From the NCBI GenBank assembly GCA_037833965.1, contig AP031356.1, positions 8,020,501-8,084,500 on the forward strand: a stretch of 64,000 bases of DNA, given 5' to 3'. The stretch comes from Marchantia polymorpha subsp. ruderalis (lineage: Eukaryota > Streptophyta > Marchantiopsida > Marchantiales > Marchantiaceae). Under the pieces are notes generated by a model. The model searched no databases and was not told where the DNA came from. It saw only the letters and a program-made list of their open reading frames with translations. Shown here piece by piece: positions 1 through 64,000 of this stretch. Position numbers and translations under genes: made by a program. Numbering within the stretch: position 1 is the stretch's first letter; each line of letters opens with the position of its first letter.

Positions 1-907
1 CTGTGCACAGGCGCTTCGGCGTCGGCGGAAAATCCGCCTTGGGCCCTAGAAATGCGCCTTGTGAGGTAGAAGTGTACGGCGCCTTCCGCGCCAGCGCGGC
101 GCCGCGTACGTCGGAAGAGCCGCCAGAGTAATCAAATCGGTACGGACCATGCGGACGGGAAGGGTGGATGCGCTCTTGGACGGACGGAGTTGCGGCGGCG
201 GAAGCGCCGACGAAGAGACAAGGAACGGACAGACTGGACGGAGACGGCTGACCACGGTCAACGCCTTCCGCGCCAGCGCGACGTAGCGCACAGGCGAACG
301 CCTGTGCACAGGAGGATGAAGTTCCGTGCCGGCGGAGAATCCGCCGAGGCTCCTGCCTGCGCACAGGCGGGAGTTGAACTTTTGTCCGACATGCGGACAC
401 ACGCGTCAAGGCAGAGGGGGATTGGCCGAGGGGCGGTACGAACAAGTGTACCGCGCAGGGCGGAAAACTCGCCTTCGGCGTTACGCCCCCATGTCCGCAG
501 GGTGACACGCTCGCGGAGTTCAAATCCGCCAATTCGAGCGTGAGAGTTTAATCGACGACGGCGGAGCGTGAAGCCGCGCGTGAGAGCGAAGACCGTTCCA
601 GCGTACAGCCGGCGCGGCCATCAAGTGAGACGTTCTTCACGACCAAGAGCCGACCATGACCTTCGACCGGGCGGCGGAGAACGTCCCATTCTTGAATTCG
701 CGATTCCAATCTCTTGTGCGCGCTGCGCGCATCCATCTGCTGGCTGCGGAACATTCTCGACGTCGTCGCACAGGAGATTTCTTGTTGATTGAGGGAGAAG
801 TGAGTGCGCGTGATTTGGAATTGAGGGTGATTAGAGTTTGCCGAGAGAGAAAGAAGCGCGGGCAGTGCGGAAGTAGAATGAGCGGGCGAGCGAACCCCAG
901 GAACGCA

Positions 908-3772
908 ATGACGAGACCGAGCAGATTGCGGATGGTGCCACTTCGCCTACCGCAGAACGGGCTGCGCGCTTTTGAGGAGCGCTTAATAGCAAGAAAGCTC
1001 GATTTCTTGCTATGGGGATGGAACTACATCTGTGCGAATATGGTGCGCGAGTGGCTAGAGCCACAGGGACCACCCTCGCGCGGATTGCGTCCGCATGTTG
1101 ACCGGTGGACAGTCCAAGATTGGGCACAGGCGTTGGGAAGATGTGCTGGCATGCCAGGGCATCTCCTTTTCGACAGTGAGAGCATCAAGGTGACCAAGCA
1201 AGAAGAGGCGCAATTTGTGGAGCTGTTCAAGACCGGGAGGTCTACCAAGAATGGGTACAGGACCCGTGATTACAAGGATCGATTTCGCCGGACTTTGTCC
1301 GCGGCGCTGATGCAATTACTGCAGCCGCACCGCGCCTGCTACATCACATTGTGGCAGGTCTCTTTTGTGGAGTGCGTCATCGAGGGAACTCCAATTCAGT
1401 GGGCGAGCATCCTGCACAGGGTGATGCGACAGCACGCGTTTGAGGAGAAGGGGGGAACTCTAAACCATCTTTCTCCTTTCCTCATCAATTTTTATCGACA
1501 GCGGAATTGTTTGACAGCGGCGGAGCTTGAACATTTTCCGCCATTGTCCATCGACCATCCCGGGAAGTATGTGCGGGAGAACGAGGTCGACACTGATGCA
1601 GAGGAGTCACCGACTTCTACCCCATCAAGACGGAGGGACGAAGGGAGACACACTCCTGCAGCACGAGTGCCGCGGAAGCGGCGATGGAGGGAAGAGTCTG
1701 AAGAGGAGCAGCATCAAGAACCCTCTGCTCCTATTCGACCGCGGCCGCTGTGCGAGCCATACAGCCGGCCGAAGCAGAAGGCACGCAGACTGGTGTTACC
1801 AGCTGGCAGTGCGGACACGGCGACAATTGCGACGGAGATAGGAAGTGCGTCGCCAGAGAGGCATGAGGAAGCGCGGACGACCGCAGGAGCGACGGGCCAC
1901 GCTGCAACCTCGATGGGAGAAAGGCCGCCTACGGGCCAAGAGCCTCCGGAGTTACCACGTGCGATGCGGACAGATGTTCCGTTTGCGCACGGACGAGCCT
2001 CCGCGGACCGGCGAACACAAGTGGACGTGGATCTACGCTTACGCGTGGGAAGGAGCAGTCCACCTGTGCACAGGTCGCCTGTGCACAGGTCGCCTGTGCA
2101 CAGGACACCTCCACACGTGCCGCCTGTGCACAGGCAAGAATCACCCCCGTTCCAACGTAGGAAGGGGAAGGAGCCGGCGGAAGAACCGCCTACGAGACAC
2201 CGGCCCTCGAGGCCAGACCCTCCGGCGCACCACGCGCCGCAATTTGCGCCTTCGGCGCCAGGGCCTTCGAGCCGAGGAGATACGAGCAGAGAGCGTGCGG
2301 AGGCCGCACCATCGGCGGGAAGTCCGCCGATAGATGCGCCTTCGGCGGTAGGGCCTATAGGCCAAGGAACATCGGGCGTGCGGCCCCCGGCCATGTCGCC
2401 TTCGGCGATAGATGTCCGCGGCGCTACGCCTGCGGCGGACAAGGCGCCGGCAAATGCGCCTGCGCACGGGCCGGGCACAGCCCCCACGGACCGATCAAGG
2501 GAGCAGCAGACGGAGGAGCGGAGTGACTGTCCGCGGGATGAAATCTCGATGCGCGATGCGCAATCAAACCCCGCGCAGCCACCTTCCGCTCGATCGCCTT
2601 CGGCGGCGGACGACGGCGGCAGAGAGGATGCGGTAGACAATCAACAAGCGAGAGACGGGGATGCCGCACGGGTACATTCGCCTTCCGCCTTAGACATTTT
2701 GGCGACGAGCAGCGAGGCTGCAGCCGTGCCTTCGCAGGCAGCACACGTCGACGACGTGCAGCCCCACTCGGGGCAGTCGCTGACGCAATCAATGGCGACT
2801 GAAATTCTCCACTCGGATGATGACGACGGAGGCTCCACGGAAGAAATGTCAGGAGCAGAAGACACCGAGGAGGAGGAGGAGGAAATTGTTGGAGCGCCGG
2901 CGGCGGCGCTCTCTGAGCAGGTGATTCCGTTGCTGCGGTACTTGGATCGCAAGGTCGATAAATACGCCGACCCACTCCAGCCGGGATCTTACATCGAGTT
3001 AGTGCGCAGGCGGACTCGCACTAAAGTCCACACCAGCAAGCTATTAGCTAGAGTGGACCAGGAGTTGAAGGAATTGAAGGAGAAGCATGCGTGCTTGTGG
3101 GGTCAGTACAAGCTTAATCAGAAATTCTACAAGCACTCCGAGAAGATGAAGGATGAGAAACTGGGCGAGCTCACCAAGGAGCAGGTGAAGGTCAAGGAAG
3201 CACTCATTTCTGAGCAGGCCCAGAATCGGATTTTGTCAGAGGAGCTCGTGCGACAGACGCGGTTGTTGGAACAATGTCAGCTCGCTTGGCAGGCGGATGA
3301 AGAGTTAATCCGCAGGTTACAGTCAGAGTGTGGCGAATTGAGAGCGCAACGTGCTGAAGCCGAATCGCAATTAGTGATAATTGAAGAGGATCGCAGGAAG
3401 GAGGCGGATCGCACGAAGGTGGAGACGGCGAGGCGAGTCGCCCACTGTCTCAAGGGCTACGCCCACTGGGAAGTGAAGGCGCAGGAGAAACTCACACTGC
3501 GTGAGTTTGAATTGCGCGCAGCCGGGTTGTTGTCAGGCGACAGTAGGAGTCGGCGGAAGGTAGCGAAGAAGCTCGATGCCTTTCTGTCGAAGGCACAGGA
3601 TACCATGTCCGCCCTCGAAGGGGAGGTGTCCGCGGCGTTGCAGAGGTTGGGACTGCGCAGTCGAGCGGAAGATTGGCAGGGTAGGGAGTTAGTGCGCGGC
3701 AGTCGGCCGCGCAGGAGACGTAGTACAGGTTCCGCGGAGTGTAGTGTAGCGTGGTTCCGTGCAGGCGTGTAG
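908..3772 (+). CDS. U3-encoded protein of family B LTR (about 954 aa, open)
   Basis: An open frame inside the LTR, upstream of its TATA box. I chose the ATG at 908 because its context (AACGCAATG) and following residues align with the family A start; an in-frame ATG at 656 is also kept in other B copies. Residues 1-250 form a conserved domain with LLWGWN, RTRDYKDR, HWA and GGTLNHLSP motifs, followed by a basic PRKRRW stretch that could be a nuclear signal. The middle is Pro/Ser/Arg/Ala-rich and looks disordered, with PVHRS repeats near residue 385 and an acidic patch before residue 669. From there EQVIPLLRYLDRK leads into a long heptad-like coiled coil. The function is unknown. The N-terminal layout only faintly recalls putative plant transposon proteins of Athila-type elements. 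Confidence 0.8.
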   Translation: MTRPSRLRMVPLRLPQNGLRAFEERLIARKLDFLLWGWNYICANMVREWLEPQGPPSRGLRPHVDRWTVQDWAQALGRCAGMPGHLLFDSESIKVTKQEEAQFVELFKTGRSTKNGYRTRDYKDRFRRTLSAALMQLLQPHRACYITLWQVSFVECVIEGTPIQWASILHRVMRQHAFEEKGGTLNHLSPFLINFYRQRNCLTAAELEHFPPLSIDHPGKYVRENEVDTDAEESPTSTPSRRRDEGRHTPAARVPRKRRWREESEEEQHQEPSAPIRPRPLCEPYSRPKQKARRLVLPAGSADTATIATEIGSASPERHEEARTTAGATGHAATSMGERPPTGQEPPELPRAMRTDVPFAHGRASADRRTQVDVDLRLRVGRSSPPVHRSPVHRSPVHRTPPHVPPVHRQESPPFQRRKGKEPAEEPPTRHRPSRPDPPAHHAPQFAPSAPGPSSRGDTSRERAEAAPSAGSPPIDAPSAVGPIGQGTSGVRPPAMSPSAIDVRGATPAADKAPANAPAHGPGTAPTDRSREQQTEERSDCPRDEISMRDAQSNPAQPPSARSPSAADDGGREDAVDNQQARDGDAARVHSPSALDILATSSEAAAVPSQAAHVDDVQPHSGQSLTQSMATEILHSDDDDGGSTEEMSGAEDTEEEEEEIVGAPAAALSEQVIPLLRYLDRKVDKYADPLQPGSYIELVRRRTRTKVHTSKLLARVDQELKELKEKHACLWGQYKLNQKFYKHSEKMKDEKLGELTKEQVKVKEALISEQAQNRILSEELVRQTRLLEQCQLAWQADEELIRRLQSECGELRAQRAEAESQLVIIEEDRRKEADRTKVETARRVAHCLKGYAHWEVKAQEKLTLREFELRAAGLLSGDSRSRRKVAKKLDAFLSKAQDTMSALEGEVSAALQRLGLRSRAEDWQGRELVRGSRPRRRRSTGSAECSVAWFRAGV
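2063..2134 (+). repeat. 15-bp in-frame array of the palindrome CCTGTGCACAGG
   Basis: The 12-bp perfect palindrome starts at 2063, 2078, 2093 and 2123, so the spacing is 15 or 30 bases. It lies in the U3 frame and encodes repeated PVHRS. Other B LTR copies carry different numbers of units (around 13650-13700 and 21920-22000), so the array grows and shrinks in whole codons. The same palindrome also occurs in the noncoding U3 leader, for example near 295-315. Confidence 0.9.
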
Positions 3773-3808
3773 CGTAGTGCAGTGTAGTGTTAGGTAGGAC
3801 TTAGAAGG

Positions 3809-3837
3809 TATAAAATAGTTCCAGGCGTTTTGCCTGG
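3809..3837 (+). promoter_or_regulatory. TATA box of B LTR with adjoining inverted repeat
   Basis: TATAAAATA at 3809-3817 lies about 40 bases after the U3 frame. An inverted repeat CCAGGC-GTTTT-GCCTGG at 3821-3837 begins 12 bases after the first base of the TATA box. Family A has the same layout with CAAGGC-GTTTT-GCCTTG. Transcription of the genomic RNA would start close to the end of the inverted repeat, which marks the U3/R boundary. The start site itself is an inference. Confidence 0.65.
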
Positions 3838-4185
3838 GGTTCTTTCCCATCAGAAGTGCAGATCAGGAACCCATTTCCTTTGCGTGTTTGTGTCCTTGAG
3901 TTCTGTCACCACGCACGAGGAGTTACAACTTAGCGTTCCGCATTTTGTAGCTGAAGGCCTTCGGCCGAATGTTCAGAGCTAGTACATTGGTTAGAGACTT
4001 GAGTAGTTCGGATCTGCACCTGCGGGTGACTGCCGATGCTCAGAGCCAGTGACTAGTTAGATACTTGAACAGTTTCGCCCCTACACCTTCGAGTGTTCCT
4101 TTCTGATTGTACTCCCTTGGGATTTTTCCCCTGAATGCCAAAGTGAAGTTTTGTTACTTCGTGTAAGCCTTGGTTGTAAATTCAG

Positions 4186-4692
4186 GTTACGCTGCAGCAG
4201 GTGCCTTGAGGGTAACCCCTGTAGTATTTCTGGGAATGACAAGTGCCTGAGAATTCAAACTCTTCAATAGACTGTTGTTGTGTTACTGGAATGTTTCACA
4301 GTGAGTCCTTCAGTGTGGACCTGTGTTCTCTGCGCGATTTGTGAGTTGAGAGTGTTGTTCACCGCGTCTGAGTAACTTCGATCCGAAGTAGGTAGTCCAA
4401 ACCGGGTTTCCTACACTAGCAGCAAGCTAGTGGAAGCGTTGTAAAAGCCGGAGTTGGAAGTCACTGCCCGCAGCTTTGCCGAGTGTGCTCGTGAGAGACT
4501 TTCCCCCTGAAATCTTGAAGTAGAGGTCCTAACGGATCTCTGGGTTGTGTTTCTGTAGTTTCAGGTGTGTGTGTGTGTGTGTGTGTGTTACGCTGCACTG
4601 TGCGACCTCCGAGTGCGCTCCGAGTGGACACTTGCAGTATTTCTGGGAGTGACAGTAGCCTGAGAATTCAAACTCCTCAATAGTCTGTTAAA
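4186..4692 (+). repeat. Direct duplication inside B U5
   Basis: About 90-100 bases are present twice, at roughly 4186-4275 and 4589-4692. Both copies contain GTTACGCTGCA, AGTATTTCTGGGA, GAATTCAAACTC and CAATAG-CTGTT. The other B LTRs have both copies; family A LTRs keep only the second. The function is unknown. Confidence 0.75.
4565..4588 (+). repeat. (GT)12 run after TTTCAG
   Basis: A pure GT microsatellite in U5 directly after TTTCAG. The same position carries GT runs of differing length in every A and B LTR here (about eight units at 48187-48202). Confidence 0.9.
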
Positions 4693-4786
4693 AAGTGACA
4701 CTTTGTACCCTGTGTGTTCCTCTGTCCCTGTGGGTTCGACCTTTCTACCACTATATTGCAGTTTTAGCCTTTAGTGGGTTATTACA

Positions 4787-5243
4787 GGAATTCCCGCCGG
4801 TGGCGAACTCCTTCCGCCGAAGGCGACCGTCTCCGTATCTTCCAATAGTGATAACTCCCTAAGTCCTCATCCGTTCCAAGCGTTCTTGGACTCGTTGGAA
4901 TCAGTGCGTCGAGCTCTTTCCAACGAGACCCTAACTCGGTCAAGGCGCCCGAGGGTTGACCTAATTATGGAGGATTTCCCTACCGCCGCGGACGCAACCT
5001 CCGAAGGCGGGTTTTGCGCCTTGCGTCGCAGGGATCCTAGCTGCAGAGCTCGCAGGGAGGGTGGTGCCTGTCCTTACTGCTACATCCAACTCCTAGTTTC
5101 TACAAGATCCCTCGAGAATCCCCGCGATCTTCCGGATTCACTCTGTTTTGATGTACCGAAGGCTATTTACAATGCTGCCAGGGTACAGTTTTTTTCCAAA
5201 AATGTTTTAATTTCCTCAAAATTACCAAAAGTGGGGTACCACA
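4787..5243 (-). repeat. B1 3' LTR, first 457 bases
   Basis: On the minus strand it begins TGTGGTACCCCAC at 5243 and matches 15908-16364 almost perfectly. It is cut at 4787 by the plus-strand B LTR. It includes one copy of the 130-bp module shared by families A, B and C. Confidence 0.88.
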
Positions 5244-5260
5244 TGCTCCCCTCCTCAATT
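5244..5260 (-). promoter_or_regulatory. Polypurine tract of B1
   Basis: On the minus strand GAGGAGGGGAGCA abuts the LTR start. This is the usual position of the plus-strand primer in LTR retrotransposons. The equivalent in B2 is at 24670-24684. Confidence 0.8.
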
Positions 5261-5280
5261 GTGAGCGCCCACGCGAACAC

Positions 5281-8121
5281 TCACATGTGGTATTTCTTCA
5301 ACCGCCACCCGTTCACTCGGGTGCCTAACAAATCGCCGGCCAGGTCCGCAAGTTGGATGGATCCATTCGAGAAGACTTCGACAACCCTGTAAGGTCCCAT
5401 CCATCTTAGGTGCAGTTTGCCTGGGAATCTGGCATGCCTGCTGTCGTAGAGCAATGCCAAATCACCCGCCTGCAGGAGTACAGGTTTGATCTTTTTATCG
5501 TATCTCTCCTTTCGGCGGAGCTGGATTTTCCTGGTGCGATCTTCGGCGTCTCGTCTCCTCTCATCCAGCAGCGTGACCTCCTGTAGCCTGTAGAGCTGAC
5601 TCTCCTCTGCGCCCATCCTCTGCAAATCCAACGTTCGTTGGGTGGGTACTTTAAATTCGATCGGGAGGATCGGGTGTTGCCCATACACCAGAAAGTATGG
5701 TGTCTGTTTGGTCGTGATCTTCTCAGCTGTCCGGTACGCCCATAGTGCGGCTGCTAGCTTCGTATCCCAGTCGTGAGCGTGATTCACCGTGACCTTGAGT
5801 AGTATTTTACACAGCAGACCATTGGACTTCTCCGTCAGTCCATTCGCCTTGGGATTGTATGGAGTAGTCTTCCGGTGCTTGATGTGGAAATACCGTGTCA
5901 GATCTTCGATGATCTGATTCAGAAAATGCGTGCCCCGGTCGCTGACTAGCTCTAAGGGACATCCGTAGCGTGTGATAATCGACTCAAACAAGAAGGCTGC
6001 CACTGTGGCAGCATCATCCCTCCTGGTGGCCCTGGCCTCCACCATTTTGGTGGCGTAGTCCGTTGCTACCAGAATGTAGCGCCTTCGTGTGCTTCTAGTC
6101 ACTGGTTGTATCGGCCCTACAAAGTCAATGCCCCACTTTTCGAAAGGTGCTAGAGGCATGATGGGAGTCAGGGGCCAGCGTGTTGTAGGCGTTGGTCTCC
6201 CCGTCCTCTGGCAACTGTCGCACTTGCGGATGTAATCGAGAACATCCTTAAACATGGTCGGCCACCAATACCCCGCATTTAGAATCTTTGTGACCGTGTT
6301 CCTGGTGGCATAGTGTCCACCCGCCTCCTCTGTATGCATCGCACTCACTATTCTTGGTACCTCTGATTCCTCCAGGCATCTGCATAAGCGCTCATCTGCC
6401 ATCTTTTTGAACAAAACCCCCTGCTGGAGTTGGTACGGGCCTGCCTTATGAATAAAGACAGTTCGCTGTTCCAAATCCATGCCTACGGGACACTGAAGGG
6501 TTAGCAGATACCGATACAGGTCGGCATAGCGGGACTCATGCCCCGCTGACAACTGAAATAACTCTTCATCTGGAAAATCGTCCACCAATTCCTCCTCTGT
6601 CGGCTGGGTCCATAATCGGGACAAGTAATCCGCATTTTCGTGGTGCACCCCTTTCCTGGTCTGGACTGTGTAGGTGAACTCTTGTAGCAACAACACCCAC
6701 CTGGCGATCCGACCGGATAGGTCGGCTTTCTTGACTAGGTGTTGCAATGCGTAGTGGTCCACATGGAACACAAACTCATAGCAGATTAGGTAGTGACGGA
6801 ACTTTTTACAGGAGTACACCATCCCCAACGCTTCTCTCTCCGTCGTGGTGTACTTCCGCTCTGCTAGAGACAGCTGTCGGCTCGCGAAATAAATCGGGTA
6901 GTCCTTTTTGTTGTCATCCTTTTGACTCAGTACTACACCGATGGCGAATGCAGATGTGTCAACGTAAACATGGAATGGTCGATTCCAGTCTGGACTCCTT
7001 AGCACGGGAGCAATCGTGAGTTTCGCTTTAAGAGCCTCAAATGCTGACTGCTGGTTCGCACCCCAGGCATAAGGCTCGTCCTTCTTCAACAACTTGGTCA
7101 GGTCCGCCGCCAGTATTGCATACAGGTGTATGAATCTTCGGTAGTAGCCCACATGACCCAGGAATGCTCGCAGCTCTCTTAGATTCGTGGGTGGCTCAAG
7201 CTCGAGTATAACCTTGACCTTCTCGATGTCCACCGCAATGCCGTCTGCCGAGACCCGATGACCCAACAAGATCCCACTAGTCATAAAGAAAAAGCACTTC
7301 TCGGGATGCAGCGATAAACTGCTCTCTCTACATTTATCGAAGGTCTGCTTCAAGTGACTTAGGTGTTCAAACCGCTTCCCAAAGACACAGAAGTCATCTA
7401 TGAATATTTCCAGGAACTTCCTCAGTTGCTCCTGGAATATATTGGTCATCATCCGTTGAAAGGTGGCAGGCGCGTTGCACAGACCGAAGGGCATCTTGTG
7501 GTATGCGTAAGTTCCCCAGTCGGTTGTGAACGTAGTTTTATCCTTGTCCTGTTCCCGGATAGACACCTGATTGTAACCTGAGAACCCGTCCAGGAAGCTA
7601 TAGCATTCATGTCCTACGACATGGTCTAGAATGGCATCCGTGAACGGCAACGGGTGATGATCCTTGCGTGTTGCTGCATTCAACTTCCGGAAATCCTGAC
7701 ACACTCGTATCTTACCCGTCAACTTCTTGGGTACGATAACAATCGGCGACACCCATTCACTGCTGAGCACTGGGTAGATAATACCAGCATTCAAGTACTT
7801 ATCTATCTCCTCCTTAACTAGCAAGGAGTATTTTGGGTTGAGGCGATACTGGCGCTGTCGTATGGAAACTGAGTCGTCCAGTAAATCGATACGGTGTTCC
7901 CCATACCGTGCAGGTATCCCCTTCATGTCTTTGATCTTCCAGGCGAAGACGTCGACATAATGGCTAAGGAATGCCTGTACTTTCCTTAGCTCGTCCCCTC
8001 TCACTGTGCTTGATACCTTCAAGCACTTGTCGGGACTGAGTTGTACTTCGTGACAGTCACTAGGGTCGACAATGCCCTCGGTGTGACTCGTCTCACTCCT
8101 TCCCAGTCCCACCGTTAATTG
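5281..8121 (-). CDS. pol: pol of B1: RT, RNase H, integrase
   Basis: An open frame of 946 codons, counted from the codon after the UAG at 8122-8124. Reverse transcriptase spans about residues 98-295, with a palm aspartate at 178 (DGFSGYN) and the catalytic FIDDF at 240-244, the Athila/Tat form of the usual YLDD. RNase H spans about 375-500, with D388, E430, D455 and D498. Integrase follows, with an HHCC zinc finger (H596, H603, C634, C637) and a D-D-35-E core (D666, D728, E764). It ends with a GPY-type module (RWMGPYRV) and no chromodomain. The stop lies 20 bases before the polypurine tract, leaving no room for env. It copies element RNA to DNA and inserts it. Confidence 0.93.
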   Translation of the reverse strand, partial: QLTVGLGRSETSHTEGIVDPSDCHEVQLSPDKCLKVSSTVRGDELRKVQAFLSHYVDVFAWKIKDMKGIPARYGEHRIDLLDDSVSIRQRQYRLNPKYSLLVKEEIDKYLNAGIIYPVLSSEWVSPIVIVPKKLTGKIRVCQDFRKLNAATRKDHHPLPFTDAILDHVVGHECYSFLDGFSGYNQVSIREQDKDKTTFTTDWGTYAYHKMPFGLCNAPATFQRMMTNIFQEQLRKFLEIFIDDFCVFGKRFEHLSHLKQTFDKCRESSLSLHPEKCFFFMTSGILLGHRVSADGIAVDIEKVKVILELEPPTNLRELRAFLGHVGYYRRFIHLYAILAADLTKLLKKDEPYAWGANQQSAFEALKAKLTIAPVLRSPDWNRPFHVYVDTSAFAIGVVLSQKDDNKKDYPIYFASRQLSLAERKYTTTEREALGMVYSCKKFRHYLICYEFVFHVDHYALQHLVKKADLSGRIARWVLLLQEFTYTVQTRKGVHHENADYLSRLWTQPTEEELVDDFPDEELFQLSAGHESRYADLYRYLLTLQCPVGMDLEQRTVFIHKAGPYQLQQGVLFKKMADERLCRCLEESEVPRIVSAMHTEEAGGHYATRNTVTKILNAGYWWPTMFKDVLDYIRKCDSCQRTGRPTPTTRWPLTPIMPLAPFEKWGIDFVGPIQPVTRSTRRRYILVATDYATKMVEARATRRDDAATVAAFLFESIITRYGCPLELVSDRGTHFLNQIIEDLTRYFHIKHRKTTPYNPKANGLTEKSNGLLCKILLKVTVNHAHDWDTKLAAALWAYRTAEKITTKQTPYFLVYGQHPILPIEFKVPTQRTLDLQRMGAEESQLYRLQEVTLLDERRRDAEDRTRKIQLRRKERYDKKIKPVLLQAGDLALLYDSRHARFPGKLHLRWMGPYRVVEVFSNGSIQLADLAGDLLGTRVNGWRLKKYHM

Positions 8122-8124
8122 CTA
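8116..8124 (-). promoter_or_regulatory. Read-through signal UAG-CAA-UUA between protease and RT (B1)
   Basis: On the minus strand the gag-protease frame ends in UAG followed by CAA UUA, and pol continues downstream. UAG-CAR-YYA is the leaky context known from tobamoviruses; UAG read-through also joins gag and pol in gammaretroviruses. The signal recurs in B2 (27542-27550) and, as UAG-CAA-CUA, in family A (51581-51589). This makes a recoding signal more likely than chance. Relatives of the Ogre type use splicing at this same boundary. Confidence 0.7.
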
Positions 8125-10956
8125 TTCGTCTTCCGGCGGAATAGCTTCCGGCTCTTCTTCTTCTCCTACCGAACAGCAGGCAACGAATCCCACGAAATAA
8201 TCGGATTCGGTACCACTGGAATCCGATCGCGCGGTCGACTCACTGTCCCCGCCCGATGTGTAACCTGCACTTGTCGATGGGGTCTCTCCTTCGTGTCTGA
8301 CCCTATTCCAGGGCACCGTAATGGTCTTGGTCGGTTCCGAAGGATGGGGAAACTTAAGGCGATGCCTTCGCCAATCACATCTGACTTGTGCGCCATATAG
8401 CCATGGTCGCCCGAGCAGAACGTCATAGCCCTGCTTCATCATCGGTTGAAGGATGATATACGTCAACCGAAAGTCCGCACCACCGATGATTGTTTTGACA
8501 TTGCGCAGCATACCTGCAGGCATTCTCCGCGTCTGATCCGCTAATCTCAACACACGCTTCGAGGGTTCGTATTGACTGAACCCCAAGGCTCTCGCGGTAT
8601 CCTCCGTCATTATGTTGACTCCTGATCCAGAGTCGATTGGTACCCTGCGTACACAACACCCTGCTATTTCCACATCGATCTCTGGTGGCCCTTGGTCTTC
8701 GCTCTCCACTTGATATACTTGAGAGGATGTGGATGCGCGCGGCTTCCGCGGACGTCGTAGCGAAAGCATCAACATTCTTCGATACGTCTTGTTGTCCTCC
8801 AGGAGCTGCTTGAACGTGATGTTCACTTTCCGACTCCCGAGATCTTCGACCAAGTCATAGTGGGCGCGTTGGGTCGCCGGGGTCGGCGGCGACGCTCTGC
8901 GAGGTTCCACGGTGGCTGCCAACTTCGCCCCAAGGAAGGATGGCAAGTCTGGCCGCTGTGGGTCCTTTTGAGTGCGGATCGCTTCCTTCAACAGGTTGGT
9001 TACCTCGTTGCGGATATCCAGAGCATAGTCCCGTTTCAGCAAGCGTACTGGCTCATCCTCGACTGCTGTCTGGGGGCGCACTGCTGGTGCCTCTCGCGTA
9101 ACCGAAGACTTCCGTGCAGGTCGCAAGTCGGACTTGCTGGATGTCTTCTCCTTCCCTTTTCCCGTCCGGTCGTCGGTTCTCCGTTTGTGCTTGCGGGTGT
9201 CACGCTCTTGCTCCTTCGATTTCTTGGAACTACGAGTTTCGACCCGTGCGCACATAACCTCTTCCGCCGGCCATTCTTTGTCTTCGTCATCCCCGTCTGA
9301 ACCTACTTCGACCTGGTTAACTTGGACGTCCTCCTTGGCAGGAGGGTTCACAAATCGTACCGCTGGCCGAGGGACTGGTGGCTGATCACACTCTGGCGCA
9401 GTATGCCCGGTCTTCTTGCAATTACTACATGTCGGAACATAATCGTTTCGCCTTTTTGGATGGGGACACTGCGGTGAGAAGTGTCCAACTTCCCCGCAGT
9501 TATAACAAGCTCGCGGTGGCGGTGGGTCAAACGTCCCTGGAGGTGCTCTCCGCCTCACGGGTACTGTAGTGGCCCGATCCACCGGATGATATCGTGGGAC
9601 TTGCATTGCTGAAACTGCAGTAGGGGCGGGAACCGACTGGACGGCGTAGGCTGTCTCTTCGCTAGCCTATCCATAGTACTGGGGGTGCTCTCCATAGTAC
9701 GGTTGTGCCCACTCTACTGCGTTGACTGGATATGACGGACGGGTGGTAAGGCACTCGGTGTTTGCATGTCCCACCGCTCCGCACGTCGTACACCATAAGT
9801 TCGCTCGCACTCTCCCGGGTGATTTTCGGCGATCATGCCCGCCTACCACTTGAACCTTGAGGTCGGCGAAGTCCTTCACGAGGGTCTCCATCTTCGAGGC
9901 TATGTCTCCCGGCGCTCTGTCCGTAGTCACTCGTCGGGTGCCCTTCTTCTTCGCTGCCCCATGCTTCTTCCTCTTCTTCTCCTCCTCCGACGATGAGGTT
10001 TCCTCTTCTTCGGATGAGGAACGGTTCTCGTCCGAAGACGATTCCTCCGATGACGGAGTTGTACCTCTACGTCGTCTTCGCCCTCCCTTCAGTTTTCGCT
10101 CCTTTGACTCCCGTCTCTCTCTCCCTCTTCGGTTGAGAGTGGAAGTTTCGAAGGCTTCTGCCGATGCAACCACATCCTCAATAGTGTCGCACTTGCTGCG
10201 TCGGCAAAAAGTCTCCATCTCCCGAGTTAAACCGGTCACGTACCAATCCACAGCTTGTTGTACCGAGAAAGGGGACCCTGGTCCTGTTTTCGGTATTCTG
10301 TCAAGGAGGTCCAGAAATCTCTAAGTGTAGTCACGCAGACTCTCCTTCTTCTCTCGCTGCAAATTACGTAACTTTGTCAATACCCGACTGTCGTAGCCGA
10401 GCTCACGGAAGCGGCGAAGGAACTTCTCCTTCAGCTGGGCCCATGTTGTCAACCCAGTCGGGTCGATGCTCTCGTGATTGTACCAACTCCTCGCTTTCTT
10501 CCGCAGAAGGCTTGGAAAGATCCTTAGTCGGTCGTCGTCTGCGATCTCGCGATTGGCAATAGACACCGATTCGAACAACTTGATGTATGAATCTGCATCG
10601 TCGTCATCCCCACTCCCTTTATACTTTGGGTAGGAATGTTTAGTAATCGGCTGAGGTAGCCGCACATTGGCTTGTCCGTCCGCCATCGGGGTGTCTGTCG
10701 ATGGTTCTCGGGCGGTCGTTTCTAAATCACGAGGAGGGTCCGTGCAAGGAATATCTAGTAGAACTGCAAGCACCAAGTTTGGTTCCGAGTCGCCCGGGGT
10801 AGGTTCCCCAAGGATGTCGGCCGAACTAGGCTTAGGTACTCTTTTTGGTGTTTTCTTGTTTTGACGCCGTGTCTCTTCCACGGCCTTCTCTGAATCTCGT
10901 CGGAACCTGCGGACAGCTCTCGCACTTAGGTTGCTCCCGCTAGCTCCAGTCGACAT
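8122..10956 (-). pseudogene. gag: gag-protease region of B1 (broken)
   Basis: It starts at the ATG at 10956 (MSTGASGS) about 45 bases after the primer site. It holds a retrotransposon gag domain (SYIKLFESVS to RELGYDSRVL), then a Lys/Ser/Glu-rich stretch. Three CCHC zinc knuckles follow (CTTCGAVGHANTEC, CYNCGEVGHFSPQC, CSNCKKTGHTAPEC). An aspartic protease with DSGSGVN and LLGRPWL closes the region. Gag forms the particle, the knuckles bind RNA, and the protease matures the polyprotein. The region is broken, with about two breaks. Confidence 0.85.
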
Positions 10957-11000
10957 TCACCGAGCATGGCTGCTCGTAAAAACCCCGGTGTTGACGCAAC

Positions 11001-11020
11001 TGTCCCCGGCAGCGGCGCCA
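11001..11020 (-). promoter_or_regulatory. Primer binding site (tRNA-Asp type) of B1
   Basis: On the minus strand TGGCGCCGCTGCCGGGGACA lies 22 bases inside the LTR end. It matches the 3' end of plant tRNA-Asp (TGGCGCCGTTGCCGGGGA) with one mismatch. This primer and this offset are typical of Tat/Athila elements. Family A has the identical site at 48463-48482. Confidence 0.85.
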
Positions 11021-11984
11021 AAAAGAAGTTGTCGGCTTCTTATGTAATAACCCACTAAAGGCTAAAACTGCAATATAGTGGTAGAAAGGTCGAACCCACA
11101 GGGACAGAGGAACACACAGGGTACAAAGTGTCACGTTTTAACAGACTATTGAGGAGTTTGAATTCTCAGGCGACTGTCACTCCCAGAAATACTGCAAGTG
11201 TCCACTCGGAGCGCACTCGGAGGTCGCACAGTGCAGCGTAACACACACACACACACACCTGAAACTACAGAAACACAACCCAGAGATCCGTTAGGACCTC
11301 TACTTCAAGATTTCAGGGGGAAAGTCTCTCAAGAGTACACTCGGCGAAATTGCGGGTAGTGACTTCCAACTCCGGCTTTTACAACACTTCCACTAGCTTG
11401 CTGCTAGTGTAGGAAACCCGGTTTGGACTGCCTACTTCGGATCGAAGTCACTCATACGCGGTGAACAACACTCTCAACTCACAAAACGCGCAGAGAACAC
11501 AGGTCCGCACTGAAGGACTCATTGAGAAACATTCCAGTAACACAACAACAGTCTATTGAAGAGTTTGAATTCTCAGGCACTTGTCATTCCCAGAAATACT
11601 ACAGGGGTTACCCTCAAGGCACCTGCTGCAGCGTAACCTGAATTCACAACCAAGGCTTACACGAAGTAGCAAAACTTCACTTTGGCATTCAGGGGAAAAA
11701 TCCCAAGGAGTACAATCAGAAAGGAACACTCGAAGGTGTAGGGGCGAAACTGTTCAAGTATCTAACTAGTCACTGGCTCTGAGCATCGGCAGTCACCCGC
11801 AGGTGCAGATCCGAACTACTCAAGTCTCTAACCAATGCACTAGCTCTGAACATTCGGCCGAAGGCCTTCAGCTACAAAATGCGGAACGCTAAGTTGTAAC
11901 TCCTCGTGCGTGGTGACAGAACTCAAAGACACAAACACGCAAAGGAAATGGGTTCCTGATCTGCACTTCTGATGGGAAAGAACC

Positions 11985-12013
11985 CCAGGCAAAACGCCTG
12001 GAACTATTTTATA
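11985..12013 (-). promoter_or_regulatory. TATA box and inverted repeat of B1 5' LTR
   Basis: On the minus strand TATAAAATA (12005-12013) is followed by CCAGGC-GTTTT-GCCTGG (11985-12001), with the same spacing as at 3809-3837. This is the expected promoter of the B1 genomic RNA. Confidence 0.65.
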
Positions 12014-12044
12014 CCTTCTAAGTCCTACCTAGCACTACACTGCA

Positions 12045-14867
12045 CTACGCGGAACCTGTACTACGTCTCCTGCGCGGCGGACTGCCGCGCACTAACTCCC
12101 TACCCTGCCAATCTTCCGCTCGACTGCGCAGTCCCAATCGTTGCAACGCCGCGGACACCTCCACTTCGAGGGCGGACATGGTATCCTGCGCCTTCGACAG
12201 AAAAGCATCGAGCTTCTTTGCTACCTTCCGCCGACTCCTACTGTCGCCTGACAACAACCCGGCTGCGCGAAGTTCAAACTCACGCAGTGTGAGTTTCTCC
12301 TGCGCCTTCACTTCCCAGTGGGCGTAGCCCTTGAGACAGTGGGCGACACGCCTCGCCGTCTCCACCTTCGTGCGATCTGCCTCCTTCCTGCGATCCTCTT
12401 CAATTATCACTAATTGCGATTCGGCCTCAGCACGTTGCGCTCTCAATTCGCCACACTCTGACTGTAACCTGCGGATTAACTCCTCATCCGCCTGCCGTGC
12501 AAGCTGACATTGTTCCAACAACCGCGTCTGTCGCACGAGCTCCTCTGACAAAATCCGATTCTGGGCCTGCTCAGAAATTAGTGCTTCCTTGACCTTCACC
12601 TGCTCCTTGGTGAGCTCATCCAGTTTCTCATCCCTCACCTTCTCGGAGTACTTGTAGAATTTCTGATTAAGTTTATACTGACCCCACAAGCATGCATGCT
12701 TCTCCTTCAATTCCCTCAACTCCTGGTCCACTCTAGCTAATAGCTTGCTGGTGTGGACTTTAGTGCGAGTCCGCCTGCGCACTAACTCGATGTAAGATCC
12801 CGGCTGAAGTGGGTCGGCGTATTTATCGACCTTGCGATCCAAGTACCTCAACAACGGAATCACCTGCTCAGAGAGCGCCGCCGCCGGCGCTCCAACAATT
12901 TCCTCCTCCTCCTCCTCGGTGTCCTCTGCTCCTGACATTTCTTCGGTGGAGCCTCCGTCGTCATCATCCGAGTGGAGAATTTCAGTCGCCATTGATTGCG
13001 TCGGCGACTGACCCGAGTGGGGCTGCACGTAGTCGACGTGTGCTGCCTGCGAAGGCACGGCTGCAGCCTCGCTGCTCTTCGCCAAAATGTCTAAGGCGGT
13101 AGGCGAATGTGCCCGTGCGGCATCCCCGCCGCTCGCTTGTTGGTCGTCTACCGTGTCCTCTCTGCCGCCGACGCCCGCCGCCGAAGGCGATCGAGCGGAG
13201 GGTGGCTGCGCGGGGTTTGATTGCGCATCGCGCATCGAAATTTCATCCCGCGGACAGTCACTCCGCTCCACCGTCTGTTGCTGCTCTCTTGATCGGTCCG
13301 CGGGGGCTGTGCTTGGCCTGTGCGCAGGCGCAAATGCCGGCGCCTTGTTCGCCGCAGGCGTAGCGCCGCGGACGTCCACCGCCAAAGGCGACATGGCCGA
13401 GGGCCGCTCGCCTGCTGTCCCTTGGCCCATAGGCCCTACCGCCGAAGGCGCATCTATCGGCGGACTACCCGCCGATGGTGCGGCCTCCGCACGCTCCCTG
13501 CTCGTATCTCCTCGGCTCGAAGGCCCTGGCGCCGAAGGCGCAAATTGCGGCGCGTGGTGCGCCGGAGGGTCTGGCCCCGAGGGCCGGTGTCTCGAAGGCG
13601 GCTCTTCCGCCGGCTCCTTCCCCTTCCTACGTTGGAACGGGGGTGATTCCTGCCTGTGCACAGGCGGCACGTGTGGAGGTGTCCTGTGCACATGCGGACT
13701 GCTCCTTCCCACGCGTAAGCGTAGATCTACGTCCACTTGTGATCGCCTGGCCGCGGAGGCTCGTCCGTCCGCAGAGTCTCGTCTGTGCGCAAACGGAACA
13801 TCTGTCCGCAACGCACGTGGTAACTCCGGAGGCCCTTGGCCCGTAGGCGGCCTCTCGCCCGTCGAGGCTGCAGCGTGGTCCGTAGCTCCTGCGGTCGTCC
13901 GCGCTTCCTCATGCTCCTCTGGCGACGCACTTCCTTTCTCCGTCGCAATCGTCGCCGTGTCCGCACTGTTGGCTGGTAACACCAGTCTGCGTGCCTTCTG
14001 CTTCGGCCGGCTGTATGACTCGTACAACGGCCGCAGTCGAATGGGAGCAGAGGGTTCTTGATGCTGCTCCTCTTCGGACTCTTCTCTCCATCGCCGCTTC
14101 CGCGGCACTCGTGCTGCAGGAGTGTTTCTCCCTTCGTCCCTCCGCCTTGATGGGGTAGAAGTCGGTGACTCCTCTGCATCAGTGTCGACCTCATTCTCCC
14201 GCACATACTTCCCGGGATGGTCGACGGACAACGGCGGAAAATGCTCAAGCTCCGCCGCTGTCAAACAATTCCGCTGTCGATAAAAATTGATGAGGAAAGG
14301 AGAGAGATGGTTTAGAGTTCCCCCTTTCTCCTCAAAAGCGTGTTGTCGCATCACCCTGTGCAGGATGCTCGCCCAGTGAATTGGAGTTCCCTCGATGACG
14401 CACTCCACAAAAGAGACCCGCCACAATGTGATGTAGCAGGCGCGGTGTGGCTGCAGTAATTGCATCAGCGCCGCGGACAAAGTCCGGCGAAATCGATCCT
14501 TGTAATCACGCGTCCTGTACCCATTCTTGGTAGACCTCCCGGTCTTGAACAGCTCCACAAATTGCGCCTCTTCCTGCTTGGTCACCTTGATGCTCTCACT
14601 GTCGAAAAGGAGATGCCCTGGCATGCCGGCACATCTTCCCAACGCCTGCGCCCAATCTTGGACAATCCACCGATCAACATGCGGACGCAATCCGCGCGAG
14701 GGTGGTCCCTGTGGCTCTAGCCACTCGCGCACCATATTCGCACAGATGTAGTTCCATCCCCATAGCAAGAAATCGAGCTTTCTTGCTATTAAGCGCTCCT
14801 CGAAAGCGCGCCGCCCGTTCTATGGTAGGCGAAGTGGCACCATCCGCAATCTGCCCGGTCTCGTCAT
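12045..14867 (-). pseudogene. U3-encoded protein in B1 5' LTR (broken copy)
   Basis: Same frame as 908-3772: it starts MTRPGRLRM at 14867 and reaches RRRRSTGSA. The N-terminal domain, linker and coiled coil are all present and collinear. The copy is broken, with one or two breaks, and its extreme C-terminus differs from the other B copies. The PVHR repeats are fewer here. Confidence 0.75.
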
Positions 14868-15965
14868 TGCGTTCCTGGAGTTTGCTCGCCCGCTCATTCT
14901 ACTTCCGCACTGCCCGAGCTCCTTTCTCTCTCGGCAAACTCTAATCGCCCTCAATTCCAAATCCCGCGCACTCACTTCTCCCTCAATCACCAAGAAATCT
15001 CCTGTGCGGCGACGTCGAGAATGTTTAGCGGCCAGCAGATGGATGCGCGCAGCGCGCACAAGAGATTGGAATCGCGAATTCAAGAATGGGACGTTCTCCG
15101 CCGCCCGGTCGAAGGTCATGGTCGGCTCTTGCTCGTGGAGAACGTCTCACTTGATGGCCGCGTCGGCTCTACGCTGGAACGGTCTTCGCTCTCACGCGCG
15201 GCTTCACGCTCCGCCGTCGCCGATTAAACTCTCACGCTCGAATTGGCGGATTTGAACTCCGCGAGCGTATTACCCCGCGGACATGGGAGCGTAGCGCCGA
15301 AGGCGAGTTTTCTGTCTTGCGCGGTACACTTGTTCGTACCGCCCCTCGGCCAATCCCCTTCTGCCTTGACGCGTGTGTCCGCATGTCGGACAAAAGTTCA
15401 ACTCCTGCCTGTGCGCAGGCAGACTCCTCGGCGGATTCTCCGCCGGCGCGGAACTTCATTCTCCTGTGCACAGGCGCTCGCCTGTGCGCAGGCGAATTCC
15501 GTGCGTGGCGTCGCGCTGGCGCGGAAGGCGTTGACCGTGGTCAGCCGTCTCCGTCCAGTCTGTCTGTTCCTTGTCTCTTCGTCGGCGCTTCCGCCGCCGC
15601 ACTCCGTCCGTCCCAGAGCGCATCCACCCGTCCCGTCCGCATGGTCCGTACGGATTTGATTCCTCTGGCGGCTCCTTGCTCGTCCGCGGCGCCGCGCTGG
15701 CGCAGAAGGCGCCGTACACTTTCTACCTCACAAGGCGCATTTCTAGGGCCCAAGGCGGATTTTCCGCCGACGCCGAAGCGCCTGTGCACAGGCGAACGCC
15801 TGTGCGTAGGCGGTCTTCGCGCCTCCCCAAACCCTACTTTGCCTGTGCACAGGCGAAGGCCTTCGTCCGCGCATAGGACAAAACTTGATTCCCCCTTCCG
15901 CGTAGGCGGAATTCCCGCCGGTGGCGAACTCCTTCCGCCGAAGGCGACCGTCTCCGTATCTTCCA

Positions 15966-16104
15966 ATAGTGATAACTCCCTAAGTCCTCATCCGTTCCAA
16001 GCGTTCTTGGACTCGTTGGAATCAGTGCGTCGAGCTCTTTCCAACGAGACCCTAACTCGGTCAAGGCGCCCGAGGGTTGACCTAATTATGGAGGATTTCC
16101 CTAC
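15966..16104 (-). repeat. Shared 130-bp U3 module, B copy
   Basis: A B-family copy of a module also found near the start of A and C LTRs. Its core is TTGGAAAGAGCTCG, then TTCCAACGAG, with 6-bp arms TTGGAA and TTCCAA. In the LTR sense it ends near GAGTTATCACTATTGG. Confidence 0.75.
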
Positions 16105-16364
16105 CGCCGCGGACGCAACCTCCGAAGGCGGGTTTTGCGCCTTGCGTCGCAGGGATCCTAGCTGCAGAGCTCGCAGGGAGGGTGGTGCCTGTCCTTACTG
16201 CTGCATCCAACTCCTAGTTTCTACAAGATCCCTCGAGAATCCCCGCGATCTTCCGGATTCACTCTGTTTTGATGTACCGAAGGCTATTTACAATGCTGCC
16301 AGGGTACAGTTTTTTTCCAAAAATGTTTTAATTTCCTCAAAATTACCAAAAGTGGGGTACCACA

Positions 16365-16561
16365 CAGACATGCTAGATTTCCAGGCAAGCTACACTTGAG
16401 ATGGATGGGACCTTACAAGGTGATCGAAGTTTTCCCCAATGGCTCAATCCAACTCGCAGAACTGATAGGAGAATGGCTAGGCACCCGAGTGAACGGGTGG
16501 CGTCTTAAGAAATACCACGTGTAAATGTTCGCGTGGGCACTCACAATTGAGGAGGGGGGCA
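16365..16561 (+). mobile_element. pol: End of a family A pol and its polypurine tract
   Basis: This is the last 53 codons of a family A pol (GPY module RWMGPYKVIEVF, ending WRLKKYHV), with its stop at 16522-16524. It aligns with 54270-54424. A polypurine tract GAGGAGGGGGGCA (16549-16561) abuts the 3' LTR. The rest of this element lies beyond B1, which was inserted into it, and so outside the window. Confidence 0.88.
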
Positions 16562-19269
16562 TGTGGTAACACACTTTTTGTTTTTTTTGCAGAATTTAAA
16601 CAATTTTAGAAAACTAGTACCGAAGCAGTGTTTGTAGTTAGAAAAGGGTACGTTAAATAGAGTGGATTGATGAGATCGTCACGAGGTCACGAAAAATCGC
16701 GTAGTCGGATGTACCAACGCCAATGTCTTCGGCGCCTTCGGCAAAAGCTCCTTTTCTGAGGCGTCTCTACTCACGCGCTTCCAGCGTTTAAGGAAGCTAC
16801 ACTTCCGGCGCAGACACCTCAGGAGAAAGTTTTGTTAAAGACGTCAGAAGAAGGGCTCGGACCTCTGAAGGCGTCCGACCATGAGTGCGCCTTCGGCGAT
16901 GCGCCGCTAGTGCGGAAAGGGAAAACCTTCATAACGATCGGAATACACGGTAGATCCAGTTGGTTGAAGTCGCATTAGAAAGAGCTCGGGACGCTCGTTC
17001 TAACGAGCCCAAGAGCGTCGGAGATGGATCAGGGACGGAGAAGTTATGAGTGTCGGAAAACTCGTAGCTGGACATGCGCCGTTCGCGCTAGGGTTCACAG
17101 CCGGAAAGGACTCCCGTACGCCTTCGGCGATGCGCCTTCGGCGGAATCGCGCGCTCATGGGAGGAAACCAACTCAGAGTCGGAAACGCCTTTGGCGCCTG
17201 CTCATGGAAGGAAAGCGCCGGTCGGATGTACGCCTCCGACGTGGCGCTGATGGCCGGATGCGCTGGCATGATTTGCGCTGGCGGATATGCGCCGTCAGCA
17301 ATGGACGAGGCATAAAGGACAAAATAAGCGGTACGAATACGCGCCGGCGTAATTCGCTCCGACTGGATGTGCGCCTCCAGCAAGGCGCCGATAGATAAGG
17401 CGACACGCCTCCGGCGATGGACGGGTTAGGGAAAGACAACATAGCCGACGTATACCCTGCGGCGGACTCGAGTCCGGAAGACGGCGGCGGCGGGAGAATT
17501 CAACATTCACGCATGCGAATGCGCGTAGTGCGGAGACGTGAATTCGCGCATGCAAAGGGCGAACCGCTAGGCCGTATAGCCGGCTGCGTACGTTGTAACC
17601 AGTAAGAACGTTGGACGTTCTTGAATTCGGAGAAGAAAAGACTGCGCTCCAGTCTCATTCTCTCATTCTTGATTTTGCGATTTCCAGCTTCCAAGATTAC
17701 GCGCAAGGGCGGAGAGACCTGCAGTGAGAGGAGAGAGTGCGGAGACGAGTTGCGCAAGGATCTTGACAGACCTGGGAGAGAATTGCGAGTAGCGAACTTG
17801 AGCGTGAGCGAAGAGAGAGTGAGCAGTCAGTGCTTGAGCGGCCGACGCGCAGTGGCGATTGTGAGAGGGCGAGCGAAAGGGAGAACGTTTGTGTGTGAAG
17901 GAAACGCAATGTCGAAGGTTCCCCAGCTGCGAGTGTCTCCACTGAGGGTGCCGCAGATCGGTCTACGCGCATTTCAAGATGTGCTGCTGGGGCTGAAGCT
18001 CGATTTCCTCCTGTGGGGGTGGAATTGGACATGTCCGGAGATGGTGCGCGAGTATCTGCAGGAGAGACACAAGCCCTCACGCGGATTCCGTCCACATCCA
18101 GAAAGATGGGACATTTGTAACTGGGCGCAGGTGTTGGGCAGGTGTGCCGGCGAGGAAGGGGATCTCCTCTTCGAGGCCGATAGCGTGAAGGTGTCCCAGG
18201 AGGAAGAAATCTCCTACAATGAGCTCTTCAAAGTTGCCAGGCATCCCAAGAACGGTTTCCGGACACGGGATTATAAAGATCGATTGCGGAGAAATGTCGC
18301 GACTGCATTGCTGTAGATATTGCAGCCGACCAAGACCGCTTACATGCATGGTTGGCAGGTAGAATTTGTGGAGCTAGTGTTGTCAGGAGCTTCAGTGCAT
18401 TGGGCACGGCTCCTGTGGAAGGTGACGCGCCAACATGCGCAAGAAGAGAGAGGAGGAACCCTCAATCATCTTTCGCCTTACCTGATTGTGTTTTATCGGG
18501 CGATGGGATGTTTGACAAATTCAGAGCGGACACGGTTTCCGCTGCTGACACAGAGCTATCCAGGTAGATACTCACGGGAGGCCGAAGTAGACACGGATCC
18601 GGACGAGGAACCTGCCAGTCCGCCTCCGGCTCCGGCCCCAGCAAGAGCAGCAGAAGAACGTCGAAGTGAGCGCATTCCGCGAAAACGGAAGTGGGATGAG
18701 AGACCTGAGGACAGGCAGCCGGAAGTGCCAGCTGCGCCGACTCGTGGTCGGCCCACCCACGAGCCTCACAGTCGACCAAAACAGAGGGCACGCAAAATGC
18801 CAACTAGTACTGAGGAGACCGGGCGTACTCCGCTCCGGCGGAATCCCACGCAGGAGGAGATAATCGCGCAGATTCTAGGGAAGTCGACAAATACCTCTGC
18901 GCAGAAGGCACCAATGCCTTCGGAAGGAGATGGACGGACTGACAGTCGACCGACTACGAGTCGGGCGACTGAAGGAAGACAAGCGGAAGGAAGGCCAACT
19001 GAACGGCGCGTTGAACCGGACAGCAGGCCGGAAGCAGAAGAGAGTTTGGCTGACGAGCCAACAACCCTCGGAAGGTTGTCTTCGGCGGAAGGCACTTCTG
19101 GGAAAACGCCACCAGCAAGCAGGCCAAGTGGAGTGAAGACGCGCAGGGTGTATCCGACTCCCAGTCGGACAACTGCTGGTCGGTCGACTGCGAGTCGGTC
19201 AACAGAGAGTCGAGGGTGACGTCCACGGCGTATGAAGAGGCTTCGTTCCGAAGTGGGAAGTCCAGTCCG
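16562..19269 (+). mobile_element. Family A 3' LTR piece (shortened)
   Basis: It starts TGTGGTAACACAC right after the polypurine tract and follows the A LTR through the shared module and most of the U3 frame. It is shorter than a full 4.87-kb A LTR and stops at 19269, where the B2 element begins. Its last 60 bases match the leader copy at 48554-48614 (GTATGAAGAGGC) better than the LTR copy. It is almost identical, in inverted orientation, to 28463-31856. Confidence 0.85.
17909..19219 (+). pseudogene. U3-encoded protein, family A, incomplete copy
   Basis: It begins MSKVPQLRV at the ATG at 17909 and carries the N-terminal domain and part of the linker; the coiled coil is missing. It is broken, with about two breaks. 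It shares differences with the inverted copy at 28463-30509 that the other A copies lack, so the two are sisters. Confidence 0.75.
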
Positions 19270-20215
19270 TGTAATAACCCACTAAAGGCTAAAACTGCAA
19301 TATAGTGGTAGAAAGGTCGAACCCACAGGGACAGAGGAACACACAGGGTACAAAGTGTCACGTTTTAACAGACTATTGAGGAGTTTGAATTCTCAGGCGA
19401 CTGTCACTCCCAGAAATACTGCAAGTGTCCACTCGGAGCGCACTCGGAGGTCGCACAGTGCAGCGTAACACACACACACACACACACACCTGAAACTACA
19501 GAAACACAACCCAGAGATCCGTTAGGACCTCTACTTCAAGATTTCAGGGGGAAAGTCTCTCACGAGCACACTCGGCAAAGCTGCGGGCAGTGACTTCCAA
19601 CTCCGGCTTTTACAACGCTTCCACTAGCTTGCTGCTAGTGTAGGAAACCCGGTTTGGACTACCTACTTCGGATCGAAGTCACTCAGACGCGGTGAACAAC
19701 ACTCTCAACTCACAAAACGCGCAGAGAACACAGGTCCACACTGAAGGACTCACTGTGAAACATTCCAGTAACACAACAACAGTCTATTGAAGAGTTTGAA
19801 TTCTCAGGCACTTGTCATTCCCAGAAATACTACAGGGGTTACCCTCAAGGCACCTGCTGCAGCGTAACCTGAATTTACAACCAAGGCTTACACGAAGTAG
19901 CAAAACTTCACTTTGGCATTCAGGGGAAAAATCCCAAGGAGTACAATCAGAAAGAAACACTCGAAGGTGTAGGGGCGAAACTGTTCAAGTATCTAACTAG
20001 TCACTGGCTCTGAGCATTGGCAGTCACCCGCAGGTGCAGATCCGAACTACTCAAGTCTCTAACCAATGTACTAGCTCTGAACATTCGGCCGAAGGCCTTC
20101 AGCTACAAAATGCGGAACGCTAAGTTGTAACTCCTCGTGCGTGGTGACAGAACTCAAGGACACAAACACGCAAAGGAAATGGGTTCCTGATCTGCACTTC
20201 TGATGGGAAAGAACC

Positions 20216-20244
20216 CCAGGCAAAACTCCTGGAACTATTTTATA
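20216..20244 (-). promoter_or_regulatory. TATA box and inverted repeat of B2 LTR
   Basis: On the minus strand TATAAAATA lies at 20236-20244 and is followed by the inverted repeat, which here has one mispaired position. The layout otherwise equals the other LTRs. Confidence 0.6.
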
Positions 20245-20280
20245 CCTTCTAAGTCCTACCTAGCACTACACTGCACTACG

Positions 20281-23169
20281 CTACACGCCTGCACGGAACC
20301 ACGCTACACTACACTCCGCGGAACCTGTACTACGTCTCCTGCGCGGCCGACTGCCGCGCACTAACTCCCTACCCTGCCAATCTTCCGCTCGACTGCGCAG
20401 TCCCAAACGCTGCAACGCCGCGGACACCTCCACTTCGAGGGCGGACATGGTATCCTGTGCCTTCGACAGAAAGGCATCAAGCTTCTTTGCTACTTTCCGT
20501 CGACTCCTACTGTCGCCTGACAACAACCCGGCTGCGCGCAATTCAAACTCACGCAGTGTGAGTTTCTCCTGCGCCTTCACTTCCCAGTGGGCGTAGCCCT
20601 TGAGACAGTGAGCGACACGCCTCGCCGTCTCCACCTTCGTGCGATCCGCCTCCTTCCTGCGATCCTCTTCAATTATCACTAATTGCGATTCGGCTTCAGC
20701 ACGTTGCGCTCTCAATTCGCCACACTCTGACTGTAACCTGCGGATTAACTCTTCATCCGCCTGCCGTGCGAGCTGACATTGTTCCAACAACCGCGTCTGT
20801 CGCACGAGCTCCTCTGACAAAATCCGATTCTGGTCCTGCTCAGAAATGAGTGCTTCCTTGACCTTCACCTGCTCCTTGGTGAGCTCGTCCAGTTTCTCAT
20901 CCTTCATCTTCTCGGAGTGCTTGTAGAATTTCTGATTAAGTTTGTACTGACCCCACAAGCATGCATGCTTCTCCTTCAATTCCCTCAACTCCTGGTCCAC
21001 TCTAGCTAACAGCTTGCTGGTGTGGACTTTAGTGCGAGTCCGCCTGCGCACTAACTCGATGTAAGATCCCGGCTGGAGTGGGTCGGCGTATTTATCGACC
21101 TTGCGATCCAAGTACCTCAGCAACGGAATCACCTGCTCAGAGAGCGCCGCCGCCGGCGCTCCAACAATTTCCTCCTCCTCCTTCTCGGTGTCTTCTGCTC
21201 CTGACATTTCTTCCGTGGAGCCTCCGTCGTCATCATCCGAGTGGAGAATTTCAGTCGCCATTGATTGCGTCGGCGACTGCCCCGAGTGGGGCTGCACGTC
21301 ATCGACGTGTGCTGCCTGCGAAGGCACGGCTGCAGCCTCGCTGCTCGTCGCCAAAATGTCTAAGGCGGAAGGCGAATGTACCCGTGCGGCATCCCCGTCA
21401 CTCGCTTGTTGATTGTCTACCGCGTCCTCTCTACCGCCGTCGCCCGCCGCCGAAGGCGATCGAGCGGAGGGTGGCTGCGCGGGGTTTGATTGCGCATCGC
21501 GCATCGAAATTTCATCCCGCGGACAGTCACTCCGCTCCTCCGTCTGTTGCTGATCCCTTGATCGGTCCGTGGGGGCTGTGCCCGGCCCGTGCGCAGGCGC
21601 AATTGCCGGCGCCTTGTCCGTCGCAGGCGTAGCGCCGCGGACATCCATCGCCGAAGGCGACATGGCCGGGGGTCGCTCGCCCGATGTTCCTTGGCCTATA
21701 GGCCCTACCGCCAAAGGCGCATCTATCGGCGGACTTCCCGCCGATGGTGCGGCCTCCGCACGCTCCCTGCTCGTATCTCCTCGGCTCGAAGGCCCTGGCG
21801 CCGAAGGCGCAAATTGCGGCGCGTGGTGCGCCGGAGGGTCTGGCCCCGCGGGCCGGTGTCTCGTAGGCGGTTCTTCCGCCGGCTCCTTCCCCTTCCTACG
21901 TTGGAACGGGGGTGATTCTTGCCTGTGCACCGGCGGCACGTGTGGAGGTGTCTTGTGCACAGGCGACCTGTGCACAGGCGAGCGCCTGTGCACAGGCGGA
22001 CTGCTCCTTCCCACGCGTAAGCGTAGATCCACGTCCACTTGTGTTCGCTGGTCCGCGGAGGCTCGTCCGTCCGCGGAGGCTCGTCTGTGCGCAAACGGAA
22101 CATCTGTCCGCATCGCACGTGGTAACTCCGGAGGCCCTTGGCCCGTAGGCGGCCTCTCTCCCGACGAGGTTGCAGCGGGGCCCGTTGCTCCTGCGGTCGT
22201 CCGCGCTTCCTCATGCTTCTCTGGCGACGCACTTCCTTTCTCCGTCGCAATCGTCGCCGTGTCCGCACTGTCGGCTGGTAACACCAGTCTGCGTGCCTTC
22301 TGCTTCGGCCGGCTGTATGGCTCGCACAGCGGCCGCGGTCGAATGGGAGCAGAGGGTTCTTGATGCTGCTCCTCTTCAGACTCTTCCCTCCATCGCCGCT
22401 TCCGCGGCACTCGTGCTGCAGGAGTGTGTCTCCCTTCTTCCCTCCGTCTTGATGGGGTAGAAGTCGGTGACTCCTATGCATCAGTGTCGACCTCATTCTC
22501 CCGCACATACTTCCCGGGATGGTCGATGGACAATGGCGGAAAATGTTCAAGCTCCGCCGCTGTCAAACAATTCCGCTGTCGATAAAAATTGATGAGGAAA
22601 GGAGAGAGATGGTTTAGAGTTCCCCCCTTCTCCTCAAACGCGTGCTGTCGCATCACCCTGTGCAGGATGCTCGCCCAGTGAATTGGAGTTCCCTCGATGA
22701 CGCACTCCACAAAAGAGACCTGCCACAATGTGATGTAGCAGGCGCGGTGCGGCTGCAGTAATTGCATCAGCGACGCGGACAAAGTCCGGCGAAATCGATC
22801 CTTGTAATCACGGGTCCTATACCCATTCTTGGTAGACTTCCCGGTCTTGAACAGCTCCACAAATTGCGCCTCTTCCTGCTTGGTCACCTTGATGCTCTCA
22901 CTGTCGAAAAGGAGATGCCCTGGCATGCCAGCACATCTTCCCAACGCCTGCGCCCAATCTTGGACTGTCCACCGATCAACATGCGGACGCAATCCGCGCG
23001 AGGGTGGTCCCTGTGGCTCTAGCCACTCGCGCACCATATTCGCACAGATGTAGTTCCATCCCCATAGCAAGAAATCGAGCTTTCTTGCTATTAAGCGCTC
23101 CTCGAAAGCGCGCAGCCCGTTCTGTGGTAGGCGAAGTGGCACCATCCGCAATCTGCTTGGTCTCGTCAT
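20281..23169 (-). pseudogene. U3-encoded protein in B2 LTR (about one break)
   Basis: It runs from the ATG at 23169 (MTRPSRLRM) to WFRAGV at 20281 and is collinear with 908-3772. All three regions (N-terminal domain, linker with PVHR repeats, coiled coil) are recognisable. The copy is broken about once. Confidence 0.78.
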
Positions 23170-24706
23170 TGCGTTCCTGGGGTTCGCTCGCCCGCTCATT
23201 CTACTTCCGCACCGCCCGAGCTTCTTTCTCTCTCGGCAAACTCTAATCGCCCTCAATTCCAAATCACGCGCATTCACTTCTCTCTCAATCAACAAGAAAT
23301 CTCCCCGGCAGCGACGTCGAGAATGTTCAGTAGCCAGCAGATGGATGCGCGCAGCGCGCACAAGAGATTGGAATCGCGAATTCAAGAATGGGACGTTCTC
23401 CGCCGCCCGGTCGAAGGTCATGGTCGGCTCTTGCTCGTGAAGAACGTCTCACTTGATGGCCGCGCCGGCTGTACGCTGGAACGGTCTTCGCTCTCACGCG
23501 CGGCTTCACGCTCCGCCGTCGTCGATTAAACTCTCACGCTCGAATTGGCGGATTTGAACTCCGCGAGCGTATTACCCCGCGGACATGGGGGCGTAGCGCC
23601 GAAGGCGAGTTTTCCGCCTTGCGCGGTACACTTGTTCGTACCGCCCCTCGGCCAATCTCCCTCTGCCTTGACGCGTGTGTCCGCATGTCGGACAAAAGTT
23701 CAACTCCTGCCTGCGCGCAGGCAGGAGCCTCGGCGGATTCTCCGCCGGCGCGGAACTTGAACATCCTCCTGTGCACAGGCGTTCGCCTGTGCGCAGGCGA
23801 ATTCCGTCCGCGGCGCTGCGCTGGCGCGGAAGGCGTTGACCGTGGTCAGCCGTCTCCGTCCAGTCTGTTCGTTCCTTGTCTCTCCGTCGGCGCTTCCGCC
23901 GCCGCAACTCCGTCCGTCCAAGAGCGCATCCACCCGTCTCGTCCGCATGGTCCGTACCGATTTGATTACTCTGGCGGCTCTTCCGACGTACGCGGCGCTG
24001 CGCTGGCGCGGAAGGCGCCGTACACTTTCTACCTCACAAGGCGCATTTCTAGGGCCCAAGGCGGATTTTCCGCCGACGCCGAAGCGCCTGTGCACAGGCG
24101 AGCGCCTGTGCGTAGGCGGACTTCGCGCCTCCCCTAACCCTACTTCGCCTGTGCACAGGCGAACGCCTTCGTCCGCGCATAGGACAAAACTTGATTCCCC
24201 CTTCCGCGTAGGCGGAATTCGCGCCGGTGGCGAACTCTTTCCGCTGTAGGCGACCGCCTCCGTTTCTTCCAATAGTGATAACTCCCTAAGTCCTCATCCG
24301 TTCCAAGCGTTCTTGGGCTCGTTGGAATCAGTGCGTCGAGCTCTTTCCAACGGGACCCTAACTTGGTCAAGGCGCCCGAGGGTTGACCAAATTATGGAGG
24401 GTTTCCCTACAGCCGCGGACGCAACCTCCAAAGGCGGGTTTTGCGCCTTGCGTCGTAGGGGTCCTAACTGCAGAGCTCGCAGGTAGGGTGGTGCCTGTCC
24501 TTACTGCTGCACCCCCAAATCCCAGATTCTACAAGATCCCTCGAGAATCCCCGCGATCTTCCGGATTCACTCCGTTTTGATGTACCGAAGGCTATTTACA
24601 ATGCTGCCAGGGTACAGTTTTCCAAAAATGTTTTAATTTCCTCAAAATTGCCAAAAGTGGGGTACCACATGCCCCCCTCCTCAAATGTGAGCGCCCACGC
24701 GAACAC

Positions 24707-27547
24707 TCACATGTGGTATTTCTTCAATCGCCACCCGTTCACTCGGGTGCCTAACAAATCGCCGGCCAGGTCCGCAAGTTGGATGGATCCATTCGGGAAG
24801 ACTTCAACAACCCTGTAAGGTCCCATCCATCTTAGGTGCAGTTTGCCTGGGAATCTGGCATGCCTGCTGTCGTAGAGCAATGCCAAATCACCCGCCTGCA
24901 GGAGTACCGGTTTGATCTTTTTATCGTATCTCTCCTTTCGGCGGAGCTGGATTTTCCTGGTGCGATCTTCGGCGTCTCGTCTCCTCTCATCCAGCAGCGT
25001 GACCTCCTGTAACCTGTAGAGCTGACTCTCCTCTGCGCCCATCCTCTGCAAATCCAACGTTCGTTGGGTGGGTACTTCAAATTCGATCGGGAGGATCGGG
25101 TGTTGCCCATACACCAGAAAGTATGGTGTCTGTTTGGTCGTGATCTTCTCAGCTGTCCGGTACGCCCATAGAGCGGCTGCTAGCTTCGTATCCCAGTCGT
25201 GAGCGTGATTCACCGTGACCTTGAGTAGTATTTTACACAGCAGACCATTGGACTTCTCCGTCAGTCCATTTGCCTTGGGATTGTATGGAGTAGTCTTCCG
25301 GTGCTTGATGTGGAAATACCGTGTCAGATCTTCGATGATCTGATTCAGAAAATGCGTGCCCCGGTCGCTGACTAGCTCTAAGGGACATCCGTAGCGTGTG
25401 ATGATCGACTCAAACAAGAAGGCTGCCACTGTGGCAGCATCATCCCTTCTGGTGGCTCTGGCCTCTACCATTTTGGTGGCGTAGTCCGTTGCTACCAGAA
25501 TGTAGCGCCTTCGTGTACTTCTAGTCACTGGTTGTATCGGCCCTACAAAGTCAATGCCCCACTTTTCGAAAGGTGCTAGAGGCATGATGGGAGTCAGGGG
25601 CCAGCGTGTTGTAGGCGTCGGTCTCCCCGTCCTCTGGCAACTGTCGCACTTGCGGATGTAATCGAGAACATCCTTAAACATGGTCGGCCACCAATACCCC
25701 GCATTTAGAATCTTTGTGACCGTGTTCCTGGTGGCATAGTGTCCACCCGCCTCCTCTGTATGCATCGCACTCACTATTTTTGGTACCTCTGATTCCTCCA
25801 GGCATCTGCATAAGCGCTCATCTGCCATTTTCTTGAACAAAACCCCCTGCTGGAGTTGGTACGGGCCTGCCTTATGAATAAAGACAGTTCGCTGTTCCAA
25901 ATCCATGCCTACGGGACACTGGAGGGTTAGCAGGTATCGATACAGGTCGGCATAGCGGGACTCATGTCCTGCAGACAACTGAAATAACTCTTCATCTGGA
26001 AAATCGTCCACCAATTCCTCCTCTGTCGGCTGGGTCCATAATCGGGACAAGTAATCCGCATTTTCGTGGTGCACCCCTTTCCTGGTCTGGACTGTGTAGG
26101 TGAACTCTTGTAGTAACAACACCCACCTGGCGATCCGACCGGATAGGTCGGCTTTCTTGACTAGGTGTTGCAATGCGTAGTGGTCCACATGGAACACAAA
26201 CTCGTAGCAGATTAGGTAGTGACGAAACTTTTTACAGGAGTACACCATCCCCAACGCTTCTCTCTCCGTCGTGGTGTACTTTCGCTCTGCTAGAGACAGC
26301 TGTCGGCTCGCGAAGTAGATCGGGTAGTCCTTTTTGTTGTCATCCTTTTGACTCAGTACTACACCGATGGCGAATGCAGATGTGTCAACGTAAACATGGA
26401 ATGGTCGATTCCAGTCTGGACTCCGTAGTACGGGAGCAGTCGTGAGTTTCGCTTTAAGAGCCTCAAATGCTGACTGCTGGTTCGCACCCCAAGCATAAGG
26501 CTCGTCCTTCTTCAACAACTTGGTCAGGTCCGCCGCCAGTATTGCATACAGGTGTATGAATCTTCGGTAGTAGCCCACATGACCCAGGAATGCTCGCAGC
26601 TCTCTTAGATTCGTGGGTGGCTCAAGCTCGAGTATAACCTTGACCTTCTCGATGTCCACCGCAATGCCGTCTGCCGAGACCCGATGACCCAACAAGATCC
26701 CACTAGTCATAAAGAAAAAGCACTTCTCGGGATGCAGTGATAAACTGCTCTCTCTACATTTATCGAAGGTCTGCTTCAAGTGACTTAGGTGTTCAGACCG
26801 CTTCCCAAAGACACAGAAGTCATCTATGAATATTTCCAAGAACTTCCTCAGTTGTTCTTGGAAGATATTGGTCATCATCCGTTGAAAGGTGGCAGGCGCG
26901 TTGCACAGACCGAAGGGCATCTTGTGGTATGCGTAAGTTCCCCAGTCGGTTGTGAACGTAGTTTTATCCTTGTCCTGTTCCCGGATAGACACCTGATTGT
27001 AACCTGAGAACCCATCCAGGAAGCTATAACATTCATGTCCTGCGACATGGTCTAGAATGGCATCCGTGAATGGTAACGGGTGATGATCCTTGCGTGTTGC
27101 TGCATTCAACTTCCGGAAATCCTGACACACTCGTATCTTACCCGTCAACTTCTTGGGTACGATAACAATCGGCGACACCCACTCACTGCTGAGCACAGGG
27201 TAAATAATACCAGCACTCAAGTACTTATCTATCTCCTCCTTAACTAGCAAGGAGTATTTTGGGTTGAGGCGATACTGGCGCTGTCGTATGGGTACTGAGT
27301 CGTCCAGTAAATCGATACGGTGTTCCCCATACCGTGCAGGTATCCCCTTCATGTCTTCGATCTTCCAGGCGAAGACGTCGACATAATGGCTAAGGAATGC
27401 CTGTACTTTCCTTAGCTCGTCTCCTCTCACTGCGCTTGATACCTTCAAGCACTTGTCGGGACTGAGTTGTACTTCGTGACAGTCACTAGGGTCGACAATG
27501 CCCTCGGTGTGACTCGTCTCACTCCTTCCCAGTCCCACAGTTAATTG
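24707..27547 (-). CDS. pol: pol of B2: RT, RNase H, integrase
   Basis: Open frame of 946 codons, the same length as B1 pol and nearly the same sequence. FIDDF, the RNase H aspartates, the HHCC finger, D-D-35-E (GIDFVGP, SDRGTHF, NGLTEKS) and the GPY module are all present. The element has lost its 5' half, so this open frame is stranded without promoter or primer site in the window; its integrity suggests that loss was recent. Confidence 0.92.
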   Translation of the reverse strand, partial: QLTVGLGRSETSHTEGIVDPSDCHEVQLSPDKCLKVSSAVRGDELRKVQAFLSHYVDVFAWKIEDMKGIPARYGEHRIDLLDDSVPIRQRQYRLNPKYSLLVKEEIDKYLSAGIIYPVLSSEWVSPIVIVPKKLTGKIRVCQDFRKLNAATRKDHHPLPFTDAILDHVAGHECYSFLDGFSGYNQVSIREQDKDKTTFTTDWGTYAYHKMPFGLCNAPATFQRMMTNIFQEQLRKFLEIFIDDFCVFGKRSEHLSHLKQTFDKCRESSLSLHPEKCFFFMTSGILLGHRVSADGIAVDIEKVKVILELEPPTNLRELRAFLGHVGYYRRFIHLYAILAADLTKLLKKDEPYAWGANQQSAFEALKAKLTTAPVLRSPDWNRPFHVYVDTSAFAIGVVLSQKDDNKKDYPIYFASRQLSLAERKYTTTEREALGMVYSCKKFRHYLICYEFVFHVDHYALQHLVKKADLSGRIARWVLLLQEFTYTVQTRKGVHHENADYLSRLWTQPTEEELVDDFPDEELFQLSAGHESRYADLYRYLLTLQCPVGMDLEQRTVFIHKAGPYQLQQGVLFKKMADERLCRCLEESEVPKIVSAMHTEEAGGHYATRNTVTKILNAGYWWPTMFKDVLDYIRKCDSCQRTGRPTPTTRWPLTPIMPLAPFEKWGIDFVGPIQPVTRSTRRRYILVATDYATKMVEARATRRDDAATVAAFLFESIITRYGCPLELVSDRGTHFLNQIIEDLTRYFHIKHRKTTPYNPKANGLTEKSNGLLCKILLKVTVNHAHDWDTKLAAALWAYRTAEKITTKQTPYFLVYGQHPILPIEFEVPTQRTLDLQRMGAEESQLYRLQEVTLLDERRRDAEDRTRKIQLRRKERYDKKIKPVLLQAGDLALLYDSRHARFPGKLHLRWMGPYRVVEVFPNGSIQLADLAGDLLGTRVNGWRLKKYHM

Positions 27548-27550
27548 CTA
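27542..27550 (-). promoter_or_regulatory. Read-through signal UAG-CAA-UUA (B2)
   Basis: Identical to the B1 signal, at the same protease/RT boundary. Confidence 0.68.
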
Positions 27551-28462
27551 TTCGCCTTCCGGCTGAATAGCTTCCGGCTCTTCTTCTTCTCCCACCGAAC
27601 AGCAGGCAACGAATCCCACGAAATAATCGGATTCGGTACCACTGGAATCCGATCGCGCGGTCGACTCACTGTCCCCGCCCGATGTGTAACCTGCACTTGT
27701 CGATGGGGTCTCCCCTTCGTGTCTGACCCTATTCCAGGGCACCGTAATGGTTTTGGTCGGTTCCGAAGGATGGGGAAACTTAAGGCGATGCCTTCGCCAA
27801 TCACATCTGACTTGTGCGCCATATAGCCATGGCCGCCCGAGCAGAACGTCATAGCCCTGCTTCATCATCGGTTGAAGGATGATATACGTCAACCGAAAGT
27901 CCGCACCCCCGATGATTGTCTTGACATTGCGCAGCATACCTGCAGGCATTCTCCGCGTCTGATCTGCTAATCTCAACACACGCTTCGAGGGTTCGTATTG
28001 ACTGAACCCCAAGGCTCTCGCTGTATCCTCCGTCATTATGTTGACTCCTGATCCAGAGTCGATTGGCACCCTGCGTACACAACACCCTGCTATTTCCACA
28101 TCGATCTCTGGTGGTCCTTGGTCTTCGCTCTCCACTTGATATACTTGAGAGGATGTGGATGCGCGCGGCTTCCGCGGATGCCGTAGCGAAAGCATCAACA
28201 TTCTCCGATACGTCTTATTGTCCTCCAAGAGCTGCTTGAACGTGATGTTCACTTTTCGACTCCCGAGATCTTCGACCAAGTCATAGTGGGCGCGTTGGGT
28301 CGCCGGGGTCGGCGGCGACGCTCTGCGAGGTTCCACGGTGGCTGCCAACTTCGCCCCAAGGGAGGATGTCAAGTCTGGCCGCGGTGGGTCCTTTTGAGTG
28401 CGGATCGCTTCCTTCAACAGGTTGGTTACCTCGTTGCGGATATCCGGAGCATAGTCCCGTTT
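27548..28462 (-). pseudogene. Protease end of gag-protease of B2 (remnant)
   Basis: It carries the protease DSGSGVN and LLGRPWL motifs and the acidic tail of the polyprotein, but no zinc knuckles or gag domain. A family A LTR piece begins at its upstream end, so this is a remnant. Confidence 0.8.
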
Positions 28463-30509
28463 CCCGCGTCTGGCGCGCAAGCTCTGCTGCTAGGTTGCGG
28501 TTTTGTCTCCGCTCTTCCTGCAATTCCGACTCGATCTTTGCCCGTGTTAGCTCGGCATCCGCCTGGCTTTTCGTCGCCGCATCCTCCCTCTGCTGCTGCA
28601 AGGCTTGGTATAGCTTCTGTGTGACCGCCAGGTGTTGTCGGAGGGCGGTATTCCTCTCCTGATATACGTGGCACCTAGAGGCCCAAGTGGCCACCTTGCT
28701 CCTCGTCCTGCGCTTGACAGTCTCCACATAAGACTGCGGTTTTCCAGTACCCCAGTACTTGGATGTCTTGCGATCCAGATATCGCAGGAGTGGGACTATC
28801 TGCTCGCACAACACCCCTGTTGGCGTTTTCTGCACAGAATCCGCTTCCTGCTCTTCCGAGCTCGTCTCATCCTCAGTCTCGAGGATTTCAGTCGCCACCG
28901 AATCCCTTGGCGACTCCCTGGAACTGTGGCGCGCAGCAGCTTCCGCTGCGACTGCCACACCACTGCCTGCTAAAATATCCAGGGCCGTGGGGGATCCCAC
29001 TGCTTGAGCCCCTGTTCCGGCTCGATCTTCGGTCTCCGAAGGGGTCGACGCCGCAGTGACTCTTGTCACCTTTGCACCGCCCGCTTCTGCTGCCTGCCCT
29101 TCCGGCGCAATCTGTGCGGAAGGTGTCTTTGCTGAAGGTGCGTCCGCCGAAGGCGTCCGCACACTGGTCGCCGGCCCTGTCCGTCTCGCAGTCGGCGAAT
29201 CCGGCCGACTCTCTGTTGACCGACTCGTAGTCGGCCGACCAGCAGTTGTCCGACTGGGAGTCGGATACACCCTGCGCGTCTTCACTCCACTTGGCCTGCT
29301 TGCTGGTGGCGTTTTCCCAGAAGTGCCTTCCGCCGAAGACAACCTTCCGAGGGTTGTTGGCTCGTCAGCCAAACTCTCTTCTGCTTCCGGCATGCTGTCC
29401 GGTTCAACGCGCCGTTCAGTTGGCCTTCCTTCCGCTTGTCGACCTTCAGTCGCCCGACTCGTAGTCGGTCGACTGTCAGTCCGTCCATCTCCTTCCGAAG
29501 GCATTGGTGCCTTCTGCGCAGAGGTATTTGTCGACTTCCCTAGAATCTGCGCGATTATCTCCTCCTGCGTGGGATTCCGCCGGAGCGGAGTACGCCCGGT
29601 CTCCTCAGTACTAGTTGGCATTTTGCGTGCCCTCTGTTTTGGTCGACTGTGAGGCTCGTGGGTGGGCCGACCACGAGTCGGCGCAGCTGGCACTTCCGGC
29701 TGCCTGTCCTCAGGTCTCTCATCCCACTTCCGTTTTCGCGGAATGCGCTCACTTCAACGTTCTTCTGCTACTCTTGCTGGGGCCGGAGCCGGAGGCGGAC
29801 TGGCAGGTTCCTCGTCCGGATCCGTGTATACTTCGGCCTCCCGTGAGTATCTACCTGGATAGCTCTGTGTCAGCAGCGGAAACCGTGTCCGCTCTGAATT
29901 TGTCAAACATCCCATCGCCCGATAAAACACAATAAGGTAAGGCGAAAGATGATTGAGGGTTCCTCCTCTCTCTTCTTGCGCATGTTGGCGCGTCACCTTC
30001 CACAGGAGCCGTGCCCAATGCACTGAAGCTCTTGACAACACTAGCTCCACAAATTCTACCTGCCAACCATGCATGTAAGCGGTCTTGGTCGGCTGCAATA
30101 TCTACAGCAATGCAGTCGCCACATTTCTCCGCAATCGATCTTTATAATCCCGTGTCCGGAAACCGTTCTTGGGATGCCTGGCAACTTTGAAGAGCTCATT
30201 GTAGGAGATTTCTTCCTCCTGGGACACCTTCACGCTATCGGCCTCGAAGAGGAGATCCCCTTCCTCGCCGGCACACCTGCCTAACACCTGCGCCCAGTTA
30301 CAAATGTCCCATCTTTCTGGATGTGGACGGAATCCGCGTGAGGGCTTGTGTCTCTCCTGCAGATACTCGCGCACCATCTCCGGACATGTCTAGTTCCACC
30401 CCCACAGGAGGAAATCGAGCTTAAGCCCCAGCAGCACATCTTGAAATGCGCGTAGACCGATCTGCGGCACCCTCAGTGGAGACACTCGCAGTTGGGGAAC
30501 CTTCGACAT
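28463..30509 (-). pseudogene. U3-encoded protein, family A, broken and incomplete
   Basis: It starts MSKVPQLRV at 30509 and includes the N-terminal domain, the linker and the first half of the coiled coil. It is broken, with about three breaks, and shares derived differences with 17909-19219. Confidence 0.72.
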
Positions 30510-31856
30510 TGCGTTTCCTGCACACACAAACGTTCTCCCTTTCGCTCGCCCTCTCACAATCGCCACTGCGCGTCGGCCGCTCAAGCACTGACTGCTCACT
30601 CTCTCTTCGCTCACGCTCAAGTTCGCTACTCGCAATTCTCTCCCAGGTCTGTCAAGATCCTTGCGCAACTCGTCTCCACACTCTCTCCTCTCACTGCAGG
30701 TCTCTCCGCCCTTGTGCGTAATCTTGGAAGCTGGAAATCGCAAAATCAAGAATGAGAGAATGAGACTAGAGCGCAGTCTTTTCTTCTCCGAATTCAAGAA
30801 CGTCCAACGTTCTTACTGGTTACAACGTACGCAGCCGGCTATACGGCCTAACGGTTCGCCCTTTGCATGCGCGAATTCACGTCTCCGCACTGCGCGCATT
30901 CGCATGCGTGAATGTTGAATTCTCCCGCCGCCGCCGTCTTCCGGACTCGAGTCCGCCGCAGGGTATACGTTGGCTATGTTGTCTTTCCCTAACCCGTCCA
31001 TCGCCGGAGGCGTGTCGCCTTATCTATCGGCGCCTTGCTGGAGGCGCACATCCAGTCGGAGCGAATTACGCCGGCGCGTATTCGTACCGCTTATTTTGTC
31101 CTTTATGCCTCGTCCATTGCTGACGGCGCATATCCGCCAGCGCAAATCATGCCAGCGCATCCGGCCATCAGCGCCACGTCGGAGGCGTACATCCGACCGG
31201 CGCTTTCCTTCCATGAGCAGGCGCCAAAGGCGTTTCCGACTCTGAGTTGGTTTCCTCCCATGAGCGCGCGATTCCGCCGAAGGCGCATCGCCGAAGGCGT
31301 ACGGGAGTCCTTTCCGGCTGTGAACCCTAGCGCGAACGGCGCATGTCCGGCTACGAGTTTTCCGACGCTCATAACTTCTCCGTCCCTGATCCATCTCCGA
31401 CGCTCTTGGACTCCTTAGAACGAGCGTCCCGAGTTCTTTCTAATGCGACTTCAACCAACTGGATCTACCGTGTATTCCGATCGTTATGAAGGTTTTCCCT
31501 TTCCGCGCTAGCGGCGCATCGCCGAAGGCGCACTCATGGTCGGACGCCTTCAGAGGTCCGGGCCCTTCTTCTGACGTCTTTAGCAAAACCTCCTCCTGAG
31601 GTGTCTGCGCCGGAAGTGTAGCTTCCTTAAACGCTGGAAGCGCGTGAGTAGAGACGCCTCAGAAAAGGAGCTTTTGCCGAAGGCGCCAAAGACATTGGCG
31701 TTGGTACATCCGACTACGCGATTCTTCGTGACCTCGTGACGATCTCATCAATTCACTCTATTTAACGTACCCTTTTCTAACTACAAACACTGCTTCGGTA
31801 CTAGTTTTCTAAAATTGTTTAAATTCTGCAAAAAAAACAAAAAGTGTGTTACCACA
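28463..31856 (-). mobile_element. Family A LTR piece, minus strand
   Basis: On the minus strand it begins TGTGGTAACACAC at 31856 and follows the A LTR for 3.39 kb into the coiled-coil part of the U3 frame, ending at the B2 remnant. The outer side (31857 on) is family C LTR-like DNA. It is nearly identical to the inverted piece at 16562-19269: positions relative to the LTR start coincide. Confidence 0.85.
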
Positions 31857-32370
31857 ATTCCACTCACAGATTTCGCACTTCAATCTCAGATCCCAATCTC
31901 ATTTCACTCTCAGATACGACTCTCTACCCACGAGAGTTTGCTTCCTCCTTCTTCTAACTCTCCACACTCTCCTCCTAATTCTCACCACTTCCCTGCGAAA
32001 ATCACTCACATCCACACCCTATCCTGCGACCAATCCCACCAGCGTCTCCACACAATGGCACACCACACAATCCCAACTCGCAGGCCGAATAATCCTCTCC
32101 AACGTCCAAGGGCCGAGTCACCCACAGCCCGCGTGAATGCCGTCCCCGCGATGATGGACAACAGCCTGATTCCCATGTGCGACTTCATGCCCCGCCGTCC
32201 AATTTTCACGCCTGACTTCACGCCGCCGCCACTGCCACACCTATACAGTCTTAATTTATGACCCCGTCAACATCCGCCATCCGAAATCTTCTTCCGCGCA
32301 CCGCCGAAGGCATCCTCCCGCTGAAGACACTCTTCCGCACCTTTGCCTATCTATAATAGTCACCCCGACG

Positions 32371-33351
32371 CCCATAACTCACGGATCCCTACTTCGTTTG
32401 AAACGTTCTTGGGCTCGTTGGAACAAGCGTGTTGTGTTCTTTCCAACGAGCTCCTAACTAAGTCAAACCAATAAGAATTGAAAAAGTTATGACGGTTTTA
32501 CTCTTCCGCCGAAGGCGTTTGCCTATGCGCAGGCGTCCGCGTCCTACACGCAGGCCGCCTATCCGCAAGCGTCTGCGTCTTACACGCAGCGCGCCTATAC
32601 GCAGGCGTTCTACACGCAGCGCGCCTTGGGCCGAAGGCTCCTCTAACTGTTAACGCCGAAGGCCCCTCTATATCTTAACGCCAAAGTCCCCTCGCCTAAC
32701 CAAGACAGCCGCCTTCGACGCTCATAACTCAGTGATAACTGATCCGTTTCAAGAGATCTTGACTTCGTTGGAACCAGCGCGTCGAGTTCTTTCCAACGAG
32801 ACCCGAATCAAGTCAAACCGCTATGAATTGAAAAAGATATGGCGGTTTTACTGCTTCGCCGAAGGCCTGCAATCGCCGGAGGCGTTCGTCCGCGCATAGG
32901 ACAAAAGTTGAATTCACTTCCGCGTAGGCGGAATTTCTGGCGGAGGCGAACTCCTTCCGCCGAAGGCGAACGTCTACGTATCTTCCAATAGTCATAACTC
33001 CCTAAGTCCTCATCCGTTCCAAGCGTTCTTGGGCTCGTTAGAACGAGCGTGTCGAGCCCTTTCCAACGAGACCCTAACGAACGCAAACCGTTAAGAATTG
33101 AAAACGTTATCACGGTTTTACGTTTCCGCCGAAGGCGTTTGTCTATGCGCAGGCCGCCTACGCTTAGGCCACCTACGCGCAACCCGCTGAAGGCCCTCCA
33201 TATCAGAAACTTCCGCCTCTCCTAACTCGGTGATGCCTCATCCGTTTCAAGAGTTCTTGGTCTTGTTGGAACGAGCGTTGCGAGCTCTTTTCAACAAGAC
33301 CCTAACTGAGTCAAGGCGTCACACATTGAAAACGTTATGAGAGTTTCACTC
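32371..33351 (-). repeat. Four spaced copies of the shared 130-bp module
   Basis: Copies lie at about 32371-32501, 32721-32851, 32991-33121 and 33219-33351. Each holds CATAACTC, a TTCTTGG block, then TTGGAAC or TTAGAAC, CTTTTCAAC or CTTTCCAACGAG, and a GTTATG-A-G tail near the end. Spacers are rich in CGCCGAAGGCG. Confidence 0.8.
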
Positions 33352-33552
33352 CTTCGCCGAAGGCCTTTTCCCGTAGGGACTTCACCGAAGGCACTTCGCC
33401 GAAAACCTTGCCCCGAAGGCCTCCTTCTGCACCTCTTGCCCCCTAACCATCACACCAACTCCTAATCTTGCCAAAACTTTCAGAAAACCCCAAGCATAAT
33501 TTTGCAAGAGCTTAAATCCAAACTTTTAACTCTCATAAGGGTAAAAAGACAT

Positions 33553-33575
33553 GTGAGCACAGTTTTGTGCTCACA
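33553..33575. repeat. Terminal palindrome of C LTR (inner end)
   Basis: Arms GTGAGCACA and TGTGCTCAC lie 4 bases apart, at the presumed start of the C LTR. The partner at 63399-63421 has 10-bp arms GTGAGCACAA and TTGTGCTCAC around two bases. Confidence 0.85.
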
Positions 33576-33630
33576 GACCGCAACTTGGCAGGTTGATGAA
33601 AAACACACACTGTACGAACTGCTGGTCAGC

Positions 33631-34031
33631 TCAGAACTTATGCATTATCGCAAAGCTGGATCCACATAAAGCTGACACCCTCCAAAATCTTCTTTCTGGC
33701 TGCTCGGATGCACAAAGCGACTTCCACAATACATCTGCATGTGCCACATAAGGCGATAGCGGGCAGGAGTCCAGAGATAGTACATCCAAAAGTGAACGAA
33801 GATTATTTGCAACCGCTTTTACGGCATCAGAGACTCTCATCGAGATTGACTTATCGTGCACCATCAAGATAGCTTGGGCGCGTTTCCGAGAATAGTTGTA
33901 GACCTCCTCGTCCCCACTCAGTGCTTGGCTGCTACTCGAACTCTTGAGAATTTCCACGGAGTGGGAAGTCTGTAGAAAGCGTCCTCCGAACTTTTTCAGT
34001 GAACTCCACAACTCCGAACCACACCCACAAA
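33631..34031 (-). CDS. Unrecognised open frame, possible terminal exon
   Basis: On the minus strand it is open from an AG that follows TTCT (near 34036) to a stop at 33631. It encodes about 130 residues, including SSLKKFGG, a serine run, VHDKSISMRVSDAVKAV and a SPYVAHADVLW stretch. The composition looks protein-like rather than random, but no family is recognised. It may belong with the cysteine-rich frame upstream at 34355-34537. Confidence is low. Confidence 0.22.
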
Positions 34032-34354
34032 TTCCCTCAGTCTAGAAGCTGGTTTCTCTCGAATGAGAATTTGCTCTACTTTCATGTTTGCCATCTCCCT
34101 GCCTAAGCCTTCCAAAAGAATCTGAAAGAGTGAAGTCTTCTTGGTCCGATCAGTTTTTCAGAGAGGCAACTGTCCGAAGAGATTCTAAGTGATCACGCGA
34201 GAATACCAGAGTCTTCAAAAAACAGCAAGCCATCCGAGATACATCAAAATCTCATGTCAAACGCAAAAACCTTATTGACAGTTTTCTGAAACTTTACTGC
34301 TGGAACTCCTTTCGAACTTGAGACAAATGTGAGCTCTCCGGCAGAAAAAACCTG

Positions 34355-34537
34355 TCAGTTGCTAGACTGTGAACTGCTGGACCTCATCTGGAATATTCCG
34401 TACACAAACCACTTCACCTTGAGACTACACAATCCACACTTCACTTCTTTCGCCTCGTGACCAATTCTCTCTACACAATGCAAACAACAATCACGTTTTC
34501 TTTGAACCGAAGTTGGATATCCACAAAGTACACAAAC
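34355..34537 (-). CDS. Cysteine-rich open frame, possible zinc-binding exon
   Basis: A 60-residue frame with the spacing C-x2-C-x11-C-C-x2-C-x12-C-x2-C and a histidine in the second loop, followed by a serine-rich tail. The paired CxxC motifs look like a zinc-ribbon or LIM-like fold, but no family is recognised and no start codon is evident. It would have to be an internal exon. Confidence 0.2.
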   Translation of the reverse strand, partial: VCVLCGYPTSVQRKRDCCLHCVERIGHEAKEVKCGLCSLKVKWFVYGIFQMRSSSSQSSN

Positions 34538-35814
34538 TCAAAACACGGTAAGTGTAGCAATCTCCCAAAAGAGAAAACATTGCCACAAACACCAAAAAAT
34601 TAAAATTTCACTCCTCGGAAACTCGTCAGAAAAATCATCACCCGTTAGAAACCGTCACAGTCACAAACAAAACAATTTCATTAAGAAAAATAACCCGTCA
34701 CTTGTCTAAAAAAACGTCAGCGGAATTTAAAAAACCTGAAAAACACAATCTGAAAACAATTTATTTACTGCATACTCCGAACTGCAAACCAACGTTGATA
34801 CCAATTGTAACCTAAAAAACACGCAAGTGATACGAAACACTCGAGACACAAAATGTAAAGTGGTCCACCCTTCCGAAGGGGCTACGTCACCGAGAACACT
34901 CATAATTTGATTTCAGGTTTCTCACACAATACGTTCATCATGTAGAAGCAAAAGCCATGTATCTGACTCCAGGCAGAAGCTGGATATTTAACCCCAGTCC
35001 ATGCGACCGTTCAGCTAAATGTAGCTAGGACCCGAGTTTCCTCTTTAACTGGAGTTAACTTCATATCTTTTTCAAAATAATAATTTTAGTGTTAAAAAAT
35101 CAATGATAATATTTTAGCAAAGTATGATAGTATGAACATATTTTGAAGTCAGCTGCTGGTATCTCGTGGGTCAAACGTCAATAGGAGGACGAGGTCCTTG
35201 TCTGGATTCACCAAGAGTGTACATTGGCATGCACGTCTTGTCATGCAGACGAATCCAAGTCAACGGATGGATAACACTTATTCGAGTTGTACAGCTTACA
35301 TTTTTCACCGTTCTCGCCATGCCGTTGCAGAACAGATCTGGCTCCATGAGCTCGATTCCTTTCAGGAGGATAGTACACCAGGGTTTACTACTGCCGTTTA
35401 TGAGTCGCATCCCTTTCATATGATGATTCCTTTAAATATAGGAATCGAAATATCTGATTTATAGCTGTATTTCTGTAACAATGTTTTAGCACTTTACACC
35501 TTTCTGAGGTCATTTACATTCGTTTACAGAACTAGATGAAAACGGTGAAAACAAAGGTTCAAACGACAACCACCAAAAATTGGCATTCACATGATAAACT
35601 AGAGCTTGATTAAAAACGAGGAAACTCATTGGTGAATTATTCAACCCTTCAGAGATATATCTCTGCTAAACCCAAATGAAGTGACAGTCACTTAAGCACC
35701 ATAAAATATCGAATCAATAAGAGTGATAGCGATAGAAGTTTCCTCCATCTGGAGAGTGAATGAAAGCTATTTCTTTTATTTCAACAAGTCTAATGTGTGC
35801 AAGGATGATAGATA

Positions 35815-36090
35815 TCAATACATCAGATCTTTGCGAGATTTGTTGCATAACAATTTCAATGCCTGGATAACGTCATTTCTCAAAGTTAAGTCGCACCACA
35901 TCCATGTTTTGATATGTACATGCCCCAGATATTCATCAAGATCCTTCGGAGTGACTGCCCAGAAGTAGTCAGTGGTTTGAGTACGGTGACTAGAGTCTCC
36001 ATAAACAGAGGAGATTATACTTTTTCTTTTCCACAAAAGCAAGCAATGGACGTCGTCAGGTCGAAATTCATCAGCCTCTTCTCATGTTAA
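35815..36090 (-). CDS. Unrecognised open frame, possible last exon
   Basis: On the minus strand it is open from just after a pyrimidine-rich stretch ending in AG (near 36091) to a stop at 35815. It encodes about 90 residues with DVHCLLLWKRK, TDYFWAVTPKDLDEYLG and TWMWCDLTLRN. It lies about 200 bases beyond the poly(A) signal of the thaumatin-like gene on the same strand. No family is recognised; it could be chance. Confidence 0.22.
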
Positions 36091-36287
36091 AACATAACAA
36101 GAGGTTTAGTTAATATATTGTGTGCAACATCCTCGCAGTTCTTCCTGTCACTATGAGTATACGAACATTATATTCCGGACCGTGATCTTAATAATCAGCC
36201 CCTCCATGACATCAGATGTATACACGCCTTGTAAAAAGTCACGACCAACACAGTGTATTGCCATTCACATTCAAAACGCTTCTGAAC

Positions 36288-36293
36288 TTTATT
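36288..36293 (-). terminator. Poly(A) signal AATAAA of the thaumatin-like gene
   Basis: On the minus strand AATAAA lies 116 bases after the stop codon of the thaumatin-like gene, a normal plant 3' UTR distance. Confidence 0.6.
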
Positions 36294-36408
36294 CTGATAT
36301 CCTTCACCATTACACTGGATAAAAACTACGGGCCCGCGTGAATGCACGTACACACGCGGTATAGAACATCACCGTTTCATACAAAAGCAGTGCAAGGCTC
36401 AAAGAGTG

Positions 36409-37674
36409 TCAAGGGCAAAACACGACTTCATAATCGGAGCCAGTCGGACATGTGAACGTAGAGGTGGCATCGTCGAAATTGTAACTGTAAGCTTCGGGAC
36501 ATGCTGCTTTGAACTGCCTCGTGCCGGCTGTCGGTCCCAGCCCGGCAGTTCCATCGGTATTGACGCAAGAAAGTGCACCAGTGGGTAGTGTCTGTAGAAC
36601 GTTGTTGGGCTGACAGAAAGAACTGTCATTCAAACGGGACGGTCCATGGGTCAATAAAGATTTGATAGAATTCGTGATTGCAACAACAACCAGGCTGCTC
36701 TACGAAGTATGGATTTCAGCATGTTCAGGCAATGTGAGATGGATTCAAATAAACGAGGTTACCTGATGTCGCTGATGGAACAGGTTATGGAGCTACAGCC
36801 CGTGGGCGCATTGATGGACATGGGAATGGTGTACGCATTCTGCATGGGGTTCGAGGGACCAGCAGTTATTATGATCAGTACGTTGATGACAAACAGCAGT
36901 ATCTGAGGTTGCAGCACACAAATCTAATCTACGTAGATCTGACTATCTGGCTCCTTCCGCACCCCAAAAGAAGGATCAAACCAATAATCCGCAATGGTGA
37001 GAACAAGAGATGACCGCCGTCAAATCTTGCAGCAGATGCAAATATCGGTGCACTGATATCACTGAACTCATCGAGGATATATAGAAACTTTGACCGCAAA
37101 TTCAACACCATCGTCCAGCCTATCTCAATGGGAAGAAATACTCACAACGTTACTCAAGTCGTAGAAGTCTTGATTGCCAGAGCCAGGGATTGTGAGCTCA
37201 GCTAAGTTGGCTAAGTTTCTATCCGTAGCCGCGTAAGGAGTCCCTGTGACTGCACATTGTCCCGTCACAGAAGCATACACAACAGCAGATGGCCAGCTAC
37301 AAGCCGTGCCCAGATCGATAGCCTGTGAGGTTCCGGCACTCAGATCCCACTGATCAATGTTCTGTTGCCCGGTTTGAGAACATGCTGTCACCATGTAGTT
37401 GCAGTTGTTACTGATCGTGATTACACAACCTGCATGGGGAATAATGAGTCAAGCAGTGAGTTTTCCTGGGCACGTCATTCGCAGCTCCGTTCCCTGATAG
37501 AGAGCGGGAGGCATCTGCTGTGTGACAAGTACTCGGCCATTCTCACATATTACAAACGTGCACGGAGACCTAAAGGAAAAGATAGAGGCTATTGGTGGCA
37601 GTCTCACCGTGGACGATTTCTCCGAATATTACAGAAATGAAGACGAACCGTAGTGCTAAGCTTGAAGTCGCCAT
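36409..37674 (-). CDS. Small thaumatin-like protein, four exons, 213 aa
   Basis: Host gene on the minus strand. Exons: 37674-37608, 37429-37146, 36839-36763 and 36622-36409. The introns (178, 306 and 140 bases) all run GT to AG, and all phases agree. Residues 1 to about 23 are a signal peptide ([18 protein letters not shown]), so the product should be secreted. The mature part starts CVITISNNC and has [14 protein letters not shown] (residues 111-116), [25 protein letters not shown] (184-201) and a final FCP, all hallmarks of thaumatin/PR-5 proteins. It has 12 cysteines and a short central region without the usual YCC segment, like the small-type thaumatin-like proteins. Family members act in defence and cell-wall glucan binding; the role here is inferred. 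It appears intact. Confidence 0.85.
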
Positions 37675-37810
37675 GCTGTTTATCGGTTTTTACGATATTG
37701 AGGCAAACCAGTCCCAAGAGATAGGACAAAGAACAGAGATCAGAGTCTGAGATGTTATTGCTGAAAGATATCTCAGCCAGAATGAGTTGATTGAGTCGTT
37801 TTGACATCTC

Positions 37811-37819
37811 TAATTTATA
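37811..37819 (-). promoter_or_regulatory. Likely TATA box of the thaumatin-like gene
   Basis: On the minus strand TATAAATTA lies about 137 bases before the start codon, giving a 5' UTR of roughly 110 bases. The start context is AACAGCATGGC, a good plant start. Confidence 0.45.
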
Positions 37820-38941
37820 GCCTTGACATTTCGGTAAGGTCCTCATTGAGATCTCAATGCATCGTCTATACATCAATTTGTTGATTGCACTTAGGCAGAT
37901 ACAGAGAGATATTAGCTCCATTCAGATGCTTTCCTTTGGACTCACAAGGGCAGAGAACGTATTTAAAGAGTATTTGCACAGGCCTTATCTCCCTTGTCTT
38001 ACAACAATTAAAATCAGCGTTCAAGTTGCGCAGATTTTGTTCCCCAACATACGCCACTACTATAGATATACACATAGTCAAATCAAGCAGAATAGTCAAA
38101 TCCAGCATGGAATGACACATAAGCCATAGCTTGACCAAGTTTGATGGCTGGTCACCCGGATGCTTCCTTCATCTTAACTCTCTCAGCAGATGGATACGAT
38201 GTGCTACGTAGGAGATCTGCGACTGAAAAGGTAAGTTACTGAATGGTCCAAGCGGATGAGAAGATCCTATCAAAAAGGTACAGCCGGATCAAGCTCTCAT
38301 ACATCTAATAATTGTAATAAAAATATTTCTGAATCGAGATCTGTTTAAATTCTATTTCAGACAATGAAAGTCAAACAAATTCTGGATCTCTCGTATTAAG
38401 CTAGACAAATTATTAGCTCGTAGAAGCGTGACTGATTTTATTTTCTCTATGACAATAGACCTTTATATATTGAGAGGCAATGCAAGTTTCTAACCATTGA
38501 TCTCCATCAATGAATAGAGATAGGTGAGTTTTGGACATTCTGGTCTGAAACATCAAAGACCGTCATGCAAAGTGAACACAATTTGTTGTAACTTTGGGAG
38601 ATTTAAATGACGTACAGTCGTTAATTCGTCATCCGACTGCAAATTCAAGGTAACATTCAATGTGTGTTGGAATAGTAATTTCAAAACATTGAATGCGAAT
38701 TCAATCGTGTTCATTTCCGATAAGAAGAAAACGTATTTAAGAATCAACGTTTGGAAACTAGAATCACGTCTGACATGTTGTGTCGTTAGTCATAATGCAT
38801 GCGCAAAGCTTTAATTTGATCTCTTTCGTCCTTATTGGCAACACTAATTTCGAGAGCCCTCTCATACACGAAATTATAAGTTACAGACATATTTCTTTCT
38901 GCTATGCATGCTCACCTTGCTTTTGTGGGTTCCATAAAAGA
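37820..38941. other. Host intergenic DNA upstream of the thaumatin-like gene
   Basis: AT-rich, with no long or convincing coding frame on either strand. It ends at the target site of the composite A LTR, so an LTR now sits about 1.27 kb upstream of the thaumatin-like start codon. Confidence 0.6.
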
Positions 38942-38946
38942 TGACA
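38942..38946. repeat. Target site duplication TGACA, left copy
   Basis: TGACA precedes the A LTR start at 38947. The same five bases follow the LTR end at 63102-63106. The pair brackets the whole 24-kb composite. Confidence 0.85.
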
Positions 38947-41900
38947 TGTGGTAACACACTTTTTGTTTTTTTCAGAATTTAAACAAATTTTAGAAAACTA
39001 GTATTAAAGCAGTGTTTGTAGCTAGAGAAGGGTACGCTAAATAGAGTGGATTGATGAGATCGTCACGAGGGCACAAAGAATCACGTAGTCGGATGTACCA
39101 ACGCCAACGTCTTCGGCGCCTTCGGCAAAAGCTCCTTTTCTGAGGTGTCTCTACTCAAGCGCCTCCAGCGTATAAGGAAGCTACGCTTCCGACGCAGACA
39201 CCTCAGGAGGAGGTTTTGCTAAAGACGTCAGGAGAAGGGCCCGGACCTCTAAAGGCGTCCGACCATGAGTGCGCCTTCGGCGAAGCGCCGCTAGCGCGGA
39301 AAGGGGAAACCTTCATAACAATCGGGATACACGGTGGATCCAGTTGGTTGAAGTTGCATTAGAAAGAGCTCGGGACGCTCGTTCTAACGAGTCCAAGAGC
39401 GTTGGAGATGGATCAGGAATGGAGAAGTTATGAGCGTCGGAAAACTCGTAGCCGGACATGCGCCGTTCGCGCTAGGGTTCACAGCCGGAAAGGATTCCCG
39501 TACGCCCTCGGCGATGCGCCTTCGGCGGAATCACGCGCTCATAGGAGGAAACCAACTCAGAGTCGGAAGCGCCTTTGGCGGCTGTTCATGGAAGGAAAGC
39601 GCCGGTCGGATGTACGCCTCCGACGTGGCGCTGACGGCCGGATGCGCTGGCATGAGTTGCGTTGACGGATATGCGCCGGCAGCAACGGACGAGGCATAAA
39701 GGACAAAATAGGCGATACGACTGCGCGCCGGCGTAATTCGCTCCGACTGGATGTGCGCCTCCAGCAAGGCGCCGACGGATAATGAACGCACCAGCGGCGA
39801 CACGCCTCCGGTGAGGGACGGGTTGGGAAAAGACAACAGGGCCGACGTATACCCTGCAGCGGACTCGAGTCCGGAAGGTGGCGGCGGCGGGAGAATTCAA
39901 CGTTTAAGCATGCGAATGCGCGCAGTGCGGAGACGTGAATTCGCGCATGCAAAGGGCGAACCGTTAAGCCGTATAGCCGGCTGCGTACGTTGCAACCAAT
40001 AAGAACGTTGGACGTTCTTGAAATCGGAGAAGAAAAGACTGCGCTCCAGTCTCATTCTCTCATTCTTGACTTTGCGATTTCCAGTTTCCAAGATTACGCG
40101 CAAGGGCGGAGCGACCTGCAGTGAGAGTAGAGAGTGCGGAGACGAGTTGAGCAAGGATCTTGGCGGACCTTGAAAGAATTGTGAGTAGCGATCTTGAACG
40201 AGCGCAGAGAGAGTGAGCAGTCAGTGCTTGAGTGGCCGACGCGAAGTGGCGATTGTGAGAGAGCGAGCGAAAGGGATAACGTTTGTGTGTGTGCAGGCAA
40301 CGCAATGTCGAAGGTTCCCCAGCTGCGAGTGTCTCCACTCAGGGTGCCGCAGATCGGTCTACGCGCATTTCAAGATGTGCTGTTGAGGCTGAAGCTCGAT
40401 TTTCTCCTATGGGGGTGGAATTGGACATGTCCGGAGATGGTGCGCGAGTATCTGCAGGAGAGACACAAGCCTTCTGGCGGATTTCGCCCACACCCAGAGA
40501 GATGGGACATTTGCAATTGGGCGCAGGTGTTAGGCAGGTGTGCCGGCGAGGAAGGGGATCTCCTCTTCGAGGCCGATAGCGTGAAGGTGTCCCAGGAGGA
40601 AGAAGTCTCTTACAATGAGCTCTTCAAAGTTGCCAGACATCCCAAGAACGGTTTCCGGACACGGGATTACAAGGATCGATTGCGGAGAAATGTCGCGACG
40701 GCATTGCTGCAGATATTGCAGCCAACCAAGACCGCTTACATGCATGGTTGGCAGGTAGAGTTTGTGGAGCTAGTGTTGTCAGGAGCTCCGGTGCATTGGG
40801 CACGGCTCCTGTGGAAGGTGACGCGCCAACATGCGCAAGAAGAGAGGGGAGGAACGCTCAATCATCTATCGCCTTACTTAATCGTGTTTTACCGGGCGAT
40901 GGGATGTTTGACGAATGCTGAGAAAACTCGGTTTCCGCAGCTGACCCGGACTTATCCAGGTAGATATTCGAGGGAGGCCGAAGTAGACACGGATCCGGAC
41001 GAGGAACCTGCCAGTACGCCTCCGGCTCCGGCTCCAGCAAGAGCAGCAGAAGAACGTCGAAGTGAGCGCATTCCGCGAAAGCGGAAGTGGGATGAGAGAC
41101 CTGAGGACAGGCAGCCGGAAGTGCCAGCTGCGCCGACTCGTGATCGGCCCACCCCCGAGCCTCACAGTCGACCAAAACAGAGGGCACGCAAAATGCCAAC
41201 TGTTACTGAGGAGACCAGGCGAACTCCGACCCGGCGGAATCTCACACAGGAAGAGATAATCGCTCAGATTCTAGGGAAGACGGCAGATACCTCTGCACAG
41301 AAGGCACCACGGCCTTCGGGAGGAGATGAACGGACTGACAGTCGGCCGACTGCGAGTCGGATGACTGAAGGCCGACAAGCGGAAGGAAGGCCAACTGAAC
41401 GGCGCGTTGAACCGGACAGCAGGCCGGAAGCAGAAGAGAGTTTGGCTGACGAGCCAACAATCCTCAGAGGGTCGTCTTCGGCGGAAGGCACTTCTGGAAG
41501 AACGCCACCAGCAAGCAGGCCAAGTGGAGTCAAGACGCGCAGGGTGTATCCGACTCCCAGTCGGACAACTGCTGGTCGGCCGACTGCGAGTCGGACAACA
41601 GAGAGTTAGCCGGATCCGCCGACTGCGAGACGGATGGGGCCAACGACCAGTGTGCGGACGCCTTCGGCGGACGCACCTTCAGCAAGAACACCTTCCGCGC
41701 AGATTGCGCCGGAAGGACAGGCAGCAGAAGCGGGCGGTTCAAGAGTGACAAAAGTCACTGCGGCGTCGACCCCTTCACAAACCGAAGATCGAGCCGGAAC
41801 AGGGGCTCAAGCAGTGGGATCTCCCACTGCCCTGGATATTTTAGCACGCAGTGGAGCAGCAGTCGCAGCGGAAGCTGCTGCGCGCCACAGTTCCAGGGAG

Positions 41901-42474
41901 TCGCCAAGGGATTCGGTGGCGACTGAAATCCTCGAGACTGAGGATGATACGAGCTCGGAAGAGCAGGAAGCGGATTCGGTGCAGAAAACGCCAACAGGGG
42001 TGCTGTGCGAACAGATAGTTCCACTCCTGCGATATCTGGATCGCAAGACATCCAAATACGCAAGTGCCTTAAAACCGCAGTCTTATGTGGAGACTATCAG
42101 GCGAAGGACGAGGATCAAGGTGGCAAAGTGGGCCTCTAGTTGCCAAGTATATGTGGAAAGGAACACCGCCCTCCGACAACACCTGGCGGTCACCCAGAAG
42201 CTATACCAAGCCTTGCAGCAGCAGAAGGAGGATGCGGCGACGAAAAGCCAGGCCGATGCCGAACTAATACAGGCAAAGATCGAGTCGGAATTGCAGGAGG
42301 AGCGGAGACAGAACCAAGTCCTAGCAGCCGAGCTTGCGCGCCAGACGCGCGCCTTAGAAGAAAGTCAAAGAGCCCGCAAGGAGGATGAGGAGTTGTTGTG
42401 CAACTTGCAATCCGAGTGCTCGGATTTGAGGGCACAACGTGCGGGATTAGAAATGCAGCTGGCCGAGGTGGAGA
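38947..42474 (+). mobile_element. Family A LTR, first 3.5 kb, outer copy
   Basis: It starts TGTGGTAACACAC and follows the A LTR into the coiled-coil part of the U3 frame. At 42475 a second A LTR start begins exactly at its TG. The outer left duplication (TGACA) belongs to this LTR, while the right one follows the second LTR. This fits a nested insertion followed by LTR-LTR recombination. Confidence 0.87.
40305..42474 (+). pseudogene. U3-encoded protein, family A, incomplete copy
   Basis: From the ATG at 40305 (MSKVPQLRV) through the N-terminal domain, the linker and the first part of the coiled coil. It is incomplete at the C-terminus and broken about once before that. It is closer to 59588-62143 than to the copies in the young element. 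Confidence 0.75.
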
Positions 42475-43575
42475 TGTGGTAACACACTTTTTGTTTTTTT
42501 TGCAGAATTTAAACAATTTTAGAAAACTAGTACCAAAGCAGTGTTTGTAGCTAGAGAAGGGTACGCTAAATAGAGTGGATTGATGAGATCGTCACGAGGA
42601 CACAAAGCAGCACGTAGTCGGATATACCAACGCCAACGTCTTCGGCGCCTTCGGCAAAAGCTCCTTTTTGAGGTGTCTCTACTCACGCGCCTCTAGCGTA
42701 TAAGGAAGCTACGCTTCCGGCGCAGACACCTCAGGAGGAGGTTTTGCTAAAGACGTCAGGAGAAGGGCCCGGACCTCTAAAGGCATCCGACCATGAGTGC
42801 GCCTTCGGCGAAACGCCGCTAGCGCGGAAAGGGAAAACCTTCATAACAATCGGGATACACGGTAGATCCAGTTGGTTGAAGTTGCCTTAGAAAGAGCGCG
42901 GGACGCTCGTTCTAACGAGTCTAAGAGCGTTGGAGATGGATCAGGAATGGAGAAGTTATGAGCGTCGGAAAACTCGTAGCCGGACATGCGCCGTACGCGC
43001 TAGGGTTCACAGCCGGAAAGGATTCCCGTACGCCCTCGGCAATGCGCCTTCGGTGGAATCACGCGCTCATAGGAGGAAACCAACTCAGAGTCGGAAGCGC
43101 CTTTGACGGCTGTTCATGGAAGGAAAGCGCCGGTCGGATGTACGCCTCCGACGTGGCGCTGACGGCCGGATGCGCTGGCATGAGTTGCACTGGCGGATAT
43201 GCGCCGGCAGCAACGGACGAGGCATAAAGGACAAAATAGGCGGTACGACTGCGCGCCGGCGTAATTCGATCCGACTGGATGTGCGCCTCCGGCAAGGCGC
43301 CGACGGATAATGAACGCACCAGCGGCGACACGCCTCCGGAGAAGGGCGGGTTAAGAAAAGACAACAGGGCCGACGTATACCCTGCAGCGGACTCGAGTCC
43401 GGAAGGTGGCGGCGGCGGGAGAATTCAACGTTTAAGCATCCGAATGCGCGCAATGCGGAGACGTGAATTCGCGCATGCAAAGGGCGAACCGTTAAGCCGT
43501 ATGGCCGGCTGCGTACGTTGCAACCAGTAAGAACGTTGGACGTTCTTGAAATCGGAGAAGAAAAGACTGCGCTCC
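42475..43575 (+). mobile_element. Family A LTR, inner copy, left part
   Basis: The first 1.1 kb of an A LTR, from TGTGGTAACACAC to the point where the young A element is inserted. The LTR resumes after that element at 59332. The five bases GCTCC at its end (43571-43575) are the left target duplication. Confidence 0.92.
43571..43575. repeat. Target site duplication GCTCC, left copy
   Basis: GCTCC directly precedes the 5' LTR at 43576, and GCTCC at 59327-59331 directly follows the 3' LTR. Without the insert the flanking LTR reads through without a gap. Confidence 0.93.
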
Positions 43576-43934
43576 TGTGGTAACACACTTTTTGTTTTTT
43601 TTGCAGAATTTAAACAATTTTAGAAAACTAGTACCAAAGCAGTGTTTGTAGCTAGAGAAGGGTACGCTAAATAGAGTGGATTGATGAGATCGTCACGAGG
43701 GCACAAAGAATCACGTAGTCGGATGTACCAACGCCAACGTCTTCGGCGCCTTCGGCAAAGACTTCTTTTTGAGGTGTCTCTACTCACGCGCCTCTAGCGT
43801 ACAAGGAAGCTACGCTTCCGGCGCAGACACCTCAGGAGGAGGTTTTGCTAAAGACGTCAGGAGAAGGGCCCGGACCTCTAAAGGCATCCGACCATGAGTG
43901 CGCCTTCGGCGAAGCGCCGCTAGCGCGGAAAGGG

Positions 43935-44070
43935 AAAACCTTCATAACAATCGGGATACACGGTAGATCCAGTTGGTTGAAGTTGCATTAGAAAGAGCTC
44001 GGGACGCTCGTTCTAACGAGCCCAAGAGCGCCGGAGATGGATCAGGAATGGAGAAGTTATGAGCGTCGGA
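43935..44070 (+). repeat. Shared 130-bp U3 module, A copy
   Basis: From AAACCTTCATAAC to GTTATGAGCGTCGG. The arms are TTAGAA and TTCTAA where B and C have TTGGAA and TTCCAA, so paired positions change together. Another A copy lies at 16922-17057. Confidence 0.78.
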
Positions 44071-44926
44071 AAACTCGTAGCCGGACATGCGCCGTTCGCG
44101 CTAGGGTTCACAGCCGGAAAGGATTCCCGTACGCCCTCGGCGATGCGCCTTCGGCGGAATCACGCGCTCACAGGAGGAAACCAACTCAGAGTCGGAAGCG
44201 CCTTTGGCGGCTGTTCATGGAAGGAAAGCGCCGGTCGGATGTACGCCTCCGACGTGGCGCTGACGGCCGGATGCGCTGGCACGAGTTGCGCTGACGGATA
44301 TGCGCTGGCAGCAACGGACGAGGCATAAAGGACAAAATAGGCGGTACGACTGCGCGCCGGCGTAATTCGCTCCGGCTGGATGTGCGCCTCCAGCAAGGCG
44401 CCGACGGATAATGAACGCACCAGCGGCGACACGCCTCCGGAGAAGGGCGGGTTAGGAAAAGACAACAGGGCCGACGTATACCCTGCAGCGGACTCGAGTC
44501 CGGAAGGTGGCGGCGGCGGGAGAATTCAACGTTTAAGCATGCGAATGCGCGCAAGGCGGAGACGTGAATTCGCGCATGCAAAGGGCGAACCGTTAAGCCG
44601 TATAGCCGGCTGCGTACGTTGCAACCAGTAAGAACGTTGGACGTTCTTGAAATCGGAGAAGAAAAGACTGCGCTCCAGTCTCATTCTCTCATTCTTGACT
44701 TTGCAATTTCCAGTTCCAAGATTACGCGCAAGGGCGGAGCGACCTGCAGTGAGAGTAGAGAGTGCGGAGACGAGTTGCACAATGATCTTGGCGGACCTCG
44801 AAAGAATTGGGAGTAGCGATCTTGAACGAGCGCAGAGAGAGTGAGCAGTCAGTGCTTGAGTGGCCGACGCGCAGTGGCGATTGTGAGAGAGTGAGCGAAA
44901 GAACGTTTGTGTGTGCAGGCAACGCA

Positions 44927-47482
44927 ATGTCGAAGGTTCCCCAACTGCGAGTGTCTCCACTCAGGGTGCCGCAGATCGGTCTACGCGCATTTCAAGATGT
45001 GCTGACGAGGCTGAAGCTCGATTTTCTCCTCTGGGGGTGGAATTGGACGTGTCCGGAGATGGTGCGCGAGTATCTGCAAGAGAGACACAAGCCTTCTCGC
45101 GGATTTCGCCCACACCCAGAGAGATGGGAAATTTGCAATTGGGCGCAGGTGTTGGGCAGGTGTGCCGGCGAGGAAGGGGATCTCCTCTTCGAGGCCGATA
45201 GCGTGAAGGTGTCCCAGGAGGAAGAAGTCTCTTACAATGAGCTCTTCAAAGTGGCCAGACATCCCAAGAACGGTTTCCGGACTCGGGATTACAAGGATCG
45301 ATTGCGGAGAAATGTCGCGACAGCATTGCTGCAGATATTGCAGCCGACCAAGACCGCTTACATGCATGGTTGGCAGGTAGAGTTCGTGGAGCTAGTGTTG
45401 TCAGGAGCTCCGGTGCATTGGGCACGGCTCCTGTGGAAGGTGACGCGCCAACATGCGCAAGAAGAGAGGGGAGGAACGCTCAATCATCTATCGCCTTACT
45501 TAATCGTGTTTTACCGGGCGATGGGATGTTTGACGAATGCTGAGAAAACTCGGTTTCCGCAGCTGAGCCGGTCTTATCCAGGTAGATATTCGAGGGAGGC
45601 CGAAGTAGACACGGATCCGGACGAGGAACCTGCCAGTACGCCTCCGGCTCCGGCTCCAGCCAGAGCAGCAGAAGAACGTCGAAGTGAGCGCATTCCGCGC
45701 AAGCGGAAGTGGGATGAGAGACCTGAGGACAGGCAGCCGGAAGTACCAGCTGCGCCGACTCGTGGTCGGCCCACCCCCGAGCCTCATAGTCGACCAAAAC
45801 AGAGGGCACGCAGGATGCCAACTGTTACTGAGGAGACCAGGCGAACTCCGACCCGGCGGAATCTCACACAGGAAGAGATAATCGCTCAGGTTCTAGGGAA
45901 GACGGCAGAAACCTCTGCACAGAAGGCACCACGGCCTTCGGGAGGAGATGGACGGACTGACAGCCGGCCGACTGCGAGTCGGATGACTGAAGGTCGACAG
46001 ACGGAAGGAAGGCCAACTGAACGGCGCGTTGAACCGGACAGCAGGCCGGAAACGGAAGAGAGTTTGGCTGACGAGCCAACAATCCTCAGAGGGTCGTCTT
46101 CGGCGGAAGGCACTTCTGGAAGAACGCCCCCAACAAGCAGGCCAAGTGGAGTCAAGACGCGCAGGGTGTATCCGACTCCCAGTCGGACAACTGCTGGTCG
46201 GCCGACTGCGAGTCGGACAACAGAGAGTCAGCCGGATTCGCCGACTGCGAGACGGATGGGGCCAACGACCAGTGTGCGGACGCCTTCGGCGGACGCACCT
46301 TCAGCAAGGACACCTTCCGCGCAGATTGCGCCGGAAGGACAGGCAGCAGAAGCGGGCGGTGCAAGAGTGACAAAAGTCACTGCGGCGTCGACCCCTTCAC
46401 AAACCGAAGATCGAGCCGGAACAGGGGCTCAAGCAGTGGGATCTCCCACTGCCCTGGATATTTTAGCAGGCAGTGGAGCAGCAGTCGCAGCAGAAGCTGC
46501 TGCGCGCCACAGTTCCAGGGAGTCGCCAAGGGATTCAGTGGCGACTGAGATCCTCGAGACTGAGGATGAGACGAGCTCGGAAGAGCAAGAAGAGGATTCG
46601 GTGCAGAAAACGCCAACAGGGGTGCTGTGCGAACAGATAGTTCCACTCCTGCGATATCTGGATCGCAAGACATCCAAATACGCAAGTGCCTTAAAACCGC
46701 AGTCTTATGTGGAGACAATCAGGCGAAGGACGAGGAGCAAGGTGGCAAGGTGGGCCTCTAGATGCGGAGTATATGTGGATAGGAACACCGCCCTCCGACA
46801 ACACCTGGCGGTCACCCAGAAGCTGTACCAAGCCTTGCAGCAGCAGAAGGAGGATGCGGCGACGAAGAGTCAGGCGGAGGCCGAACTAATACGGGCAAAG
46901 ATCGAGTCGGAACTGCAGGAGGAGCGGAGACAGAACGAAGTCCTAGCAGCCGAGCTTGCGCGCCAGACGCGCGCCTTAGAGGAAAGTCAAAGAGCCCGGA
47001 AGGAGGATGAGGAGTTGTTGTGCAACTTGCAAACCGAGTGCTCGGATTTGAGGACACAACGTGCGGATTTAGAAATGCAGCTGGCAGAGGTGGAGAGCAG
47101 CTGCAGGGCACGAGGAGAGTTGGCGGCACGGGTGACTCGTTGTCTAAACGGATACACCCATTGGGAGGTGGCAGCTCAAGAGAGGGTTACACTCCGGGAG
47201 TTCGAGCTTCGGGCGGCGGCATTGACGGAAGGTGACAGTCGGAGTCGGCGGCGAGTGGCAAGAAAATTAGAAACTTTCTTGTCGGGTGCGCGCGACACTA
47301 TGGCGCACTTGCAGTCGGAAGTCACTGCAGCACTCCGACGCCTGGGGTTACGCAGCCGGTCGGAAGACTGGCAAGGTAGAGATAGTACGCGGAGCAGTCC
47401 GGCGCGCAGGAGGCGCAGCACCGGATCTGCTGAGTGCAGTAGAGTAGTTTGGTTTCGCGCAGATGCTGCGAGTGGTAGATAG
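44927..47482 (+). CDS. U3-encoded protein of family A, 5' LTR copy (851 aa)
   Basis: It starts at an ATG in the context AACGCAATG, preceded by TTTGTGTGTGCAG, which resembles a splice acceptor. Residues 1-250 are the conserved domain (LLWGWNW, RTRDYKDR, VHWARLLWKVTRQHA, GGTLNHLSPYL). A basic IPRKRKW stretch lies near residue 256. The linker to about 565 is Thr/Ser/Arg/Pro-rich with TPSADAPSA-type repeats. EQIVPLLRYLDRK then leads into a coiled coil of 200 residues, and GYTHWEV, FELRAA and RRLGLRSR mark a conserved C-terminus. No signal peptide or membrane segment is seen, so it is not an env. The role is unknown; a nuclear or particle-associated accessory protein is a guess. Confidence 0.85.
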   Translation: MSKVPQLRVSPLRVPQIGLRAFQDVLTRLKLDFLLWGWNWTCPEMVREYLQERHKPSRGFRPHPERWEICNWAQVLGRCAGEEGDLLFEADSVKVSQEEEVSYNELFKVARHPKNGFRTRDYKDRLRRNVATALLQILQPTKTAYMHGWQVEFVELVLSGAPVHWARLLWKVTRQHAQEERGGTLNHLSPYLIVFYRAMGCLTNAEKTRFPQLSRSYPGRYSREAEVDTDPDEEPASTPPAPAPARAAEERRSERIPRKRKWDERPEDRQPEVPAAPTRGRPTPEPHSRPKQRARRMPTVTEETRRTPTRRNLTQEEIIAQVLGKTAETSAQKAPRPSGGDGRTDSRPTASRMTEGRQTEGRPTERRVEPDSRPETEESLADEPTILRGSSSAEGTSGRTPPTSRPSGVKTRRVYPTPSRTTAGRPTASRTTESQPDSPTARRMGPTTSVRTPSADAPSARTPSAQIAPEGQAAEAGGARVTKVTAASTPSQTEDRAGTGAQAVGSPTALDILAGSGAAVAAEAAARHSSRESPRDSVATEILETEDETSSEEQEEDSVQKTPTGVLCEQIVPLLRYLDRKTSKYASALKPQSYVETIRRRTRSKVARWASRCGVYVDRNTALRQHLAVTQKLYQALQQQKEDAATKSQAEAELIRAKIESELQEERRQNEVLAAELARQTRALEESQRARKEDEELLCNLQTECSDLRTQRADLEMQLAEVESSCRARGELAARVTRCLNGYTHWEVAAQERVTLREFELRAAALTEGDSRSRRRVARKLETFLSGARDTMAHLQSEVTAALRRLGLRSRSEDWQGRDSTRSSPARRRRSTGSAECSRVVWFRADAASGR

Positions 47483-47515
47483 GATAGCGTAGTGCTAGTT
47501 AGGATCTTTTGAGAG

Positions 47516-47544
47516 TATAAAGTAGATCAAGGCGTTTTGCCTTG
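47516..47544 (+). promoter_or_regulatory. TATA box and inverted repeat, 5' LTR of the young A element
   Basis: TATAAAGTA (47516-47524) is followed at 47528-47544 by CAAGGC-GTTTT-GCCTTG. One stem pair differs from family B as a matched pair (A-T for C-G). This promoter should drive the genomic RNA; it lies downstream of the U3 frame. Confidence 0.65.
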
Positions 47545-48440
47545 GGACTCTTCCAGTTTCGGAAGTGCAGATCAGGAACTCACTTTCTTGGCGTGTTTGT
47601 GCATTTTGGTCCTGGCACCACGTAGAGAAGCTGCAGCATAGCGAAGTTACCGTATGTTGTAGTTGAAGGCCTTCGGCTGAATGTTCAGAGCTCGCACCCG
47701 GTTAGAGACTTGAGTAGTGCGGATCTGCACCTGCGGGTGATTTCTGATGCTCAGAGCCGGCTGCGAGTTAGAGACTTGAACAGTTCCCCCTTACTCCTTC
47801 GAGTGACATATCCTGATTGTACTCCTACGGGAAGTTTCCCCTGAATGCCAATGTGAAGTTTCATTACTTCGTGTAAACCTTGGTTTGTAATTCAGGTTGT
47901 GTGTGTGTTACTGGATCGTGTTTTCAGTAAGTTCTCAGTCGGGTCTGCACTCCCTGCGTTTTGTGTGATAGTCGAGGGTGACGTCCACGGCGTACGTAGA
48001 GGCTTCGTTCCGAAGTGAGAAGTCCAGTCCGGGTACCCCCGCTAGTTCCTGGCGGAAGGGCAGTAAAAGCCGGAGTGGGAGGCACTTCCTGCAGAACCTC
48101 TGAGTGAACTTGCGAGACACTTTCCTCCTGAAATCCGAAGCGGAGGTCCTGACCGACCTCCGAGTTGTGCTTTTTGCCAGTTTCAGGTGTGTGTGTGTGT
48201 GTGTTGAGTGACCAAGCTGTACCGTGCATCCTCCGAGCATCCTCCGAGTTGAGTTCCTCCTCCGAGTCGAGCCTCCGAGTCGAGCACTACAGTATTTCTG
48301 GGAGTGACAGTCGCCTAGAATTCAAACTCTACCAAAAGTCTGTTAAACGTGACACTTTTACTCTGTGTGTTGCCTCTGTCCCTGTGGGTTCGATCTTTTT
48401 ACCACCATACTGCAGTTTTAGCCTTTGGTGGGTTATTACA

Positions 48441-48723
48441 TAAGGAGCCGACAACTTCTTTTTGGCGCCGCTGCCGGGGACAGTGTGTCAACACCAGAGT
48501 ACTTGAGCAGCAATCTCAGTTAAGTCCTCAGTCGGGCCTGCACTCCCTGCGTTTGGTGTGAGTCGAGGGTGACGTCCACGGCGTATGAAGAGGCTTCGTT
48601 CCGAAGTGGGAAGTCCAGTCCGGGTACCCTACGCTAGTTCCTGGCGGAAGGGCAGTAAAAGCCGGAGTGGGAGTCACTACCTGCAGAGCCTCTGAGTGAA
48701 CTTTTGAGATGAATGCTCGGTGA
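48441..48723 (+). other. Leader of the young A element
   Basis: It holds a 22-base spacer and the primer site (48463-48482). From 48517 to 48706 it carries a second copy of LTR U5 sequence (47925-48115), with GTCGAGGGTGACGTCCACGG, GAGGCTTCGTTCCGAAGTG and GCGGAAGGGCAGTAAAAGCC. The gag start codon follows at 48724. Confidence 0.85.
48463..48482 (+). promoter_or_regulatory. Primer binding site (tRNA-Asp type)
   Basis: TGGCGCCGCTGCCGGGGACA is identical to the B1 site and lies the same 22 bases inside the LTR end. It is complementary to the 3' end of plant tRNA-Asp apart from one base. Confidence 0.87.
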
Positions 48724-51583
48724 ATGTCGACGAGCGATGGTGTGGGGGACCTGAGTGCGAGAGCCACACGTAAGCTCCGTCGAGATTCGGAAAAAAAAAA
48801 AAAAAAAAAAAAAAAAAAGCCGTGGAAACAAAACGGCGAACTAAAAAGAAGACTCCCGGTGAGGACTCTGCAGAAAGATCGCCATCACCGACTACTGGAA
48901 GACAAAGGTGTTCCAGTTCACCTACCGAGAGCATTGAGCTAATGATTCTATTGGACATCCCTCCGACAGGAACTCTTCCTGAGTTTGGCCAACCTAGGAT
49001 CAGTCCGTCGACAGGATCACCGATGGCAGAACATCAAGCCAATCTCCGCCAGGTGTTTTCCCAACCTACCACCAAACATTCGTATCCAAGATACACGGGA
49101 ACGGGCGACGACGATGATGCAGATTCATACATAAAGCTCTTCGAGTCTGTCTCCATCGCCAATCGTGAGACCAGTGATGAAGACAGATTACGAATCTTTC
49201 CTAGCCTGCTACGCAAACGAGCGCGTAGCTGGTACAACCATGAGAGCACCGACCCCACTGGCATTCGGACCTGGGCTCAGCTCAAGGAAAAGTTTCTGAA
49301 GCGGTTCCGCGAACTCGGATATGACAGTCGAGTTCTGACCCGGCTTCGAAATCTTCGACGCGAGCGGAAGGAGAATCTTCGAGACTACACTGAGAGATTC
49401 CAAGACCTCCTAGATCGAATTCCGAAGACAGGCCCGGGAGAACCGTATTCGGTACAACAGGCAGTGGATTGGTATGTGACAGGGCTCCCAAGAGAAATGG
49501 AGACCTTCTGTAGGAGAGGCAAGACTGACACAATCCAAGATGTGATAGCTTCCGCGGAGACCTTTGAGACGTCAACCCTTGACACTCGAAGACGCGACCG
49601 ACGGTCGACGAAGAAGAAGTCGCAAGGCGGACGTCGGAAGAGAAGGAACTCGCCTTCCTCGACAGAAGAATCAAGCTCCTCCGAATCAAGTTCTTCCTCG
49701 GAAGAGGAAGAGGACTCGTCATCTTCAGAAGAAGAAAGACGGAAGAAGAAACGCAGTGCGATCAAGAAGAAGGATCGAGGTAAGGGAATCCCAGTGAAGA
49801 CTCAAGGGGACATCGCAGCCAAGGTAGACAACCTGGTGAAGAATTTTGCGGACCTGAAAGTTCATGTAGTGGGAGGCCAAGACCGACGTAAATCACCTGC
49901 AAGACAACGAGCGAATCTCTGGTGTACTACGTGCGGACAGGTGGGACATGCCAACACGGAGTGCATGTCCGCGAGGCCATCTTACCCAGTGAATGCGGTC
50001 GAATGGGCACCACAGTGGGAGAACCCCATGTATTATGCTGAGCCGCCTATGTATTATGCTGAGCAGGTGGAGGACACCGCCTACTCGGTACAGACAGCTC
50101 CAGCTACAACTCCGAACCCACCGGTGCATATACCGCGCTTTGTTCCGAGGGAAATGGCGGGTACACTCCCACCAAGGCGCATGGCACCTCCAGGAAATCA
50201 CACAGGAAATCACCGACCTCGACCACAATTCGATGGTTGCTACAACTGCGGAGACATGGGGCATTACGCGCCAAGTTGTCCCCACCCGAGGAAGCCAATG
50301 GGGTATGCACCATTGTGCAGCAATTGCAAGAAGTCCGGACATACAGCAGCTGAATGTGACCAGCCCCAAATCCCTAGGCCAGCCGTGCGTTTCGTATCAA
50401 CACCTGGCAAGGAAGAGGTGCAGGTCAACCAGGTAGAACTGAGTCTGGACCCAGCTGAAGGAGACGAAGTATGGCCAGAGGAAGAAGTAATGTGCGGCCG
50501 GGTAGAAACCCGAAGTTCGAAGAGGAGAGGAGAAGGCCATGAGGACACTCGCCGCCTCGAGCGTAGGGAAGAGAGGAGGAAGTCTAAAGAAGTTAGAGAA
50601 GGCCAAAGGAGAACGCCAAGTACACCTCCGGCTATGAGAAACACCCAGCCGGAGCAGAACTCAGAAAAGGCGGACAGGTATTCAGAAGAGTTCCGGACTC
50701 GAGATTACCTTCCGGACATCAAAGATGAGGTGAGTCACCTCATCAAGGAAGCACTGGGCGCCGGAATGACATCCGACGACCGGAAGGCAGTTAGGCCCCC
50801 TACACCCCTTCCGACCGCGAGTACAGGGAAACTTCCGGCCGTGACTTCCAGCACTCCCTACGACATAGTGAAAGACATGGGGAGCCAGAGGGCAAATATT
50901 TCCTTCCACCAGTTGTTGGAAGACAATAAGACGTACAGGAGGATGCTGATGCTTTCGTTGCGCCGACCACGCAAACCCCGAAAAGAGAAACTTCCGGCTG
51001 TGTACAGAGTGGAAGGAGGAGACCTGGGACCTCCAGAGATCGAAGTAGAGATCGGAGGCTGCGTCATTCAGAAGGTACCAGTGGACTCCGGCTCGGGCGT
51101 GAATATCATGACCGAGGAGACAGCGAACTCCTTGGGGTTCCAGACCTTCGAGCCTACATCCCGAGTATTGCGACTGGCCGATCAAACACGCAGAATGCCA
51201 CTAGGAATGTTGAGCAATGTGAGAACCAACATTGGAGGAGTGGACTTTCAACTGTCCTACATAATACTGCAACCTCTGATGAAGAAAGGTTATGATGTGC
51301 TGCTTGGCAGACCGTGGCTATACGAAGCCAAAGCAAGGTGTGACTGGAGTAGGAAGAGATTACAGTTCCGTAGCCCTGCGGACCCTCCGACTGTCATTAC
51401 CGTACCGTGGACCAAGGTACCCCATGAGGGCGAAACACCTTCCACCACCTCCGGTTACACAACCGGAGGGGAGACCAGCTCAACATGCACTTCAGAGACC
51501 GAAACGTCGGAAGACTTTGTGGGCTACGTCACTTGCTGCTCCATTGAGGAGGAAAGAGACAAGTGTATCCGGATGAGGAATAG
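48724..51583 (+). CDS. gag: gag-protease region of the young A element
   Basis: It starts MSTSDGVG in parallel with B1 (MSTGASGS). A retrotransposon gag domain (SYIKLFESVSIANRE to RELGYDSRVL) is followed by a Lys/Ser/Glu-rich stretch. Three CCHC knuckles follow at about 49923-49964, 50238-50279 and 50316-50357, of form C-x2-C-x4-H-x4-C. Aspartic protease motifs are DSGSGVN (near 51084) and LLGRPWL. Gag builds the particle and packages RNA; the protease cuts the polyprotein. The region looks nearly whole, with perhaps one or two breaks. Its acidic tail ends at the UAG of the read-through signal. Confidence 0.87.
48791..48818 (+). repeat. A28 homopolymer
   Basis: Twenty-eight consecutive A residues near the start of gag. 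The family B sequence has no such run at the equivalent place. Confidence 0.95.
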
Positions 51584-51589
51584 CAACTA
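51581..51589 (+). promoter_or_regulatory. Read-through signal UAG-CAA-CUA (family A)
   Basis: Same protease/RT boundary as the B signals. The third codon changes from UUA to CUA, which still fits UAG-CAR-YYA. Flanking sequence aligns between families (GAGGAA before, GGACTGGG after). Confidence 0.68.
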
Positions 51590-54424
51590 GCAGCCGGACT
51601 GGGCAGAAGCGAAATCAGTCACACAGAGGGGATTGTTGACCCGAGTGATTGCTGCGAACTGCAGCTCAGTCCAGGTAAAGGCTTGAAGGTGTCAAGCCAG
51701 GTACAAGGCGAAGAGTTGAACAGGGTACAGGCGTTTCTTCGCCAGTATGAGGATGTCTTCGCATGGAAGATTGAAGACATGAAAGGCATACCTGCAAGGT
51801 ATGGAGAGCACAGGATCGACTTGTTGGACGAGGCAGTTCCGGTTCGCCAACGCCAATACAGGCTCAACCCAAAATATTCATTATTGGTGAAGGACGAAAT
51901 CGATAAGTACCTGAGCGCAGGAATCATCTACCCGGTACTTAGTAGCGAGTGGGTGTCGCCTATCGTGATCGTGCCCAAGAAACTGACGGGTAAGATCCGG
52001 GTGTGCCAGGACTTTCGAAAGCTGAACGCAGCAACGAGGAAGGACCATCACCCTCTTCCTTTCACGGACTCTATTTTAGACCATGTAGCAGGGCATGAAT
52101 GCTACAGTTTCCTAGACGGATTTTCCGGCTACAACCAGGTGTCCATCAGGGAACAGGACAAGGACAAAACAACCTTCACAACCGACTGGGGAACCTATGC
52201 TTATCACAAGATGCCGTTCGGTCTGTGCAACGCGCCAGCGACGTTCCAGCGGATGATGACAGACATCTTCCAAGAGCACCTGAGGAAGTTCCTAGAAATT
52301 TTCATCGACGACTTTTGTGTCTTCGGTAAGAGGTCGGAGCACCTTAACCATCTTCGGCAAACGTTCGACAGGTGTAGGGAAAGCAGCTTGTCCTTACACC
52401 CTGAGAAATGTTTTTTCTTCATGACCAGCGGAATCCTGCTGGGGCACCGAGTTTCGTCCGATGGCATTGCAGTGGATGTAGAGAAGGTGAAGATTATTCT
52501 CGAACTGCAGCCGCCAACGAATCTGCGTGAGTTGAGGGCCTTCCTTGGCCATGTAGGTTATTACAGAAGGTTCATAAATATGTACGCCATCTTGGCAGCC
52601 GATCTGACGAAGCTGCTTAAGAAGGATGAACCCTATGTGTGGGGCAAGGAGCAACAGCTGGCCTTTGAAACGCTCAAAGCCAAACTGACGACTGCTCCGG
52701 TTCTGAGAAGTCCGGATTGGAACAGACCTTTCCATGTCTATGTAGACACGTCGGCGTTTGCAATCGGGGTGGTTCTCAGTCAGAAGGACGACAACAAGAA
52801 AGACTACCCGATTTACTTCGCGAGTCGTCAGTTGTCAGCAGCAGAGAAGAAGTACACGACAACTGAGAGGGAGGCGTTGGGAATGGTGTACTCCTGTAAG
52901 AAGTTCCGACATTATTTGATCTGCTATGAGTTCGTGTTTCATGTAGATCATTACGCCTTACAGCACCTAGTGAAGAAGGCGGATCTGTCCGGACGAATTG
53001 CCAGGTGGGTACTACTGCTGCAGGAATTCACCTACACTGTACAGACACGGAAAGGCGTTCACCATGAGAACGCGGACTACCTCTCCCGACTATGGACCGA
53101 ACCAATAGAGGAGGAAGTAGTGGATGATTTTCCCGACGAACAACTTTTTCAGTTGTCCGCCAGCCACGAGTCCAGGTACGCGGACTTATACAGGTTTCTG
53201 CTCACACTCCAATGTCCGGAAGGATTGGATGCGGAGCAGCGCACAGTCTTCGTTCATAAAGCGGGACCTTACCAGCTCCAACAAGGGGTCTTGTTCAAGA
53301 AAATGGCAGACGAGAGGTTGTGCAGATGTCTAGAGGAGTCTGAAGTACCGCGAGTTGTCAAAGCCATGCACACAGAAGACGCTGGTGGTCACTACGCCAC
53401 CAGAAACACAGTGACCAAAATTGTGAATGCAGGATACTGGTGGCCGACGATGTTCAAAGATGTACACGACTACGTTCGCAAATGCGACAGCTGCCAGAGG
53501 ACGGGAAGGCCGACTCCGACCACGAGATGGCCTCTTACACCAATAATGCCATTGGCACAATTTGAAAAGTGGGGGATCGACTTCGTGGGACCAATACAAC
53601 CTGTCACTAAAGGCACGCGCAGGCGCTACATATTGGTAGCAACAGACTATGCGACCAAGATGGTGGAGGCAGAAGCCACAAGGCACGACGACGCAGCCGC
53701 AGTAGCACGGTTCCTATTCGAATCCATCATCACCCGCTACGGGTGCCCACTAGAAATAGTCAGTGACAGAGGAACGCACTTTCTGAATCAGGTGATAGAA
53801 AGTTTGACGCGGCACTTCCAGATTAAGCATCGGAAGACTACTCCATACAACCCCAAGGCAAATGGTCTGACAGAGAAGTCCAATGGATTACTCTGTAAGA
53901 TACTCCTCAAAGTGACTGTAAACCATGCTCATGACTGGGATACCAAGCTACCGGCCGCCTTATGGGCATATAGAACGGCAGAAAAAGTCACCACCAGGCA
54001 AACACCTTACTTCCTAGTTTATGGGCAGCATCCGATCTTACCCATCGAATTCGAGATACCTACCAAGAGGACCTTAGATCAGAGAAGGCTGGACGCGGAA
54101 GAAAGTCAGGCATATCGACTGCAAGAGGTAATGGCACTGGAGGAAAGACGTCAAGAGGCCGAAGATCGGACAAAGCAATTACAACTCAGGCGGAAGGAGA
54201 AGTACGATCGAAGGCTCAAACCAGTACTGCTGGAGAAGGGCGATTTGGCTCTGCTATACGATAGCAGACATGCTAGATTTCCAGGCAAGCTCCACTTGAG
54301 GTGGATGGGACCTTACAAGGTGATAGAAGTTTTTCCAAATGGATCCATCCAACTCGCAGAACTGACGGGAGAATGGTTAGGCACCCGCGTGAACGGATGG
54401 CGTCTGAAGAAATACCACGTGTAA
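51584..54424 (+). CDS. pol: pol of the young A element: RT, RNase H, integrase
   Basis: It has 946 codons after the UAG, the same length as both B pols. Order: RT with DGFSGYN and FIDDF, RNase H with VYVDTS, TEREALG, HVDHYAL and NADYLSRL, integrase with the HHCC finger (MHTEDAGGH, CDSCQR), D-D-35-E (GIDFVGP, SDRGTHF, NGLTEKS) and a GPY module (RWMGPYKV). No chromodomain, and no env follows; the stop lies 24 bases before the polypurine tract. Conservation with B is very high throughout, unlike the U3 protein linker. All catalytic residues are present. Confidence 0.94.
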   Translation, partial: QLAAGLGRSEISHTEGIVDPSDCCELQLSPGKGLKVSSQVQGEELNRVQAFLRQYEDVFAWKIEDMKGIPARYGEHRIDLLDEAVPVRQRQYRLNPKYSLLVKDEIDKYLSAGIIYPVLSSEWVSPIVIVPKKLTGKIRVCQDFRKLNAATRKDHHPLPFTDSILDHVAGHECYSFLDGFSGYNQVSIREQDKDKTTFTTDWGTYAYHKMPFGLCNAPATFQRMMTDIFQEHLRKFLEIFIDDFCVFGKRSEHLNHLRQTFDRCRESSLSLHPEKCFFFMTSGILLGHRVSSDGIAVDVEKVKIILELQPPTNLRELRAFLGHVGYYRRFINMYAILAADLTKLLKKDEPYVWGKEQQLAFETLKAKLTTAPVLRSPDWNRPFHVYVDTSAFAIGVVLSQKDDNKKDYPIYFASRQLSAAEKKYTTTEREALGMVYSCKKFRHYLICYEFVFHVDHYALQHLVKKADLSGRIARWVLLLQEFTYTVQTRKGVHHENADYLSRLWTEPIEEEVVDDFPDEQLFQLSASHESRYADLYRFLLTLQCPEGLDAEQRTVFVHKAGPYQLQQGVLFKKMADERLCRCLEESEVPRVVKAMHTEDAGGHYATRNTVTKIVNAGYWWPTMFKDVHDYVRKCDSCQRTGRPTPTTRWPLTPIMPLAQFEKWGIDFVGPIQPVTKGTRRRYILVATDYATKMVEAEATRHDDAAAVARFLFESIITRYGCPLEIVSDRGTHFLNQVIESLTRHFQIKHRKTTPYNPKANGLTEKSNGLLCKILLKVTVNHAHDWDTKLPAALWAYRTAEKVTTRQTPYFLVYGQHPILPIEFEIPTKRTLDQRRLDAEESQAYRLQEVMALEERRQEAEDRTKQLQLRRKEKYDRRLKPVLLEKGDLALLYDSRHARFPGKLHLRWMGPYKVIEVFPNGSIQLAELTGEWLGTRVNGWRLKKYHV

Positions 54425-54448
54425 ATGTTCGCGTGGGCGCTCACAATT

Positions 54449-54461
54449 GAGGAGGGGGGCA
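54449..54461 (+). promoter_or_regulatory. Polypurine tract
   Basis: GAGGAGGGGGGCA directly precedes the 3' LTR, in the position of the plus-strand primer. The same tract precedes the LTR at 16562. Confidence 0.85.
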
Positions 54462-55812
54462 TGTGGTAACACACTTTTTGTTTTTTTTGCAGAATTTAAA
54501 CAATTTTAGAAAACTAGTACCAAAGCAGTGTTTGTAGCTAGAGAAGGGTACGCTAAATAGAGTGGATTGATGAGATCGTCACGAGGGCACAAAGAATCAC
54601 GTAGTCGGATGTACCAACGCCAACGTCTTCGGCGCCTTCGGCAAAGACTTCTTTTTGAGGTGTCTCTACTCACGCGCCTCTAGCGTACAAGGAAGCTACG
54701 CTTCCGGCGCAGACACCTCAGGAGGAGGTTTTGCTAAAGACGTCAGGAGAAGGGCCCGGACCTCTAAAGGCATCCGACCATGAGTGCGCCTTCGGCGAAG
54801 CGCCGCTAGCGCGGAAAGGGAAAACCTTCATAACAATCGGGATACACGGTAGATCCAGTTGGTTGAAGTTGCATTAGAAAGAACTCGGGACGCTCGTTCT
54901 AACGAGCCCAAGAGCGCCGGAGATGGATCAGGAATGGAGAAGTTATGAGCGTCGGAAAACTCGTAGCCGGACATGCGCCGTTCGCGCTAGGGTTCACAGC
55001 CGGAAAGGATTCCCGTACGCCCTCGGCGATGCGCCTTCGGCGGAATCACGCGCTCACAGGAGGAAACCAACTCAGAGTCGGAAGCGCCTTTGGCGGCTGT
55101 TCATGGAAGGAAAGCGCCGGTCGGATGTACGCCTCCGACGTGGCGCTGACGGCCGGATGCGCTGGCACGAGTTGCGCTGACGGATATGCGCTGGCAGCAA
55201 CGGACGAGGCATAAAGGACAAAATAGGCGGTACGACTGCGCGCCGGCGTAATTCGCTCCGGCTGGATGTGCGCCTCCAGCAAGGCGCCGACGGATAATGA
55301 ACGCACCAGCGGCGACACGCCTCCGGAGAAGGGCGGGTTAGGAAAAGACAACAGGGCCGACGTATACCCTGCAGCGGACTCGAGTCCGGAAGGTGGCGGC
55401 GGCGGGAGAATTCAACGTTTAAGCATGCGAATGCGCGCAAGGCGGAGACGTGAATTCGCGCATGCAAAGGGCGAACCGTTAAGCCGTATAGCCGGCTGCG
55501 TACGTTGCAACCAGTAAGAACGTTGGACGTTCTTGAAATCGGAGAAGAAAAGACTGCGCTCCAGTCTCATTCTCTCATTCTTGACTTTGCAATTTCCAGT
55601 TCCAAGATTACGCGCAAGGGCGGAGCGACCTGCAGTGAGAGTAGAGAGTGCGGAGACGAGTTGCACAATGATCTTGGCGGACCTCGAAAGAATTGGGAGT
55701 AGCGATCTTGAACGAGCGCAGAGAGAGTGAGCAGTCAGTGCTTGAGTGGCCGACGCGCAGTGGCGATTGTGAGAGAGTGAGCGAAAGAACGTTTGTGTGT
55801 GCAGGCAACGCA

Positions 55813-58368
55813 ATGTCGAAGGTTCCCCAACTGCGAGTGTCTCCACTCAGGGTGCCGCAGATCGGTCTACGCGCATTTCAAGATGTGCTGACGAGGCTGA
55901 AGCTCGATTTTCTCCTCTGGGGGTGGAATTGGACGTGTCCGGAGATGGTGCGCGAGTATCTGCAAGAGAGACACAAGCCTTCTCGCGGATTTCGCCCACA
56001 CCCAGAGAGATGGGAAATTTGCAATTGGGCGCAGGTGTTGGGCAGGTGTGCCGGCGAGGAAGGGGATCTCCTCTTCGAGGCCGATAGCGTGAAGGTGTCC
56101 CAGGAGGAAGAAGTCTCTTACAATGAGCTCTTCAAAGTGGCCAGACATCCCAAGAACGGTTTCCGGACTCGGGATTACAAGGATCGATTGCGGAGAAATG
56201 TCGCGACAGCATTGCTGCAGATATTGCAGCCGACCAAGACCGCTTACATGCATGGTTGGCAGGTAGAGTTCGTGGAGCTAGTGTTGTCAGGAGCTCCGGT
56301 GCATTGGGCACGGCTCCTGTGGAAGGTGACGCGCCAACATGCGCAAGAAGAGAGGGGAGGAACGCTCAATCATCTATCGCCTTACTTAATCGTGTTTTAC
56401 CGGGCGATGGGATGTTTGACGAATGCTGAGAAAACTCGGTTTCCGCAGCTGAGCCGGTCTTATCCAGGTAGATATTCGAGGGAGGCCGAAGTAGACACGG
56501 ATCCGGACGAGGAACCTGCCAGTACGCCTCCGGCTCCGGCTCCAGCCAGAGCAGCAGAAGAACGTCGAAGTGAGCGCATTCCGCGCAAGCGGAAGTGGGA
56601 TGAGAGACCTGAGGACAGGCAGCCGGAAGTACCAGCTGCGCCGACTCGTGGTCGGCCCACCCCCGAGCCTCATAGTCGACCAAAACAGAGGGCACGCAGG
56701 ATGCCAACTGTTACTGAGGAGACCAGGCGAACTCCGACCCGGCGGAATCTCACACAGGAAGAGATAATCGCTCAGGTTCTAGGGAAGACGGCAGAAACCT
56801 CTGCACAGAAGGCACCACGGCCTTCGGGAGGAGATGGACGGACTGACAGCCGGCCGACTGCGAGTCGGATGACTGAAGGTCGACAGACGGAAGGAAGGCC
56901 AACTGAACGGCGCGTTGAACCGGACAGCAGGCCGGAAACGGAAGAGAGTTTGGCTGACGAGCCAACAATCCTCAGAGGGTCGTCTTCGGCGGAAGGCACT
57001 TCTGGAAGAACGCCCCCAACAAGCAGGCCAAGTGGAGTCAAGACGCGCAGGGTGTATCCGACTCCCAGTCGGACAACTGCTGGTCGGCCGACTGCGAGTC
57101 GGACAACAGAGAGTCAGCCGGATTCGCCGACTGCGAGACGGATGGGGCCAACGACCAGTGTGCGGACGCCTTCGGCGGACGCACCTTCAGCAAGGACACC
57201 TTCCGCGCAGATTGCGCCGGAAGGACAGGCAGCAGAAGCGGGCGGTGCAAGAGTGACAAAAGTCACTGCGGCGTCGACCCCTTCACAAACCGAAGATCGA
57301 GCCGGAACAGGGGCTCAAGCAGTGGGATCTCCCACTGCCCTGGATATTTTAGCAGGCAGTGGAGCAGCAGTCGCAGCAGAAGCTGCTGCGCGCCACAGTT
57401 CCAGGGAGTCGCCAAGGGATTCAGTGGCGACTGAGATCCTCGAGACTGAGGATGAGACGAGCTCGGAAGAGCAAGAAGAGGATTCGGTGCAGAAAACGCC
57501 AACAGGGGTGCTGTGCGAACAGATAGTTCCACTCCTGCGATATCTGGATCGCAAGACATCCAAATACGCAAGTGCCTTAAAACCGCAGTCTTATGTGGAG
57601 ACAATCAGGCGAAGGACGAGGAGCAAGGTGGCAAGGTGGGCCTCTAGATGCGGAGTATATGTGGATAGGAACACCGCCCTCCGACAACACCTGGCGGTCA
57701 CCCAGAAGCTGTACCAAGCCTTGCAGCAGCAGAAGGAGGATGCGGCGACGAAGAGTCAGGCGGAGGCCGAACTAATACGGGCAAAGATCGAGTCGGAACT
57801 GCAGGAGGAGCGGAGACAGAACGAAGTCCTAGCAGCCGAGCTTGCGCGCCAGACGCGCGCCTTAGAGGAAAGTCAAAGAGCCCGGAAGGAGGATGAGGAG
57901 TTGTTGTGCAACTTGCAAACCGAGTGCTCGGATTTGAGGACACAACGTGCGGATTTAGAAATGCAGCTGGCAGAGGTGGAGAGCAGCTGCAGGGCACGAG
58001 GAGAGTTGGCGGCACGGGTGACTCGTTGTCTAAACGGATACACCCATTGGGAGGTGGCAGCTCAAGAGAGGGTTACACTCCGGGAGTTCGAGCTTCGGGC
58101 GGCGGCATTGACGGAAGGTGACAGTCGGAGTCGGCGGCGAGTGGCAAGAAAATTAGAAACTTTCTTGTCGGGTGCGCGCGACACTATGGCGCACTTGCAG
58201 TCGGAAGTCACTGCAGCACTCCGACGCCTGGGGTTACGCAGCCGGTCGGAAGACTGGCAAGGTAGAGATAGTACGCGGAGCAGTCCGGCGCGCAGGAGGC
58301 GCAGCACCGGATCTGCTGAGTGCAGTAGAGTAGTTTGGTTTCGCGCAGATGCTGCGAGTGGTAGATAG
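55813..58368 (+). CDS. U3-encoded protein of family A, 3' LTR copy (851 aa)
   Basis: The protein is identical to that of 44927-47482. Because it lies downstream of pol within the transcribed part of the element, this is the copy a genomic or spliced RNA could express, as MMTV does for sag in its 3' LTR. The TTTGTGTGTGCAG just before the start codon could serve as an acceptor. Which copy is expressed, and from which promoter, cannot be told from sequence. Confidence 0.85.
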   Translation: MSKVPQLRVSPLRVPQIGLRAFQDVLTRLKLDFLLWGWNWTCPEMVREYLQERHKPSRGFRPHPERWEICNWAQVLGRCAGEEGDLLFEADSVKVSQEEEVSYNELFKVARHPKNGFRTRDYKDRLRRNVATALLQILQPTKTAYMHGWQVEFVELVLSGAPVHWARLLWKVTRQHAQEERGGTLNHLSPYLIVFYRAMGCLTNAEKTRFPQLSRSYPGRYSREAEVDTDPDEEPASTPPAPAPARAAEERRSERIPRKRKWDERPEDRQPEVPAAPTRGRPTPEPHSRPKQRARRMPTVTEETRRTPTRRNLTQEEIIAQVLGKTAETSAQKAPRPSGGDGRTDSRPTASRMTEGRQTEGRPTERRVEPDSRPETEESLADEPTILRGSSSAEGTSGRTPPTSRPSGVKTRRVYPTPSRTTAGRPTASRTTESQPDSPTARRMGPTTSVRTPSADAPSARTPSAQIAPEGQAAEAGGARVTKVTAASTPSQTEDRAGTGAQAVGSPTALDILAGSGAAVAAEAAARHSSRESPRDSVATEILETEDETSSEEQEEDSVQKTPTGVLCEQIVPLLRYLDRKTSKYASALKPQSYVETIRRRTRSKVARWASRCGVYVDRNTALRQHLAVTQKLYQALQQQKEDAATKSQAEAELIRAKIESELQEERRQNEVLAAELARQTRALEESQRARKEDEELLCNLQTECSDLRTQRADLEMQLAEVESSCRARGELAARVTRCLNGYTHWEVAAQERVTLREFELRAAALTEGDSRSRRRVARKLETFLSGARDTMAHLQSEVTAALRRLGLRSRSEDWQGRDSTRSSPARRRRSTGSAECSRVVWFRADAASGR

Positions 58369-58401
58369 GATAGCGTAGTGCTAGTTAGGATCTTTTGAGA
58401 G

Positions 58402-58430
58402 TATAAAGTAGATCAAGGCGTTTTGCCTTG
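58402..58430 (+). promoter_or_regulatory. TATA box and inverted repeat, 3' LTR
   Basis: Copy of 47516-47544. In the 3' LTR it could drive transcripts outward into the flanking LTR. Confidence 0.6.
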
Positions 58431-59587
58431 GGACTCTTCCAGTTTCGGAAGTGCAGATCAGGAACTCACTTTCTTGGCGTGTTTGTGCATTTTGGTCCTG
58501 GCACCACGTAGAGAAGCTGCAGCATAGCGAAGTTACCGTATGTTGTAGTTGAAGGCCTTCGGCTGAATGTTCAGAGCTCGCACCCGGTTAGAGACTTGAG
58601 TAGTGCGGATCTGCACCTGCGGGTGATTTCTGATGCTCAGAGCCGGCTGCGAGTTAGAGACTTGAACAGTTCCCCCTTACTCCTTCGAGTGACATATCCT
58701 GATTGTACTCCTACGGGAAGTTTCCCCTGAATGCCAATGTGAAGTTTCATTACTTCGTGTAAACCTTGGTTTGTAATTCAGGTTGTGTGTGTGTTACTGG
58801 ATCGTGTTTTCAGTAAGTTCTCAGTCGGGTCTGCACTCCCTGCGTTTTGTGTGATAGTCGAGGGTGACGTCCACGGCGTACGTAGAGGCTTCGTTCCGAA
58901 GTGAGAAGTCCAGTCCGGGTACCCCCGCTAGTTCCTGGCGGAAGGGCAGTAAAAGCCGGAGTGGGAGGCACTTCCTGCAGAACCTCTGAGTGAACTTGCG
59001 AGACACTTTCCTCCTGAAATCCGAAGCGGAGGTCCTGACCGACCTCCGAGTTGTGCTTTTTGCCAGTTTCAGGTGTGTGTGTGTGTGTGTTGAGTGACCA
59101 AGCTGTACCGTGCATCCTCCGAGCATCCTCCGAGTTGAGTTCCTCCTCCGAGTCGAGCCTCCGAGTCGAGCACTACAGTATTTCTGGGAGTGACAGTCGC
59201 CTAGAATTCAAACTCTACCAAAAGTCTGTTAAACGTGACACTTTTACTCTGTGTGTTGCCTCTGTCCCTGTGGGTTCGATCTTTTTACCACCATACTGCA
59301 GTTTTAGCCTTTGGTGGGTTATTACAGCTCCAGTCTCATTCTCTCATTCTTGACTTTGCGATTTCCAGTTCCAAGATTACGCGCAAGGGCGGAGCGACCT
59401 GCAGTGGGAGTAGAGAGTGCGGAGACGAGTTGCGCAAGGATCTTGGCGGACCTTGAAAGACCTGTGAGTAGCGATCTTGAACGAGCGCAGAGAGAGTGAG
59501 CAGTCAGTGCTTGAGTGGCCGACGCGCAGTGGCGATTGTGAGAGAGCGAGCGAAAGGGATAACGTTTGTGTGTGTGCAGGCAACGCA

Positions 59588-62143
59588 ATGTCGAAGGTTC
59601 CCCAGCTGCGAGTGTCTCCACTCAGGGTGCCGCAGATCGGTCTACGCGCATTTCAAGATGTGCTGTTGAGGCTGAAGCTCGATTTTCTCCTATGGGGGTG
59701 GAATTGGACATGTCCGGAGATGGTGCGCGAGTATCTGCAGGAGAGACACAAGCCTTCTCGCGGATTTCGCCCACACCCAGAGAGATGGGACATTTGCAAT
59801 TGGGCGCAGGTGTTAGGCAGGTGTGCCGGCGAGGAAGGGGATCTCCTCTTCGAGGCCGATAGCGTGAAGGTGTCCCAGGAGGAAGAAGTCTCTTACAATG
59901 AGCTCTTCAAAGTTGCCAGACATCCCAAGAACGGTTTCCGGACACGGGATTACAAGGATCGATTGCGGAGAAATGTCGCGACGGCATTGCTGCAGATATT
60001 GCAGCCAACCAAGACCGCTTACATGCATGGTTGGCAGGTAGAGTTTGTGGAGCTAGTGTTGTCAGGAGCTCCGGTGCATTGGGCACGGCTCCTGTGGAAG
60101 GTGACGCGCCAACATGCGCAAGAAGAGAGGGGAGGAACGCTCAATCATCTATCGCCTTACTTAATCGTGTTTTACCGGGCGATGGGATGTTTGACGAATG
60201 CTGAGAAAACTCGGTTTCCGCAGCTGACCCGAATTTATCCAGGTAGATATTCGAGGGAGGCCGAAGTAGACACGGATCCGGACGAGGAACCTGCCAGTAC
60301 GCCTCCGGCTCCGGCTCCAGCAAGAGCAGCAGAAGAACGTCGAAGTGAGCGCATTCCGCGAAAGCGGAAGTGGGATGAGAGACCTGAGGACAGGCAGCCG
60401 GAAGTGCCAGCTGCGCCGACTCGTGGTCAGCCCACCCCCGAGCCTCACAGTCGACCAAAACAGAGGGCACGCAAAATGCCAACTGTTACTGAGGAGACCA
60501 GGCGAACTCCGACCCGGCGGAATCTCACACAGGAAGAGATAATCGCTCAGATTCTAGGGAAGACGGCAGAAACCTCTGCACAGAAGGCACCACGGCCTTC
60601 GGGAGGAGATGGACGGACTGACGGCCGGCCGACTGCGAGTCGGATGACTGAAGGTCGACAAGCGGAAGGAAGGCCAACTGAACGGCGCGTTGAACCAGAC
60701 AGCAGGCCAGAAGCAAAAGAGAGTTTGGCTGACGAGCCAACAATCCTCAGAGGGTCGTCTTCGGCGGAAGGCACTTCTGGAAGAACGCCACCAGCAAGCA
60801 GGCCAAGTGGAGTCAAGACGCGCAGGGTGTATCCGACTCCCAGTCGGACAACTGCTGGTCGGCCGACTGCGAGTCGGACAACAGAGAGCCGGCCGGATTC
60901 GCCGACTGCGAGACAGATGGGGCCAACGACCAGTGTGCGGACGCCTTCGGCGGACGCACCTTCAGCAAGGACACCTCCCGCGCAGATTGCGCCGGAAGGA
61001 CAGGCAGCAGAAGCGGGCGGATCAAGAGTGACAAAAGTCACTGCGGCGTCGACCCCTTCACAAACCGAAGATCGAGCCGGAACAGGGGCTCAAGCAGTGG
61101 GATCTCCCACTGCCCTGGATATTTTAGCAGGCAGTGGAGCAGCAGTCGCAGCGGAAGCTGCTGCGCGCCACAGTTCCAGGGAGTCGCCAAGGAATTCGGT
61201 GGCGACTGAAATCCTCGAGACTGAGAATGATACGAGCTCGGAAGAGCAAGAAGCGGATTCGGTACAGAAAACGCCAACAGGGGTGCTGTGCGAACAGATA
61301 GTTCCACTCCTGCGATATCTGGATCGCAAGACATCCAAATACGCGAGTGCCTTAAAACCGAAGTCTTATGTGGAGACTATCAGGCGAAGGACGAGGAGCA
61401 AGGTGGCAAGGTGGGCCTCTAGGTGCCAAGTATATGTGGATAGTAACACCGCCCTCCGACAACACCTGGCGGTCACACAGAAGCTATACCAAGCCTTGCA
61501 GCAGCAGAGGGAGGATGCGGCGACGAAGAGTCAGGCGGATGCCGAACTAATACGGGCAAAGATCGAGTCGGAATTGCAGGAGGAGCGGAGACAGAACAAA
61601 GTCCTAGCAGCCGAGCTTGCGCGCCAGACGCGCGCCTTAGAAGAAAGTCAAAGAGCCCGCAAGGAGGATGAGGAGTTGTTGTGCAACTTGCAATCCGAGT
61701 GCTCGGATTTGAGGGCACAACGTGCGGGATTGGAAATGCAGCTGGCAGAGGTGGAGAGCAGCTGCAGGGCACGAGGAGAGTTGGCGGCACGGGTGACTCG
61801 TTGTCTAAAAGGATACACCCATTGGGAGGTGGCAGCTCAAGAGAGGGTTACCCTCCGGGAGTTCGAGCTTCGGGCGGCGGCCTTGACGGAAGGTGACAGT
61901 CGGAGTCGGCGGCGAGTGGCGAGAAAATTAGAAACCTTCTTGTCGGGTGCGCGCGACACTATGGCGCACTTGCAGTCGGAAGTCACTACAGCGCTCCGAC
62001 GCCTGGGGTTACGCAGCCGGTCGGAAGACTGGCAAGGTAGAGATAGTAAGCGGAGCAGTCCGGCGCGCAGGAGGCGCAGCACCGGATCTGCTGAGTGCAG
62101 TAGAGTAGTTTGGTTTCGCGCAGATGCTGCGAGTGGTAGATAG
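59588..62143 (+). CDS. U3-encoded protein of family A, solo-LTR copy (851 aa)
   Basis: Open from the ATG at 59588 to 62143, with the same length as in the young element but several substitutions (for example DICNWAQ for EICNWAQ, VTTALRR for VTAALRR). The N-terminal domain, linker and coiled coil are all intact although the LTR has no element attached. If transcribed from its own U3 leader it could act without gag or pol. Confidence 0.82.
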   Translation: MSKVPQLRVSPLRVPQIGLRAFQDVLLRLKLDFLLWGWNWTCPEMVREYLQERHKPSRGFRPHPERWDICNWAQVLGRCAGEEGDLLFEADSVKVSQEEEVSYNELFKVARHPKNGFRTRDYKDRLRRNVATALLQILQPTKTAYMHGWQVEFVELVLSGAPVHWARLLWKVTRQHAQEERGGTLNHLSPYLIVFYRAMGCLTNAEKTRFPQLTRIYPGRYSREAEVDTDPDEEPASTPPAPAPARAAEERRSERIPRKRKWDERPEDRQPEVPAAPTRGQPTPEPHSRPKQRARKMPTVTEETRRTPTRRNLTQEEIIAQILGKTAETSAQKAPRPSGGDGRTDGRPTASRMTEGRQAEGRPTERRVEPDSRPEAKESLADEPTILRGSSSAEGTSGRTPPASRPSGVKTRRVYPTPSRTTAGRPTASRTTESRPDSPTARQMGPTTSVRTPSADAPSARTPPAQIAPEGQAAEAGGSRVTKVTAASTPSQTEDRAGTGAQAVGSPTALDILAGSGAAVAAEAAARHSSRESPRNSVATEILETENDTSSEEQEADSVQKTPTGVLCEQIVPLLRYLDRKTSKYASALKPKSYVETIRRRTRSKVARWASRCQVYVDSNTALRQHLAVTQKLYQALQQQREDAATKSQADAELIRAKIESELQEERRQNKVLAAELARQTRALEESQRARKEDEELLCNLQSECSDLRAQRAGLEMQLAEVESSCRARGELAARVTRCLKGYTHWEVAAQERVTLREFELRAAALTEGDSRSRRRVARKLETFLSGARDTMAHLQSEVTTALRRLGLRSRSEDWQGRDSKRSSPARRRRSTGSAECSRVVWFRADAASGR

Positions 62144-62176
62144 GATAGCGTAGTGCTAGTTAGGATCTTTTGAGAG

Positions 62177-62205
62177 TATAAAATAGATCAAGGCGTTTTG
62201 CCTTG
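62177..62205 (+). promoter_or_regulatory. TATA box and inverted repeat, inner A LTR
   Basis: TATAAAATA followed by CAAGGC-GTTTT-GCCTTG with the family spacing. In a solo LTR it points toward the host DNA on the right. Confidence 0.6.
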
Positions 62206-63101
62206 GGACTCTTCCAGTTTCGGAAGTGCAGATCAGGAACTCACTTTCTTGGCGTGTTTGTGCATTTGGTCCTGGCACCACGTAGAGAAGCTGCAGCATA
62301 GCGAAGTTACTGTATGTTGTAGTTGAAGGCCTTCGGCTGAATGTTCAGAGCTCGCACCCGGTTAGAGACTTGAGTAGTGCGGATCTGCACCTGCGGGTGA
62401 TTTCTGATGCTTAGAGCCGGCTGCGAGTTAGAGACTTGAACAGTTCCCCCTTACTCCTTCGAGTGACATATCCTGATTGTACTCCTACAGGAAGTTTCCC
62501 CCGAATGCCAATGTGAAGTTTCATTACTTCGTGTAAACCTTGGTTTGTAATTCAGGTTGTGTGTGTGTTACTGGATCGTGTTTTCAGTAAGTTCTCAGTC
62601 GGGTCTGCACTCCCTGCGTTTTGTGTGATAGTCGAGGGTGACGTCCACGGCGTACGTAGAGGCTTCGTTCCGAAGTGAGAAGTCCAGTCCGGGTACCCCC
62701 GCTAGTTCCTGGCGGAAGGGCAGTAAAAGCCGGAGTGGGAGGCACTTCCTGCAGAACCTCTGAGTGAACTTACGAGACACTTTCCTCCTGAAATCCGAAG
62801 CGGAGGTCCTGACCGACCTCCGAGTTGTGCTTTTTGCCAGTTTCAGGTGTGTGTGTGTGTGTGTGTTGAGTGACCAAGCTGTACCGTGCATCCTCCAAGC
62901 ATCCTCCGAGTTGAGATCCTCCTCCGAGTCGAGCCTCCGAGTCGAGCACTGCAGTATTTCTGGGAGTGACAGTCGCCTAGAATTCAAACTCTACAAAAGT
63001 CTGTTAAACGTGACACTTTTACTCTGTGTGTTGCCTCTGTCCCTGTGGGTTCGATCTTTTTACCACCATACTGCAGTTTTAGCCTTTGGTGGGTTATTAC
63101 A

Positions 63102-63106
63102 TGACA
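63102..63106. repeat. Target site duplication TGACA, right copy
   Basis: It pairs with 38942-38946 and marks the right edge of the composite. Confidence 0.85.
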
Positions 63107-63398
63107 ACTTCCCATATGAAAGCATTCGTTTCCGGAAATCAATCGCTGTTTCCAAGAAAAAAATTTACATACAACGATTTTTCACTTGATTGTATCTTCA
63201 CTAACTTTTCGAAAATGCTTACTTTTAGATTTCCGTGACATAGGAAAAGCAATACATTAAAACTGATGAATATGTGATTATGAACCATGATGGTTACAAA
63301 ACTGGAGCATTTGACATAAAACACATGTCAATTGAAGGTTTCAACAATGCTAGTTCGTACCACTCAAGTGATATTTCTGATTGAACTTCATTAAAGAC
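63107..63398. other. Host DNA, continuation of the island
   Basis: AT-rich, similar in composition to 33576-38941, which it joined before the composite LTR inserted. I see no gene or repeat in it. Confidence 0.6.
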
Positions 63399-63625
63399 TG
63401 TGAGCACAAAATTGTGCTCACATGTCTTTTTAACCTTGTGAGAGTTAAAGTTTTAGATTTAAGCTCTTGCAAAATTATGCTCGGAGTTTTCTGGAAGTTT
63501 TGGTAAGATTAGGAGTTGGTGTAATAGCTAGTAGGCAAAGGTCCGGAACGGGGCTTTCAGGGCAGGGTCTCCGACGAAGAGCCTTCGGTGAAGTTCCTTC
63601 GGGGAAAGGCCTTCGGCGAAACTGT

Positions 63626-63760
63626 GAAACCCTCATAACGTTTTCAATGTGTGACTCCTTGACTCAGTTAGTGTCTCCTTGGAAAGAGCTCGCAACGCTC
63701 GTTCCAACGAGACCAAGAACTCTTCAAACGGATGAGGAATCACTGAGTTGTGAGTGTCGG
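63626..63760 (+). repeat. Shared 130-bp module, C copy
   Basis: From AACCCTCATAACG to GTTGTGAGTGTCGG, with arms TTGGAA (63679-63684) and TTCCAA (63702-63707). Confidence 0.78.
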
Positions 63761-63792
63761 AAGTTACTGATGGGAAGGGTTGAGGCAAGTCC

Positions 63793-63856
63793 GGCTGCGA
63801 ACGTCTCCGGCTGCGGACGTCTCCGGCTGCGAACGTCTCCGGCTGCGAACATCTCC
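63793..63856 (+). repeat. 16-bp tandem repeat, four units
   Basis: Four units of GGCTGCGAACGTCTCC with one or no change per unit, between the two module copies of the C LTR. Confidence 0.9.
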
Positions 63857-64000
63857 GGCTTCGGACGACTTCGCAACAATTGCGAGCAGGCCTTCGGCGA
63901 ACTCGGGGTCGGCGGACTCCGAGCCGGTGAACATCGTGCAAGGGCCATCGGCGAAACAGTAAACTCGGCATATCTTTTTCATTTGTTAACGGTTTGACTT

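What the first reader, a model, noticed from the sequence alone, without database searches (positions are those of the whole stretch)
43576..59326. A long gene inside the LTR itself, so each element carries it twice
Seen: in the complete A element an 851-aa frame lies wholly within each LTR, upstream of the LTR's own TATA box, hence in U3. The same arrangement occurs in family B LTRs and in a solo-like A LTR. Known: U3-encoded proteins are rare; MMTV sag lies in the 3' LTR and HIV nef overlaps U3, while plant Tat/Ogre extra ORFs lie inside the element. Inferred: this is a U3 accessory gene of plant Ty3 elements. It explains the giant LTRs, and solo LTRs would leave free-standing copies. I know of no described plant LTR gene of this type, but I could not search.
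Basis: partly seen in the sequence, partly recalled or inferred. Interest (0 to 1): 0.92.

Follow-up and report, generated by a model that had tools for sequence, protein, structure and literature searches.

The report
Retrotransposon gene hidden inside its LTR
In the liverwort Marchantia, a family of jumping genes carries an extra protein gene inside its long terminal repeats, so a complete element has two copies and a leftover solo repeat can keep one.

Summary
Confirmed. The window is from a Marchantia polymorpha (or near-identical) genome. The element at 43576-59326 has two 4,865-bp LTRs differing at one base, TG...CA ends, a 5-bp target-site duplication, a tRNA-Asp primer site and a PPT 20 bp after pol. 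A sense 851-codon frame lies wholly inside each LTR, between the LTR start and a conserved TATA box, so in U3. It is no chance frame: among 29 copies the N-terminal domain has median pairwise dN/dS 0.22, against 1.02 and 1.29 in the other sense frames; 500 shuffled LTRs gave no frame over 384 codons. The same placement holds in 8 of 8 near-identical copies fetched, 19 of 23 informative copies of a second group and 24-26 of 30 of a third. Two solo LTRs with target-site duplications carry the gene; one keeps it intact. 6,428 LTR ends but 1,385 LTR-internal junctions were counted, so over half the LTR copies are solo or truncated. The protein has no informative Pfam, PDB or fold match; named relatives are all Marchantia. 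Predicted: helical N-domain, basic NLS-like motif, variable linker, long coiled coil. Best reading: a selected U3-encoded accessory gene, placed like MMTV sag. Expression and function are inferred.

The parts
43571..43575 (+). left target-site duplication GCTCC
43576..48440 (+). 5' LTR of element A (4,865 bp)
44688..44697 (+). CTCATTCTTG, conserved initiator-like motif 229 nt before the ATG (candidate internal start site, inferred)
44927..47482 (+). U3 ORF, copy 1 (851 aa plus stop)
47516..47521 (+). TATAAA of the presumed main LTR promoter, conserved in family B and L013
48463..48480 (+). primer binding site, matches tRNA-Asp(GTC)
48822..51590 (+). gag and protease frame
51683..54424 (+). RT, RNase H, integrase frame (no second RNase H in Pfam scan)
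54445..54461 (+). polypurine tract, directly before the 3' LTR (left edge approximate)
54462..59326 (+). 3' LTR of element A
55813..58368 (+). U3 ORF, copy 2
58402..58407 (+). TATAAA in the 3' LTR (position by LTR identity)
59327..59331 (+). right target-site duplication GCTCC
59588..62140 (+). stop-free U3 ORF of the older A LTR into which element A inserted
40305..42473 (+). U3 ORF of a truncated A LTR, 1 stop
28464..30509 (-). U3 ORF of an A-like LTR on the minus strand, truncated, 3 stops
17909..19213 (+). U3 ORF of a truncated A-like LTR, 1 stop
908..3769 (+). U3 ORF of family B, no stop (954 aa from this ATG), in the partial LTR 1-4786
11043..16364 (-). 5' LTR of the family B element; its U3 ORF at 12024-14867 has 2 stops
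19270..24669 (-). 3' LTR of a second family B element; its U3 ORF at 20284-23169 has 1 stop

Best explanation
The frame is a real accessory gene that these Marchantia Ty3 retrotransposons keep in U3, under purifying selection. SHOWN: it lies inside the LTR in three sequence groups, and before the TATA where that was in hand (A, B, L013); solo LTRs keep it; its N-terminal domain is constrained at protein level. INFERRED from retroviral reverse transcription: the genomic RNA, started after the TATA in the 5' LTR, carries the gene once, near its 3' end; copying of U3 during DNA synthesis gives each new insertion two copies, and LTR-LTR recombination leaves one in the solo LTR. INFERRED, about 45%: the mRNA starts in U3 itself, about 230 nt before the ATG at a conserved initiator-like motif, and ends in the same LTR, as MMTV sag can be made from its own U3 promoter. 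INFERRED, about 35%: the protein is a nuclear dimer (NLS-like motif, long coiled coil) that acts in trans on the element's own DNA or RNA, e.g. transcription, anti-silencing or nuclear entry. Origin, inferred, about 50%: a gene in the env-like position after pol was taken into U3 when the working PPT came to lie upstream of it.
For: Boundaries: two LTRs with 1 difference in 4,865, TG..CA, TSD; 4 of 4 near-identical insertions with both edges in hand have 5-bp TSDs; P0016-like solo LTR with TSD TAGTT. Placement: 8 of 8, 19 of 23, 24-26 of 30. Selection: 29 copies, 174 codons compared without gaps, median pairwise dN/dS 0.215 (404 of 406 pairs usable), frame+1 1.02 (385 pairs), frame+2 1.29 (387 pairs); the 6 stop-free copies alone 0.217 (15 pairs). 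A versus B: pN/pS 0.298/0.701 (N part) and 0.324/0.818 (C part), near gag-protease (0.278/0.801), while pol is far more conserved (0.063/0.824). TATA after the ORF in A, B and L013. Motif CTCATTCTTG (up to 2 mismatches) in A, B and 25 of 27 loci; all 27 leaders after it have 0 or 1 ATG where shuffles give 1.8-4.7 on average. NLS-like PRKRKW or variant in 9 of 13 aligned proteins. C part predicted with a 131-residue helix, mean pLDDT 75.8. Solo-type excess: 6,428 LTR ends against 1,385 5' and 1,177 3' junctions, reversed-pattern controls 0. PPT 20 bp after the pol stop. MMTV U3 promoter P2: PMC9412291, passages.
Against: No RNA, ribosome or protein data. The initiator-like motif is absent in 30 of 30 P0016-like loci, so an own promoter at this motif is at best a feature of the A/B/P0009-like groups; I saw no obvious TATA before it. 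The N-domain model is poor (pLDDT 55.8) and has no PDB fold match at E <= 0.001. Most copies in the P0009 and P0016 lists have stops, so selection acts on source copies only. Copies are related, so the 404 pairs are not independent. The predicted 5' LTR partners of L019 and L051 were not at the expected places, so outside A only family B shows parts of both LTRs of one element, its 3' LTR being cut after 457 bp. The TATA position was checked in few LTRs only (A, two of B, L013).
Confidence: 0.87

Rival explanations
1. The frame is expressed not from a U3 promoter but as a spliced subgenomic RNA of the full-length transcript, with a donor in the leader and an acceptor in the 3' LTR, as for retroviral nef or env.
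For: The gene lies downstream of pol on the genomic RNA, the env/nef position. In element A good acceptor-like sequences occur at the LTR tip (T-rich run then GCAG) and just before the leader (TTTCCAG). A CAG at the tip is also found in 8 of 27 P0016-like tips.
Against: The tip CAG is absent in both family B tips and in 18 of 19 P0009-like tips; the TTTCCAG is not conserved in B or in the P0009-like copies aligned. Donors were not tested.
Confidence: 0.3
2. A host gene family: the frame is a Marchantia gene captured by the element, or LTR copies that the host has taken over.
For: 38 of 42 profile hits are annotated as Marchantia hypothetical proteins; an intact frame exists in a solo LTR (L003).
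Against: The copies whose edges I could establish sit in LTRs; no host relative or outgroup was found by two protein searches; many copies decay with stops.
Confidence: 0.12
3. Chance or composition: a long frame with no function in a G+C-rich repeat.
For: The middle third is P/S/A-rich and diverges fast (33% identity A-B).
Against: Longest frame in shuffles 384 against 898; dN/dS 0.215 in frame against 1.02 and 1.29 off frame; the protein is recognisable at 38-65% identity in distant copies.
Confidence: 0.01
4. The LTR edges are wrong and the repeat is a tandem or segmental duplication, so the gene is really internal (env-like position).
For: Five copies at a 10,662-bp period exist on C6, and the gene is the next long frame after pol.
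Against: 5-bp TSDs at both edges, PBS and PPT at the inner edges, and two solo LTRs with TSDs.
Confidence: 0.01

Closest known systems
Mouse mammary tumour virus sag/naf (U3-encoded ORF)
   Same: ORF inside U3, so present in both LTRs; sag can be expressed from its own U3 promoter (PMC9412291, passages).
   Different: A vertebrate retrovirus with env; Sag is an immune protein. Sequence likeness was not tested. Here the frame is 851 aa in a 4.9-kb LTR of a plant Ty3 element.
aORFs/eORFs of plant Ty3 elements (Athila ORF-1, Ogre PMD, Retand TRP28, Grande gene23)
   Same: Accessory frame, conserved in many copies, often downstream of pol; one is reported nuclear and another is predicted to bind DNA (PMC7264820, parts 1-2 of 3; PMC6317226 and PMC11963269, passages).
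   Different: The texts seen describe these frames in the internal region; the Retand and Grande ones are antisense. Here it is sense and within the LTR. No Pfam match to PMD, Transposase_28, Transposase_32 or ATHILA in 33 scanned members (E <= 10, but HMMER drops most matches above about 0.1).
Retrosat2/RIRE3/RIRE8 (rice, LTR about 3 kb or more, ORF0)
   Same: Large LTR plus an unknown fast-evolving extra ORF (PMC3485330, passages).
   Different: ORF0 is described as upstream of the gag-pol ORF; the passages seen do not put it in the LTR.
HIV-1 nef (recalled, not tested)
   Same: 3' accessory gene that reaches into U3.
   Different: Only overlaps U3 and is made by splicing.

Membership tests
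Ty3/Gypsy LTR retrotransposon (Metaviridae) | gag and protease, then RT, RNase H, integrase in this order | tested here: met
   Pfam order in both frames
Ty3/Gypsy LTR retrotransposon (Metaviridae) | LTRs with TG..CA, PBS, PPT, 5-bp TSD | tested here: met
OTA clade, Tat branch | additional RNase H domain (aRH) | tested here: not met
   no second RNase H in the Pfam scan of pol A and B
OTA clade, Athila branch | no aRH (PMC6317226, passages) and tRNA-Asp primer (recalled as typical) | tested here: met
   PBS matches a tRNA-Asp(GTC) gene
OTA clade, Athila branch | position in RT/RH/INT phylogeny | not tested
   no labelled lineage references at hand; best named non-Marchantia pol hits are Riccia sorocarpa, top rows 67-76%
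OTA clade, Athila branch | Athila ORF-1 (PF03078), reported in 16% of Athila elements (PMC6317226) | tested here: not met
   no such Pfam match in 33 members; not decisive
U3-encoded accessory gene (MMTV sag-like placement) | ORF wholly between LTR start and the promoter TATA | tested here: met
   LTR start; TATA in A, B, L013:
U3-encoded accessory gene (MMTV sag-like placement) | protein-level selection | tested here: met
U3-encoded accessory gene (MMTV sag-like placement) | own U3 promoter | tested here: inconclusive
   motif conserved in A/B/P0009-like, absent in 30 of 30 P0016-like
U3-encoded accessory gene (MMTV sag-like placement) | protein made | not testable with these tools
   no RNA or proteome data

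The most novel reading that the evidence does not exclude
Each LTR, the thousands of solo ones included, is or was a complete gene unit: a promoter in the 5' part of U3, a nuclear trans-acting protein, and the LTR's own end signal. The element has moved a regulator of its own LTR (activator or anti-silencing factor) into the LTR, so that loss of the body by recombination still leaves the regulator in the genome, able to act on the remaining elements.
Probability: 0.27. Interest if true: 0.9.

Novelty: new variant of a known kind. Interest (0 to 1): 0.74.

Why it matters
U3-coded genes are known from a few vertebrate retroviruses; the review and survey passages on plant extra ORFs that I saw treat them as internal. 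A plant Ty3 lineage that keeps a selected 850-codon gene in U3 gives a reason for giant LTRs and changes what a solo LTR is: not only a promoter but a gene copy. In Marchantia at least 38 database proteins called hypothetical belong to this protein family by profile, which matters for annotation. Marchantia is a small, haploid, transformable model (recalled), so whether an LTR-borne gene is made and controls its element can be tested directly.

Tried and rejected
Splice acceptor at the LTR tip (A: T-run then GCAG): absent in both B tips and in 18 of 19 P0009-like tips, present in 8 of 27 P0016-like tips; dropped as the main route, kept as a rival. Initiator-like motif as a general feature: absent in P0016-like loci, so restricted. 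Relation of the N-domain to the plant transposon domain PF20167: an eye-level likeness recalled from memory; hmmscan of 13 and 33 members gave no match, and a genome search with PF20167 gave nothing, nor did its controls ring: a lead only. Fold search of the N-domain: no PDB match at E <= 0.001; profile against PDB sequences: none up to E 1. Likeness of the U3 protein to gag: best E 0.13, none of note. Expected 5' LTRs of L019 and L051: not found; L072 holds another copy on the opposite strand, L073 none. A first motif scan did not turn minus-strand loci and was replaced. P0016's own locus looked like an intact gene from the search table, but its 27-kb region has only one frame over 200 codons on that strand (296), in a solo LTR. 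Papers: 9 searches were answered; no title or abstract start in the listings showed a plant LTR-borne gene. The library is open-access only, and supplements were not available.

Full report
WHERE. The window lies at C7:8020501-8084500 of a 241-Mb, nine-contig genome. All named hits of the U3 protein are Marchantia polymorpha (16 of 16; 38 of 42, the other 4 unnamed), and P0016, an M. polymorpha subsp. ruderalis protein, matches a locus of this genome at 98-100% in its best-aligned parts, so the host is M. polymorpha or very near it.

ANATOMY. Self-comparison gives 43576-48440 = 54462-59326 over 4,865 bp; one base differs. Ends TGTGGTAACAC...GGTTATTACA. The element sits in an older LTR of its own family, whose two halves flank it, and GCTCC stands on both sides. 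PBS at 48463 is complementary to the end of a tRNA; the matching 21-mer occurs 31 times exactly in the genome, and the one place I read is a tRNA-Asp(GTC). gag-protease and RT-RNase H-integrase frames follow. The pol frame ends at 54424; the PPT and the 3' LTR follow within 40 bp.

THE FRAME. 44927-47482 and 55813-58368, 851 aa. TATAAA lies 33 nt downstream of the stop and is conserved in family B and L013 with the bases after it, so the frame is in U3. 500 shuffled LTRs give at most 384 codons.

IS IT ALWAYS IN THE LTR? The tool scored 40 of 2,718 candidates with A's DNA and cut out 8. In all 8 the LTR start is 1,350-1,351 bp before the ATG and the LTR end 959-965 bp after the coding part. 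Six are the two ends of three elements (TSDs CTTTC, GCTCC, GTACT; the second is the window's own), one is a solo LTR (L003, TSD CGAGC) and L004 is a 3' LTR whose partner I did not fetch. With P0009 (79 of 11,396 candidates scored; 30 loci cut), 23 loci reach far enough upstream; 19 show the LTR start, 18 against differing flanks and L019 after PPT and pol. The four misses are L016, L022, L030 and L031; seven loci (L009-L015) are uninformative on the start, though L013 shows an LTR end. With P0016 (81 of 10,927 scored; 30 loci cut), 29 of 30 begin to match their relatives 330-415 bp upstream of the ORF, L055 and L056 being besides copies of one another from the first base; L066 begins only 16 bp upstream. 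An LTR tip is found there in 24 of 30 with at most 9 of 29 mismatches, all with different flanks, against 1 of 600 shuffles; a looser gapped match gives 26 of 30. L051 has pol end and PPT before it. The P0016 locus itself is a solo LTR of about 3.84 kb with TAGTT directly at both ends; the same five bases recur twice more within the next 100 bp of that flank. Against this, the 5' partners of L019 and L051 were not at the expected distance. Family B in the window has a 5' LTR (11043-16364) with the gene, gag-pol, and a 3' LTR start that is 99.8% identical over 457 bp, then cut by a later insertion.

SELECTION. N-terminal 174 codons of 27 loci plus A and B, compared position by position without gaps: median pairwise dN/dS 0.215 (404 of 406 pairs), off-frame 1.02 (385 pairs) and 1.29 (387 pairs). 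23 of the 29 copies have one or more stops there; the six without give 0.217 in 15 pairs (range 0.15-0.31). The copies are related, so pairs are not independent. Between A and B synonymous sites are near saturation; pN is 0.298 (N part), 0.498 (middle) and 0.324 (C part), gag-protease 0.278 (470 codons), pol 0.063. So the gene is held about as tightly as gag and much less than pol.

COPY NUMBER. Up to 3 mismatches: 6,428 LTR ends, 1,385 LTR-internal junctions, 1,177 PPT-LTR junctions; reversed-pattern controls 0. Two LTR ends per body are expected; 4.6 are seen. Truncated copies count among the ends, so this is an upper bound for solo LTRs. The patterns are made for A/B/P0009-like tips, and I did not check how many of these LTRs hold the frame.

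PROTEIN. The window's A protein has only sub-cut-off Pfam matches (best DUF7761, E 0.065, at the 0.1 limit, limit 10, best SKG6 0.042); B and D have none at E 0.1. Among 13 and 33 relatives the weak matches are scattered, mostly coiled-coil or low-complexity families in one to three members (lowest Extensin_1 1.9e-4 in one member, CENP-K 0.0018 with two), and no retroelement family is among them. AlphaFold2 gives a weak, mostly helical N-domain (pLDDT 55.8) and a long coiled coil (pLDDT 75.8). A PRKRKW-type basic motif occurs in 9 of 13 aligned proteins. Of 42 profile hits, 38 are named Marchantia and 4 come from unnamed 'lgn' contigs. The pol finds Riccia sorocarpa at 67-76% in the top rows (120 of 4,488 hits listed), yet no Riccia protein was hit by the U3 protein; that hints at a gene restricted to, or much changed in, Marchantia, but the protein search scores only about 8,000 candidates that share 5-residue words.

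HOW IT MAY WORK. Reverse transcription copies U3 from the RNA's 3' end to both DNA ends (established for LTR elements; recalled), so a U3 gene is single in RNA and double in DNA. For its own mRNA, a conserved CTCATTCTTG ends 207-248 nt before the ATG in A, B and 24 of 25 loci with the motif (165 in L020), and the leader after it has no or one ATG (19 of 25 loci none; A and B one each). It fits the plant initiator consensus YTCANTYY (recalled). It is missing from P0016-like loci. MMTV sag has such a U3 promoter (PMC9412291, passages).

LITERATURE. PMC7264820 (parts 1 and 2 of 3 read, plus a term search) places aORFs in the internal region and has no 'in/within/inside the LTR' phrase. PMC6317226 (passages) sorts eORFs by 5'/3' part and strand, has no word Marchantia and notes LTRs up to about 5 kb. 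PMC3485330, PMC11963269, PMC9985172, PMC12885004, PMC1560396, PMC10714607: passages. Phrase searches for LTR-borne ORFs gave 11, 5 and 4 papers; I opened passages of five: MMTV (PMC9412291), a gene inside a maize element (PMC1560396) and three where the phrase means something else (PMC7319988, PMC11117352, PMC13195028). The other 15 I saw only as listings. Novelty is claimed only against this open-access library.

VERDICT. Observation right, reading right as to place and reality; function open.

Noticed in passing
G000:C6:10770097-10815297: Five copies of the U3 ORF listed at 100% identity, at an exact 10,662-bp period on one strand: perhaps a tandem array of LTR-internal units by unequal exchange between LTRs.
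   Followed up: no
window 47924-48117 and 48516-48709: About 195 bp of the LTR's 3' part is repeated at 92% in the leader between PBS and gag.
   Followed up: no
P0015 (MARPO_0006s0274): A database gene model joins the C part of a U3 ORF, a KE/KD-rich stretch and gag: likely a misjoined retroelement model.
   Followed up: no
window 1-31856: Nested family B and A-like insertions in both orientations; a + strand B LTR (1-4786) cuts the 3' LTR of a minus-strand B element after 457 bp.
   Followed up: partly
L069-L071, G000:C6:13697600-13724599: Inside the P0016 solo LTR a 178-bp inverted repeat (96%) lies at the coiled-coil coding part.
   Followed up: no
window 48791-48818: Run of 28 A just before the gag frame.
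   Followed up: no
window 63070-63140: The right edge of the older A LTR has no TSD match; what follows resembles the internal start with a short deletion.
   Followed up: partly
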